A DNA stretch of 64,000 nucleotides from Ilex aquifolium. Its lineage: Eukaryota > Streptophyta > Magnoliopsida > Aquifoliales > Aquifoliaceae. The stretch is taken from positions 558,001 through 622,000 of the forward strand of contig OX637410.1 in assembly GCA_951799425.1 (NCBI GenBank). The letters are read 5' to 3'. The translations under genes and the position numbers were made by a program. Numbering within the stretch: position 1 is the stretch's first letter; the number at the start of each line of letters is the position of its first letter. This document shows positions 1-64,000 of the stretch, piece after piece. Below the pieces are notes generated by a model. It searched no databases and was not told the origin of the DNA. It was given only the letters and a program-made list of their open reading frames with translations.

Positions 1-369
1 AGCGATCGTCTGACCAGAGAGGAAGGAGCAGCAGCGACCGTCTGATCCTGAAAATTAGGGTTTAGGTTTTATATTTATGGGATAAAAGGGTAATTGGGTG
101 TATTGACGTCTTATAATTTTTTTTCCAATTGCCCCAATCCAACGGTCCATAATAAAAATAAAACAATCCAACGGTCCACAATAAAAATAAAAGACTACTT
201 CGCCTCGCATGACCAAGGCGTTCGCTTTCTTGCCTTGCGCTTAAGCGAAAGGCACTTGCTTTTCTCGCTTTTTTCTCGCTTCAGTCACATTCGCTTCGCC
301 TGGGGTGCTCAAGGCGAGATACCTTCGTTTCGCTTCGCTTTTCGCCTAGGCGAGCTTTTCAAAACACTG
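1..369. mobile_element. Right end of a hAT-like non-autonomous DNA transposon
   Basis: This segment matches the right end of the element at 12010-14456. Both share a stretch with 'caattg..ccaatccaac..tccataataaa' followed by a block rich in 'gcttcgc/aagcgaaa' and 'gcctaggcg', ending in 'ttttcaaaacactg'. The terminus read on the minus strand is CAGTGTTTTGAAAAG, close to the ends of the other copy. The left end and the second target-site copy lie outside the window; the expected 8-bp duplication would be 'gtaagaac' (370-377). It interrupts the integrase region of the copia remnant at 370-1460. No transposase frame is visible, so it is probably non-autonomous. Confidence 0.6.
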
Positions 370-1460
370 GTAAGAACAACATTAACCCAATATGGCTTTG
401 GGACATGCATGTTAATCATTAATGTACAAGCAACATTCAATATATGACGGTGTTTATGTTTGACAATACTATTTTGTTGAGATGTATGTGGGCATGTAGT
501 TTGATGGATGATATCATGATCAACACAAAATGTATGCATAAAAGATTGAACATACTCAAGAGTATTGTCAGAACAAAATACTTGAAGTTTAACACGTTTA
601 TCAAATTGTCCTAGAATTTCTTTATAAAAAGTGATAAATATCTTAGGCAACTGAGAATGATCCTACATAAAAAATATCTAAGTCATAAGTGAGAAATCGT
701 TTACAAAGATCACAAAATACTAAAAATCAAAAATACTTTTTGTTCTTGCTGGACCCCAAATATTTAAGTGAACAATATCAAAAAGACTAGACTGACGACT
801 TTCATTACTAATAGGGAAAGAACTACGGTGATGTTTGCCTAATTGGCAGACCTCACATTCTAACATAAAAAACGAACTCAAACTAGGAACAATACGGCAA
901 AGCTTCTGCAATGTAGGGTGACCCAAACAAAAATGCTACTAAGGTGGAGATATGGTGGCGCTCAAGGCAGGTATTGGATCCCTGGAATATAAATAATAAA
1001 AGGCCATTTTGCTCATGTACCGAACCAATCACTTTTTTCGTCTGGAGGTCCTGAACACAAAAGAATGGAGGAAATGTCACTAAACACTGTAAAGATTTAG
1101 TCAGCTGATTCACAGATAATAAGTGAAAGGAAAAATAAGGAACAAATAAACTAGAGGCTAAGGACAGAGACTGAGTGGGATGAAAATACCAGTCCCATAC
1201 ACTAGTCGAAAAGAACCATTAGTTAAGACAATACGAAAGTTAGAAGAGTGAAAAGTAAAAAGCAAACTGGAAATACCAAACATATGACCACTAGCTTTTG
1301 AATCAATAATCCAAGCTAATCGGGTTGCTAAATGTGTAGAATCTCTCTCTCTTCTTGATTTGAAGTGAATTATGAGATTAGTCAAGGTAGATTTGGCCTT
1401 ATGGTAGCTTAGGGATGTAGGATTTGTTCTTGGCTTTCTATATAATATAAGAGGCAACAT
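370..1460 (-). pseudogene. Ty1/copia remnant: protease, GAG-pre-integrase, integrase (minus strand)
   Basis: Read on the minus strand, three broken pieces of a copia polyprotein appear in order. At about 1460-1160 is a protease-like piece with WIIDSKASGHM, where the usual DSGAS catalytic motif is altered to DSKAS. At 926-720 is the GAG-pre-integrase zinc region (MGHPTLQKL, CEVCQLGKHHRSSF). At 650-370 is the integrase core, with CSDNTLEYVQ followed by HQTTCPHTSQQN. Frames are separated by stops and the integrase ends where the hAT-like element was inserted at 369/370. No reverse transcriptase is seen; it would lie to the left of the window. It is a dead fragment, and its family is clear from motif order. 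Confidence 0.8.
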
Positions 1461-2165
1461 TAGGCTTAATGGGAGTTATCCTAGTCTAAAAAGGCTTGCC
1501 CATTTATATAGACCTCGTAATTAGAGTCAACTTGGTGCCTAAGGAAACTCCAATTCGCAAGGGCTACTCAAGTCGTTAGAGGGCAATTGTTAATGGAATG
1601 ATCAGACGAATAAATCGAGTCCAGTTGGTTAAGGACCGCTCGAGCTGTGTCAAGACCACTCAAGCTGTCTTGAGGCCGCTCGAGCGACTAGAGAGCGGTC
1701 TAGCGAGCTGTCTCCATTACCAACCGAATTTTTTCCAAGTGTTCAGAGACCGTTGTAGTCGTAGTTCAATGAATAGAGGGTGATCCCTATTGGTTTTTAT
1801 GCCAAAAATCAAGAAAAAACTTGTCTAATTAAGCACTAAATAGTGTTGCTCAATCGAGCTTTGCACCATGACTCAATTTATGTCAAAACAACATTTGAAG
1901 TTTCAAAAATCTTTTCAACAAAAGTCCTATGAGCCATGTATGGAACACTACTCATTTAATGAAGACCTCATGAGCCAAAGTAAAAATACCAAGGGTCACT
2001 TAAGGTCTCTTAAGGATTTCTCCTTTCCTAAGGATGGAAGGATCGTGGCGAGCTTCATTAGGTGGATTGTAGCTTGAACCCCTTCCTTCTTGTAGTTTTG
2101 GATCTTTAACATAGAAGCTTTATAACCATGAATCTAGTTGAGATTTACATTGTGATTTCAAGGAA
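1461..2165 (-). other. LTR-like sequence with CTCGAG palindrome array and TATA box
   Basis: No coding sequence is supported here. The stretch contains several close copies of a 'gaccgctcgagc / gaccactcaagc / ggccgctcgagc' motif between about 1625 and 1715. On the minus strand a TATA-like 'tctatataaatggg' lies near 1501-1515, which would direct transcription toward the copia remnant at 370-1460. This resembles the U3 part of an LTR upstream of that copia element, but no LTR boundary or partner LTR was found, so the call is weak. Confidence 0.3.
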
Positions 2166-3180
2166 TTAGATGATTACAATGAGGAATATCCTAACAGAAA
2201 AAAGAAGAAAGGTCGGACTCATGTGGGAGCAAATCAGTGGAGAAATGCCAGAATGCAAAAAAAACAAAAAAAAGCAAGAAATTAAATTCATCTTCCAAAA
2301 GTTGTTGTAATTGTGAATCACCGATAAAGATAATAAAAAAATATATCTGACCTTGTTCACACCTTATAGTGTTACACTTTTAACAGGTGTTAACTTGTTC
2401 TTCAATCTATTCCCATGTGTCAAGTTGCATTCTGCATTTGTAACTATGCTTATCTTCTGCCTTTTCTACCTTTCGTTGTTGGTATTATTGATAAACTTTG
2501 TTGGTTTAATGTTCATTGAGGTTTCTCTTATAATAGAAAAGATTTTTTAAAACATGGAGATGCTTTTGTGGTGGCCCTTTGTTTGGAAGAATGTGATAGA
2601 TTTGTGTAAGCCTGGAAGTTGGGCTGTGAGCTCTGCAATTGTAATAGAAGGCTTGAACCGGAGACCAGCTGTGGGTTGGGTTTTTTTCCAATGCCACTAG
2701 GGACTTGTTATATTTATCGTATCATTGCAGCAAAGCTGCTTTAGTTAAGCACATTGTAGTATGCTTATTAGTTTGCCACTTTTTTGGTTTTTTTTGTTTT
2801 TCCTTTCAAATTCTACTTGTTCCGTCCGAATAGATATAATTTTGCTTCTTTTTGTATGACTAACTCTGATATGCACTGCTATATGCAGTCACTAGATAGT
2901 TTGTCCATAAGCCCTTTTAAAGCAACCTTTAATTAGATGATAAATATATGTAAAGTAGACAAATGCAGCAATTGGGTGGCACTGAGTCCAGTCTTTGGAC
3001 GAAGGTGTATAAAATAACGGAAAAAAAGAACCATAAGGAAGAAGAATAATTAGATAATGGAGATGCGAAGATGGGAAAAATCGTGGGAATAGGTCTAGCT
3101 AATTTATTTGTTATGGATTTTGTACCAATTGAATAAAATTGACTGAGGTGGTGTTTTCCTTTCATTTTTTATTTTTACAG
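2166..3180 (+). other. Host intron or intergenic DNA upstream of the CCCH exon
   Basis: This AT-rich stretch has no recognisable coding sequence or transposon. It ends with a polypyrimidine tract and 'tttttacag' at 3172-3180, a good 3' splice site for the following exon, so at least its right part is expected to be an intron of the CCCH gene. Confidence 0.4.
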
Positions 3181-3462
3181 GGAGAACCTTTGTGTATTTT
3201 CTATTCTCGTTATGGAATATGCAAATTTGGTCCAAGTTGCAAGTTTGACCACCCTATGGGAGTCTTCACATGCAATCTCTCTACACCATCTTCAGCTGAT
3301 GTCCCGATTCGGCGTTTGTCAGGCCCATCATCAGGAACTGGTACGGTAACTTTGTCATCAGAAGGGCTCAACGAAGGGAGTGCTGCAAAGCCTAGGCGAC
3401 TTTCACTGTCAGAGGCAAGACAGATGCCTTCTGGAGATAAGGACATTGACACGGAGGCATGA
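3181..3462 (+). CDS. CCCH zinc-finger protein, terminal exon (ZFN-like family)
   Basis: The exon encodes 93 residues and then TGA. It starts directly after the splice acceptor tttttacag in codon phase 0. Residues 5-24 form a C-X8-C-X5-C-X3-H finger (C5, C14, C20, H24) in the context [20 protein letters not shown]. The tail contains [17 protein letters not shown] and ends IDTEA. Both are typical of the last finger and C-terminus of plant multi-CCCH proteins of the ZFN/C3H group, which have about five fingers and bind nucleic acid. The upstream exons with the other fingers are not visible in the 3.2 kb to the left, where transposons lie. Either a long intron carries them outside the window, or this is a stranded gene end. 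The family call rests on remembered sequence similarity. Confidence 0.8.
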
Positions 3463-4542
3463 GTGCTTCCTCACACATACATCCACTCATCTCTTCAGTC
3501 TTTTGGGGGATGCACTGCAGTTGCCTGTAAATTCATATCCATTGCTGGAATGTACAGAATTCTTATTAAAGTCGAGCTGTTCACCTGAGAATGCATTTTA
3601 GTTCACAAGTTGGACTTTTTTTTTTTAACTCTGCTGCATGTATAAATCTGCAAATATTGTCACTTTTGGTGAAACCAATTGTGAACATTTCATCTGTTTC
3701 AAAATGTCACCTTTTTGGTTTATGTGAATCAGTACTGCCTCAGTCTCATGTATGAAGCATTTCTTTTGCAGTGGCTTCTGTCTGGCTTTCTTGTAATCTT
3801 TGTCATAACCACCCTGCACTATTTCTCACCAGACTCCTACCTCTATTTATTATGCTTGAATTTGTTCCACCTCTCTTGCACGTATTTGTTCTTCCTCATC
3901 ATCATCGAAAACACAATCCTCATTAGTTTCTTATTATTATCATCCCAACGAGTACTATATAGAATTCCTATCGTTAGAAGTCAATCCCACTGAACCACAC
4001 TTGTACACTTGACATGAAAAGTAGAGGCTGTGCCTCAACCAGCAAAGTGGGACAGCCATGCCAAGCAAGCAAAAGATACTATCAAGCTATACTTTTTATT
4101 ACCATCATTGTAGCATCATCATCGTTGTCGTCATCATCGTTGTCATCATCATCGTCATGGATGTTGCTGCTCTGCTGCTATTACCATCCGATAGGAGCTT
4201 TTAATCAACTCTAATGTATGTTCTATATGGTTGTTTTCCCCCATATGCTTTTGGCAGATAGGTCTTCATGTGGAACTCTATCTGAGCCCATTCCATATTT
4301 GGTGAATCACGAGAACTCTAGAGACAGAAGAATTAACGAAGGATTTGACTCGTTTTGCACTGGGCGAATTCCCTCCAAAGTTATGAATCTCAAAGCTGAT
4401 CTCTGTAACACCTGGATGGGTAGCTCTAGTGTTTATTTCATGAGTTGCTTTCTTAGCCGAAGTGGAGTACAATTTTATGCTGCCAAAGAGACGTGTTCAA
4501 TGATTGTTATGCTGGATAGATTGCAGTAGTATTCTTTTCCAG
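3463..4542 (+). other. Probable 3' UTR and host intergenic DNA
   Basis: After the CCCH stop codon a 3' untranslated region is expected. A weak polyadenylation-like 'attaaag' occurs near 3566. A cat/cgt trinucleotide run lies at about 4105-4160. A short segment at 4257-4530 stays open in one frame after 'ttttggcag', but nothing in its translation is recognisable. No transposon ends were found. Confidence 0.35.
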
Positions 4543-4637
4543 ATGCTTTCTGAAATGGATGATATCAGTCACAAAATGTGTGGCTCCCCAATGAGACCAT
4601 TCCAGTCTCCTGCAGCACAATTACTGGCGAAATCGAG
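4543..4637 (+). CDS. Candidate internal exon, unknown protein
   Basis: A 95-nt segment is bounded by a good acceptor (attcttttccag) and a good donor (gag then gtaggt). One frame is open throughout and begins MLSEMDDISHKMCGSP and ends QLLAKSR. The splice signals and open frame are what is seen; the product is not recognised. It may belong to a gene downstream of the CCCH gene or be an intron-containing part of its 3' UTR. Chance occurrence is possible for an exon this short. Confidence 0.25.
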
Positions 4638-5339
4638 GTAGGTTTCATTAGAATTTGAACATATGGTATTGTTCTTCTCTTTTGTTTAATAGAACTCTAC
4701 GAGATTGATATTTCTAGGAACTGTGACTTACTTGTGGATCAATAAAAACAGAAGTTGACAAGTTGTGTGGCTTGTAGTGTCAGCCTGCCTGACTTATGAT
4801 AAACTTGGGTAAATTTGCTTCCATATATACATGTCAGTTTGTTGGGTTGTGACACATGATGCATGCCTCTTCAACTATAAACTTGGATTTCAAAATATGC
4901 AACTTAATGAAATGGCTTTGAACTTTTGCATAATTAATGCCACTCTATCGTTCCCCCACCCTCCCCAAATAAAAATCATGCAAATAAAACAGAAGTAATA
5001 AAGCATGGGGAAGATGAAAGACCTGGTCCTTTTCTTACCAAAAGAGTATGTTTCTTGTACTTTATTGAAGGTTAGAATGAGCAGAGGATAAATGGGGTCG
5101 AAGATAAGAGGTAAAAGAAACAATAGATGAAATCTAGAAAAATTTAGGACATAGTTCCCTAGATCAAGGGGAGCAAATTAATATAGCATAGGCACTCACC
5201 TTCTGAAAGATGAATCATAAATCACAAATCACAAGAATAGGCTCTTTATAATTAGTTAATACTTGCTCTAAAGCTTGGAAGCCAAGGAAACTTGTCCAAG
5301 TAATTTACTAATCCTGGAAACCAAGACAAACTAAGAACT
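4638..5339. other. Intergenic or intron DNA, nothing recognised
   Basis: This is AT-rich sequence. No gene, repeat boundary or RNA gene was found on either strand. Confidence 0.3.
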
Positions 5340-5927
5340 AAGAAGTGAACCTTTCTCTAGGTACATTGGTTCGAATAAGTTGAAGCCAAAATACATAAAA
5401 TAAGCGCACAATTGAAATCTCACCATGAGCCCACTCTTTGCCTAGAACTGAAGTACCTAAATAATAAAACTTTATAACTCTTTCTATTATAGATCTAGAC
5501 CTGATGCTTTGATAAGCATGATTTTGATGATCACAATATGATGTAGACCGTATTAGCTCTGATACCAAATTGATGTATATCGTATTAGCTTTGATACCAA
5601 ATTGATGTAGACTAGGAATGGAAGAATTAGAGATGAAAAAATAAGAAGAAAGAGATGAGAAAAGAGAAAGAATTTTGAGAAGGAAGCACTATTAGTATTC
5701 AATAATAATCAAAGTCTAATCTAAATAGAAGCCTTACATGCATCCCTTTATATAGGGAAACTAAAACCCTAAAACAAATAAATAATGACAAATAAACCCT
5801 TAAAAATTAAAAGAAAATACTTAAAAGATAAATATTAAAAGTATCTAAATAACTCTCATAACTAATCTATAATATCTATCCAATTCCTATACGATCCCCA
5901 TCACAATATCCTCATATGGGGCTAACA
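5340..5927 (-). mobile_element. Copia-type LTR plus primer site and leader, minus strand
   Basis: Read on the minus strand, an LTR runs from about 5927 (TGTTAGCCCC) to about 5605 (ending CTACA), roughly 320 bp. It has a TATA box 'ctatataaa' at 5747-5755. Immediately inside it, TTTGGTATCAAAGC and then TTTGGTATCAGAGC match the initiator-tRNA-Met primer site typical of plant copia elements. About 200 bp of leader follows to 5340, without gag or pol. It is a solo-LTR-plus-leader remnant. Its left end abuts the LTR of Copia-1 (from about 5928). Confidence 0.7.
5540..5603 (-). repeat. 32-bp tandem duplication containing the primer-binding site
   Basis: Two adjacent 32-bp units (5540-5571 and 5572-5603) each carry gatgta..cgtattagct(c/t)tgataccaaatt, so the tRNA-Met primer site is present twice in a row next to the minus-strand copia LTR. 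The units differ at a few bases. Confidence 0.8.
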
Positions 5928-6029
5928 CTTGTAATTAGTGTATGGATAAGTATAGGATCAAGCAGAACATGTGCCAAGTTGAAAAAAAAAAAGAAAATGA
6001 CAGAAGCCTAATGCAAAATCACAATCTGG

Positions 6030-6495
6030 AATAAGTATCCGGAATTTCGGATGTGCCATGCGGAAGACTATACCAGAAGTCCAGTTGAAAAGGAAGAGCT
6101 GGGAAAAGAAAGGGTACCAAGAAGACTTTTAGGAACTCTGGATGTGTTATGTGGAAGGCTACTCTGGAATTCTGGAGTACCTATCTGGAGTTTCGGATGT
6201 AAAGGAAACATGAAGGGCAAGGTCGAGAGGCAGAAGGCAGTTTCGGAATTTCGGATTGGTTCCAACTGAAAGTTCGGTCACTGTTCATCTGGAATTCCGG
6301 ATGAATATCTGGAGGCTTTCTAAAACTTTTTGGAATATGAAGACCCTAAAGAACCAAGATAGAGTTTTAGACAAGGTTTTTTTGGAAGTTCGGATTCCTA
6401 TTCGGATGTGAAAGTGACATCCGAATATATAGCCATTAGGCCTCCAACGGCTACATCCGGAAGACCAGTTGGAAGTCCAGATAGGCTTCTGGATG
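6030..6495 (+). repeat. Array of ATCCGGAATTCCGGAT-like palindromes in the Copia-1 LTR
   Basis: At least eight imperfect copies of a motif built on (t)ctggaattccggat / tccggaatttcggat are scattered here, for example near 6038, 6168, 6190, 6245, 6290, 6388 and 6410. The consensus is a 16-bp palindrome around GAATTC. The array lies just upstream of the LTR TATA box at 6541. Confidence 0.65.
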
Positions 6496-6540
6496 ACTCG
6501 ATTTTTTGCCAACTTTAAATCTCTCATTCACTACAGTAAA

Positions 6541-6549
6541 CTATAAATA
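6541..6549 (+). promoter_or_regulatory. TATA box of the Copia-1 LTR
   Basis: 'ctataaata' lies about 490 bp before the primer-binding site and directly after the palindrome array. Transcription would start about 30 bp downstream and run into gag at 7091. Confidence 0.55.
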
Positions 6550-7034
6550 GGGCTTTGAGGATTTTCAAGGACAAAATTTTGAGCTTTTACCTTTGAGCAA
6601 AAACAAAAGAGAGATCCATCAAACTTTTGTCTACAACTTGAAGAGAAGATTCTAGTGTATATATTATTCTTCTTTCTTTGATTCTCTTGAGCTTTGTGAG
6701 AATATTGTATTGGGAGAATATTTTTTAGAAAATGAGATCTTTGTATATTCTTTTTGAAAAGTGCAAAAATGGAAGTTTATCATTTGTTTCAAGAAGAAGA
6801 AGATTGTAAGGGTTTCTATTCTTACCCATTTGAAGTGGATAAAGATAGTGAAAGGAAACTCTAAGATGAGAAAGAAGAGAGGACGTAGGCCAGTGTGTGT
6901 ATATTATTGCTCACTACACATTCATATCACACTCACACACTTGAAATCAAATCAATTTTATAAATAGTAATTTTGTTTTTGAAAAGTTGAAACTTAATTC
7001 ACCCTTCGGTTAGGTTGCATTTGGGATGATATTT

Positions 7035-7045
7035 TGGTATCAGAG
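7035..7045 (+). promoter_or_regulatory. Primer-binding site (initiator tRNA-Met) of Copia-1
   Basis: TGGTATCAGAG is the standard plant tRNA-Met primer complement, placed between the LTR end and the gag ATG at 7091. Confidence 0.8.
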
Positions 7046-7090
7046 TTTGGACTCTTGACATAGTGTATAACAACCTTAGAACTAAAGATC

Positions 7091-8169
7091 ATGACAATTC
7101 TAGGAGGAAACATAGTTAGAGGACAATCTATCTCTAGACCTCTATTCTTTAATGGAAGTGATTATGCATATTGGAGGCCAGAATGAAAATATATATCATA
7201 TCTTTAGATGATGCATTATGAGATATCATTGAAGATGGCTATATAAAGCACACAATAGATAGGAAAGAATGGACTAGTGATAAAAAGAAAGCACACACTA
7301 GCAATGCCAAGGCCATCAATACACTATATTATGTATTAGATTGGAGTGAATTCAATCACGTATCTATTTGTGAAGCTGCTAGGCAAATATGATATATGCT
7401 AGAAGTCACACATGATGAAACTAGTAGAGTTAAGGAATCCAAGATAAATATGTTTGTACATGACTATGAGCTATTTAGGATGGTATTCCATGAGAACATA
7501 TCACAAATGTTTACTCTTTTTACTAACATTATCAATACTCTAAAATCTATCAGTAAATTCTATGCTCGTGAGAAACTTGTAAGAAAAATGTTAGGTGTCT
7601 ACTAAGATTGTGGGATTTTAAAGTGACCACCATTCTTGAAGCAAATGATCTCAAAGTTCTTCCTCTTGAAGAACTCCTTGGATCTCTTATGACCTATGAA
7701 ATGGGCATCAAAAGAGATGAGGAGTAAGAGAAAAAGGAAAAGAAATCTGTTACCTTCAAGTCAACCAAGACAACAAACAGAGTTGATGAAGAGGAAGAAG
7801 AAAGTAATGAATAACTTATTTTGAGAAATCAAGGTCCATATCGAAAGGAGAAAACTTAAAAAGAAATGGAGTTATATGCTACGAATGCAACAAGCTGGGA
7901 TACATGAAGCCAAATTGTCCCTTATTGAAGAAGTCAAACAAAAAGGACAAGAAAGTTGCAATAAGGGCAACTTGGAATGATAGTTATGAAAGTGACTCCG
8001 AAAATGAAGACAAGAAACAAGTAGATTATCTATGTTTCATGGCCTTGGAGGATCATGATGTACAATCTCAATCAAATGAAAATGGTGATTTATTTTATGA
8101 TGATATGTATGATGCCATGAATGAATTACACAATGATTTACTTTATATTACCAAGAGATATAACTTATA
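7091..8169 (+). pseudogene. Copia-1 gag remnant
   Basis: The frame opens with MTILGGNIVRGQSISRPLFF, followed by NGSDYAYW, the classic start of a copia gag (nucleocapsid-type structural protein). An in-frame stop near 7390 and later frameshifts break it. Residues KESKINMFVHDYELF and NIINTLKSISKFY match the gag-polypeptide (UBN2) domain. Near 7878 a zinc knuckle reads CYECNKLGYMKPNC, where the third ligand histidine is replaced by tyrosine, so zinc binding would be lost. An acidic stretch (SYESDSENEDKK) follows. Confidence 0.8.
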
Positions 8170-10974
8170 AGAATCTCAAAAAGAAGCTAGCCACTTTGTC
8201 AAAAGAAAATGATGTCTTAAAAATTGAAAATGAAAAACCCAAGACTCAAAATGCTTTTTTGAAAAAAAGAATCTCTTCACACTTCCTTGATTGAAAAGCT
8301 AAAGAATAAAAACGAGTTGAGAAGAAAGAATTGTGATCTAAACATAATTGTTTCTAAATTTACTCAAGGAAATGAGAGATTGGAATTTTTTTTTATCAAT
8401 TCAAAGATGTGTATTTGGCAAGGTTGGACTAGGATTCAATAATGATCAAAACCAAAGTTTACAAAACTCTTTTTTGTTAAAGAATCAAAATCAAGTGTTT
8501 CAACTAGAACATACTATTATTGTCACAAAGTAGGACACTTGGTTTATAGTTGCTTCGCTTGAAGATCGAATCAAAATAGGTCCATCCATAAATCTTTCAC
8601 CAACTATCAAGGACCTAAAACAAGATGGATACCAAAACCCAATCCTTGATTTGCTTGTGTAGGTATGTTTCAAGTCTGACCATAAAACCAACAAATGGTT
8701 CCTTGATAGTGGATGCTCAAGACATATGACGGGTGACATCACAAAATTTGAACAACTATCAAAGGAAGATGGTGGCAAGGATCAAAATATCGTTTTGAAA
8801 TGGTCGAAACATGCGAAACGTTTCCGTTTCCAAAGAGACCGAAACGAATCAGTGATGAAATCGAAATTCTAATACTTCAAGATGTTCCATAATGTTTCGG
8901 AATATTTTGTTATATTTCAATGTATTTGCACAATTATTTCGAAATGTTTTAAAGTATTTCAAGATATTTTGGTAGATTTCGACCAATGTTTTGAAAAAAT
9001 AATTCTTAAACTTTTTATTTATTTTTATTCTTTTTTCGAAACGGGTCGAAACATTTCCGAAACACGTCGAAACGTTTCCTTTTCCTAGGTGACCGAAACA
9101 ATGCACCGAAACGAAATTTTGATCCTTGGATGGTGGATATGCAACACCAAAGAAAAAATTGTTGGAATTGGTAATGTGGGTAAGAAGTCCTCACTTCAAA
9201 TTAAAAATGTTTTATTAGTGAATTTACTTGAAACATAATCTACTAGGTATTAGCCAATTGTGTGATAGAGGATATAGAATTATCTTTGAGGCTAATACTT
9301 GTAAAGTAAAAAGCATGGTGGATAATTGCCTATTATTTGTTGCTAAAAGTGTAAAAATTGTTTATGTAGTTGACTTTGATGACTTACATGACCAAAATGT
9401 GAAATGCTTATCCGTAGTTAAAAATGAGTATTGACTATGACATAAAAGATTAGGATATTGTAGTATGGACACACTATCTAAGTTATAAAAGATTTGATTG
9501 TTGACCTATTTAAGATAAAGTTCGAAAAAGACGAAATATATCAACCATGTTAACTAGAAAAACAATGTAAAAATTCCTTTAAGTCTAAGAACATAATATC
9601 CACATCTAGACCTTTAGAGTTAATTCATATAGATTTATTTGGACCTTCAAATATAATTAGCCTTGGAGGAAAAAACTATGCTTTTTGATGACTATTTTAA
9701 TACACTTGGGTATATTGTTTAAGACACAAGGATGATACACTAGAAATCTTCAAAAATTATTTCAAGAGAGTGCAAAATGAAAAAAGCTACATAATTATTC
9801 ATGTTAGGAGTGACCATAGTGGAAAATTTGATCAACATAAGGTTGAAATTTTTTGTATAGACAAAGGTTATGTACATGAATTATCGGCACTAGGACATCC
9901 CTCAAAATGGTGTAGTTGAAAGGAAAAATACAACTATAATTGAAATGAGTAAAACTATGTTAAATGAATACAATTTGCCTAAGTATTGTTTGAGACAAGC
10001 TGTAAATTGCTTTTGCTATATTTTAAATAGAGTTCTTATTAGACCTATAATTAAAAAGACTCCATATGAGTTGTGGAATAATAAAAAACTAAAAATTGGA
10101 TACTTTAAAATCTTTGGATGTAAATGCTTTGTGTTAAATACAAAAGACCACCTAGACAAATTTGATGCAAAGTTGGATGAAGCCATATTCTTAGGTTATT
10201 TAACTTATAGTAAAGCCTATAGAGTATTTAATAAAAAAATCCTTATTGTACAAGAATCTATGCATGTTGTATTTGATGAGTCGAATCCACTTATAGTTAA
10301 AAACATAGACGATGATGAAATATATCTAACATTTAAGTTTGAATAACTTAATGTAGAAGAGGCACAAGTTGAAAGCAAAGATGAAACATCCTCTTAAGAA
10401 TTTCCTAAAGAATATAAGAGGATCCATGATCATCCCATAGAACAAGTCATAGGAGACCCATCTCAAGGAGTTAAAACTAGAGCTAGTCTTAGACACATTT
10501 GGGACAATCTAGTCTTCTTGCCAAAGAACATAAATGAAGCACTAGTTGATGAATCTTAGATCATGGCAATGCAAGAAGAACTAAACCAATTTGAAAGAAG
10601 TAAAGTATGAGAATTAGTTCCTAAACCTAAGGACATAACCATCATAGGAACCAAATGGGTTTTTAGAAATAAATTAGATGATGGCAATATAACTAGAAAC
10701 AAAGGTAGATTGGTAGCTCAAGGGTACAATAAACAAGAAGACATATATTATGATGAGATGTTTGCACCGGTAGTTAGACTAGAAGTTATAAGGATGATGC
10801 TTGCCTATGCTTGTTATAGAAATTTCAAATTGTATCAAATGGATGTAAAAAGTCTTTTCTAAATGGATATGTAATGGAAGATGTGTAAACAACCTCCCGG
10901 ATTGGAAAATACTCATAATCCTAAACATGTTTGAGTTAAAAAAAGCATTATATGACTTAAAACAAGCTCCCTAT
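8170..10974 (+). pseudogene. Copia-1 pol remnant (protease, integrase, partial RT)
   Basis: The protease active site WFLDSGCSRHMTGD is at about 8698. After the MITE insertion the text resumes with KKKIVGIGNVG (near 9150), and HNLLGISQLCDRGY follows near 9230. Integrase pieces are LELIHIDLFGPS (9620) and a block at 9945-10345 with KTPYELWNNKK and IFGCKCFVLN. RT begins near 10620 with TIIGTKWVFRNK and LVAQGYNKQE and stops at ALYDLKQAP (10974). Numerous stops and shifts make it non-functional. Confidence 0.8.
8776..9128. mobile_element. 353-bp hAT-like MITE with 8-bp target duplication
   Basis: The insert has terminal inverted repeats CAAGGATCAAAAT(a/t)TCG, and its interior contains many inverted copies of cgaaac/gtttcg. 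It is flanked on both sides by the exact 8-bp duplication GATGGTGG (8768-8775 and 9129-9136). Removing the insert and one target copy restores a sensible copia reading (DGG next to the KKKIVGIGNVG block). An 8-bp duplication is typical of hAT transposons. It has no coding capacity. Confidence 0.85.
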
Positions 10975-11091
10975 TGTAAAATCCGGGTAAAATTGAATTT
11001 TTGTGAAAAAGGATAAAACGGTAATTTGTCACTACGGTATGGGTTGAAAATTCAAATTTTTCTAGAACTCAGATGACGAAACGGACCTCAC
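10975..11091 (+). mobile_element. Fragment of a gypsy LTR start (TGTAAAATCC family)
   Basis: The sequence TGTAAAATCCGGG..ttcaaatttttctagaactcagatgacgaaacggacctcac matches the first ~115 bp of the solo LTR at 58475 and of the LTR at 42754. It cuts Copia-1 at ALYDLKQAP on the left and abuts the Copia-2 LTR end on the right. Only the LTR beginning is present, so the junction at about 11091 is a truncation or rearrangement. Confidence 0.75.
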
Positions 11092-11193
11092 CTTTCTTTC
11101 TTTTCCTCTCTTTCTTTTCCTTTCCCTTTATTATCTTCTTGTCTTATTCTCTCGTTCTTTTAATATAGTATTATAGTTTGTTTACTTCTTAAC

Positions 11194-12009
11194 TTGGTAT
11201 CAAATCATCGATTCTAATTTTTTTTGGACATCAATGAACAGTGATTGTGCATGAATAGTTTCGCAAATGAATAGTACCAATGAACAATAACCTTGTGAAC
11301 AGTGCTGATTAGCAATACTTGTGAAAAATACCAATTTTTTTTTATGCTGCCAGATCATTGTTCCAGTGGTGATTTCTTTTGGGGCAGTTTCAATACACAC
11401 CAAATAGGTGTGATTAGATTCCACGAAGTGGGATTTCTGATGCCCAAATGATTGTTGTTGGTTTCCACGTGATTTTTGTGAGTTTTTGGTGTTCGACTAC
11501 GACCTTGAAAATTGATCGATGCTGCTCTAAGTTGCTCTAGTGTGTTGTTGTTTTGCCCTATTTTGGCTTCTGAGTTCTTGGTTGTGGTTGAGGATTTGTG
11601 GTGGGTTTGCTTCGGTGCACTATGTTGGTAAGTCTGGTCTATTATTTGCTAATATCTAGTTGTGAATTGAATTTCTAAATGTTATAGATTCAGATTTGGG
11701 TATTCTCTTGGTCCTTTGTATATTAGTTAGTGTGATTGGTGACACTTGGTGAATTAGTGGGCTGGTTGTGGTTGATTTTTTTTGGTTTGACATTGCATAA
11801 TTACTTGTGGGTTTCTCGATGGCGTCTTTGAATTGTAGTAATGCTGGTGTGTTGTGGTGGCAGTTGTGATCCGCTCCATAATGCTAGTCGTGGTCGTTTA
11901 TACATAGGATATAGTGGGAAGTGGTGGTCGTTTTGGTCGTGGTTATCGCTCTAAGTGGAAGTGTACTTATTGTGGTGGCATAGGAAATATTGAGGATTAT
12001 CGCTGGGAT
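11194..12009 (+). pseudogene. Copia-2 primer site, leader and gag end
   Basis: After the primer site the sequence is degenerate until about 11930, where GRGYRSKWKCTYCGGIGNIED gives a recognisable gag zinc knuckle (CTYCGGIGN, with the later ligands mutated). The hAT-like element interrupts it after 12009. No intact gag frame is left. Confidence 0.6.
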
Positions 12010-12634
12010 CAATGTTATTTAAGGTGTAAAGCGAATCGAAGCGAAAACGAACAAGTCTTCTGAGACCTAGGCGAGAAGTGAGGCGAAGTGAGCGCTTCAT
12101 CAAAACGAAGCAAACAAGAAAAAAAAAACAAATATTTAAGTTTTACTTCTAAATATCCAAGTTCTAATTTACAAATACTAAATATTTAAATGGAACCAAA
12201 ACCATAAACCATGATTCAAGGTCGTGGTATCGACCCTTGACTCAGAGACCGATGAGACACATCGGTCGCAGTGTTGCGCGTTGTATCGGCTGATGCGCTT
12301 AAAACGATATATAGAAGGCTCAATTTTGTTTGAAAAAATTATAAAAAATTGTAATAAATGTAAACTTCATCATCCATGCATCATATCTCCAAAATGTATT
12401 ATTTAACACATTAATCATTGTCAAAAGAAATAATAAGGGTGCTACCGAAATATTTATCCATTTTAATAATTAGATTTTTAAATATTTAGATCCCAAAACT
12501 TTTTAATATGAATATAATAGTAATGTTTTTTTTTGGGTAAGTCATAGTAATGTTAATATAACTTAATTTATAATTTTTAAGAATTATAAAAAAATACAAG
12601 TGTGTATATATAGTTTAATTAATATTTTTAAATA

Positions 12635-12830
12635 TATATATATTATTTAAAAAAATTGTCAACTTAATAAGTTAAGTTCTAATAATTAGATTAGTAGATA
12701 TTTAGAAATTCATGGTCTCGGTTAGATTGGATAAGTTTGATTAATAGTTTTAAAAATATATATTATTTAAAAAAATTGTCAATTTAATAAGTTAAGTTCT
12801 AATAATTAGATCAGTAGATATTTAGAAATA
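12635..12830. repeat. Diverged 120-bp direct duplication
   Basis: The block starting tattatttaaaaaaattgtc at 12641 recurs at 12761, and about 70 bp are nearly identical (including taagttctaataattagat and agtagatatttagaaat). It lies inside the inner hAT-like element. Confidence 0.75.
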
Positions 12831-13008
12831 CATTGTCTTAGTTTGCACACGTTGACTATTTGACGGAGAGGGAGGGGGGGTTACGTTGGGAAAGAATATG
12901 TCAAAACAAAACCAAACAAAAAATAAAAAAATAAAAGGCATGGAGCTGAGTCTTTGAGACTCTAGCACTAGTCGACGATGAGCAACGCCAACGCCAGCAA
13001 CAGTGACC

Positions 13009-13009
<1 letters not shown>

Positions 13010-13047
<38 letters not shown>
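13010..13047 (+). repeat. (GA)n microsatellite
   Basis: An uninterrupted run of about 19 GA units lies just upstream of the ATG at 13055. GA/CT runs are common in plant 5' untranslated regions, which supports reading the adjacent frame as a captured first exon. Confidence 0.9.
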
Positions 13048-13051
<4 letters not shown>

Positions 13052-13054
13052 GAT

Positions 13055-13205
13055 ATGGTCTCTAGAGGGTTGTTACTGCGTCTGGAAGCAGTGCTTGCTG
13101 CTGCTACTCCATTTCCTAGGGCTTCTAAGTCTGCGATGAAAGATGAAGAAGAAGAGGAAGTGAAGAACAACAACTACAATGGCTTTTGGTCTAGATACTG
13201 TACAA
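13055..13205 (+). pseudogene. Candidate captured first exon, unknown gene
   Basis: From ATG at 13055 a frame reads MVSRGLLLRLEAVLAAATP, then KSAMKDEEEEEVKNNN and FWSRYCT, and meets a donor-like gtatgtg at 13206. With the (GA)n tract before it, this looks like the 5' UTR plus first exon of a host gene carried inside the inner hAT-like element. The base composition of this patch is more GC-rich than the rest of the element. The parent gene is not recognised. Confidence 0.4.
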
Positions 13206-13675
13206 GTATGTGTCTAAGTGCTAATTATTCATCTGTTTATATGATGGAGAAAAGGGGCTGATTTAGGGTTAATTTTCTATCACATTTCTTTTACCTTTTT
13301 TTTTTTTGGTGGGTATTTTCTCTATTGGTCTGTGCCGTGAAAGCTTGTTTGCACTTCGTCGATTCTGTTGGAACGAATCGGTTCAAATCGACGACGAATT
13401 GCTGCCTCGCCCGAGTTGTATCGATTTTGGCTGAGACATAACTGATTTAGGTTCGATTTGGGATTTTTTCGTTGCTGGTATCATTATCGTATCAGTCATG
13501 GTCGATATCTTGAACCATGCCATAAACATTTAAATTCAAACAAACGCTAATAATATCTCAAACAACTAAGTAATGAAATTCAATGATCTTCTACACAAAT
13601 AACAATTACAGAATTTAATAAATTAGTAAGCATTTTTTTGATAAGAGATAAATCAGTAAGAATTAAAAATAGAAA

Positions 13676-13990
13676 CTCAGAATCCAATGAATCCCCGCAA
13701 AAATAAAAATAGAAACACAGAAGTAGAAGCAGAAATAGAATCAGAAGCAAAAATAGAAATAGAAATGCAGAATCCCAGCCAAAAAAAAAAATAGAAACAC
13801 AGAATCAGAAGCAAAAAATAAAAACAAAAACACAGAATCCCAGCCAAAAAAATAGAAACAGAACAATAGAAACAAAAGCAGAATACCAGCCAAAAAAAGA
13901 GAAGCATAACAATAGAAGTATAATAAACACAGAATCCTAGCCAAAAAAAAATTAAAAAAACAGAAGTAGAAGAAATAGAATTGTCCGAAG
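13676..13990 (+). repeat. Purine-rich degenerate repeat block
   Basis: Many irregular copies of aaaatagaaacagaa(g/t)ca and gaatcccagccaaaaaa are found here. The minus-strand open frames produced by this block (rich in F, L, W, C) are a by-product of the repeat. It belongs to the outer hAT-like element. Confidence 0.8.
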
Positions 13991-14456
13991 AAGAAGAAGA
14001 AGACAAATTAAAAGAAGTAGACGAAGAAAAGGAGAAGAGTAAGAGAAACAGGAGAGGAAAGACTTCTCTCTAGGAAGATAGACACAGTAGCAACAGTTTG
14101 GATTCTAGACTATGATCTGTCAAAGAAGAGGAAGAAAAATTAAAGACGAAGTAGGAGAAGAAAAATAGAAAAGAAGAATATATTAAGTCCTTACAGTGTT
14201 AGGTATATATTGGGATAAGGGGCAATCGGGTATAGGCATATCACAATTTTAATCCAATTGCTCAATCCAACAATCCATAATAAACAAATAAAGCAACTTA
14301 AAGGATTTCACTAAAGCGTTCGCCTGCCTCGGCTTGCGTTTAAGCGAAAAACGCTCCCCAGGGTCGCTTTTTTCTCGCTTCACATAACCTCGCTCTGTCT
14401 TGAACAGTCAAGGCGACTAACGCTTGCCTCGCCTAGGCACGCTCTTGAAAACACTA

Positions 14457-15313
14457 GTTGGGATATAAGTATGGGAGACCAACACATACTACTCTGGCTT
14501 CTAATGACACTTCGAGTTCTCTAGTACATTAGATTTCTACCAATGGTCCAATTGGGTGTACTACTGATTCTCATGATTTTATCTCTTAGCTTTGTCATCT
14601 AGTAGTATCTTTATCTTCTATACATTTATCTGTTCCTAGTACTAGTCTTGCTAGTGGAGGTAACTCTGCATGTGTGGTTACTCAACCTTCTTTATCTTAG
14701 ATCATTGATTTAAGAGCTAGTGCTCATATGTCTGGTATTTTTTTTGTATTCTCTAATTTTCGTTCTTCTACCTCACATTTTGTGTTAGCTGATGGTTCTT
14801 TTCGACCGATACATGGGACTGGTGATCTCCGTCCTACTCACTCTATGCCATTAAAATATTGGTTGTTCTTAATTTTTCTTTTAACTTGTTACCAGTAAGT
14901 CAGTTAATTAAGTCCTTACAATGTTCGGTAATCTTTTCTCCATCTTGTATTTTTAGGACCTCAAAACGAGGAAGGTGATTGGTGTGAGGCATGAGCGTAA
15001 TGACCTTTACTACTTAGATCCTAGTGATTTGGTTCCCGCATTGAGTGCTATTGTATCTCCTCTTCAGTGACACTTTCGACTGGGTCATCTCTCCTTGTAA
15101 AAATTGCATCAAGTTATCCCTAATTTGAGTTCTTCTTCTGTGTTAGAATGTGAGACTTGTCAATTAGGCAAATATCACTGTAGTTCTTTTCCTCCTAGTT
15201 CTTCAAGTTGTTAGTCCAGTTCGTTTCATATTGTTCATACAGACATATGAGGTCCTTCAAGTGTCAAAAATATTTGTGGTTTTCAATATTTTGTCATCTT
15301 TGTTGATAATTTT
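14457..15313 (+). pseudogene. Copia-2 protease, GAG-pre-integrase and integrase start
   Basis: The frame near 14697 reads IIDLRASAHMSG, a mutated copia protease site (DSGAS changed to DLRAS). At 14950-15200 the text DLKTRKVIGVRHE..GLYYL and later CETCQLGKYHCSSF corresponds to the GAG-pre-integrase zinc region, and IVHTDI.GPS starts the integrase. The sequence stops at 15313 (FVIFVDNF), where a short LTR element is inserted, and resumes at 17070 with SRMTWLFIIKNRSEL. Confidence 0.75.
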
Positions 15314-17069
15314 TGATGCAGAATAAATAGCAAGAATTTTAGTATTTTATTTGAATGTTGTCAATGCCATTCAATTAGGAAAATTTAGGAGATTTTATCT
15401 TATTTCCTAATTTAATTGGGAAATTATTTTATTTTATTTTCTAAATTGATTAGGATTTTATTTTATTTGATTTCCTAATTTATTTAGGATTCTAGTTTCC
15501 TAGTTTGTTTATGGTTTCAGTACTATTTATATTCTTGTAAACCTTAGAGCTAAGAAGCTTTTGATTATTGAATATAATTGAGAGAGTTGTCTCTTTTCTT
15601 CCCAATCTTTTTGGTATTCTTAAGAATCTACAGATTTATTGAAATCTTTAGAACTGGTATTCTATGTGAATCAACAGATCTAGAGTAAGAGTTTAAATCG
15701 GTATTTGTACGTAAATCAACGGTTTATTTTCATTACCCTTTTTCGTTCATTAAACCCTTGTTTCTACCCGCTTCACTGTATCAGTTAGTATCAGAGCCCA
15801 ATCACGTTCCTGTTAGTATGCTGCTAAAGAAGACGACGTGTGGAGGAACTTTGTAAAGCCAAGATCAAAGCGAGAAATGCGAGGCTACAACAACAGTTTG
15901 GGGTGTTAATCCAGCAAATGACGACCTTAACTGTCATTGTTCAACAACAACTACAGTAGTGGCCGCCGTAACAACCGTAACAGCGACCTCAAAATCCACG
16001 ATTAGTGGAGAAGGAGGAAGACAGTTTGATGGACCTGAATAAGATACCAGGGAATCCGAGATTTTGACACGAACTTGGAAGAGTTAATTTTTTATAGCGC
16101 TTCATCTTGGTCGGAAATTGAAATTCGAACAAAAATCAAGGTATCAAATCCTATTTCGATGGGCTGGTCCTAAATTCAAACATCGAAGTGAATTCGAGGA
16201 CGATTTCTTTTCAATTGGAGAGAATGATGTAGAACAAAATAATAATGTATAATAAATGGCAAGAATTTTGGTATTTTATTTGAATATGGTCAATGCCATT
16301 CAGTTAGGAAAATTTAGGAGATTTTATTTTATTTCCTCATTTAATTAAGATTTTATTTTATTTGGTTTACTATTTTATTTAGGATTCTAGTTTCCTAGTT
16401 TTTTTTTTTAATAAAAGAAGAAATTTTTATTGAGAAAAGGGAATCAAAAAATAGGATACATCGTGGAGGACAAGAAATTTTCAAACATAATAAAAGAAAA
16501 AATAAAAAAACACAATATAAAGAATAACTATGCGTTGACACTAAAGCAATGCCATAGTTCAATCTGGTTGAAGATTCGATAAAGGCAACCCCGTAAAACT
16601 TCCTATGGCTTTGGTCCATAGAGAAGCCATAAAAACAACTCTTTACCATATTATCCTAAATAAAATACTAGTTATACTCTTGTAAGCTTTAGGGCTAAGA
16701 AGCTTTTGATTATTGAATGAATATAATTGAGAGAATTGCCTATTTTCTTTTCAATCTTTCTGATATTCTTAGGAATCAACAGATTTATTGAAGCCTTTGA
16801 ACTAGCATTCTTTGTGAATCAAAAGGTCTAGAGTATGAGTTTAAACCGGTATTTGTGCGCAAATCAATGATTTATTTTCATTATCGCTTTTCGTTCATTA
16901 AACTCTTGTTTCTACCCGTTTCCCTGCATTAGTTGAAAATCATTTTCTGATTTAATTAGGAAATAAAATAAAATCACCTAAATTTCCTAACTGAATGGCA
17001 TTGACCACATTCAAATAAAATACCAAAATTCTTGCCATTTATTCTGCATCATTATTTTATTCTGCATCA
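15314..17069 (+). mobile_element. Short non-autonomous LTR element plus an inverted LTR piece
   Basis: LTR 1 spans 15314-15783 (TGATGCAG..CTGTATCA). A primer-site-like tagtatcagagccc follows at 15787. The interior is only about 440 bp (15784-16224) and has no gag or pol; it ends in a purine run caattggagaga before LTR 2 (16225-16931, TGATGTAG..CCTGCATTA), which is itself interrupted. After LTR 2 a third LTR start lies inverted (about 16945-17051), so the insert also begins TGATGCAGAATAAAT and ends with its complement. Size and lack of genes fit a TRIM/LARD-like element. It splits the Copia-2 integrase. Confidence 0.75.
16400..16660 (-). mobile_element. Poly(A)-tailed retro-insert within LTR 2
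   Basis: On the minus strand this approximately 260-bp insert ends in aataaaaatttcttcttttatt followed by a run of about 11 A, like the 3' end of a LINE, SINE or processed transcript. Flanks show a short repeat ctagtt (before the T run, and in atactagttatac at the other side). LTR 1 lacks the insert at the matching position. The source sequence is not recognised. Confidence 0.5.
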
Positions 17070-17620
17070 TTTTTTCTCGTATGACTTGGTTATTTATTAT
17101 TAAAAACCGATCTGAATTGCCTAAAGTCTTTACCACTTTTATAATTAAATTCTGGTTCAGTTCTTTGGAAGAATAAATACTTAAGTTACACTATCTCCAA
17201 CAACTTTTAGAATAGATAGTTGTTTAACATGGTATTAGAGCAAGAAGTCCTGTTTTCGAATATCGCTGTCACTCTATTTTTTTTAAAAATTTTGACGTGC
17301 TAGGATCAAAATTTAGCCTGCACGTAAGGGGGCTTATTACAGTATAAATACTTAAGTTACACCCTCTCAAACAGTTTAAGCTTTTGGAGTAAATAGTTGT
17401 TTAACAAGTTCGTTACATATATTAAAGTTCGTCGGTCTGACAATATCCTTGAGTATTTTCAGTCATTTGTAAAACACTTTTGTGTAGACCATGTCATTAT
17501 CCATCAAACTACCTATCCTCTTACATCCCAATAAAATGGTGTTGCCATGTGTAAACATCTTCATTTATTGAATGTTGCCTGCACCTCGATATTTAGCATG
17601 CACGTGCCAAAATCATATTA
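17070..17620 (+). pseudogene. Copia-2 integrase, interrupted by a TRIM
   Basis: SRMTWLFIIKNRSEL at 17075 continues the integrase core. After the TRIM (17171-17406) it resumes with KVRRSDNILEYFQSF, FCVDHVIIHQTTYPLTSQ and HLHLLNVACT, the D-D-E region of copia integrase. The text ends in weaker matches up to about 18060. Confidence 0.75.
17171..17406 (+). mobile_element. TRIM-like miniature LTR element
   Basis: Two direct repeats of about 60 bp, taaatacttaagttacac..agttgtttaaca (17174-17229 and 17344-17406), flank a 110-bp interior. The interior begins with the primer-site-like TGGTATTAGAGC (17230) and ends with a purine tract cgtaaggggg. It has no coding capacity. The left repeat seems shortened at its start, and no clear target duplication was found. 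Confidence 0.65.
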
Positions 17621-18299
17621 GGTTGATGCTGTGCTTACTTAAACTTATCTTATTAATAGCATGCCTTCCCCTATTTTGGATAACAAATCTCATTTCTCGT
17701 TGTTTTATCTTGATAAACCGTCATTTGGACTCACTTCTCCTGTCTTTGGTTGCATTGCATTTGTTCATCTTCTTGGTCTAGGTCGAGATAAATTTTTGCC
17801 TTGTTCAGTTAAGTGTGCATTTTTAGGATATTCTCGTATGTAGAAAGGTTATCGTTGCTATGATCCTGTCTCTTGCCGATACTACATCAGTGTTGATGTT
17901 ACCTTTTTTGAGTCATCATCTTTCTTTTCTACGTCAGGACACTTTCACTAGATTTAGTCTTTCCTTGTCAAGGGGAACCTTCTCTGCCTATTGTACTAGA
18001 CTGTGTATTCTCACCCTTTCCAATTACTATTCCTCCGTTGTAGGTTTATCGTCGTTATAAGGACAAAAAAGTTGTTCCATATGCTCTAGCTCCACATCCG
18101 TCACCTGATTCTATTGAGGTCTTACCTTCTAAGCCATTAGCTAGTTCATCCTCTTATGATTTATCTATTGCATTGAGGAAATGTACCGTACTTATACCGA
18201 GCATTCCATTTTTAATTTTGTTTTTTTGCATCGGCTTTTAGCATCCTTTCGTTGTTTTGCATTGACTATGTCTTCTTTGTATATTCGTAGCTCTTTTTA

Positions 18300-19507
18300 A
18301 CAAGCTTTGGCATCTCCTAGTTGGAAATTGGTTATGGGTGAAGAAATGAAAGCTCTTCATGAAAATCAGACATGGGATCTTACTTCTGGTAAGCAGACTG
18401 GTTGTTGTCGTTGGGTTTACACGGGGAAGTATCATCCTGATGGTTTAGTTGAGCGCTTGAAGACACGCTTGATTGATAAAAAGGCTACACGCAGATATGT
18501 GGTGTGGATTATTGTAAGACTTTTTCTCCTATTGCTTGTCTTAACTTTGTTAGAGTTTTTATTTTTGTCCCAGTTAGTTGTGATTGATCTTTGTATCAGG
18601 TAGACATCAAGAATGTTTCTTTACATGGAGACCTACAGGAGGAGGTATATGTGGTACAACCTTCAGGTAATGTTACCTCTTGGAAGGAACAATTAGTGTG
18701 TAGTTTGAAGAGTGCACTATATGGTCTGAAACAATTACCACGTGTTTGGTTTGATAAGTTTAATACTGATGTACTTCAGTATGGTTTTCAACACTGTACT
18801 TCAGATCATTTAGTTTTATTCTTTGTGGATATGTTGATGACGTTATCATTAGTGGTAATGACTTAGATGGTATTGCCCATTTTAAAATTCATTTGGGGAA
18901 GAAGTTTCATACCAAAGAGCTAGGTCTTCTTCGGTATTTTCTTAGGATTGAAGTTGCTCAGTCAAAGGAAGGTTTCTTTTTGTCTACGAAAGTATGTGTT
19001 GGATTTATTGTCTGAAAATTGTATGCTTAGTACACATCCAGTTAATCGTCCTATGGACTCCGCTGTTAAGTTAAATGTGAGATTGGTGAAGTTTTTTATG
19101 ATGTAGGGCGTTATTGAAGGTTAGTTGGTAAGCTGATTTACCTTGCAGTTGTACGTTCGAGTGCTAAGATTGAATAACGGATCATGGCTCATACTGCGTA
19201 TGAAATGTTATAGGTTCATTCTTTACTTCATGATATGGGTATCAATGTGCCCTCTACTATGGAGATGCATTGTGACAGCTAGGCGACTACTTCAATGCAT
19301 TGTGACCGGTAGGTGACTATATTCATTGCTAGTAATCCGGTCTTTCGTGAGAGGACTAAACACATTAAAGTAGATTGCCATTTTATTCGAGATCTCCTGA
19401 TGCAAAATGAGATTATCACACCATGCATCAAGTCTAGTAATCAGCTGGGTGATATTCTTACCAAACCATTGGCTCGATTGTATTCACTAATCTTTGTTCC
19501 AATTTAG
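18300..19507 (+). pseudogene. Copia-2 reverse transcriptase and RNase H remnant
   Basis: Pieces in order are SPSWKLVMGEEMKALHENQTW (18307), QVDIKNVSLHGDLQEEVYV (18600), ALYGLKQLPRVWFDKF (18715) and the RT active site YVDDVIISGND (about 18830, frame-shifted). FIASNPVFRERTKHIKVDCHF and the KSSNQLGDILTKPL tail of RNase H follow (19320-19490). Stops and shifts separate the blocks. Confidence 0.8.
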
Positions 19508-19540
19508 ACATCTTTGATTTCTGTGCTCCAGCTTGAGGGG

Positions 19541-19745
19541 AATTAAAAGACTTCTTATTTTATATTATTAGAAGTGTGTAATAATGTAATTACTCATAAT
19601 GTTAGTTTATTATAAAAAAGTGAGTATAGGACAACATAGCTCACATATAGATTATTCTCATCTTCTCTCATCCTTTTCCTTTCCCTTTATCTTCGTCTCT
19701 TTTTCTCTCCTTCTTCTAACATAGTATTGTTTTTTTCTTCTTAAC
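19541..19745 (+). mobile_element. Copia-2 3' LTR
   Basis: It follows the polypurine tract gcttgagggg (19531-19540). Its 3' part, rich in ctttccctttat and ending tttcttcttaac, matches 11092-11193. Its length of about 205 bp is short for copia LTRs but acceptable. Confidence 0.65.
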
Positions 19746-20644
19746 TCTTTTATTAATTTTCCATTTGGGTACTACGACAACTTAGAATTTCTCTAATTTG
19801 AGAGATCTTTGGTTTAGGCCGGGTAACAAGGACATCCTTCACAAAAGTACCTGCTTGCATTTCTATATAAATGTTCTCATACTGTCTTATAAATTCTATG
19901 TTGTAGTATGCTGAATTAGTTTGTGCTTTATTCTTTTCATTTCTTCCGTACCTCAACAGAGCAAAGCCATAGTACACAGCATCTCAGCCCAACGAAGAGA
20001 ATATTGTATTCATATCATAACTCGTACGCTATCTATCAGTTTATTGGAGAGAAATACCATATGGTGCTTATCTCTTCCAAATATTCAAACTTTATTTAAT
20101 TAATAATCATGCTTTGAGGTGGACTTGCATTGACTTTGTCATTAATTGTGCCAGCTTATCTGCACCGCTGGAAAACGAAAGAAAGGACAATGTATTGCAT
20201 TCAATGGACATGGCAGATCTTTCTGATTTATGTACAATAACTGCACATATCCTACTTCAGCTTGGGCGATGGAGTGGGGGCAGGTGGGAGAGAGCATGTA
20301 GGGTATGGACTTTCCAGTAGACATTCACTTATGTTCATCTACATAGCATAATCACTTGTGTTCACACATACAAAATGTATCACGTGCGATAGACATGGTA
20401 GATGTCTTCGATTTATGTACTATGGCTGCTCATATCCTACTACAGCTTGGGAGATGAGGTGGAAGCAGGTGGGAGAGAGCTCCCTCAGGACACTGTTGCG
20501 TTGTCCATGGGGACGGATTGAGGATATGGATTTTCCAGTACAGATTACGCATGTACATGTACATGCATTTACGCCTGTGTTCACACAGAAGAATGCTTAC
20601 CTGCAAAGTATGATCACATATTTATAAGAAATACAGGTATATAT
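19746..20644. other. Host intergenic or intron DNA with a diverged duplication
   Basis: No gene was recognised. A diverged direct duplication lies at about 20199-20310 and 20387-20480, sharing agacatggcagatct.., gatttatgta, catatcctact.cagcttggg and gcaggtgggagagagc, with a period near 188 bp. Confidence 0.45.
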
Positions 20645-20994
20645 TGTAAATAGAGCATGTCTCCCACATCGAATAAATAGAACCACAAAAGGTTGGTTTA
20701 TGTTCTTGAGGTGCCACTCCACCGATCGTCAATTGGTTTTGAGTTGGATTTCCTAATATGGTATCAGAGTTAAGTCTTGGATAGTTAGTGGGTTATGTCT
20801 CTTACTCATTTGAAATTCCCCGCATATTTGGATGTTTGTTTGTTAGCTCCACGTGTAAGTTTGAGTCCCACGTGAGGGATGGTGTAAAGAGAGCTTGTAT
20901 CCACATTGAATAATTAGAACCACTCAAGGCTTGTTACAAACTTGAGGGGTCACTCCACCCATCACCAATTTATTTTGCATTGGATGCTCTAACA
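20645..20994 (+). mobile_element. TRIM element, 350 bp
   Basis: LTR 1 (20645-20758) and LTR 2 (20883-20994) each begin TGTAAA(t/g)AGAGC and share cccacat.gaata, tagaaccac, cactccacc and a terminal ggat..ctaa(t/c)a. Between them lies a primer site TGGTATCAGAG (20759) and a 120-bp interior without a gene, ending in a purine tract (gtgagggatgg). This is the classic build of a terminal-repeat retrotransposon in miniature. The 5-bp flanks (tatat and tgata) do not match clearly. Confidence 0.8.
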
Positions 20995-22222
20995 TGATAA
21001 CTGTCTTACCATTGCACACAATATAGCCCAATAAATGCATTTTTTTTGTCTGAACAAAAACATCACATACGTTTCTCTTATGCATACTTTTTAGATGATT
21101 AAAAATTATTATTGGGTAAAACTATCATTCAGGAGCCACTTCTATTAAATTTATTATCAGTTTTTCTTCCATTTCAGTTGCAAAGCTTTTTTCCGTGCAC
21201 ATTTTTTAGCTTTTGAATCATATTTGGAGATGCTTTTATGACATGCTTTAAGATTACAATTCATGCTGTACCCAGATGCCCAGGCGCCATTTCATGAGCA
21301 CTTGAGAGGCTTAGAAAAATTATAGATTTCCAAAAATGTCTGTTTTCTTCGAGTTGATGTTGGCAAGATCAAGCAAATATTTTGTCTCTCTTCAGGGCCG
21401 GGGAAAGGACTGGGTGGGCTTTGTGTGTGCTGAAGGAAAAAATAAGGGGGTGGAGGGGCTGGGTTTAGAAAAACTTGCAACGTAAGAAACCTTATGTTTG
21501 TCATTACGGAAATGGGAAATATTGCTGATGCTGGGAGCAGCTGCGGAGCTGTCATACCTTGTTGTAGTGTTCCATTGTGGAACAAGGAGAAAGAGGAGAA
21601 CAAGAAGAGGGGGGAGCAGAGGAATGACAGGAAATGTAGCGTACCTAACCCCAGAATTGCCACCTGATCTGAGAGAAGCAATCATCTCTAGATGTTGCAG
21701 ATCTGGTCTCTCCCCGCAACCCCTTCTGTGTCTGTTTAGATGAAAAAGAGAGGAAGAGAAAATAGAAAAAAGGCAAGTGTCAAGTCGTGGAGGAGCTTGC
21801 CTCCATACTTCTTTGACCTTTGGCCGTGGGCATGTTTGACACCTCATGAACACACGCCATTATAGATGTGACTAATTTACTGAAATTTTGAAATCTTGAT
21901 ACTGAGTTACTGGTTGTATTGAAAATTATTGAGGTTAAGTGATTCACGGTGGTTCAACCTACAAGGGGTAAAAAATTCAAACTCAAAATGGACCACTGTG
22001 AATACCTAGTAAGACACTGAATCACTCAGTCACGTCGTTTCAATGGAACAATAAGAGGCATCTGTCAAATCAAGTTATAAAACTCATTTTAATATCTTTC
22101 CTATTTCATTTCGTCGGTCATGTTTTAATATTCTTAGAACATCCTGGACATTTTTTGATTCACTCACACTCACAATTTCTGTAACACAAGAATATGCTTG
22201 ATCTGTTTTGGTAGTCTTGCAG
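20995..22222. other. Host DNA, nothing coding recognised
   Basis: Open frames on both strands at 21292-21853 overlap one another and match no family known to me. No transposon termini were found. Confidence 0.35.
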
Positions 22223-22295
22223 GTATAGTTCAGGATATTTTAGTGCTTTTTCTTCACATATGCTTATTGGTATCCGAACTCTTTTTCCATTTGAG
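22223..22295 (+). CDS. Candidate internal exon, unknown protein
   Basis: This is a 73-nt segment between gtagtcttgcag and a donor ttgag/gtacc. The open frame (one base, then 24 codons) reads YSSGYFSAFSSHMLIGIRTL then FPFE, which looks protein-like, but I do not recognise it. If real, it might belong to the same plus-strand gene as the candidate terminal exon at 40835-40904, in which case the viral array would sit in an intron. The phases of the two do not join directly, so other exons would be needed. Confidence 0.25.
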
Positions 22296-24749
22296 GTACC
22301 ATCTCTACCCCCTTCCCATTGCTACCTAAAAAGAACTGGACTTAAAGTTTGAGAGTTGGAGTTGATACCTGGACTCTCAACTGCACTTTGAAATGCATAA
22401 TTATATCATCTGTTTGGTTTTAGTTTCATTAAGTGCATACGAAGAACTATAATCTATTCTAAATTCTAGTTTGTGGTTTCGTCGCTTTTGGTTCGAGCTG
22501 TATGATGATTGAAACTGGGAAGAAAATTTTGATTGCCTATATTCACTAGGAAACCTGTGTGTTATTATTTTTGCACACAATAAGTTTCAATTATGCAACA
22601 AAAATTACATGTTATATATAGACAATGTTATTCGGAGATACTTATCTGGGGGGATATGGAGAAACTTAATTAAACATAATATCTGGTGTAATTTTTAATA
22701 ATCACCTTCCAAAAATTAACTAATGAAAGGGAAATCTTTTATTAGCATTTATTGGCTCTTCTTGTGAACCAATGATTGCCAATTTGATATTAGGAGTAAT
22801 ATTTAATTGGAAGAGTTGAATGATAAAATCTGAAGAAAATCAATGACTCATGTTGTATACGAATTTATTGGATTTTTTTGGAAATGTGTCATTGGGCAAG
22901 TAAAAGATTTTAAGTCTAATTTCTATATATTTATGTTTTTAGACCCTTATTGTAGCATAATTATTTCATTTAATGGTATTTTAAAGAGAGTTCATTTTTT
23001 TATGTAATTTCTTTCTTTCAAATAAAATAAGACATAACGTCTTCATGGAAAATTATTTTATCTAGCAAAATTTAGCGAAAAATCAAAGCCAGAAAAATTT
23101 CCATATTATATTAGATTTGATTTTCTTTCGTTCTTTTAAAAATTATGGTTGTGATATTTTAGTATTGTTATGAGTTGGAAACTGCAGATTTATGTAGAAG
23201 AAATTTAGTAAGCTTTGTAATACTTGTTTAACTAATGGACATACATCAAATACCCATGTAGATACCTAATTCTTCACCGCCTGTGGAACTTGTTATCCAA
23301 AAATGAACCCTTCATCTTTGTTTTTTCTCATCTGAGAAGGCAAGACATATAATCAGTTACAGTTTTGTTGGTAATCAGGCTGTTGGGTTTCCAGTATACA
23401 GTCATGTAACACAAATACATTGATGGTCAAGTCATTTGTGGCCTTAACAAAACACTTGATATTGTATGTTTAAGGCTTTGCGAACTTTTTTTTCCCCAAA
23501 TCAATGCCCCAACCTTTATATCAATAGTCTAAATCTATCACAATGGAAAATTTTCTCTAGTGGGTAAATGCCAAAATTTTGTTAAATATCTTCAAAAACG
23601 GAGCACTTGATTCTCTTTGTATTATTATTATTACTATTGTTATTGTTGTTTTTATTATTATTTTTACTATGATTATTATTATTAATAGTAGTAGTAGGAG
23701 GAGGAGGAGGGGTAGCTTCTAGCTCGTGTGTTTGTGTGTAATACAGCTCTTTGCTGTGAATGTATCCTGTGGTCGCCGACACATTCCTTTGTTTTATTTT
23801 TCTGTTGGTGCCATAAATAGATTTTTCTTTTTCTATTTCGTTTTCTTAAGTTAATCCTTCATTACCTCGATGTTTTAAAGAATATATGGAAGTTTGGCAA
23901 CTGGCCAGGGAAATATGTATGGCTTGGTGTGCAACGATGATATTCTTGGACATGCTTTCCCAGATTATGGCTTACTGTATGGTGTCTTGCCTTGGCTAGT
24001 TGTTTTGGTGATGGGGAGCTGTTAGACTGTGTCTACCCTAATCCTCCATCTGTTCTCTTGCATAGTTTTTAGATTTATTGACCTTCACCAGTTCAGATTC
24101 TCAAAAGAAAGCTGACTTCAAATTTGAAAGGGAGCTGTCCTCACATGCCAACTATTTCACCCACAGGCCTTAACAAGATGATGTTATGATGTAAATCCTG
24201 ATTTTAGTAGTTACTCTAAAGTTTGAAAGATAAAGAACTTGTTGAGCCAACAAAGATTGCCAAAATTATAACTTCGCATTTGATCACCATTATCAAGCAT
24301 GTATGGCCTTTCTTTTCAATCAGATTATGACAAGAACCATTTCCCTATGGTTAACTATCTATTGTCTGAATTGTATTATTTACACTAGACAAAACAGTTA
24401 CTAGTGACATTGTAATTCTTTATGTGGAGTTGGGGACCGTAGGATTATCTTTCATAATTGCTGGACTCAATGTGAGGGCTACCTTAAATATACTGGATGG
24501 ATAAGGTTGTATACGTCTAATCCTCCCCAGACTCTACAGTGACAGGAGGCTCGTGCACTGGGCCCGCCTTTTTTAGAGTAGTTAATCTATTGGACTTGTC
24601 AGCTCTCTGGAATAGTGAAAGCTCAGACTTGATTTCTGGCATATTATGTAGTAGTGAAAGGCAGGATGATTTTCTATTTGGTTTTGCAGAGGAACTGTGA
24701 CGTGTAAAATGAAGCAGATATCTATCCCAGTTGTGTAATTTATTGCTAG

Positions 24750-24750
<1 letters not shown>
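22296..24750. other. AT-rich host DNA, probably intron or intergenic
   Basis: No gene family, RNA gene or transposon boundary was identified. It contains a tat/att/tag microsatellite at about 23615-23712. It runs directly into the TA tract that borders the viral array. Confidence 0.35.
23615..23712. repeat. Compound trinucleotide microsatellite
   Basis: Runs of att/tat, ttg, tag and agg triplets follow one another. The minus-strand Asn-rich frame here is an artefact of the repeat. Confidence 0.85.

Positions 24751-24786
<36 letters not shown>
24751..24786. repeat. (TA)18 tract at the left edge of the viral array
   Basis: A pure TA run of 36 bases ends exactly where viral ORF2 sequence (ctcatatcacag) begins at 24787. 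A matching AT run borders the other end of the array (40723-40756). Confidence 0.95.
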
Positions 24787-24787
<1 letters not shown>

Positions 24788-25309
24788 TCATATCACAGAT
24801 ATTGAGATTTTAGTCAAAGCCTATCTTGGAGAAGGATGGACTTTTGTCCCTCGTGATCCAGAAAGAACTTTTGAATTTTACAAAGATATCCTATTTCTTA
24901 CTGAGTCAGTTCATATCAAAGCTATCCCAGATAAGAATGACCCCAGTAAAGCTGCTTTCCATTCTCTTTATATTAAAAAGATTTTGTCAATTAAAGATTG
25001 GGGATCTCACCCTTCTTCCTCTCGAGATCTCTCAGGTACTCATAAGAGGTTCAGTTATTATGACTACATTGAGTCATGGACCACTCTTATGCTCTATCAG
25101 GGTGAGTCATCTACTCATTCCTGGTTCATTCAGTTTGACAAAGATTTCAAAAGCCAGATTCCTTCCTGGTTTGTAAGATGGTGGCAAGTTCACGGCCCCA
25201 TTCTTGAAATCTTTCCTGTTGATCTTCAAGATCAATATTCCTACTTTTGCTCTGCTTTTACTCCTAGTAAACAGCAATCCCTTTTCCCAATTCCAGATTT
25301 GCTAACGTT
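24787..25309 (+). pseudogene. Displaced internal fragment of viral ORF2
   Basis: This 523-bp piece matches 30760-31282 (constant offset 5973) and encodes the Trp-rich middle of the ORF2 protein (ILVKAYLGEGWTFVPRD at its start, FPIPDLLT at its end). At 25307-25309 it switches to ORF1 sequence. Both parents have GTT at the join, giving a 3-nt microhomology. The ORF2 frame runs on past the join into meaningless sequence until 25484. Confidence 0.92.
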
Positions 25310-28300
25310 AATGCATTATGTAAAAGTCCTACGGATAGTACTTTGTTGTTACAAGCTAGTACCCCAAATTCAAATATCCAAACTCCTAAAAGAATTCTAT
25401 GGAAAGATGTTACTCTTCCAGAACATTGGACAGTTGAGAATGAAAATTTTGAAAAAGATTGTGAAGTTTCTACCACTAGGATAGATAACATTCACCAGTT
25501 GACTGATGGTTCAGTAAGAATTTCATTCGGTGATACTGGATCACGTAGATCTAGTACATCTTCCATTCCTCTAAATTTGTTTAATAAACCAATTCAGATC
25601 AATGAAGGCAGAAGATCTGAATCTTCCAGAATCTCCAAAAGAGATAAGGAAATTGCTGAAGAGATAGATCGAAGATTAAAAATGAAAGGAATTGATAATT
25701 CTTCACCCCAGATTAGCAGACCTCTTTACACTCCCTATAGTTCCAAATTCAAAGAAGATAAGAAGGAAGATGATTTTACTCCATCTCCTACTCTTAGTCC
25801 TTCTAGGAGTGAATTAGAAAGTCGTGTTGATGAACCTATTCATCATCAACTCAGAGTTATTAGGAAAGAATCTAATTTATGTTTTATGCCCAATATGTTT
25901 AGATTAATGAAAGAAATTGAATCTGAAGAAAATAAATCTAAAAAGGAAGATTTCTTTAAAAGATTTAATTCTCAACAGATCCAAGAAATTAAAATTCAAT
26001 GGGTAAAAACAATGCACAAATTAGAATCTGAAATTCAATTTTTTGATTATATTGACTCTTGTTGTAAAGATTTAAAAGTCATAACAAAACACAAGTGGAA
26101 TACTGTTGACTCAGGAACTGTGTCCTCTAGTCATCCTCCTACTGAAACTTTTAGCTTTACACATGCTGATACTCAACTTACTGCGTCTCCCTTTAAGGTT
26201 CCCTCTAGTGAATCAGACAAGAAGACTGCAGAGCAAAATAGTTTGGCAAAATTTGAAAAGAAAATTGTTGAACAAACCAATTTTACTAACCAAAGCCTAG
26301 TTACCATAGGAAGACAGTTAGATAAAATTGAAACAAAAGTTGATAGAATTGATTTATTATCTACAGGTAAAAAATTAGAGAAACCTCTAGTTACCCTACC
26401 TGAAGATAGATCTAAGCTAGGAATTGCTGATACACTCAGGATTCAAAAAATTGACCAATTACTTAGGAAGTTAGATGTCCAACCTGAAGCATCAGGAACC
26501 TCCCAAGTAACTGTTATCAATCAAACTTCAGATGCAGAAACCAGCACTGATGAAGATTTTTCTGATCCTGAAATCAAAGAATTAGAAAAAGCTTTTGAAA
26601 CCCAGCAAATTAATAAATTGGTTTTTTCAAATGCAAATCCAACTAGTACCACAAAAAACTGGTACCCCAGACCTACACCTCCTGATTTACAATTTGAAGA
26701 AAAAAATATTTCAAACCAATTTTCTGTTCAGTCAAATAAACTCTATGAATGGAACATAGATGGTTTAAGTGAACAAGAAATTTTAAATAAAATTCACCAC
26801 ATGTCTATGGTTATCAATAGTTATGTTACTAACCAAGATACTCCTGAGCCAGACTTAGTTGAGCTAATTGCCTCAGGATTCACTGGTGTTCTTAGAAGTT
26901 GGTGGGATAATTATCTTACCCAAGATTCTAAGGAAAATATTAAACATGCTGTTGTTTTAAATGAAGAAGGTATTCCAGTTTTTAATGAAAGAATTGGAAA
27001 AGCGAAACCAGATGGTTTAAATACCTTAATTTTCACTATAATTAAACATTTTGTTGGAACCCCTAGTAACATTGAAGCTAGGATCCATGATCAGCTTAGC
27101 AATCTTAAGTGTCCAACACTTAGTGATTTCAGATGGTACAAAGATGTTTTTGTTTCACGGGTAATGAACCGTGCAGATTGTAATAAATCTTTCTGGAAAG
27201 AAAAATTTGTTAATGGTTTACCTAGTTTATTTGCTCATAAGATTAGAGAAGCTCTTGCTAAAGATACAGGGATCATAGAGTATGACTCCCTAACTTATGG
27301 CCAATTAATTAGTACCATCCAAAAGGAAGGACTGAGGATGTGTATTGATTTAAAACTTAGTAAACAATTACAAAATGATAAGAATAAAGCTAAGTATGAA
27401 ATGGGAAATTTCTGTGAACAATATGGTCTCCCTCCAGTAGCACCATCATCTAGTCACAGAAAACACAAGTCTCATAGAAAACATAAGCATTATTCTAAAT
27501 TCAAATCTCACCATAATCATGATAAGAAAAGATTTTCTAAATCTGAATTTTACAAAAAATCTGAAAGAAAACACCATAGGTCTTCCAATCCTAAGAAAAA
27601 TTCTAGGAAGAAGATATCTGGTAAAGATAAAGCCCAAGAAGTTGTTAAATGCTTTAATTGCGGAAAACCAGGCCACATTAGTCCTGATTGCCCAATTAAA
27701 AAACAAGTTAAGTTGTTAAATTTAGCTGAAAATGAAACGGAAGAAATTCTTAGGATTTTTTGTTTACATAACCCAGCTCCTGAAATTGAAGAAATTCTAG
27801 ACTCCACAAGTAGTCCAGAAGATTCTTCAGATGATGATCACCAAGATTCAGATAATTCTACTGAACCTGACATCAAATTAGGATGTAAGGATAATTGTTG
27901 TAACAAAGTTAGGGTAATCACTAACCAAGCTGAAGAACAAATCTTAATAGATTTGATCAGTAAAATTGAGGATCCTGAACTTAAAGTTAAATATATAAAA
28001 AATCTCAAAGATTTGTTTGTTAAAAAAGACAACAAACAATTTTCAAATGAAAGACAATTAATTAGTATTAACAAAACAATGGAAAGATTTAGTAAAGAGA
28101 AAAAGAAAGAACTCACTTTACAAGATCTCCAGTGTGAAGTTAATAAATTAAAAGTTGAGATAAAAGATTTAAAAGCACAAGATAAAATCTTTGCTGAAAA
28201 TTTGAGTTTTTTATCCATGTCCAATACCAGTTCTCTGGAACCTAAAGTCTCAGATAATAAACAATCTGATTCTGAAATAGAGATTTCAAATCGAACACTT

Positions 28301-30385
28301 TCCCAGCGGATACCAATAACCTCCCCTGTTTTGATGGAAACTTCTGGTGTAACAAAGCTGCCATCGCAAGATGGGTGTTCACAAAGTGATAATCAAATTA
28401 ATTCTGTTAATAAAATTAATTTACAAAAATGGTATTCTCAAGTACGAATAATCATTAACAATGATTTTACACTTGATACAATTGCTCTTATTGATACAGG
28501 TGCAGATGTAAACTGTATTCAAGAAGGAATTGTTCCTACCAAGTTTTATGAAAAAACTCTTGAAAGATTAAGTTCTGCTAATGGCAGTAAAATGAATGTT
28601 GCTTACAAATTACCTAAAGCTCATATTTGTCAAGATAATGTTTGTTTTAAAACATCATTTATCTTAGTAAAAAATATGACAGATCAGGTTATCTTAGGAT
28701 TACCTTTCATCTATTTGTTATACCCTTTTACTACAAATATTGAAGGTTTATCTACAAAACCTTTAGGTCAATCTGTAACATTTAAGTTTATTCTTAAACC
28801 TGAGGTTAAAGAATTAAAACAACTTAAAACTGATTCTATATATCTCAGAATAATTAATCAGAAAAAGAATCAAGTGAAATTTCTTCAAGAAGAAATTAAT
28901 CACAAAAGAGTCTCTGATCAATTGACTGATCCAATTTTAGTTGAAAAAATTAGCCAATTTCAACAAAAGATTGAAGATGAAGTTTGCTCTAATCTTCCTA
29001 CAGCCTTTTGGCATAGGAAAAAGCATAGTGTTAAACTTCCCTACATTAAAGGATTCAATGAAAAAGATATTCCCACTAAATCAAGACCAATCCAAATGAA
29101 TCATGATTTAATGGAAACTTGCAAAAAAGAAATTTCTGAATTGCTAAAAAATGGAATTATTAGCAAGTCAAAATCTCCTTGGTCTTGTCCAGCTTTCTAT
29201 GTTATGAAAAATGCAGAACTAGAAAGAGGCACACCAAGACTTGTTATTAATTATAAACCTTTAAATGCTGTTTTGGAATGGATCAGGTATCCTATTCCTA
29301 ATAAGCAAGATCTAATTAAAAGATTAAAAAATTCTGTTATATTTTCAAAATTTGATTTGAAAAGTGGATATTGGCAAATACTGATATCTCCTGAAGATAG
29401 GTATAAAACTGCATTCACAACACCTTTTGGTCATTATGAATGGAATGTTGTACCTTTTGGTTTAAAAAATGCACCAAGTGAATTTCAAAATATTATCAAT
29501 GAAATTTTTAATCATTTAAGTCATTGTTCTATCACCTATATTGATGATATTCTCATCTTTAGCAGGTCCATTGAAGAACACTGGAAACACTTAAATGCAT
29601 TTTTAGAGACTGTTAGACATAGTGGTCTAGTCATCTCTGCCAGAAAAATCAAATTGTTTCAGACTTCGGTCAGATTCCTTGGATATGATATCCAAAATTC
29701 CACCATTGTTCCTATCAGTAGAGCTATTCAGTTTGCTGATAAATTCCCTGATCAGATTCTTGATAAAACACAACTTCAAAGATTTTTAGGTTCTCTGAAT
29801 TATGTTTCTGACTTTTATCAAAATCTCAGATCATCAGTTAAACCTCTGTATGACAGACTCAAAGGAAATCCTTCTCCTTGGACTTCTGAACATACATCCA
29901 TTGTCCAGCAAGTCAAAAAATTTATCAAAACTTTGCCTTGTCTCGGCATCCCTTCAGTTGACTCTTTTAAGATTATTCAAACTGATGCCTCCGACATTGG
30001 ATACGGTGGTATTCTCCTTCAGAAAGAATCTCCTAATTCTTCTGAACAAATTGTTCGTTTTTATTCCGGAATTTGGAATAAAGCCCAAGCCAATTACAGC
30101 ACTATTAAAAAAGAAATTTTAGCTATTGTCCTGTGTATCTCAAAATTCCAGGATGATATTTTAAATCAAAAATTTCTTGTGCGTGTTGATTGCAAATCAG
30201 CTAAATACGTACTTGAAAAAGATGTTCAAAATATTGCTAGTAAGCAAATTTTTGCTAGATGGCAAGCTATTTTGAGTATTTTTGATTTTGATATAGAATA
30301 TATTAAGGGCAGTAATAACTGCATACCTGATTTCCTAACTCGTGAATTTTTGCAGGAACCAAATGGCGGACAGCAAGTCCCATAA
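25307..30385 (+). pseudogene. Viral ORF1 polyprotein, plus-strand copy, 5'-truncated
   Basis: The open frame corresponds to residues 211-1902 of the minus-strand ORF1 and runs to TAA at 30383-30385 without a stop. It has lost the entire movement-protein core (residues about 30-205) and the initiating ATG; an in-frame TAA at 25268 lies upstream in the displaced ORF2 piece. The remaining domains are coat protein with CFNCGKPGHISPDC (27650), aspartic protease DTGAD (28493), RT with YIDD (29537) and RNase H with TDAS (29981). It differs from the other copy at four residues that I could find (E/K, P/S, N/D, G/R). It cannot be expressed as the normal polyprotein. Confidence 0.9.
30335..30355 (+). 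promoter_or_regulatory. Candidate 3' splice site just before viral ORF2 (left copy)
   Basis: CTAAC (30335-30339, a good plant branch-point match) is followed by tcgtgaatttttgcag ending at 30355, 7 nt before the ORF2 ATG at 30363. Splicing from the leader to this site would place the ORF2 start first on the mRNA. This is inferred from the signal only. The mirror site is 34782-34802. Confidence 0.45.
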
Positions 30386-31790
30386 ATCTGACACTTCCTC
30401 TAAAAACCCGGGGATGGGAGATCGTAAATTACCTTTATCTTTGGGTCCTCCAAACCCAAGACCAATTTCCCAAATTTTACCAGGCCCAACAAGTGCCTTA
30501 GCCCATTTACCTGGCCCCTCAAGTGCCATCCAAATTGCAAATAGATTCCAGCCTCTTGGTAGACCAGTTAGTCACCACCATAGGCCCACAATTGTTCCAG
30601 TTGCTACTTTTTCCCAAATGGCCCAGATGGCACCTCCAGATACTACCCAGCTTTCAAATCCATATTACAGATCCGGACCTCTTTACCCAAAAGGCCCAAA
30701 ATCAGATTTTGTTGATAAACCAAATTTCCACAATGTCTTTGCTATTGAGCCAGCTCATGCTCATATCACAGATATTGAGATTTTAGTCAAAGCCTATCTT
30801 GGAGAAGGATGGACTTTTGTCCCTCGTGATCCAGAAAGAACTTTTGAATTTTACAAAGATATCCTATTTCTTACTGAGTCAGTTCATATCAAAGCTATCC
30901 CAGATAAGAATGACCCCAGTAAAGCTGCTTTCCATTCTCTTTATATTAAAAAGATTTTGTCAATTAAAGATTGGGGATCTCACCCTTCTTCCTCTCGAGA
31001 TCTCTCAGGTACTCATAAGAGGTTCAGTTATTATGACTACATTGAGTCATGGACCACTCTTATGCTCTATCAGGGTGAGTCATCTACTCATTCCTGGTTC
31101 ATTCAGTTTGACAAAGATTTCAAAAGCCAGATTCCTTCCTGGTTTGTAAGATGGTGGCAAGTTCACGGCCCCATTCTTGAAATCTTTCCTGTTGATCTTC
31201 AAGATCAATATTCCTACTTTTGCTCTGCTTTTACTCCTAGTAAACAGCAATCCCTTTTCCCAATTCCAGATTTGCTAACGTTTGTTTGCAGGTACAGGAT
31301 TCCTTGGATTTGCAGATGGCAATGGCAGTTTATTGAACACCATATTGCCAGACAGTTCTCTGTCAAGTGGTGGCCCAGATTTTCTTATGAAAATATTATT
31401 GCTACAATTCAGAGTGATTTTCCAGTCAAGGTTCCGACCCCACAAGTGGTCCCAACAGCCTTGTCTTCTACCACTCCAGTTCAGATGGCCCTACCTATTC
31501 TGAAGGTATCTACAGATGCACCTAAAGAATCTACAGGACCATCCAGTATTTCCAAAGTTAGGCCAAGAAAGTCCTCATCAAAGGGCTCTGGCAAGCAGTC
31601 CCAACCTTCAGCTGCTGAGCTGCTCAAGATGGCTCAAGATTTGATCCAGCAGGCAGCAGTTGCCAGCCAAAGTTCATCATCTCCAAGTTCCTCAGCCGGA
31701 TCCGTCACTCCATCCCCATTACAGGATGCCCAGGACCCGTATGAAGGATATGATGACTTAGATTCAGATGTTGACATCACCATCCCGTGA
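30363..31790 (+). CDS. Viral ORF2 protein, unknown function (left copy)
   Basis: This is a 475-codon frame from ATG at 30363 to TGA at 31788-31790. The ATG lies inside the end of ORF1 (23-nt overlap, different frame); an earlier in-frame ATG at 30342 would add seven residues but precedes the candidate splice site. The N-terminal third is Pro/Ser-rich (SLGPPNPRPISQILPGP). The middle is rich in Trp and aromatic residues (SWFVRWWQVHGP, YRIPWICRWQWQFIEHH). The C-terminal third is Ser/Gln/Pro-rich (SAAELLKMAQDLIQQAAVA) and ends in an acidic tail (YDDLDSDVDITIP). No enzymatic motif is visible. A second ORF after the polyprotein is the trait that separates florendoviruses from petuviruses; its role is unknown to me. 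Confidence 0.85.
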   Translation: MADSKSHKSDTSSKNPGMGDRKLPLSLGPPNPRPISQILPGPTSALAHLPGPSSAIQIANRFQPLGRPVSHHHRPTIVPVATFSQMAQMAPPDTTQLSNPYYRSGPLYPKGPKSDFVDKPNFHNVFAIEPAHAHITDIEILVKAYLGEGWTFVPRDPERTFEFYKDILFLTESVHIKAIPDKNDPSKAAFHSLYIKKILSIKDWGSHPSSSRDLSGTHKRFSYYDYIESWTTLMLYQGESSTHSWFIQFDKDFKSQIPSWFVRWWQVHGPILEIFPVDLQDQYSYFCSAFTPSKQQSLFPIPDLLTFVCRYRIPWICRWQWQFIEHHIARQFSVKWWPRFSYENIIATIQSDFPVKVPTPQVVPTALSSTTPVQMALPILKVSTDAPKESTGPSSISKVRPRKSSSKGSGKQSQPSAAELLKMAQDLIQQAAVASQSSSSPSSSAGSVTPSPLQDAQDPYEGYDDLDSDVDITIP

Positions 31791-32562
31791 TGTAGTTTTG
31801 ATTGTTTTTACCTGTGATGGCTTCACTCACTACTCTCTTCTCACACAAGGGAGAAAAGCTGTCTGTCACATGTAAGGATAAGATTTTCACAAGATTTACC
31901 CAGATTTACCCGGTGCTTTCCCCAAGTAAAGTTACCGACAGATTCCCTTTCAACCTGCTTTTCCCAAAGTAAAAGCAGATTACCCTTACTTTCCACCGAA
32001 AGTCAGATTCCCTGACACCTTTGGACCTACCTGTCCTCTCTTGTCAGCCTTTTGTCAAACTTACCCTGAGTAATTACCTTTTACCCAGAGAAGATTTCAA
32101 AATGAAATGATTGCTTCAAAATCCTTACGCCTATATAAGGATTTCAGATTTTCAGTTGTAAGTAAGTCTTGTTAGACCATTACAAGCCTTGAAATTTTAC
32201 TCTCCTACCTTCACTGAAATTTGTAAGCCTCAAATGAAGAGCTTTAATTTGACCTACAAAGCAGATTTCAGTTATGCAATCTTATTTCCACTGGCCCTCT
32301 AAGTGCTAGTGTTGTAAGTGTTGCTTATTTGTAATTTTCATTCATATATTTGAAAATTTGTTTATATCTACATCTTGTAATTCTTATGGCTATTTCAGTT
32401 TACAAAATTCCTTGTGAATTTGCAATTCCTTCAAATGATTATGCTGTTCTAGCTGTCACAGTAAGAACAGAAGATACTCCCCCAGTTTCTTATGTCCTAT
32501 GGGTTTATTCTTTCTTTGTCAATTTATTTGTTTAAATTTCGATTGTTCAAATCTCCTTCCTT
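31791..32562 (+). other. Viral non-coding region with promoter and leader (left copy)
   Basis: The 772 nt between ORF2 and the palindrome centre holds the viral promoter (TATA at 32132) and about 400 nt of presumed leader. The leader has donor-like gtaagt at 32314 and gtaaga at 32461, and a 49-codon frame from ATG 32386 (MAISVYKIPCEFAIPSNDYA). No TGGTATCAGAG primer site is seen. Several ttacc/cccag-rich repeats lie before the TATA box. Confidence 0.7.
32132..32139 (+). promoter_or_regulatory. TATA box of the left viral copy
   Basis: TATATAAG lies about 340 bp after the ORF2 stop. Transcription would begin near 32165 and run right, through the palindrome centre into the antisense strand of the other copy. 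Confidence 0.65.
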
Positions 32563-32574
32563 CCGCTTTTATTT
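32563..32574. repeat. 12-bp palindrome spacer
   Basis: ccgcttttattt is the only unpaired sequence between the arms: 32562 pairs with 32575 and 32563 does not pair with 32574. It marks where two viral molecules were joined tail to tail. Confidence 0.95.
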
Positions 32575-32997
32575 AAGGAAGGAGATTTGAACAATCGAAA
32601 TTTAAACAAATAAATTGACAAAGAAAGAATAAACCCATAGGACATAAGAAACTGGGGGAGTATCTTCTGTTCTTACTGTGACAGCTAGAACAGCATAATC
32701 ATTTGAAGGAATTGCAAATTCACAAGGAATTTTGTAAACTGAAATAGCCATAAGAATTACAAGATGTAGATATAAACAAATTTTCAAATATATGAATGAA
32801 AATTACAAATAAGCAACACTTACAACACTAGCACTTAGAGGGCCAGTGGAAATAAGATTGCATAACTGAAATCTGCTTTGTAGGTCAAATTAAAGCTCTT
32901 CATTTGAGGCTTACAAATTTCAGTGAAGGTAGGAGAGTAAAATTTCAAGGCTTGTAATGGTCTAACAAGACTTACTTACAACTGAAAATCTGAAATC

Positions 32998-33005
32998 CTT
33001 ATATA
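32998..33005 (-). promoter_or_regulatory. TATA box of the right viral copy
   Basis: This is the mirror image of 32132-32139, facing left. The two promoters converge on the spacer, about 860 bp apart. Confidence 0.65.
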
Positions 33006-33346
33006 GGCGTAAGGATTTTGAAGCAATCATTTCATTTTGAAATCTTCTCTGGGTAAAAGGTAATTACTCAGGGTAAGTTTGACAAAAGGCTGACAAGAGA
33101 GGACAGGTAGGTCCAAAGGTGTCAGGGAATCTGACTTTCGGTGGAAAGTAAGGGTAATCTGCTTTTACTTTGGGAAAAGCAGGTTGAAAGGGAATCTGTC
33201 GGTAACTTTACTTGGGGAAAGCACCGGGTAAATCTGGGTAAATCTTGTGAAAATCTTATCCTTACATGTGACAGACAGCTTTTCTCCCTTGTGTGAGAAG
33301 AGAGTAGTGAGTGAAGCCATCACAGGTAAAAACAATCAAAACTACA

Positions 33347-34774
33347 TCACGGGATGGTGATGTCAACATCTGAATCTAAGTCATCATATCCTTCATACGG
33401 GTCCTGGGCATCCTGTAATGGGGATGGAGTGACGGATCCGGCTGAGGAACTTGGAGATGATGAACTTTGGCTGGCAACTGCTGCCTGCTGGATCAAATCT
33501 TGAGCCATCTTGAGCAGCTCAGCAGCTGAAGGTTGGGACTGCTTGCCAGAGCCCTTTGATGAGGACTTTCTTGGCCTAACTTTGGAAATACTGGATGGTC
33601 CTGTAGATTCTTTAGGTGCATCTGTAGATACCTTCAGAATAGGTAGGGCCATCTGAACTGGAGTGGTAGAAGACAAGGCTGTTGGGACCACTTGTGGGGT
33701 CGGAACCTTGACTGGAAAATCACTCTGAATTGTAGCAATAATATTTTCATAAGAAAATCTGGGCCACCACTTGACAGAGAACTGTCTGGCAATATGGTGT
33801 TCAATAAACTGCCATTGCCATCTGCAAATCCAAGGAATCCTGTACCTGCAAACAAACGTTAGCAAATCTGGAATTGGGAAAAGGGATTGCTGTTTACTAG
33901 GAGTAAAAGCAGAGCAAAAGTAGGAATATTGATCTTGAAGATCAACAGGAAAGATTTCAAGAATGGGGCCGTGAACTTGCCACCATCTTACAAACCAGGA
34001 AGGAATCTGGCTTTTGAAATCTTTGTCAAACTGAATGAACCAGGAATGAGTAGATGACTCACCTTGATAGAGCATAAGAGTGGTCCATGACTCAATGTAG
34101 TCATAATAACTGAACCTCTTATGAGTACCTGAGAGATCTCGAGAGGAAGAAGGGTGAGATCCCCAATCTTTAATTGACAAAATCTTTTTAATATAAAGAG
34201 AATGGAAAGCAGCTTTACTGGGGTCATTCTTATCTGGGATAGCTTTGATATGAACTGACTCAGTAAGAAATAGGATATCTTTGTAAAATTCAAAAGTTCT
34301 TTCTGGATCACGAGGGACAAAAGTCCATCCTTCTCCAAGATAGGCTTTGACTAAAATCTCAATATCTGTGATATGAGCATGAGCTGGCTCAATAGCAAAG
34401 ACATTGTGGAAATTTGGTTTATCAACAAAATCTGATTTTGGGCCTTTTGGGTAAAGAGGTCCGGATCTGTAATATGGATTTGAAAGCTGGGTAGTATCTG
34501 GAGGTGCCATCTGGGCCATTTGGGAAAAAGTAGCAACTGGAACAATTGTGGGCCTATGGTGGTGACTAACTGGTCTACCAAGAGGCTGGAATCTATTTGC
34601 AATTTGGATGGCACTTGAGGGGCCAAGTAAATGGGCTAAGGCACTTGTTGGGCCTGGTAAAATTTGGGAAATTGGTCTTGGGTTTGGAGGACCCAAAGAT
34701 AAAGGTAATTTACGATCTCCCTTCCCCGGGTTTTTAGAGGAAGTGCCAGATTTATGGGACTTGCTGTCCGCCAT
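33347..34774 (-). CDS. Viral ORF2 protein, unknown function (right copy)
   Basis: This 475-codon frame, with ATG at 34774-34772 and TGA at 33347, is intact. It differs from the left copy at three residues near the N-terminus (D/G, M/K and P/L) and at one silent site in the middle domain (cag/caa). The domain make-up is as in the left copy: Pro/Ser-rich start, Trp-rich centre, Gln/Ser-rich C-terminal region and acidic tail. It overlaps the end of ORF1 by 23 nt in another frame and has the same candidate splice acceptor (34782-34802) directly upstream. Confidence 0.85.
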   Translation of the reverse strand: MADSKSHKSGTSSKNPGKGDRKLPLSLGPPNPRPISQILPGPTSALAHLLGPSSAIQIANRFQPLGRPVSHHHRPTIVPVATFSQMAQMAPPDTTQLSNPYYRSGPLYPKGPKSDFVDKPNFHNVFAIEPAHAHITDIEILVKAYLGEGWTFVPRDPERTFEFYKDILFLTESVHIKAIPDKNDPSKAAFHSLYIKKILSIKDWGSHPSSSRDLSGTHKRFSYYDYIESWTTLMLYQGESSTHSWFIQFDKDFKSQIPSWFVRWWQVHGPILEIFPVDLQDQYSYFCSAFTPSKQQSLFPIPDLLTFVCRYRIPWICRWQWQFIEHHIARQFSVKWWPRFSYENIIATIQSDFPVKVPTPQVVPTALSSTTPVQMALPILKVSTDAPKESTGPSSISKVRPRKSSSKGSGKQSQPSAAELLKMAQDLIQQAAVASQSSSSPSSSAGSVTPSPLQDAQDPYEGYDDLDSDVDITIP

Positions 34775-37700
34775 TTGGTTCCTGCAAAAATTCACGAGTT
34801 AGGAAATCAGGTATGCAGTTATTACTGCCCTTAATATATTCTATATCAAAATCAAAAATACTCAAAATAGCTTGCCATCTAGCAAAAATTTGCTTACTAG
34901 CAATATTTTGAACATCTTTTTCAAGTACGTATTTAGCTGATTTGCAATCAACACGCACAAGAAATTTTTGATTTAAAATATCATCCTGGAATTTTGAGAT
35001 ACACAGGACAATAGCTAAAATTTCTTTTTTAATAGTGCTGTAATTGGCTTGGGCTTTATTCCAAATTCCGGAATAAAAACGAACAATTTGTTCAGAAGAA
35101 TTAGGAGATTCTTTCTGAAGGAGAATACCACCGTATCCAATGTCGGAGGCATCAGTTTGAATAATCTTAAAAGAGTCAACTGAAGGGATGCCGAGACAAG
35201 GCAAAGTTTTGATAAATTTTTTGACTTGCTGGACAATGGATGTATGTTCAGAAGTCCAAGGAGAAGGATTTCTTTTGAGTCTGTCATACAGAGGTTTAAC
35301 TGATGATCTGAGATTTTGATAAAAGTCAGAAACATAATTCAGAGAACCTAAAAATCTTTGAAGTTGTGTTTTATCAAGAATCTGATCAGGGAATTTATCA
35401 GCAAACTGAATAGCTCTACTGATAGGAACAATGGTGGAATTTTGGATATCATATCCAAGGAATCTGACCGAAGTCTGAAACAATTTGATTTTTCTGGCAG
35501 AGATGACTAGACCACTATGTCTAACAGTCTCTAAAAATGCATTTAAGTGTTTCCAGTGTTCTTCAATGGACCTGCTAAAGATGAGAATATCATCAATATA
35601 GGTGATAGAACAATGACTTAAATGATTAAAAATTTCATTGATAATATTTTGAAATTCACTTGGTGCATTTTTTAAACCAAAAGGTACAACATTCCATTCA
35701 TAATGACCAAAAGGTGTTGTGAATGCAGTTTTATACCTATCTTCAGGAGATATCAGTATTTGCCAATATCCACTTTTCAAATCAAATTTTGAAAATATAA
35801 CAGAATTTTTTAATCTTTTAATTAGATCTTGCTTATTAGGAATAGGATACCTGATCCATTCCAAAACAGCATTTAAAGGTTTATAATTAATAACAAGTCT
35901 TGGTGTGCCTCTTTCTAGTTCTGCATTTTTCATAACATAGAAAGCTGGACAAGACCAAGGAGATTTTGACTTGCTAATAATTCCATTTTTTAGCAATTCA
36001 GAAATTTCTTTTTTGCAAGTTTCCATTAAATCATGATTCATTTGGATTGGTCTTGATTTAGTGGGAATATCTTTTTCATTGAATCCTTTAATGTAGGGAA
36101 GTTTAACACTATGCTTTTTCCTATGCCAAAAGGCTGTAGGAAGATTAGAGCAAACTTCATCTTCAATCTTTTGTTGAAATTGGCTAATTTTTTCAACTAA
36201 AATTGGATCAGTCAATTGATCAGAGACTCTTTTGTGATTAATTTCTTCTTGAAGAAATTTCACTTGATTCTTTTTCTGATTAATTATTCTGAGATATATA
36301 GAATCAGTTTTAAGTTGTTTTAATTCTTTAACCTCAGGTTTAAGAATAAACTTAAATGTTACAGATTGACCTAAAGGTTTTGTAGATAAACCTTCAATAT
36401 TTGTAGTAAAAGGGTATAACAAATAGATGAAAGGTAATCCTAAGATAACCTGATCTGTCATATCTTTTACTAAGATAAATGATGTTTTAAAACAAACATT
36501 ATCTTGACAAATATGAGCTTTAGGTAATTTGTAAGCAACATTCATTTTACTGCCATTAGCAGAACTTAATCTTTCAAGAGTTTTTTCATAAAACTTGGTA
36601 GGAACAATTCCTTCTTGAATACAGTTTACATCTGCACCTGTATCAATAAGAGCAATTGTATCAAGTGTAAAATCATTGTTAATGATTATTCGTACTTGAG
36701 AATACCATTTTTGTAAATTAATTTTATTAACAGAATTAATTTGATTATCACTTTGTGAACACCCATCTTGCGATGGCAGCTTTGTTACACCAGAAGTTTC
36801 CATCAAAACAGGGGAGGTTATTGGTATCCGCTGGGAAAGTGTTCGATTTGAAATCTCTATTTCAGAATCAGATTGTTTATTATCTGAGACTTTAGATTCC
36901 AGAGAACTGGTATTGGACATGGATAAAAAACTCAAATTTTCAGCAAAGATTTTATCTTGTGCTTTTAAATCTTTTATCTCAACTTTTAATTTATTAACTT
37001 CACACTGGAGATCTTGTAAAGTGAGTTCTTTCTTTTTCTTTTTACTAAATCTTTCCATTGTTTTGTTAATACTAATTAATTGTCTTTCATTTGAAAATTG
37101 TTTGTTGTCTTTTTTAACAAACAAATCTTTGAGATTTTTTATATATTTAACTTTAAGTTCAGGATCCTCAATTTTACTGATCAAATCTATTAAGATTTGT
37201 TCTTCAGCTTGGTTAGTGATTACCCTAACTTTGTTACAACAATTATCCTTACATCCTAATTTGATGTCAGGTTCAGTAGAATTATCTGAATCTTGGTGAT
37301 CATCATCTGAAGAATCTTCTGGACTACTTGTGGAGTCTAGAATTTCTTCAATTTCAGGAGCTGGGTTATGTAAACAAAAAATCCTAAGAATTTCTTCCGT
37401 TTCATTTTCAGCTAAATTTAACAACTTAACTTGTTTTTTAATTGGGCAATCAGGACTAATGTGGCCTGGTTTTCCGCAATTAAAGCATTTAACAACTTCT
37501 TGGGCTTTATCTTTACCAGATATCTTCTTCCTAGAATTTTTCTTAGGATTGGAAGACCTATGGTGTTTTCTTTCAGATTTTTTGTAAAATTCAGATTTAG
37601 AAAATCTTTTCTTATCATGATTATGGTGAGATTTGAATTTAGAATAATGCTTATGTTTTCTATGAGACTTGTGTTTTCTGTGACTAGATGATGGTGCTAC

Positions 37701-40460
37701 TGGAGGGAGACCATATTGTTCACAGAAATTTCCCATTTCATACTTAGCTTTATTCTTATCATTTTGTAATTGTTTACTAAGTTTTAAATCAATACACATC
37801 CTCAGTCCTTCCTTTTGGATGGTACTAATTAATTGGCCATAAGTTAGGGAGTCATACTCTATGATCCCTGTATCTTTAGCAAGAGCTTCTCTAATCTTAT
37901 GAGCAAATAAACTAGGTAAACCATTAACAAATTTTTCTTTCCAGAAAGATTTATTACAATCTGCACGGTTCATTACCCGTGAAACAAAAACATCTTTGTA
38001 CCATCTGAAATCACTAAGTGTTGGACACTTAAGATTGCTAAGCTGATCATGGATCCTAGCTTCAATGTTACTAGGGGTTCCAACAAAATGTTTAATTATA
38101 GTGAAAATTAAGGTATTTAAACCATCTGGTTTCGCTTTTCCAATTCTTTCATTAAAAACTGGAATACCTTCTTCATTTAAAACAACAGCATGTTTAATAT
38201 TTTCCTTAGAATCTTGGGTAAGATAATTATCCCACCAACTTCTAAGAACACCAGTGAATCCTGAGGCAATTAGCTCAACTAAGTCTGGCTCAGGAGTATC
38301 TTGGTTAGTAACATAACTATTGATAACCATAGACATGTGGTGAATTTTATTTAAAATTTCTTGTTCACTTAAACCATCTATGTTCCATTCATAGAGTTTA
38401 TTTGACTGAACAGAAAATTGGTTTGAAATATTTTTTTCTTCAAATTGTAAATCAGGAGGTGTAGGTCTGGGGTACCAGTTTTTTGTGGTACTAGTTGGAT
38501 TTGCATTTGAAAAAACCAATTTATTAATTTGCTGGGTTTCAAAAGCTTTTTCTAATTCTTTGATTTCAGGATCAGAAAAATCTTCATCAGTGCTGGTTTC
38601 TGCATCTGAAGTTTGATTGATAACAGTTACTTGGGAGGTTCCTGATGCTTCAGGTTGGACATCTAACTTCCTAAGTAATTGGTCAATTTTTTGAATCCTG
38701 AGTGTATCAGCAATTCCTAGCTTAGATCTATCTTCAGGTAGGGTAACTAGAGGTTTCTCTAATTTTTTACCTGTAGATAATAAATCAATTCTATCAACTT
38801 TTGTTTCAATTTTATCTAACTGTCTTCCTATGGTAACTAGGCTTTGGTTAGTAAAATTGGTTTGTTCAACAATTTTCTTTTCAAATTTTGCCAAACTATT
38901 TTGCTCTGCAGTCTTCTTGTCTGATTCACTAGAGGGAACCTTAAAGGGAGACGCAGTAAGTTGAGTATCAGCATGTGTAAAGCTAAAAGTTTCAGTAGGA
39001 GGATGACTAGAGGACACAGTTCCTGAGTCAACAGTATTCCACTTGTGTTTTGTTATGACTTTTAAATCTTTACAACAAGAGTCAATATAATCAAAAAATT
39101 GAATTTCAGATTCTAATTTGTGCATTGTTTTTACCCATTGAATTTTAATTTCTTGGATCTGTTGAGAATTAAATCTTTTAAAGAAATCTTCCTTTTTAGA
39201 TTTATTTTCTTCAGATTCAATTTCTTTCATTAATCTAAACATATTGGGCATAAAACATAAATTAGATTCTTTCCTAATAACTCTGAGTTGATGATGAATA
39301 GGTTCATCAACACGACTTTCTAATTCACTCCTAGAAGGACTAAGAGTAGGAGATGGAGTAAAATCATCTTCCTTCTTATCTTCTTTGAATTTGGAACTAT
39401 AGGGAGTGTAAAGAGGTCTGCTAATCTGGGGTGAAGAATTATCAATTCCTTTCATTTTTAATCTTCGATCTATCTCTTCAGCAATTTCCTTATCTCTTTT
39501 GGAGATTCTGGAAGATTCAGATCTTCTGCCTTCATTGATCTGAATTGGTTTATTAAACAAATTTAGAGGAATGGAAGATGTACTAGATCTACGTGATCCA
39601 GTATCACCGAATGAAATTCTTACTGAACCATCAGTCAACTGGTGAATGTTATCTATCCTAGTGGTAGAAACTTCACAATCTTTTTCAAAATTTTCATTCT
39701 CAACTGTCCAATGTTCTGGAAGAGTAACATCTTTCCATAGAATTCTTTTAGGAGTTTGGATATTTGAATTTGGGGTACTAGCTTGTAACAACAAAGTACT
39801 ATCCGTAGGACTTTTACATAATGCATTAACATTTAAATTTGTTTTCATGCATTTGTAATAGATTCTATAAATAAGGACAATAGAATCAGTATTTGCTTCA
39901 AGTCTAGTAATATCACCAAATAATTTGATTCCTAGAGTGAGTGCTTTGTAAGTGTTCTTACAAGTTAGACTCAAGGTGAAATCTGGGAAACAATTAAAAT
40001 ATACAGGTCCTTGGTGAAGGCCTGATTCCATAATTCCTAAGAGACTAGGTTCATAGTCGATAAACCTACCATCTCTTAAAGTTAGTAAAACAACAGCATT
40101 TTTTCCTTTAGTTAATAAAGGTTTAATTGCAATTTGGACAAGACCTAAATGGATAAATTTAAATCCTTTGGATCTGTGATTTTCCAGTACCTTCTTATCA
40201 AGAAGTCTGACAATTTCTTCATCATTTTTTAAAGGATGAACTTGTTCAACAGTTTTGACTTGCAATTCTTCATTGAATGCTGTTGGCATCCAACTTGTTT
40301 GATAAATTTCCTTTTTAGGAACTTTAGGAATATTCCAACCTAACCAATTAGATTGTTTAATTTCACATTCAAAATCTTCTTCATTTACTATATTAGGTAT
40401 AGTACTAGATGAAGATCTAGATGAGCTAATTGTGGAATTAGATCTAAACATTCTATTCAT
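34752..40460 (-). CDS. Viral ORF1 polyprotein (MP-CP-PR-RT-RH), full length, uninterrupted
   Basis: The frame has 1902 codons with no stop, starting ATG at 40460 (MNRMFRSNST). Residues about 30-205 form a 30K-type movement protein for cell-to-cell transport (LGLVQIAIKPL at 105, GPVYFNCFPDFTLSL at 151). Residues about 500-1005 resemble the caulimovirid coat protein (GVLRSWWDNYL near 735), ending in a basic stretch and zinc knuckle CFNCGKPGHISPDC (992-1005). A coiled-coil-like Lys/Glu segment follows at about 1140-1175. The aspartic protease DTGAD is at 1273, RT with YIDD at 1621-1624, and RNase H with TDAS at 1769-1772. No integrase is present, as expected for a pararetrovirus. The intact frame suggests a recent insertion. 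Confidence 0.9.
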   Translation of the reverse strand: MNRMFRSNSTISSSRSSSSTIPNIVNEEDFECEIKQSNWLGWNIPKVPKKEIYQTSWMPTAFNEELQVKTVEQVHPLKNDEEIVRLLDKKVLENHRSKGFKFIHLGLVQIAIKPLLTKGKNAVVLLTLRDGRFIDYEPSLLGIMESGLHQGPVYFNCFPDFTLSLTCKNTYKALTLGIKLFGDITRLEANTDSIVLIYRIYYKCMKTNLNVNALCKSPTDSTLLLQASTPNSNIQTPKRILWKDVTLPEHWTVENENFEKDCEVSTTRIDNIHQLTDGSVRISFGDTGSRRSSTSSIPLNLFNKPIQINEGRRSESSRISKRDKEIAEEIDRRLKMKGIDNSSPQISRPLYTPYSSKFKEDKKEDDFTPSPTLSPSRSELESRVDEPIHHQLRVIRKESNLCFMPNMFRLMKEIESEENKSKKEDFFKRFNSQQIQEIKIQWVKTMHKLESEIQFFDYIDSCCKDLKVITKHKWNTVDSGTVSSSHPPTETFSFTHADTQLTASPFKVPSSESDKKTAEQNSLAKFEKKIVEQTNFTNQSLVTIGRQLDKIETKVDRIDLLSTGKKLEKPLVTLPEDRSKLGIADTLRIQKIDQLLRKLDVQPEASGTSQVTVINQTSDAETSTDEDFSDPEIKELEKAFETQQINKLVFSNANPTSTTKNWYPRPTPPDLQFEEKNISNQFSVQSNKLYEWNIDGLSEQEILNKIHHMSMVINSYVTNQDTPEPDLVELIASGFTGVLRSWWDNYLTQDSKENIKHAVVLNEEGIPVFNERIGKAKPDGLNTLIFTIIKHFVGTPSNIEARIHDQLSNLKCPTLSDFRWYKDVFVSRVMNRADCNKSFWKEKFVNGLPSLFAHKIREALAKDTGIIEYDSLTYGQLISTIQKEGLRMCIDLKLSKQLQNDKNKAKYEMGNFCEQYGLPPVAPSSSHRKHKSHRKHKHYSKFKSHHNHDKKRFSKSEFYKKSERKHHRSSNPKKNSRKKISGKDKAQEVVKCFNCGKPGHISPDCPIKKQVKLLNLAENETEEILRIFCLHNPAPEIEEILDSTSSPEDSSDDDHQDSDNSTEPDIKLGCKDNCCNKVRVITNQAEEQILIDLISKIEDPELKVKYIKNLKDLFVKKDNKQFSNERQLISINKTMERFSKKKKKELTLQDLQCEVNKLKVEIKDLKAQDKIFAENLSFLSMSNTSSLESKVSDNKQSDSEIEISNRTLSQRIPITSPVLMETSGVTKLPSQDGCSQSDNQINSVNKINLQKWYSQVRIIINNDFTLDTIALIDTGADVNCIQEGIVPTKFYEKTLERLSSANGSKMNVAYKLPKAHICQDNVCFKTSFILVKDMTDQVILGLPFIYLLYPFTTNIEGLSTKPLGQSVTFKFILKPEVKELKQLKTDSIYLRIINQKKNQVKFLQEEINHKRVSDQLTDPILVEKISQFQQKIEDEVCSNLPTAFWHRKKHSVKLPYIKGFNEKDIPTKSRPIQMNHDLMETCKKEISELLKNGIISKSKSPWSCPAFYVMKNAELERGTPRLVINYKPLNAVLEWIRYPIPNKQDLIKRLKNSVIFSKFDLKSGYWQILISPEDRYKTAFTTPFGHYEWNVVPFGLKNAPSEFQNIINEIFNHLSHCSITYIDDILIFSRSIEEHWKHLNAFLETVRHSGLVISARKIKLFQTSVRFLGYDIQNSTIVPISRAIQFADKFPDQILDKTQLQRFLGSLNYVSDFYQNLRSSVKPLYDRLKRNPSPWTSEHTSIVQQVKKFIKTLPCLGIPSVDSFKIIQTDASDIGYGGILLQKESPNSSEQIVRFYSGIWNKAQANYSTIKKEILAIVLCISKFQDDILNQKFLVRVDCKSAKYVLEKDVQNIASKQIFARWQAILSIFDFDIEYIKGSNNCIPDFLTREFLQEPNGGQQVP

Positions 40461-40719
40461 AGTTAAATCAAAATTTCTTCAATTTTATAAATCAAAAATA
40501 AGTTTTAACCACATGATGCATACCCCCTAACATTCATGAACCCTCAGTTTCTCGCCTAAAATTCCCTAGACTGCCACACCTGGACTTACAAACGGGAAAA
40601 CAAAGAGGCTTACACACTCTTGGATTTAAGACAAAGGCTAGGTGATCAGGTTAAGAAAAAACTTATAACTGATTTAATTGAATTGAAAGAAATAGAGATT
40701 TAAAATGAATAAGAGTGTT

Positions 40720-40720
<1 letters not shown>
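40461..40720 (-). other. Viral 5' leader segment of the right copy
   Basis: The 260 nt between the ORF1 ATG and the AT tract are present only in the right copy. Several short ATG frames are possible, but no primer-binding site for initiator tRNA-Met is visible. The viral sequence ends at about 40720 (gttcaa before the AT run). Confidence 0.65.

Positions 40721-40722
<2 letters not shown>

Positions 40723-40756
<34 letters not shown>
40723..40756. repeat. (AT)17 tract at the right edge of the viral array
   Basis: This pure AT run directly borders viral sequence at 40720 and host sequence (tagttaatggag) from 40757. It is the partner of the (TA)18 tract at 24751-24786. Confidence 0.95.
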
Positions 40757-40759
<3 letters not shown>

Positions 40760-40834
40760 TTAATGGAGATTGTCCTACTGCAGAATATTGAGATTATTAT
40801 TGTGTGTATCTTCTTAAATTTTGCATATATGCAG

Positions 40835-40904
40835 GATTCCTAAAGTTGCCTTGCGTGGCTTGGAGCATAAAATTGAGTTGGGCATGGACTTTGTGTGCAG
40901 ATAA
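40835..40904 (+). CDS. Candidate terminal exon, unknown protein
   Basis: After the acceptor tttgcatatatgcag (ending 40834) a frame reads IPKVALRGLEHKIELGMDFV then CR and TAA at 40902-40904, starting with one leftover base. The splice signal is good and the peptide looks protein-like, but I do not recognise it. The viral array lies directly upstream, so if real, the array sits in the preceding intron. Confidence 0.3.
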
Positions 40905-41329
40905 TGTTGATCTAATTGAGGTTGTTTGTGCCTCACAAAGATCAAGGCCCGCAAATGTTAATACTACGCATAACAGAAGTACTCAGTAGCAATGTTTCAT
41001 GTCTAGTTTTCGGTTCAGCACCTATGTGGCAGCTGCTATAACAGAGTTTTCTTGGAGCCATGCATTTCCTCTTGTGGTCAACAGTGAAGAGTGTGGGTGA
41101 ATAGGACCAATGTGTGCAGATAATGTTGATTTTATTGAGGTTGTTTGTGCCTCACAAAGATCAAGGCCCGCAAATGTTAATACTACGCATAACAGAAGTA
41201 CTCAGTAGCAATGTTTCATGTCTAGTTTTCAGTTCAGCACCTATGTGGCAGCTGCTATAACAGAGTTTTCTTGGAGCCATGCATTTCCTCTTGTGGTCAA
41301 CAGTGAAGAGTGTGGGTGAATAGGACCAA
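40892..41329. repeat. 219-bp tandem duplication
   Basis: Copy 1 spans 40892-41110 and copy 2 spans 41111-41329, both starting tgtgtgcagataatgttgat and ending gggtgaataggaccaa. Only about three differences were seen (gatct/gattt and ttcgg/ttcag among them), so the duplication is young. Copy 1 begins inside the last codons of the candidate exon at 40835-40904. Confidence 0.95.
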
Positions 41330-41500
41330 AAATAATTTTACATTTTCCCTTTGTTCTTTAGGTCAGTGGTTATATTAATGCAATCTATTGGCATGTTGGT
41401 CATTTCTGTTCAACCCCCCTCACTTTCATTGATACATTTAGATTATGTTCAAATATGAGTAGGTATGAGCAATACTAGGTTGATTCAGTTGAGCACATTT
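41330..41500. other. Host DNA before the Athila LTR
   Basis: Nothing recognisable is seen. The exact start of the LTR to the right could not be set because its beginning appears truncated. Confidence 0.3.
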
Positions 41501-42753
41501 TCTGCAGTGACCTTGGTTGTTGGCATAAGGAGATGCTGGTACCCTTATCACTAGGTACTGGTACCTAAGCCTACTGTCATCGGTATATCGGTAACTCATC
41601 GCTTGGTACCGGTACCCAAAGCCCAGAATTTTCAGATTACGTTCTCCACGATTCCACTAGCTACGAGGCCCCCCCCCTTTGGATATCTAATCCATGTTTT
41701 GACCTTTTCAACACTCCATCATTATCACCTAACCTCTGCATTCAAACAATAAGCATGGAGTGGGGGGACCATATGGAGAAAAGGAGTGGTTGGTAAGAGG
41801 ATGGGGGCCATACTTTGACTGACTTTGGAAGTGTTTTTTGGATAATCTCTCTCCAAGCAAGCTATCTCAGCACACTTAAGACTAGAGAGATGGATGAAAA
41901 AAAATACACATTACATTTGACCATTACATTCAGCTTTTAGAAAGAAAAGCTCAAGGAAGAAGGTAGTTCTAGAGAGAGAAAGTTAGGGTTTTTGCATTTT
42001 TCTTCCTCATTTTTGTCCTTGTAAGTTTCTATGGCTTGTAATCTTCATTTCTGCACTAGATATAACTTTCGTTTCCTAGTATGCATGTATTTTGTTAGAG
42101 TTCTTCCACAACAAATCTTTTAAGGAAATTCCATTTTTAATAGTTGAGCTTGTATGTTTTAAGTTCTATGTTCTTAGTGTTTGATAGAAACTTTAAGTTT
42201 GTTCATCTCTTGTTTTGATTAGTTTAAGGTAGTATTTACTTCCTTTGCAAGGTTTTACATGTTCATTAACATTTCCATCCTATCTATGGCCGGCTAAGAC
42301 ATTGGTTGGTGAAATCCATGGAAGGATTCCCATCCTGGTATGGAAAAATCAATCCTCACACATATTGCCATGTAGTGTAATGTGTTGAATTTGACTAGGT
42401 AGATTGCAACGTATAGATTTGTAGCTATTTGACGCACCGTAGACTTGTCACGGGGCATGCTTATTGTCCCTTCAAACTTATACAAATCAATCTTCCTACG
42501 AATCAATTCAACACCAAGACAAACATTTGGCAATTCTTGATTTTTAATTCCTATCTTCCAATTGAATAAAAACATTTTTGATTTCAATTGAGTAATAGTG
42601 AGATTGATTAACCGTACCCGATGAAAAGAATTTTGAGGACTAGCCAACCCTTTTTTTATTGATAGATTTTCAACCTCGAATCTCACGATTCAATCACATC
42701 TTCAAAGAACAAATTTTTATTTCTATTTTCAAAATTACTTTCAAAACACTTAG

Positions 42754-44045
42754 TGTAAAACTCGAAAAATTTATTTTTTTGTAAAAGAAGGATAAAATGG
42801 TAATTAGCCATTATGTTATGGGTTGAAAACCCAAAATTTTCTAGAACTTGGATGACGTAATGGACCTCACGGTTGGATTCGTCTTGCAAAATCTATCTTC
42901 TTAGTCAATTTTCATCGAATTCGAGACAGCAGGATAAGAGATTTCGCGCAACTAAAATAAATGCGATCAAATTTTATTCGTGAAACCCATGAAATAATTT
43001 AAAATTAGTTCAAATAAAATATACCGAACTTATCACGAAATGAGATTTTTTAATTGATTCGGGATAAAATTGGATCAGAAAAAGACGGGACGTGTGGTAC
43101 ATTGTGAGCCAAGCATTGTAGAGTATAAAAAGGGAGAAAATAAAATTTTTCTCCCATTTGTGTTGCTGGGTTTTTCGAAAAGGAGAGAGAAAAGAGAAAA
43201 AAACCAAAACTTTTCCAACCTTTCTTCTCCGATCCACGATAATCCAACTGTTGGATCTCTTCGGGCCAAGAACAAATGTTGTTCTACGTGACAAGAGCTA
43301 TGTATATTTACAGGATTTTTTGGATCAAGCTAGGAAGCTAGATTCGAGTCTTTTGGAGTTTCTTCTACGTATATTTACGCTTCAAGAGGTAGAGTTCCTT
43401 TTCTAATTAGGTTTATTTCCAACCGAGGGTTGAAATATGGAATGTGTAGTGTGTTAGAGATGAAATCTCATGTATAACACATGCCTAGGGAGTTAGAAAA
43501 TGGAAATAGGTATAGGAGAATGTTTAAACCAACTATTGCATGATTGGGTGTTGATGAAATTGCTTGTTTGGGAATTTCAATGTGTTAATTTGGGCATGCT
43601 ATGTGTTTACATAATCTATGTGCCTTGTGGGTGTTTGATGAAATGCCTATGGTTGATAAAGTGTGTTATGTGTGTAGAATATGCTAAGACATGCTTTGGT
43701 GGTGTTGTGAAATGTAATTATATTCTTTATGATCTAATGTACATTAAGAAATTGGAATATGTTCATACTATGCTTATGATATGATGAACATGTTATTGTA
43801 ATTGTAATTGAAAACTTGATTGCATAGTGATATGGAATGCAATTGTTTATTACATCTACATATGCACGGGTAGCTTCGCATTGGGAAAAGGGATGAAAGG
43901 GATAGTTTGTGGTTTGGGTGTCTACTAGTGGGTGATATACCGCCTACTAGTGAAACAAAGGGAAAATGCTCAATGTTTTGACTTTGATCCCTACTTTGGG
44001 ATACTAAGTTAGTGCTCTATTGCTATCTTACAGGTGTGTAGATGG
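42754..44045 (+). mobile_element. Gypsy-1 5' LTR (internally deleted)
   Basis: It aligns along its first part with the solo LTR: tgtaaaa, tctagaactt.gatgacg.aa.ggacctcac, gtgtggtacattgtgagccaag, tataaaaagggagaaaa, then 'catatgcacgggta.c.tcgcatt' near 43862 (59595 in the solo LTR). The last third, including the palindrome array, is missing before gag, so a deletion joined LTR and gag. The TATA box is at 43124-43131. Confidence 0.7.
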
Positions 44046-44059
44046 TAAATAGAGGAAGA

Positions 44060-45238
44060 TGACACCGAAACGGCTGAGGGGGTGGGCGAAACAACAACCT
44101 AACAAAACCGGCCTTTGATCAACAAGCCTTCATGGAGGCTATGGGCATTATGGCTTCCACCTTTATGCAAGCCAGTGCCAACATGGGCAAAGGATGCTCA
44201 AACAACCTCAGGATGTTCAAGGCACACAGACCACCAACCTTTATGGAGGTGCGGATCCAATGGTAGCCGACCATTGGTTCCAACAAGTAGACAAGATCTT
44301 GGAGGCTATTGAGGTCACATCCGACGCCACTAAGATAAGGCTAGTTTTGTTCGAGCTTGAGGGAGAGGCTCATCTGTGGTGGGATTGGGCAAAAGCCTCA
44401 AAGAACATAGAGGCAATGACTTGGGGAGAGTTCCGCGAGCTCTTCATGAACAAATACTTCCCATTGGCTGTTTGGCAAGTTAAAGAATGGGAATACTTCC
44501 CATCAGCTGTTTGACGGTGATGGAATACCTGGCCATGTTCATCGAGCTAGCCCATTTCACCGACAACTACGTGGCCACGGACTTGGCCAAAGTAAGGATG
44601 TTTGAGGATGGATTGAAGTTGTCCATCCGAGGAAAGATTGTGGGCCACCGCCTATAAGACATAGACTCAATGGTTGAGACGACCATGGCCATTGAGAAGG
44701 AAGTGGAAGGCGTAAAGAGCATCCGGGAGGCTGGTGCTAAGGATAAGAAAAAGGAGAATCAACCTTCTTCTTCTAGTTTGGGGAATAAGCAAAAGACATC
44801 TACCCCACAAGGGTTCCAAGGGCAAGGCCGAGGCTACCAAGGCCATGGTCAATCTTCCCAAGGGTGGGAGAAATTTCATGGCCACCTATTAGGCCAGCCA
44901 GAGGACTTGCTTCATATGTCACTAGCCGGGCCACTTGAAGCGGGATTGTCCTCAGAGACAAGGATCCTAGAGTTTCGGGGACATCTTAGTTCGAGTCATC
45001 AATGAGACATCTGCAGACTTTCTTCACTCCTCCCTATCCCACCATGGGCCAGGGAAGTTATTTCCAGTTCCAGGGTGCTACACAGGCCCCTACCACTTCA
45101 CGAGCTGGGACTTTGCAATCAGGCTAGATGGTCCAGGGTTTGGGCCGAGGCTGAGGTTAGGGCTTTCAGGCAGGGACTTCAAGGACCCAGGGGCGAGTCT
45201 ACACCATCATACCACAGACTGAGCCGGCAGATCAATTA
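44060..45238 (+). pseudogene. Gypsy-1 gag remnant
   Basis: MTPKRLRGWAKQQ at 44060 is followed by an early stop. The retrotransposon gag domain is clear from 44230, with GADPMVADHWFQQVDKILEA, HLWWDWAKASKN and MTWGEFRELFMNKYFP, then a duplicated 'ccatt/catcgctgtttg' patch and stop at 44514. A second part follows (MEYLAMFIELAHFTD, then VRMFEDGLKLSIRGKIVGH). The zinc knuckle could not be found. Confidence 0.8.
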
Positions 45239-47209
45239 ATGATTCAGAGTACATTCTTACTCTCTCGCTTATGGGCAATGATATTGTTTGATTCGGGTGC
45301 ATCTCATGCATTTATTTCTACATCATGTGTGAAAGATTTGGTCTTAGGGGTTGAGACTTTAGAAGAGCCAATGCATGTGAGTTCTCCCCTAGGAACTAGG
45401 GTTTGCATTGATCAGATATGTCGGGGCTGTGAGCTAGAGATGTTAGAGATTATACTCACTGCGGACCTTAGGGTCATGGACATGTTGGAGTTTGACGTCA
45501 TCCTCATGATGGATTGGTTGGCAGCATATTGAGTAGTCATCGACTGTAATCGGAAGAGGGTCACCGCTTATACACTAGAGGGTATTTGCTTCAAATTTCA
45601 GGGAGAAAAGTAAGATGCTTTATCCCAAACTATGTATGACTCTAGTAGGCTCGAGTAGTTAATGGGTTGGCTTGCGAGCCTTACACTTAAGGATAACGCG
45701 AGATAGGATTTGGGTCTACCTCGTGCAGTGTGTGAGTATGCAGACGTTTTCCCAGATGAATTGCCAAGATTACCTCCACAACAGGATGTAGACTTCACCA
45801 TTGAGTTACAACCTGGTGCATCCCCTATTTTTATGCCGAGTTGCAAGAACTTAAGGTCCGGTTGCAAGAATTATTGGACAAGAGTTTCATTAGGCTGAGT
45901 GCCTCACTTTGGGGTGCTCCGGTGTTATTTTCCAAGAAGAAGGACAAGACCATTAGATTTTGTATAGACTACCGCCAATTGAATCAAGTTACTATCTAGA
46001 ATAGGTACCCACTACCAAGGATTGATGATCTCTTTGATTAACTAAGAGGGGCACGGGGCTACTCCAAGATAGATCAGCACACGGGATACCATCAGTTGAG
46101 GATTATGGAGGCGAACATCCCTAAGACGACATTCAGGATGTGATACGGGCATTTTGAGTTTACTGTTCTTCCATTTGGATTGATGAATGCCCTGGAGGCA
46201 TTCATGGACCTTATCCACAGGGTGTTCTAACCCTAATTTGATCAGTTTGTCATGGCCTTTGTTGATGACATCCTAATCTACTCCAAATCCAAGGAAGAGC
46301 ATGAGGGTCACTTGAGGATTGGTCTTTAGACCTTGAGAGACCACCAATTGTACGTCAAGTTCACCAAGTGTAAATTTTGGCTGACGAAGGTAAAATTTAT
46401 GGGACACGTGGTGTTCACTATGGGTGTGTTAGTAGACCCGGAGAAGGTTAAGGCGATTATGAGTTGGGAGAGGCCTAAGTCAGTACTCGAGATACATAGT
46501 TTCATAGGATTGGCAGGATATTATCGGAGGTTCATTGAGGACTTCTCATGGCTAGCTATACCTATAACTAGACTAACCAGGAAAGAGGTCAACTTTCAGT
46601 GGGATGACTCGTGTGAGAGGGCATTCCAAGAGTTGAAGAGGAGGCTTACTTCAGCTCCTATTCTTATAGTTCCTAAGAGAGGGCATAGGTACACAGTCTA
46701 TTGTGATGCTTCGAAGAATGGACTTGGATGTGGTTTGATGTAGTCCGGGAAGGTGGTAGCTTACGGTTTCACTACAATTGAAGAGCCACAAGCAGAACTA
46801 CCCCACGCACGACATGGAGTTGGCGGCCGTCATATTTGCCTTGAAGGCATATTGCCGCTATTTGTATGGAGAATAGTTTGAGGTATTTTCGGATCATAAA
46901 AATCTGAAGTACATCTTCATACAACAGGACCTCAATATGAGGCAGTGCAGGTGGATGGAGTACCTGTAGGATTATGACCTTACTTTGCATTACCATCCTA
47001 GTAAGGCAAATGTGGTGGCTAGTGCACTTAGTCGGTAGTCATGGGAAGTCTTAGCTAGTATAGCTTCCCGGTAGTGGTGGATGCTCGAGGCTATGGGATA
47101 GTTCGGGCCACACTACAAGGGTTAGGCTTAGGGAACTTTGGGGAGGCTTGTGGCTACGTCTTCCATATTGAGTAGAGTGATCGAGTCCTAGGGACAGAAC
47201 ACAGAGATA
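45239..47209 (+). pseudogene. Gypsy-1 pol remnant (protease, RT, RNase H)
   Basis: The protease reads ILFDSGASHAFISTSCVKD (45284) and DVILMMDWLAAY. RT starts with [20 protein letters not shown] (45750), [20 protein letters not shown] (45918), LPFGLMNALEAFM and the active site [10 protein letters not shown] (46258). RNase H begins at YTVYCDASKNGLGCGLM (46690), and LHYHPSKANVVASALSR marks the end of the domain (46990). Many in-frame stops (TAG/TGA, often one transition from a sense codon) show decay, consistent with methylated-cytosine deamination. The integrase is gone; Athila sequence begins near 47210. Confidence 0.8.
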
Positions 47210-49370
47210 TTGTCCATCAACCCACACCACGTCGCAGCATTTGGACGCACTGGAGTCCACTATGCACGGGCTGTCGATCATGGTGACGCTGCTTTTCTAG
47301 CATACGTTCCCGGGTGAGCCCATCCCCAGTAGACCTCCATAGCCCCCAACCGGACCGTCTACTTTAGCTCCTGTACCTTCCACGACTATTGTGGTGGGAG
47401 AGACCGACGAGGATGAAGATGATGAGGAGACGGAGTCTGGGTCTGGGACTGAGGGGGAGGATGCCTTTGATGACGATAGTGATGGAGGGGGTGTTTAGGA
47501 TGACTCTTGTATTTTGTTTCTTTTAATTTTAGGATGTACAGTTAGGGTTAGTTCATCGGCCTAGTAGAAGTGTCTTTAGGTTTTGGGCCGTTTTGTTTTG
47601 AAACTCGAACCCATTGTAATGAACTTTTGAGAATGATCAATGAAAATACCATAGTTGTTACATTTTATCATTGCCCAAGTCTTTTCTTAATTGCAATATG
47701 ATTTTTTGGATTTTGAGTGTTTGGATGTTTGTTTGTATGAATGGATTTTGTTTTAATTTATAGTTTGTGGTTTAAAGTAAATGTTTGCTAGGGACTAGCA
47801 AAGCTCAAGTTGGGGGGTGTGATTAGCACAAAATATTGCATATATTGGATGTTGTTATGCCCTTTTATACTTGCTTTTGTTGTGATTTTGGGGAGAAATG
47901 TGTTTAATCTTTTCTTTAATGGAGTTTTGTGTATATGTAGGTGAAAAGACGTTAATGGCTTGAGTTAAGCCCCCATTGAAGTGTTTGAAATCAATGAAGA
48001 TGAGGGGATAACTTAAAGGAAGGTTGAAAGGTGAAGAAATCAGGAAAAATGCAATTAGGATGAAAACCTTTAGGAAGGTTTTGTCTACTAGAATGAACCT
48101 TCTGGAAGGTTTGTATAAACCTTCCGGAAGGTTTTGCTCACTGGAATGCTGTTTCAACTGTTCCTGCACAAACCTTCCGGAAGGTTTTGCCCAGAATACC
48201 CAGATAGCCTGCAACTCAAGCTCTGCCATTTGGGGGCCCCACCTACACTTTTTACACTTGTCCCCTGATATCCCTTACACACATACAAGCCTCTCCTCAC
48301 CTCAAGTTTGACTTTGAATGCCATTGCATTAATGAGGGGGAGAGAGAAGAGGCAAGCCAGGGAGATGCAGGCTAGGTCTGTCCTAGCCTGCCCAATGCAA
48401 TTCAATCAGCCTCCTATGGATGGGAGGTCTGTCTCACACCTAGAGGGAGCTCCATGGACGTTTTTGGGGCATTCATTACAATTAATTCAGATGGTATTGC
48501 ATTGTAGAGAGAGAAGCTCCAAGGAAGAAGACATAGTTTTAGAGAGATAAGTTAGATTTTTGCATTTCCTTTACCCATTTTCACTTGTAATCTTATGTAA
48601 GACGTTTGTAAGCTTTATTGATTGTCTTTAATGTCATTTATTTCCAGTACATTGCAAGTTTAGTTGAATATCTTAGAATCTACCATTGTTGTAATTAAGT
48701 TTTCTACATTTCAAGCTTTTAAAATGGGTATTCAATGCATTTCTTCTTAGTTAACTTTTCTTGCATTAAGTTCCAATCTTCATTTCTTTACAATGTCTCT
48801 CTACTTCATTAATGTTCTTGCATTAAATATGAGTATCTAAGCCTTAAGTTGGCTAATCCAAGGAAGAACTCCTCTTGGGTATGCTAAATCAGCTCTTTTT
48901 CATTCCTCCTCGTAGTGTATGTTGATTTGGTTTGACTAGGTTGAGTGTGGACATGGTTGTGAGTTCTTGATACACCGTAGAATTGTCACGGTGTATGCTT
49001 GAATCCTCACCTCCATTTTAGTCTCGCGCTTCCTATAAATCAATCAAACATCTAGACACCATTGGAGGAAGGTCTTGAGTTGATTTGGCATTCCCATTGG
49101 AATGACCTCTTCGGATTAGCCAACACTTGTTTCCATTTTATTTTCATCAAGAACACAAATCACCAAACTCAAACATCAAAGATTTTTACACTTTTTCTTT
49201 TTCACCAAAATCACCTTCAAAACAATTCACCTCCTTTCTTGGAGAGACGACCTTGGAATACGATTTCCAAGTAAAACATGACACTTGAAAGTCTCTCTGC
49301 GCTTGGGGAGCACTTTTGTTCACACACACACATTTCATTCACACACCCGTTTTCCCATTTCTTGGATGGT
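47210..49370 (+). mobile_element. Athila fragment inside Gypsy-1 (3' interior plus LTR)
   Basis: The left part matches the end of the Athila second gene near 63300-63540, including the proline-rich stretch and acidic tail (GETDEDEDDEETESG, 47396). A polypurine tract aagttggggggtg (47805) and an LTR starting at about 47818 (tgtgattagcacaaaatattgcat) follow. The LTR continues to near 49370, where the Gypsy-1 LTR tail begins. It carries the AACCTTCCGGAAGGTT array. Confidence 0.7.
48060..48195. repeat. AACCTTCCGGAAGGTT palindrome array in an Athila LTR
   Basis: Four copies of the 16-bp palindrome or a one-base variant occur (about 48066, 48105, 48117 and 48171), each followed by tttg. The block ends gttttgcccaga, which is also found at the end of the different array at 55545-55670 in another Athila LTR. 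Confidence 0.85.
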
Positions 49371-49404
49371 TAAAGGTTGGAAAGATTTGGGAAAAATCTG
49401 AGCT

Positions 49405-49680
49405 CAAGTACTAGTATCTAAGTGATTAAGTACCGGTACCACATTGTCAAATGACCCAAGTACTAGTACCTAAAACTATATGCACTAGTACCTGGATTCC
49501 AGTGGGCTCAGGTACCGGTACCCCGATGAACAGTGGGCTCAGGTACTGGTACCAAGACATATAGGTACTAGTACCTAAAAAATAGTGGGCTCAGATACTG
49601 GTACTAGTGTAAAGGTACCTGACAAACAGAAGGCCCATGTACCGGTATCACACATCAGAAGTACCGATACCTCGTCCCAA
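49405..49680. repeat. GGTACCGGTACC-type array in the Gypsy-1 3' LTR tail
   Basis: About ten copies of (a)ggtac(c/t)(g/a)gtacc are spaced 15-40 bp apart, several within 'gtgggctcaggtac'. The equivalent position of the solo LTR (60475-60652) carries the related GTACCGGTAC array. Confidence 0.85.
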
Positions 49681-50213
49681 AATTTGAAATTTTAAATGTA
49701 ACACTTAGGGGAATTCACTCTTTGAACGACCTCTACGGACGATATAAATGGATAATAAAAAGCTCAAATTTACTGGGGCTTGGACCTTGGAATGGTCATG
49801 TGATGGATATGTATACAGGTTATGTGTTGGGTAGTGCTTCGGTACAAGAGAGACTCTACCGAAAGTTTGTTTTGGTTATGACCCTGATGAATGGGGTGTA
49901 ACAACGTGGTATCGGGTTATGCGGTACTCACGGGTATACTTTCGCGGGTTGATGGGTAATCAACGGATTGAGAAAGGACCCCAGGATTTTGGGGCATCAC
50001 ACTTAGTCTTGTCCTTCCTTGAGGAGACGATCTTGAAAACTTTTTTTGAGTTAAGACACGACACGTAAGCCTCCATGCGCTTGGGGAGTAACTTTTGCAT
50101 CACCACAACTTTAAGGCCACACCACCTTTGGCATTCACCTACATTCCATCATAACCCCTCAAACAAAACCCCACCACCATCGAGGTGAAACAAGAAAATA
50201 AATCAATGATTTT

Positions 50214-50232
50214 TGGCACCGTTGCCTGGGAA
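50214..50232 (+). promoter_or_regulatory. Athila-1 primer-binding site
   Basis: TGGCACCGTTGCCTGGGAA resembles the TGGCGCCGTTGCCGGGGA primer site typical of Athila/Tat elements (tRNA-Asp, from memory), with a few changes, and lies directly after the 5' LTR end. Confidence 0.75.
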
Positions 50233-50365
50233 GGCACAAGTGCTAAACAATTGAAGGTGATTTGAACCAACGGAGGTAAGTCTCGTGATTTTCATCACGA
50301 GCCAAGGTACATTTTTCATTTGTATTTAATTGTGCATAATTTTCTATTGTAGTTAGTACATTTGC

Positions 50366-52169
50366 ATGTGGGGACGTGATAACCAAAATAGATTAGTTAG
50401 ACGTAACCAAGGGTCAAACATGAACATAAACCAAGACCCTCCCGAAGATGCTGGGAATAATTTTGGGGACGATGGTCCTAACAATCCAAGGGACAGGAGA
50501 GTGCAAAACCCTCGAGTACAAAACCCCTGAATGCAATTCCCCCTTCCAATAAATGAAGGAAATAATCTCCCTATTGATCCCACAACGAGGTCAATGAGAA
50601 ATTATCTCCAACCCACACGAAACACCACCCCATCATGCATACTCTTACCTGTGCAGGCACATGGTTTTCTTGTCAAACTGGGCATGTTACAACTACTTCC
50701 TCAATTCCATGGCATAGAACGTGAAAATCCTTACATATTAAGGAATTTGAGGAAATAGTTGGAACATTCATATCAAATCGTGCAATGGAAGACATGGCAC
50801 ACATGAAGTTTTTCCCTTTTCTCTCAAGAATAAAGGAAAAACTTGGTTGAACTCCTTGAAATCATGCTCGATAAGTTCTTTGGCCCAAATGTTAGCTGAA
50901 TTTTTAAACGAATTTTTCTAGTGCCCAAGACCACTGCTTTGAAAAAACAATCTTGGGATATCACTGATCCTGCCGATGTACCAAGGTTTTCTACGGGTAC
51001 TCAACCAAGTGGTGGCGGGGTATATAACTTGAGTGACCAAGAAGATTTGCTTGCTAAAATTACGAAGTTGTCCCGCAACGTGGAAAGCTTTTAGGTCAAT
51101 AGGAGGAATAAAGTGTCAAATGTCACTAAGGTAGAGGAATTTGCTCGATTTTTGAAAGTGTTGAGCACTCCATCTCAAAGTGTCCAAACATTTCAGCACT
51201 TAAGGAAGTGTATCATGAGCAAGTGCATGAATTCAATCAAACTAGGGAGTCATATTCTCCACACTCTAGCACGTACAATATGGGATGGAACTCCCACCCA
51301 AACTTTAGTTAGAAGAATGAAAATCCTATACCTCATGGATCCACTTCATTGCCACCTTCCATCCCACCCAAGCAAAACCAACCATTTTATGGTCATGATC
51401 TGTCTTCTAGTTCTCAATATCAAAGGTCCAATCCATAAGGGTTTTCCCAAAACTTGCCTCAACAAGGGTTTGGTCAACAAGTACAACCCAATCCACCCAC
51501 ATATCAACTTCCACATAAGATAAATTTGGAGGACATCATGCATCAATGCATTCAAATTCAAATTGCAACCAATAACCAAAACACTGCAGCTTTTAATGAC
51601 ATCCAGACACAATTTACCAAGTTAACTAATGTCATGGGTCATTTCAACAAGAAAAATGGAATTTCCCGCACAACCCCAAGAGAACCCCAAGGTTCAACAT
51701 GTGATCGAGTCGTTCGATTCCACTAAAGAAAATTTTGAGCAACTCAAAGCTGTCACCACTCTTAGGAGTGGAAAGGAAATTGAAAAATCTATTTTACCTA
51801 AGGTCTCACCAAAGGCCACTTTGAAAAATGAAAAAGAGACCAAGGGTAACTCTGGAGAGGGTGAACAACTTGAGAAGCCCAAGGTTTTTGATTTAATTGT
51901 GAATGATTGTCCTATCCCTGCCCTTTATCCTCAATGGTTGAGGGCACCTGCTAAGATTGCTAATTATTCTAATATTCTTGAGATGTTTAGGCAGGTGAAG
52001 ATCAATATTCCACTCCTTGATGCCATCAAGCAAACCCGCACTTGTGCAAAGATATTAAAAGATTTATGCACCGTAGAGGGGAAGTTGAATGTGCACAAGA
52101 AAGCATTCCTCACCAAACAAGTGAGCTCCATCTTGAGGACAAATACCCCACCAAAGTTAAAGGATCCCG
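50366..52169 (+). pseudogene. Athila-1 gag remnant
   Basis: The frame MWGRDNQNRLVRRNQGSN opens at 50366 with a stop at about 50528. SMRNYLQPTRNTTPSCILLP and LLPQFHGIERENPYI (50594-50745) are the signature of Athila gag. Further broken pieces follow: GGGVYNLSDQEDLLAKI (51015), INLEDIMHQCIQIQIATNNQ (51520) and AVTTLRSGKEIEKSI (51750). Frameshifts at about 50755, 51093 and 51660 break it. Confidence 0.85.
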
Positions 52170-52560
52170 ACTGCCCTACCATTTCCATCACCATATGGAA
52201 TTTCCATGTGGAACAAGCATTGCTAGACTTAGGAGTAAGTGTCAACCTTCTACAATTTTTGATGTACCAATAACTACAGCTAGAGGAGTTGATCCAACCT
52301 CTATCACTCTTTAGCTAGCGGACCATAGCGTGAGAACACCAAGGGAAGTAACAGAGGATGTGTTGGTCCAAGTGGATAAATTTTATTTTTTCGTTGATTT
52401 CATTGTGCTTGACACTCACCCAGTTGCAAAACTCACTGCCCAAATTCCTGTCATTTTAGGTAGACCTTATTTTGCAACTTCTAATGTCGTGTTCAATTGC
52501 AGGAATGGTCTAATGAAACAAGCATTTTGAAATATGATAATGAATCTTAATGTGTTCAAC
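52170..52560 (+). pseudogene. Athila-1 protease remnant
   Basis: The active-site region reads VEQALLDLGVSVNLL (52207), with DLG-V-S in place of the family DLGAS. After a frameshift come REVTEDVLVQVDKFYFFVDF and IPVILGRPYFATSNVVFNCR. This is the Athila retropepsin layout. Confidence 0.8.
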
Positions 52561-53040
52561 CTATGCAAGCAATTGGGGAATGATGACGAAATTCATTAAG
52601 TCAATAGGATTGACATATTTGTGCAGCATCACATGGCCTTAATGTGCAATATAAGTTTGCGGGAGGAAAATTTTGTTGACGATTTGGAACTGGAGAATGT
52701 CCAAGGGGTGGGAAGTTGGACCCCAACATTTGAGAAGTTACCTCCACAAGAGAAGAAATTTTTTTCATCCACTGTGCAACCACCAACTTTGGAGTTAAAG
52801 CCATTACCTTCCACACTGAAATATGCATTCTTGGGGGAGAACCAAATATTTCCAGTGGTGATAAGCTCTTCACTAGAGCCAGAGCAAGAGAAATAATTGT
52901 TGAGAGTCTTGAGGAAACACAACGGAGCAATCAGTTAGACTATTGCCGGCATCAAGGGAATTAGCCCTCTCATTTGCACTCACAGAATATATTTTGAAGA
53001 GGATGTCAAGCCATCCTGACAACCACAAAGGAGACTCAAT

Positions 53041-54310
53041 CAAATTATGAAGGATGTGGTTAGAGATGAAGTACTCAAGCTACTTGATGTGGGAATTATC
53101 TTTGTGATTATCGACAGTAAGTGGGTCAATCCCACACAAGCAATACCAAAAAAGTCGGGAGTGACAGTAGTAGCTAATGAAGAGAATGGATTGATCCCAA
53201 CTCAGGTGGAAAGTTTGCATAGACTACTGAAATCTCAACTCAAGCACTCGCAATGATCATTTCCCGCTATCATTCCTTGACCAAGTGTTGGAAAAGGTAG
53301 CAGGACATCTATTCTATTTCTTCTTGGATTGCTACTCCGGTTATAATCAAATAGAGATCGCCTTGGAAGATTAAGAAAAGACCACATTCACTTGCCCCTT
53401 TAAAACATATGCCCATCGCTAAATGCTATTTGGGCTATGCAATGCCCTTGAGACTTTTCATTGGTGTATGATGGGGATATTCAGTGACATGGTGGAAAAA
53501 ATTATGGAAGTTTTCATGGATGACTTTTCGGTGTTTGGGGACTCTTTCATAGGATGTTTGGGAAAATTGGAGAGAGTATTAAAGAGATCTGAAGAGAAGA
53601 ACTTGGTGCTTAACTGGGAGAAGTGCTATTTCATGGTGACTCAAGGGATTATGTTGGGTCACACTTTGTCTGCAAAGGGAATAGAGGTGGACAAGTCTAA
53701 AGTGGAAGGAATTTCCAATCTGCCTACTCCCAAGATAGTCAAAGACATCAGGTCGTTTATTGGCCATGCAGGTTTCTATCATCGTTTCATTAAAGATTTA
53801 AGTGCATTGGCAAGACCCTAGACAAATTTGCTGGCAAAGGATGTCCCATTTGTGTGGTCAAATGATTATGAGGCATCTTTTAAAAAACAAAAAAGTATGA
53901 GAATCTCACCTCCAATCATGCAACCACCCAATTAGGAACTCCCATTTGAGCTCATGTGCGATGCGAGTGATTACATGGTTCAGTGGAGTGCTAGGTCAAA
54001 GGGAAGATAAAAAATCTCATGTCATATACTAAGTTAGCAAAACCTTAAATGAAGCTCAAATGAACTACACCACTACTGAAAAGGAGTTGCTAGCTATAGT
54101 ATTTGTTTTGGATAAATTTATGTTATATATCATTGGTTCGCATATAGTAGTCTATATTGATCACACTGCTTTGAAGTATTTGTTATCTAAGCAGGATGCC
54201 AAACTGAGACTCATTAGGTAGATCCTCCTCCTTCAAGGATTCCATTTGATCATCATAGACAAGAAAGGAGTTAAGAATCTGGTGGCGGACCATTTATCAC
54301 GACTTGTTGT
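53041..54310 (+). pseudogene. Athila-1 reverse transcriptase and RNase H remnant
   Basis: RT begins at MKDVVRDEVLKLLDVGIIF (53047), with QAIPKKSGVTVV. The active site reads FMDDFSVFG (53513), followed by GHTLSAKGIEVDKSKVEGI and IRSFIGHAGFYHRFIKDLS. RNase H shows NYTTTEKELLAIVFVLDKF, HIVVYIDHTALKYLLSKQDA and the GVKNLVADHLSRL end (54270). A frameshift near 53200 and scattered stops disable it. Confidence 0.85.
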
Positions 54311-54640
54311 CCAAGACACCGAAGTGCACATCCCTATCCCTGACTCTTTCCCGGATGAGCATTTATTTTCTATTCATTTAGTTTGTCCATGATATGTTGA
54401 CATTTGTAATTTTCTTGCCACAACACAAATGCCTCCACACTAGAGCCCGCAGGACAAGAGAAAATTCATGGCAGAGGTGAAGTACTTTTACTTCGACAAT
54501 CCATACATATTCAAGTATTGCCTTGACTAAGTTATGAGGAGATGCATACCAGAAAATGAACAACGTGATGTCCTTTCCTTCTGCCACTTCAAAGCATGTG
54601 GCGGGCACTTCTCTAAAAACTTCAGCTAAGATCTTAGAAA

Positions 54641-55077
54641 ATGGTTTTTTACTGGCTAACATTATTTAAAGACTATGTTTCATTTTGTAAACAATGTGAT
54701 AGGTGTCAGAGGCTGGGAAGTATGACCTGTAGGAACATGACGCCCCTTACTCCCATTTTTGTCATTGATTGTTGGGGCATCGATTTCATGGTTCCATTTC
54801 CTGTGTCATATGGCTACCTTTACATACTCCTGACAATTGATTACGTGTCTAAGTGTGTAGAGGCAATCCCAACCATGACCAATGACCACCGCTTTGTGGT
54901 CAAGTTTTCAAAAGAAAATATTTTGTATACGTTTGGGATGCCTTAAGCTATGATAAGTGATGGTGGTTTACATTTCTGCAATAGGCCATTTGCTTTATTG
55001 ATGCATAAGTATGGCATAACACACAAGCTGGCCACCGCATATCACCTACAGACCAATGGCCAAGCCGAGTTGGCAGA
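54641..55077 (+). pseudogene. Athila-1 integrase, first part
   Basis: CKQCDRCQRLGSMTCRNMTP is the zinc-binding end. WGIDFMVPFPVSYGYLYILL and DYVSKCVEAIP start the catalytic core. MISDGGLHFCNRPF and LATAYHLQTNGQAELAD follow. It is cut at 55077 by an LTR and resumes near 56980. Confidence 0.85.
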
Positions 55078-55309
55078 TGAGCACATAATATTGCATATTT
55101 AACGGCCTCATTACATGCATTTTAACTCAACTTTGCATTTAATTACATAGAGTTAGTCAAATTTATGAATAATGTGAAAATTTTGATGTTGTAGGTAATC
55201 ATAGGGTAAATGATGGCTTTCGGAATCCTGCTACTAAGTGTGGATGAGTGGTCAAGAGATGAACACATTACATGAGGATTAGGAGGCTTTAAAGTAAAAG
55301 AAATCAAGG

Positions 55310-55660
55310 AGGTAACGGTACTTGGTATCATAGGTACCGGTATCTAAGCCAACTGGAATTTTGGTACCGGTACCCGCACCAATTGGTAGTAGTACCCCGA
55401 TATTTGGCATTTTTGACCATGATCAACTTCGAATCTGAAAAAGTGAAAAACATGAAAGTTGTAGATCTGGATGTCCTCTATCTTGTGTCAAAATTTCAGC
55501 TCAATAGGACAGTAGTAAAAAAAGTTATGACAAATTTACGTAAAGACCTACTAGTAGAAGACATGCAAGACCCACTGGTAGAAGACATGCAAAACATACT
55601 GGTAGAAGACCTTACTGAAAAATACCTATTGGTAGGTTTTTGACGTTCTACTGGTAGGTT
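55310..55660. repeat. Two successive palindrome arrays in the Athila LTR
   Basis: At 55310-55400 there are copies of ggtac(c/t)ggtac(c). At 55548-55660 six copies of c(t/c)a(c/t)t(a/g)gtag occur, starting with the perfect palindrome ctactagtag, with period about 27 bp in the first three (agaagacatgcaa between them). The block ends gttttgcccaga as in the array at 48060-48195. Confidence 0.8.
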
Positions 55661-56805
55661 TTGCCCAGATTTGCCCAGACACTTTCCCACATGACTCCAC
55701 CTACTCCGGGGGCCCACCTCTTGTCATCCAAACCATACCCTGACATATTTGACACCCCATGATGCTCTCCTAACACAAGAAGTCAGATTTGAAGTGAGAG
55801 AGAGAAGGGAAGCAAGAGAGAGAAGAAGGGTGGTTGGGAAAGCATGGGAGGAGCATGCTTAGCCTATTTTTGCTTGTTCAAGTGTCCAACCTCTCCCTAA
55901 TGATTGCAACTCAGTCCACAGGGGCTAAGGGAGGATGATGGACTAATTTTGACCAAGTCTTACACCATTATTCAGATTTTACATGCTTTTAGAGAGAGAA
56001 GTTCTAAGGAATAAGATGAAGTTATAGAGAGAGAAAGTTGGGTTTTTGCATTTCCTTTACCATTTTCATTGTAGTAAGCTTTAATTTACTTGTAATCTTT
56101 CCCTCGTTCACTCTAAACTCTATTATTTAAGTTGTAATCAAGCTTAGTTAAGCATTCTAGCATTTCCATTTCTTCAATTGGGTATTTGTCTTCAATCGTT
56201 GTATTTTGGGTATGAATGAATTTACTCTTGTAGTTTAAACCTTTTCTAGCTTCAATACAAGTTTAATGCTTCATTTCATCACCATTTTTCTTTACATTAT
56301 GTTTGTTCTTGCTTTGACTATAAGTAACTAGAATTTTAGTTGGCTAATCCAAGGAGAATTTCCTCTTAGGTATGTGAAATCAACTCTCTTTCATTCTTCT
56401 TCGTAGTGTAAAGTGTTTGGTTTGACTAGGTTGAGTGTGGACGTGGTTGTGAGCTCTTGATACACTATAGACTTGTCACAGGATATGCTTGAGCCCAACA
56501 CCTCCACATTAGTCACTCACTTCCTATGAATCAATCAAACACCGAGACACCATTTGTTGAATGAATTGAGTTGATTTGGCATTTCCATTGGAATGACCTC
56601 CATGGATTAGCCAACCTTACTTTCTTGCATTTTTTATCAAAACACAACTCACTAAACCAAAATTCACAAGATTTTCCAATTTTCATTTTTTCACAAATCA
56701 CCTTTCAAAGCATTTGACCTTCCTTCCCTGAGGAAACAACCTTGGAATACCCATTCCAGGTAAAACATGACATTGCAAGTCTCTCTTCACTTGGGGAGCA
56801 CTTTT

Positions 56806-56808
<3 letters not shown>

Positions 56809-56851
<43 letters not shown>
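56809..56851. repeat. (CA)n microsatellite
   Basis: This is a run of about 21 CA units inside the Athila LTR. The related LTR at 49320 has only about five, so it has expanded here. Confidence 0.9.
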
Positions 56852-56854
<3 letters not shown>

Positions 56855-56979
56855 ATTGGCCCCATTTCTTGCATTGAACCCGAGGGAGAGTGACACTCAC
56901 CTACTCATATAAGCCATATACACATAGTCCAGATTCGTGTTTGGAGATTAGGGAAAACGGATTCAACCATTGGCCAATA

Positions 56980-57580
56980 GGGAGATAAAGAACATACTTG
57001 AGAAGACGGTTAACCCTAACCGAAAGGATTGATCACTTAGATTGACGATGTCTTATGGGCTAATCGCACCGTTTATAAGACCATTCTTGGTATGTCTCCC
57101 TATAGGTTAGTCCATGGCAATGCCTGTCATTTTCCAGTTGAGATGGAGCACAGGGCTTATTGGGTCATAAAAACTTTGAATTTCAATCTAGGCCTAGCTG
57201 GGAGTCATAGGAAGTTGGAGATAAATGAATTGGAAGAAATCTACCGGGATGCATACGAGAGCTCTAGAATTCACAAAGAAAGGGCTAAAATCTTTCATGA
57301 CATATCCATTGTAAGGAAAACATTCGAGCCCTGCCAAAAAATGTTCTTGTATAATTCCCGCCTCTCTATTTTACAAGGGAAACTTCGATCTCGATGGGAT
57401 GACCCCTACATTGTCAAGGTGGCCTACCCTCATGGATTCGCAAACATAGAAAACCTGGAGGATGGCAAGACATTCAAGGTCAATAGCCAAAGACTTAAAC
57501 CATTCTTTGAGAGTTTTAAACTTCAGGAAGTCAAGGAGGAGTTGGTTGATCTGGTCTACCCGGATCTTGTTGAGGAATAG
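56980..57580 (+). pseudogene. Athila-1 integrase, second part
   Basis: REIKNILEKTVNPNRKD is followed, across a stop, by [21 protein letters not shown] and a long open stretch (57092-57580) with [20 protein letters not shown] and [18 protein letters not shown] and the C-terminal [13 protein letters not shown]. This is the usual C-terminal part of Athila integrase. The pol frame ends at TAG 57578-57580. Confidence 0.85.
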
Positions 57581-58474
57581 TTGTTCAGTAAATGTTAGTG
57601 TATAGTTGTTTTTCTTACTATATTTTACTAGTTGAACTTTTGACTTACTTTCTATAGTACGTAGTGCTTTCATTTGATTTTACAGCTTGTGGTGTTTTTG
57701 TTAAAGTTCAGTTCGAGGTGTTTTCTTACCCTTCTTGTATTTAAATTTACCTCATCTCATTGCATATCTTTTTTGTTGCATTAAAGACAATGCTTTGTTC
57801 AAATTAGGGGGTGAGGTGCACCATTTGCATGTTACACCATTTTGTTAATGATAACTTGAAAAAAAAATATTTGAAATTTTAAAATTTTTTGAAAAAATAA
57901 ATAAATAAAAACATTCGATATTGAACTATATTTTTCCTCCTAACTGTTATGGGACCTATATTTGCTTGACCTAGAACTTGAACTTGTAACATATGGGTGC
58001 ACCATAGAAGTTTATCCTATGCTTAAGTATCACATGCATGTCTTCATCCAAACTCAACCACGAAAGTATAATTTTTGCAATTTACTGAAGGAGATTCACA
58101 TCCTATAGAACTTTGACATAAATAGTGGAGATGAATGAAGTACCATTGTAAGCCATTATACCATTCCTTTTTGGAGGGTTAACTTACATGTACTCAAAAG
58201 AAAAATCTTTCAAATTCAATTATGTTCAATAATCTCATTATTCTTGCTTTGGTTAGTGTGCAAAATGATAGTTAATTGACTAGATTTGAAATGCATAGTA
58301 GTACTTGGCCATGTATCATTGAGAAATGATTTTAGGACTTCTTTGATCAACCTTGAGCCTTAGCCTTTTCGTTCAAAATATTGTCTCTAGTCATCGTGAT
58401 TGAGCTGTAAATGAACAAATTTCGTTTCCTTAACCACATTTTTTACTAAGCCGTGTTCAATATGTTTATCCTAC
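57581..58474 (+). other. Athila-1 spacer after pol
   Basis: This is non-coding. It contains 'caaattagggggtgaggtgcacc' near 57799-57822, an internal purine tract like those found after pol in Athila elements. Nothing else is recognised. It ends with the CCTAC target of the next insertion (58470-58474). Confidence 0.5.
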
Positions 58475-60926
58475 TGTAAAATCCGAGAAAATTTAAACTT
58501 TTGAGAAAAAGGGCAAAACGATAATTTGCCACTATGGTACAGGTTGTAAATCTGAATTTTTCTAGAGCTCGAATGACGAAACGGACATCACCGTTGGATT
58601 CTTCTCGCGAAATCTAGTTACCCTGTCAAATTTCATTGAATTCCGAGTTAGTCGGATTTTTTGCATTTTACGAGGCGGTCGGGCCTCGGGAGACCCAAAA
58701 ACGAAATTCTGAATAAAATTTTAAATTTTGGGAAATAAATGACGGCAAGTTAAAATAAAAATATTTTGAACTTGAACCGGAGCGAAATTTAATCGTTTCG
58801 GGGCTAAAACGGACCCGGGAAATAAGGGCCGTGTGGCGCGTTGTGGGCCAAGTATTTAAAGAGTATTTAAAGGGGAGAAAATCAGGTTTTCTCCCCATTT
58901 GTTCAGCCGATACACGTGAGAAAATAAGAGAGGGAAAGGGCTTGAGTTCTCCACCTTCTCTTTACGATCTACGGAGATTGAGAGCTCAAATCCACTCGGG
59001 CCAAGAACAAAAGTTGTTCTCCTCGCCGAGGGCTACAAAACCATACCAAGGAGGTCGAGTTTTGGAGTGATTAGAAGAACGGGATTTTGGGAGAGGGAGG
59101 GTTCCACTTCGTTTGGAGTTCTCGGAGCTTCTCAACGTTGTTCTCTACGCTTCAAGAGATAGGATTCCCTCCTACTAAGGTTTATTCCAAACCTAGAATG
59201 TTTTTATGAAATGGGTAGGATGATAGGTTGTGTATCTCTTGCCTATTGTAGTTAATTTGGGTGAAATGGGTATTGAAATGGGTAAATATCAATTCTAATT
59301 GGATTGGTAATTAGAAGTTTCTATATGTGACTTCTAGAATTGGGTATGTGAAATTGATCCAATGTGACTCTTGGGTTATGTGAATTGTGGGCATGCTATG
59401 TGTTTACATTATGCCTTGAGAATTTAAAGTGTTAATAGCATGATTATGTGATAACATGCTTGGAAATTGTGCTATGGGAATTATATGCTTATGATATGAT
59501 TTTGCCATGGAATGTGAGAAATGTGTTAAAAATGTTCATATGTCACTCATGCCATATTGAACATTGTATTATGGTTGCAATGAGACATTATATTGCATAT
59601 GCACGGGAACATCGCATTTAGGGGGTGTGTGCATGGTGGTTGTCTTCACCTCGTTTGGTGGATGACTAGTGGGCTCGCGTGAGCTGGGTCGATGACCTAG
59701 TCGAGTTGCACGGTTTGCATGGTTGATAGGGTTGGGGTAGCAAGAAGGGGTAGAAGATCCCTCGGGTGCAAGACCCGGTGATTGGGATACGCACTCCCTT
59801 GGCTCGGCCCATGAAGTGTGTGGGTGTACGTGGAACCCTCGGTGGAAGTCCGTAAATTCCGTGTGGTTGGGTGACCCTTGGTGTGAGTCCATGAACATCC
59901 ACCCCTATAAAGACCCTAGAATGAAATGTCATTTGATGTGTAACATAAATGACGGATTCGTACACATTGGCACTTGCATGTGTGGAGGAGTCGGGAAGGA
60001 CTCGGTTGATGTGCATGAGTGAGTCTCACCTCATTACATAGCATGGCATTGAAAATTCCAACATTGAATATACTTTCTTGCTTGGAATGTTATGAATTGT
60101 TGAATTGTGGCATGTGAACATTTCATATGTATTTAGGTTGGGGAGTAGCCTCATTAGGAGATACCCTATTGAGCGTGGCTCACCCTTCGTGGGAAAAACA
60201 TTTCAGGTGCGGGGTTCACACCGGCGGATGGCTCCCATTTCGAGCCCCAAGGATGAAGAAGGCTGAAATGTGGCTTTTGTTTGAGTTTTTGTAAAACATT
60301 ATGAAAACTTAGCTTTTGGTATGTAAAATTTTGGAATTAAATGTAATAGAGTTGCTTTTAACCTTGTATAGTATGAAAATCTTCATTATGCATGTGTTGG
60401 ATGAGTTTGGAATAGGTTTGGAATAGATTGAAAATGAAAAACGGTTGAAAAAGGCAAAACTGGGCAGAAAGTACCGGTACGCAGTACCGGTACGGTAGGG
60501 TACCGGTACGCACTTTCCAGTAGGCAAGCCGCACCGGTACGCAGTACCGGTACGGTAGGGTACCGGTACGCACTTTCCAGTAAGCAAACTGTACCGGTAC
60601 GCAGTACCGGTACGATGTTGTACCGGTACACAGTACCGGTACACTCTCAAAAATTTTCAGATTTTTAAACTGCTTTGCCCTATTTTCGGTCTATGTTTTC
60701 CTTCCCTCCAATGATGTAAATGGACTATAATGGAGTATAAATCATGGTACGTTGGATCTTGGTTGAGCCCAATGAATAACTGAATCGGGTTTACATTGTG
60801 GGCTATGATCCCGGTTAAGGGGATGCTAACGACGTGGTGTTGGGTTGAGCGACATTCACGGGTACTTTCGCGGGTTGAAGGATGATCAACGGTTAATATA
60901 GGACCCCCGGAAATTGGGGCGTCACA
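58475..60926 (+). mobile_element. Solo gypsy LTR, 2,452 bp, with CCTAC duplication
   Basis: The LTR starts TGTAAAATCCGAG and ends ttggggcgtcaca. The 5-bp target CCTAC lies at 58470-58474 and 60927-60931, an exact duplication. There is no primer site or gene inside, so recombination between two LTRs removed the body. A TATA-like 'tatttaaag' lies at about 58852. It belongs to the same family as Gypsy-1 and the fragment at 10975. Confidence 0.9.
60475..60652. repeat. GTACCGGTAC array with 63-bp tandem unit
   Basis: The unit 'accggtacgcagtaccggtacggtagggtaccggtacgcactttccagta(g/a)gcaa' occurs twice (about 60474 and 60537), with a third partial unit from about 60594. At least ten copies of the 10-bp palindrome GTACCGGTAC (or one-base variants) lie in 180 bp. 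Open frames on the minus strand full of Tyr-Arg-Thr-Gly come from this repeat. Confidence 0.9.
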
Positions 60927-60931
60927 CCTAC

Positions 60932-62501
60932 CTTGGTTATCCCGAGATGAACAATGCTTATATTGAAGAAGGGAAGATCATATGGTGGGAAATGAAACGA
61001 AGGGATGATGTAAGGATGAATTGAAAAAAAAAGGGCCTAAGAAGGCAAAACAAAAAAAGAACAAGAAAAAAGGGACAAAAAAGGCAAAAAGAGAAAGAGA
61101 AAGAAAAAAATGGAATTGAAATGAAGGGGGTTAGAAAAAATATGAATGATGCACCTAAAAAGGTGAATTGTGATTTCAATGCAATATTCTTGGGATAATT
61201 CACTTTTTAACTCCGTATTCCCTTCGTTTCTCTTAGCCCTAACCCAAGGCCACGTTATAACCTCAAAAAATTATTTTTGATCTTAAGGATACATGGCAAA
61301 AGTAAGTTCTAAAGGAAAGGAGAAGTCAGTGACACTGTCTTAATTTGCCCTAATGTTCCATTCATGACATTATGCCAAGGTCATTTCAATTGTTTGATGT
61401 GCTTTTCAATTTTGGATTATAAGTGAGCTATACTTCATCTTTGAATACAAGATTCTATCTCATGTATAAACATTGAGAGAAAGTCACTATAAGCATAGAG
61501 TGATTTCTTTTGAGAGGAAATCTTTGGTGAGAATTGCATCGAAGCTGAATTTGGATAGCTAAATAGATGTGGTAGTTTTTGGGTAAATTGTTTACATTGC
61601 ATGTCATCACACACATACATGATTCTTGAAGGGAGATGTGTAGGTGAGTACTTTTGAATAGCATTTAAGTCTATGTTGTGACTCATGGGTAACTAGTTTG
61701 GGTGAATGTGAATAATTTTGTTCAAGGCACCCCAGGGCTGGTTAGGATGATGAAATATGTTTCAAATGTTGGATATGAAAGAAAAAAAGAAGAAGTTTGT
61801 AGGTAGGTTTCAAAGGAGTATGTTTCAAAGATCTATGATGTTCATGACCTCTTCTAATCCTACTCACTACATTTTAAAACCACTAGGTGATCCCTAGTGG
61901 TTTTGTGCTTTTACTTGACGGTGTTCATTTTCTTAAACCTAGAATTCCATTACATGTGTTTTGAAGTCGTCAAAAAAATTAAATCGCATTACAATTTTGT
62001 AAATGAATACAGGCAAAGTCGGACAGTTTGATATAGTAGTGTAAATAATGTTTTTGAGTAGTTAAGTTAGAAAGTAGGATGTTAGGGTTGAATTAGAGTC
62101 AAATAAGTTTGATAAACTCGAATGGGAGTGAAAAGGAGCACAAAGAAATTTTTTTGCAAAATTGAGGGCAGATACTGGTACCTAGAAGACATAACACTTA
62201 GTTACCGGTACCTCGTGCCCTAATTTGTAAAAAATGAGGGTTTTAAAGGGGAAAAGTCAGGATTTTACTTTACCATTCTCATTTCCCTTTCTCTCAAACA
62301 CTCTTTCATCTCCTTAGAAACCTTCTAAGCTATCTCAAAACCCTTGGGCAATCATCTAATTCCTCAAATCCTTCAAGCAAAGCTCAAATTTGATCACCAT
62401 GGTGATCAAGGGTAAGCACATTTGTCCCTTTTTTGATTTATTTTCATTGATTTGGGAGTGGGTTCTCCCATTTTTGGTGTTTGGGGGTGTTGTTGGCTTT
62501 G
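60932..62501 (+). other. Athila-1 spacer before the second gene
   Basis: The stretch includes an A/G-rich block (61020-61140) and ggtac(t/c)ggtacc copies at 62173 and 62203. No gene was recognised. It probably serves as the leader or intron for the downstream gene. Confidence 0.45.
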
Positions 62502-63539
62502 ATGGCCCGTACGAAACATGCGGCTCCCACTGCAAAAAGCAAACGGGTACGGGGACCCGTAGAAAGGTCGATGAAGCGGACCTAAGTAGTGGGGAGTAGA
62601 GAAAGAAAACGAAAAATGACCCCCATTCGGAGGTCATCGGGGTGAGGAATGTGACGTGAGAGGTCAAGGGGTATGTGCTCCCATTTTGTCAGGATTTTTA
62701 TCAGAAGTTGGTGGTTGTAGATGTTGGTGGTTGTAGTACCCAAGGCCCACTCCCGATGAAGAGAGGAAGCAACTCTATGAATATGCACAATTGATGTACA
62801 AAGACCCCACAAAATTCAAAGGCAAAATCCAAACTGGGGGCTCAAGTATGCATATGGAGTCATGCACAAGATCCTCCATTACAATGTCCTACCGCAAGGA
62901 GCGAAGAAGAAGCCTGGGGTAGAGAAGATGGTACTGTTTTCTGAGTTCATGGCTGGGTCCCGGATGGACATTGCATTGATGATTTACGAGGTGATGAGGG
63001 ATTACGCCTAGGCCACAAAGCCTAGCACGAACATGCCTTATGCTCACTTATTCACCAAGATTTGCTTAAATAACTGAATCAAAGTCTCCCAAAGTGATTT
63101 GTTGTCCCCGCCCGAGTATGGCTCGATAGGCAAGCAGAGTAATAAGAAAATGAGGGTGATGTCTCAAGCATTTGGGCATCTAGAAGAGATGGTTGGGCCA
63201 TCTACATCCACATCCACCCCACCGATTACTATTCCTAAGCAGTTGGCTGAATTTGAGGGGAGATTAGAGGATTTTGGGAATGCTATGGCTCAATACCGGG
63301 GGACTCTACAATTGCTGACTTTGACGATGAAGAGAGTCTTTGAGTAGGCGTTCCTGAGAGAGCCTGTCCCTGAGGTGCCCCCACCACTAGTTGCCACATA
63401 TAATTTTCCACCACCTATTCCTAGGGTTGGCACTTTTGCACAACCCCCTACCCTGCCCCCTTCGACTGTTGTGCTTGATATTGCAAATTCTCAAGAACAG
63501 GAAGAGGGCAATGATGAGGAGGAAGAGGACGAAGAATAG
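62502..63539 (+). pseudogene. Athila-type second gene (env-like position), broken
   Basis: ATG at 62502 starts MARTKHAAPTAKSKRVRGP, a basic start like that of the second ORF of Athila elements. Broken pieces follow: DEERKQLYEYAQLMYKDPTK (62759), then MAGSRMDIALMIYEVMRDY (62950) and NMPYAHLFTKICLNN (63031), then KMRVMSQAFGHLEEMV. A proline-rich part and an acidic tail (EEEDEE, stop TAG 63537) end it. The product has no established enzymatic role. It sits where some retroelements carry an envelope-like gene, but no membrane segment was noted. Confidence 0.6.
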
Positions 63540-63903
63540 GAAGATGATGATGATGATAAGGTAGCGAAGGAACAGAGGAGAGAGAAACCAGTTGTCATTT
63601 ATGTTCTTTTGTCAAACAGTTTTTAGGAATCTAGGGTTAGAATAACTTAGAGTAGAAATGACATGCCTAGTAGAAGAATCTCTAGGAGAATAGGCCAATT
63701 TTTGTGTTCTTGTACTGAATGAAAATGTTTATGAATGAAACATCAAAATTTTGTGTTTAACTTTGCCCGAAATTCATTAGCTTAATTACAATTTGATTTG
63801 AGTATTTTGAATTAGTCTTTGAAATGATTAACATGGATGGGAGTGTCATTATTGCTTTATATTTATCTTTTTGAATAAGATTTGCTAAGGACTAGCAAAA
63901 CTC
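63540..63903 (+). other. Athila-1 untranslated 3' interior
   Basis: This AT-rich tail is similar to 47500-47804 (ctagtagaag.gtctc/ttaggagaataggccaatttt; tttgctaaggactagcaaa). No coding sequence is present. Confidence 0.6.
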
Positions 63904-64000
63904 AAGTTGGGGGGTGTGATGAGTGCGTAACATTGCATATTTAATGGCCTAATTACATTCATTTTAGATTGTTTTTGTAATGAATTATTGAGAGTTAGTT
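63904..64000 (+). mobile_element. Athila-1 polypurine tract and start of 3' LTR
   Basis: aagttggggggtg (63904-63916) is followed by an LTR start TGATGAGTGCGTAACATTGC at 63917, matching the other Athila LTR starts. The window ends 84 bp into it. Confidence 0.85.

Follow-up and report, generated by a model that had tools for sequence, protein, structure and literature searches.

How did two almost identical pararetroviral genomes come to lie in opposite orientation at one site of the holly genome (Ilex aquifolium), and could RNA from this site take part in silencing? Both questions are raised by a viral insert on C20. The window, i.e. the whole stretch of 64,000 nucleotides that was analysed, corresponds to C20:558001-622000.

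Structure of the insert

Counted outward from the spacer in the assembly sequence, the left arm (25307-32562, + strand) and the inverted right arm (32575-39830, - strand) are identical at 7248 of 7256 positions, with eight substitutions and no indels. Beyond these 7,256 positions the likeness of the arms ends abruptly. A second search returned the same arms with three chance positions added at the ends (25304-32562 and 32575-39833). Between the arms lies a spacer of 12 bp (32563-32574, + strand). A 26-nt pattern across the centre occurred once in the 800-Mb assembly when up to two mismatches were allowed. The large frames of both copies run toward the spacer (left on the + strand, right on the - strand); hence, the copies are arranged tail to tail. 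The near-perfect palindrome and the orientation of its copies were thus found as the initial annotation had described them. The same applies to its placement of the insert within TA edges, but the right end had been set at 40720 and was now located at 40722. The whole insert (24787-40722) is a composite of about 15.9 kb, situated wholly inside one (TA)n microsatellite tract. In the repeat scan (TA)18 was detected at the left host edge (24751-24786) and (AT)17 at the right one (40723-40756); the right insert edge is uncertain by one or two bases, as viral and microsatellite letters coincide there.

The left copy is itself composite. The leader and some 210 codons of ORF1 are missing; their place at the outer end is taken by another ORF2 piece (24787-25309, +), equal to 30760-31282 by sequence comparison, which is fused to ORF1. 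At this join three nucleotides (25307-25309) are common to both parts. According to the ORF list, the 5'-truncated left ORF1 frame covers 1680 aa (25343-30385, +) and left ORF2 482 aa (30342-31790, +). The right copy is nearly full length and extends about 890 bp beyond the left copy. The part missing from the left copy (39831-40722, -) comprises the leader and the start of ORF1. Right ORF1 (34752-40460, -) has 1902 aa and 219 kDa, right ORF2 (33347-34795, -) 482 aa and 54 kDa.

Outside the insert, two tandem 219-bp units, 98.6% alike, were observed at 40892-41329, about 135 bp from the right (AT)n edge on its non-viral side. Fragments of gypsy-type LTR retrotransposons (gag, RVP_2, RNase H, RT and a weak integrase zinc domain) are located at 44119-54943, a retroviral SH3-like piece at 9894-10343. 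Scans of the window for Rfam families (gathering thresholds) and for tRNAs gave no match.

Viral identity

Four separate pieces of ORF1 were compared with Pfam, and MP, DUF7588, DUF7746, caulimovirus coat, RVP, RVT_1 and RNase H were detected. A CCHC finger was found with an E value of 0.006, weaker than the Pfam cut-off. MP, CP, zinc finger, AP, RT and RNase H1 thus occur in the order that defines ORF1 of florendoviruses. Counted from the first ATG, this ORF1 has 218.8 kDa, compared with a printed florendovirus range of 205-216 kDa. Florendovirus ORF2 is a protein of 45-58 kDa in another frame, lacking similarity to known domains; the ORF2 found here (54.1 kDa) has a frame offset of 1 and no match in Pfam. 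Its 13 relatives among 8000 scored candidates are all without informative name. A unit genome of 7.2-8.5 kb with a tRNA-Met primer binding site (PBS) is also part of the florendovirus description. Viral units in an array on C10 are spaced by 8202 bp, and the PBS is present in other copies. In either copy of the window no PBS was detected within two mismatches; the matches found at 20759 and 22268 are not part of the insert. Among the 120 RT relatives listed, only a few were named; most of these names were those of plants, and one was an archaeal MAG label. With the RT piece as query, no relatives in viral contigs were confirmed.

The florendovirus-like pararetrovirus that had been proposed for this DNA agrees with the ORF layout, the ORF2 size, the 8202-bp spacing and the capture in (TA)n, all of which fit the report of Geering et al. 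(2014, PMC4241990). The locus can be read, with good support, as a pair of endogenous caulimovirids of florendovirus type by genes and layout, and as putative members of the florendovirus clade. The endogenous florendoviruses of that report are alike in the ORF1 polyprotein with ORF2 in another frame, in the tRNA-Met PBS and unit genome size, in (TA)n capture and in the formation of arrays. In the accessible part of the paper, inverted, palindromic, head-to-head or tail-to-tail copies are not mentioned.

The centre of the palindrome

The viral end (32300-32562) was used as a probe against the assembly. At least 41 matches were obtained, two of them the window arms, with 40 of 526 candidates scored; the true number of copies of this end is probably higher than listed. 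In other copies the arm continues directly into the spacer letters, which are native to the virus and form the last 12 bases of the left copy. Where copies continue past these letters, the next base opens TGGTATCAGAGC, which we take to be the tRNA-Met PBS. The last base of the left copy is the base directly before this PBS, i.e. the start of minus-strand DNA. At the centre the right copy is 12 bp shorter than the left copy, and its outer end is located 47-48 nt after the PBS start of other copies. A tRNA-Met PBS-like motif is printed in the available text of PMC1899175.

The ends of other copies accumulate at the same position. Within -11 to +17 of the minus-strand start, 17 of the 32 first-examined other copies end, whereas uniformly distributed ends between -12 and +760 would give about 1.2 (binomial P ~2e-16; one of the 32 ends at -35, beyond the range used). 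Among the matches listed, the count is 19 of 39 other copies, which are partly dependent, five coming from one C10 array; some of the 19 ends run into other viral fragments, not host DNA (e.g. L017, L018 and L029), and BLAST may misplace an end by a few bases if flank letters happen to match. The remaining 20 comprise ten copies reaching the reference end (+760), seven ending at +45 to +536, one at -35 and two at -74. In nine of the 39 listed copies (TA)n directly adjoins this viral end. Among the copies listed, the minus-strand start is a hotspot for copy ends.

Two copies on C14 (L021 and L022, at 2409 and 2424 kb) are 14.5 kb apart, have a common downstream breakpoint at +261 and are 99.6% alike over 1139 nt. 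Thus, some copies probably arose by later duplication.

Further viral pairs in the genome

Inverted partners were sought only where the census showed opposite neighbours. In addition to the window locus, at least four long inverted pairs whose centres differ were found, so that the total of five is a minimum. The main stretches of the four other pairs are 99.5-99.9% alike. A tail-to-tail pair at C20:12.20-12.217 Mb is 99.5% alike over 6186 nt and has a spacer of about 273 nt; a further 568 nt agree at 97.4%, the difference being mostly one gap. Head-to-head pairs are located at C10:25.67 Mb (99.6% over 5042 nt, 98.3% over 2533 nt round the centre and 95.5% over 468 nt at the viral ends) and at C5:12.6 Mb (99.5% over 6236 nt), and a partial one at C9:23.77 Mb (99.93% over 2987 nt).

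Direct pairs at five loci are 99.15-100% alike, two of them compared over 304-353 nt only. At C20:12.2 Mb a neighbouring direct copy agrees with the inverted copy at just 92.5% over 2267 nt. Since direct neighbours are near-identical as well, and not the inverted ones alone, the near-identity of partners points to joint capture rather than to palindrome formation as such.

The spacer of the C20:12.2 Mb pair (C20:12209560-12209830, L014/L041), about 270 nt without match to the viral reference, begins right after viral TGGTATCAGAGCC and ends near a second TGGTATCAGAGCC. It may, as a guess, be a retrotransposon leader joined at the common tRNA-Met primer site. On C10 (20638348-20671630), five of the matches listed represent an array of viral units in direct orientation, in most cases with a spacing of 8202 bp. 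This array (L009) ends in (TA)n, two positions before the base that precedes the PBS. For small-RNA comparison, this array is the direct-repeat counterpart of the palindrome.

Origin and age of the palindrome

As starting molecules we propose linear viral DNAs ending at the minus-strand start, at the base before the tRNA-Met PBS. Tail-to-tail joining of two such molecules, of which one kept its full end and the other had lost 12 bp, would have given a dimer that was captured as filler DNA during the repair of a break in the (TA)n tract. For this scheme we infer end joining as enzyme pathway, a single integration event and neutrality. In our opinion, the locus probably originated as an inverted dimer of linear reverse-transcription products that entered the genome at a (TA)n break after end-to-end joining. 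The copies of each locus are alike in either orientation over the main stretch, which speaks for the joining of molecules from one infection. Against a joint origin stand the less similar stretches of the C10 inverted pair (98.3% and 95.5%) and of C20:12.2 Mb (97.4% and 92.5%). The central join has zero common bases; such a join is allowed by end joining and is proof of no pathway.

Capture of viral DNA at AT/TA repeats was described by Geering et al. (2014, PMC4241990) and Kunii et al. (2004, PMC526188). In the latter study capture was inferred as well. According to its available sections, more than half of the host-joined ends were intergenic, the others were situated at discontinuities, and AT repeats were present at 93% of the ends. 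The elements of Kunii et al. differ from the holly copies in their relation to rice tungro bacilliform virus, and a long palindrome is not described in these sections. A review (PMC10377300) gives, in the part available, two main ideas for integration, namely break repair and the machinery of retrotransposons; arrays are traced there to concatemers or recombination.

At each of the eight sites at which the arms differ, the base of the other copies is retained in one arm, and only the opposite arm deviates. Changes that arose after integration would give this pattern. Three to five of six copies were readable per site, L043 at none, and for site 28241 two of the three comparison copies were poorly aligned (77-83%). 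Three changes are located in the left arm and five in the right, and seven of the eight are G:C to A:T. The age was calculated as 8/(2 x 7256)/rate, assuming that all differences arose after capture. With rates which we assumed and which are not host-specific, about 79,000 years were obtained at 7e-9 per site and year, 220,000 at 2.5e-9, 37,000 at 1.5e-8 and 551,000 at 1e-9. The palindrome looks young. All eight differences fall into a zone 1489-4465 nt away from the centre (P ~0.01), the inner 1489 and the outer 2790 nt being identical. This clustering is not explained by simple mutation after integration, and gene conversion is a possible cause.

An older palindrome with arms kept alike by gene conversion would account for the inner and outer stretches free of differences. 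Single-arm changes at all eight sites, mostly G:C to A:T, and the listed frames, which are still open in both arms, speak for a young locus instead, but both are compatible with conversion too; we consider this older age clearly unlikely. Fold-back copying, by which the viral 3' end would have turned back and been extended into the second arm with the 12-nt spacer as loop, agrees with the 99.9% identity of the arms and the small native spacer. The C10 head-to-head pair, with a 38-nt loop and in our reading about three common bases at the turn, fits as well. The left copy ends, however, in TTTATTT, which cannot pair with the bases where the right arm starts, and a later deletion must be added because the right copy is about 890 bp longer than the left. 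Direct neighbours are equally alike, so near-identity needs no fold-back, and for this reason fold-back was dropped as the first choice for a necessary explanation. It is rated as unlikely, though less so than the conversion of an older palindrome.

Artificial palindromes in long reads are known after whole-genome amplification (PMC6218980, in the part available), and an artefact of assembly or library has to be considered. The mirror stops, however, abruptly at viral and not at host sequence, and the outer ends are unlike (ORF2 piece and leader). The eight substitutions, with one arm carrying the base of the other copies each time, and the presence of four other long inverted pairs, whose centres differ, also argue against it. 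The artefact is disfavoured as very improbable, and the inverted structure looks real.

The joining of reverse-transcription products thus stays the preferred origin. Capture of this virus might regularly yield molecules joined in inverted orientation at the reverse-transcription start, so that waves of infection would leave self-made hairpin loci; we hold this extension to be distinctly doubtful. If true, the at least five inverted pairs would be a standing heritable RNA-silencing record derived from the replication ends of the virus, not from later rearrangement.

Predicted hairpin RNA

By motif scan TATATAA was found at 32132-32138 (+) as TATA box of the left and at 32999-33005 (-) as that of the right viral promoter, each 430 nt from the arm end and facing the spacer, as had been annotated initially. 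For the 808-nt stretch 32165-32972, folding predicted a perfect stem of 398 bp with a 12-nt loop and -695 kcal/mol; shuffled sequences reached a mean of -163 kcal/mol, and none of 20 was as good. RNA of the centre, if transcribed, must fold into such a hairpin and could feed Dicer-like enzymes. AATAAA occurs on the - strand at 32573 (within the spacer), 32528 and 32509, and on the + strand at 32609 and 32628, i.e. 34 and 53 nt beyond the spacer. With these signals at or near the spacer, many read-through transcripts may stop before the 400-bp stem is formed. Provided that the signals are functional, the stem of most transcripts would be short. Since plants are not strict in their use of poly(A) signals, the AATAAA motifs weaken the case for the hairpin without removing it. 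Of the read-through hairpin suggested in the initial annotation, the perfect stem upon transcription of the centre was retained, whereas the AATAAA signals speak against its exact form. A 7-kb stem, which had been expected from outside transcription, is without known driver, since 20 flank frames (no gene prediction) compared with Pfam yielded only six retroelement pieces, one CCCH zinc finger and 13 without match.

A working antiviral locus would produce, from a two-promoter read-through hairpin, 21-24-nt siRNAs that silence both the virus and other viral copies, and would have been kept for this reason. TATA boxes facing the spacer and the predicted 398-bp perfect stem are in favour, as are tomato loci with inverted pararetroviruses, whose 22-nt siRNAs trigger transcript decay (PMC10377300, available part). 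The AATAAA signals in and shortly beyond the spacer argue against it; moreover, several long inverted pairs exist here, and joining bias alone suffices for them. We consider such a locus highly doubtful. The chances that some hairpin-derived siRNA arises from the locus appear evenly balanced; a real antiviral benefit is improbable.

Comparison with known systems

The holly locus is a clean, young-looking natural viral hairpin locus with an unusually clear junction. Its centre coincides exactly with the minus-strand start, which ties the form of the insert to the way in which viral DNA is made. Together with the four further inverted pairs and the clustering of ends, a capture preference for reverse-transcription ends becomes testable in one genome. 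The same holds for the question if inverted captures, more than direct ones, become sources of siRNA.

The idea of hairpin silencing itself is already in print for tomato (PMC10377300, PMC12904150). In the accessible parts of these papers, which cite Valli et al. (2023), 22-nt siRNAs and target decay are reported for inverted pararetrovirus loci; short RNAs and CHH methylation of tomato EPRVs were described in 2007 (PMC1899175, available text). The inverted repeat of viral sequence that marks the tomato TSA-type siRNA loci is present in holly, and in both plants inverted viral copies are able to give hairpin RNA. In tomato, siRNAs of 22 nt and silencing were reported, whereas the hairpin RNA of the holly locus is predicted from sequence. 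In cotton, a pararetroviral pair on chromosome A04 (PMC10458927, in the part available) likewise forms a locus of about 15 kb with two full-size copies on opposite strands. The two copies are 98.98% alike and were judged there as a single integration, but they are arranged head to head and belong to a caulimovirid with more ORFs, and the accessible text does not relate their junction to the PBS. A description of inverted pararetrovirus pairs joined at the minus-strand start was not found in the accessible open-licence literature. New in the holly locus are the spacer, which is native viral sequence, and the end of the left copy at the base before the tRNA-Met PBS.
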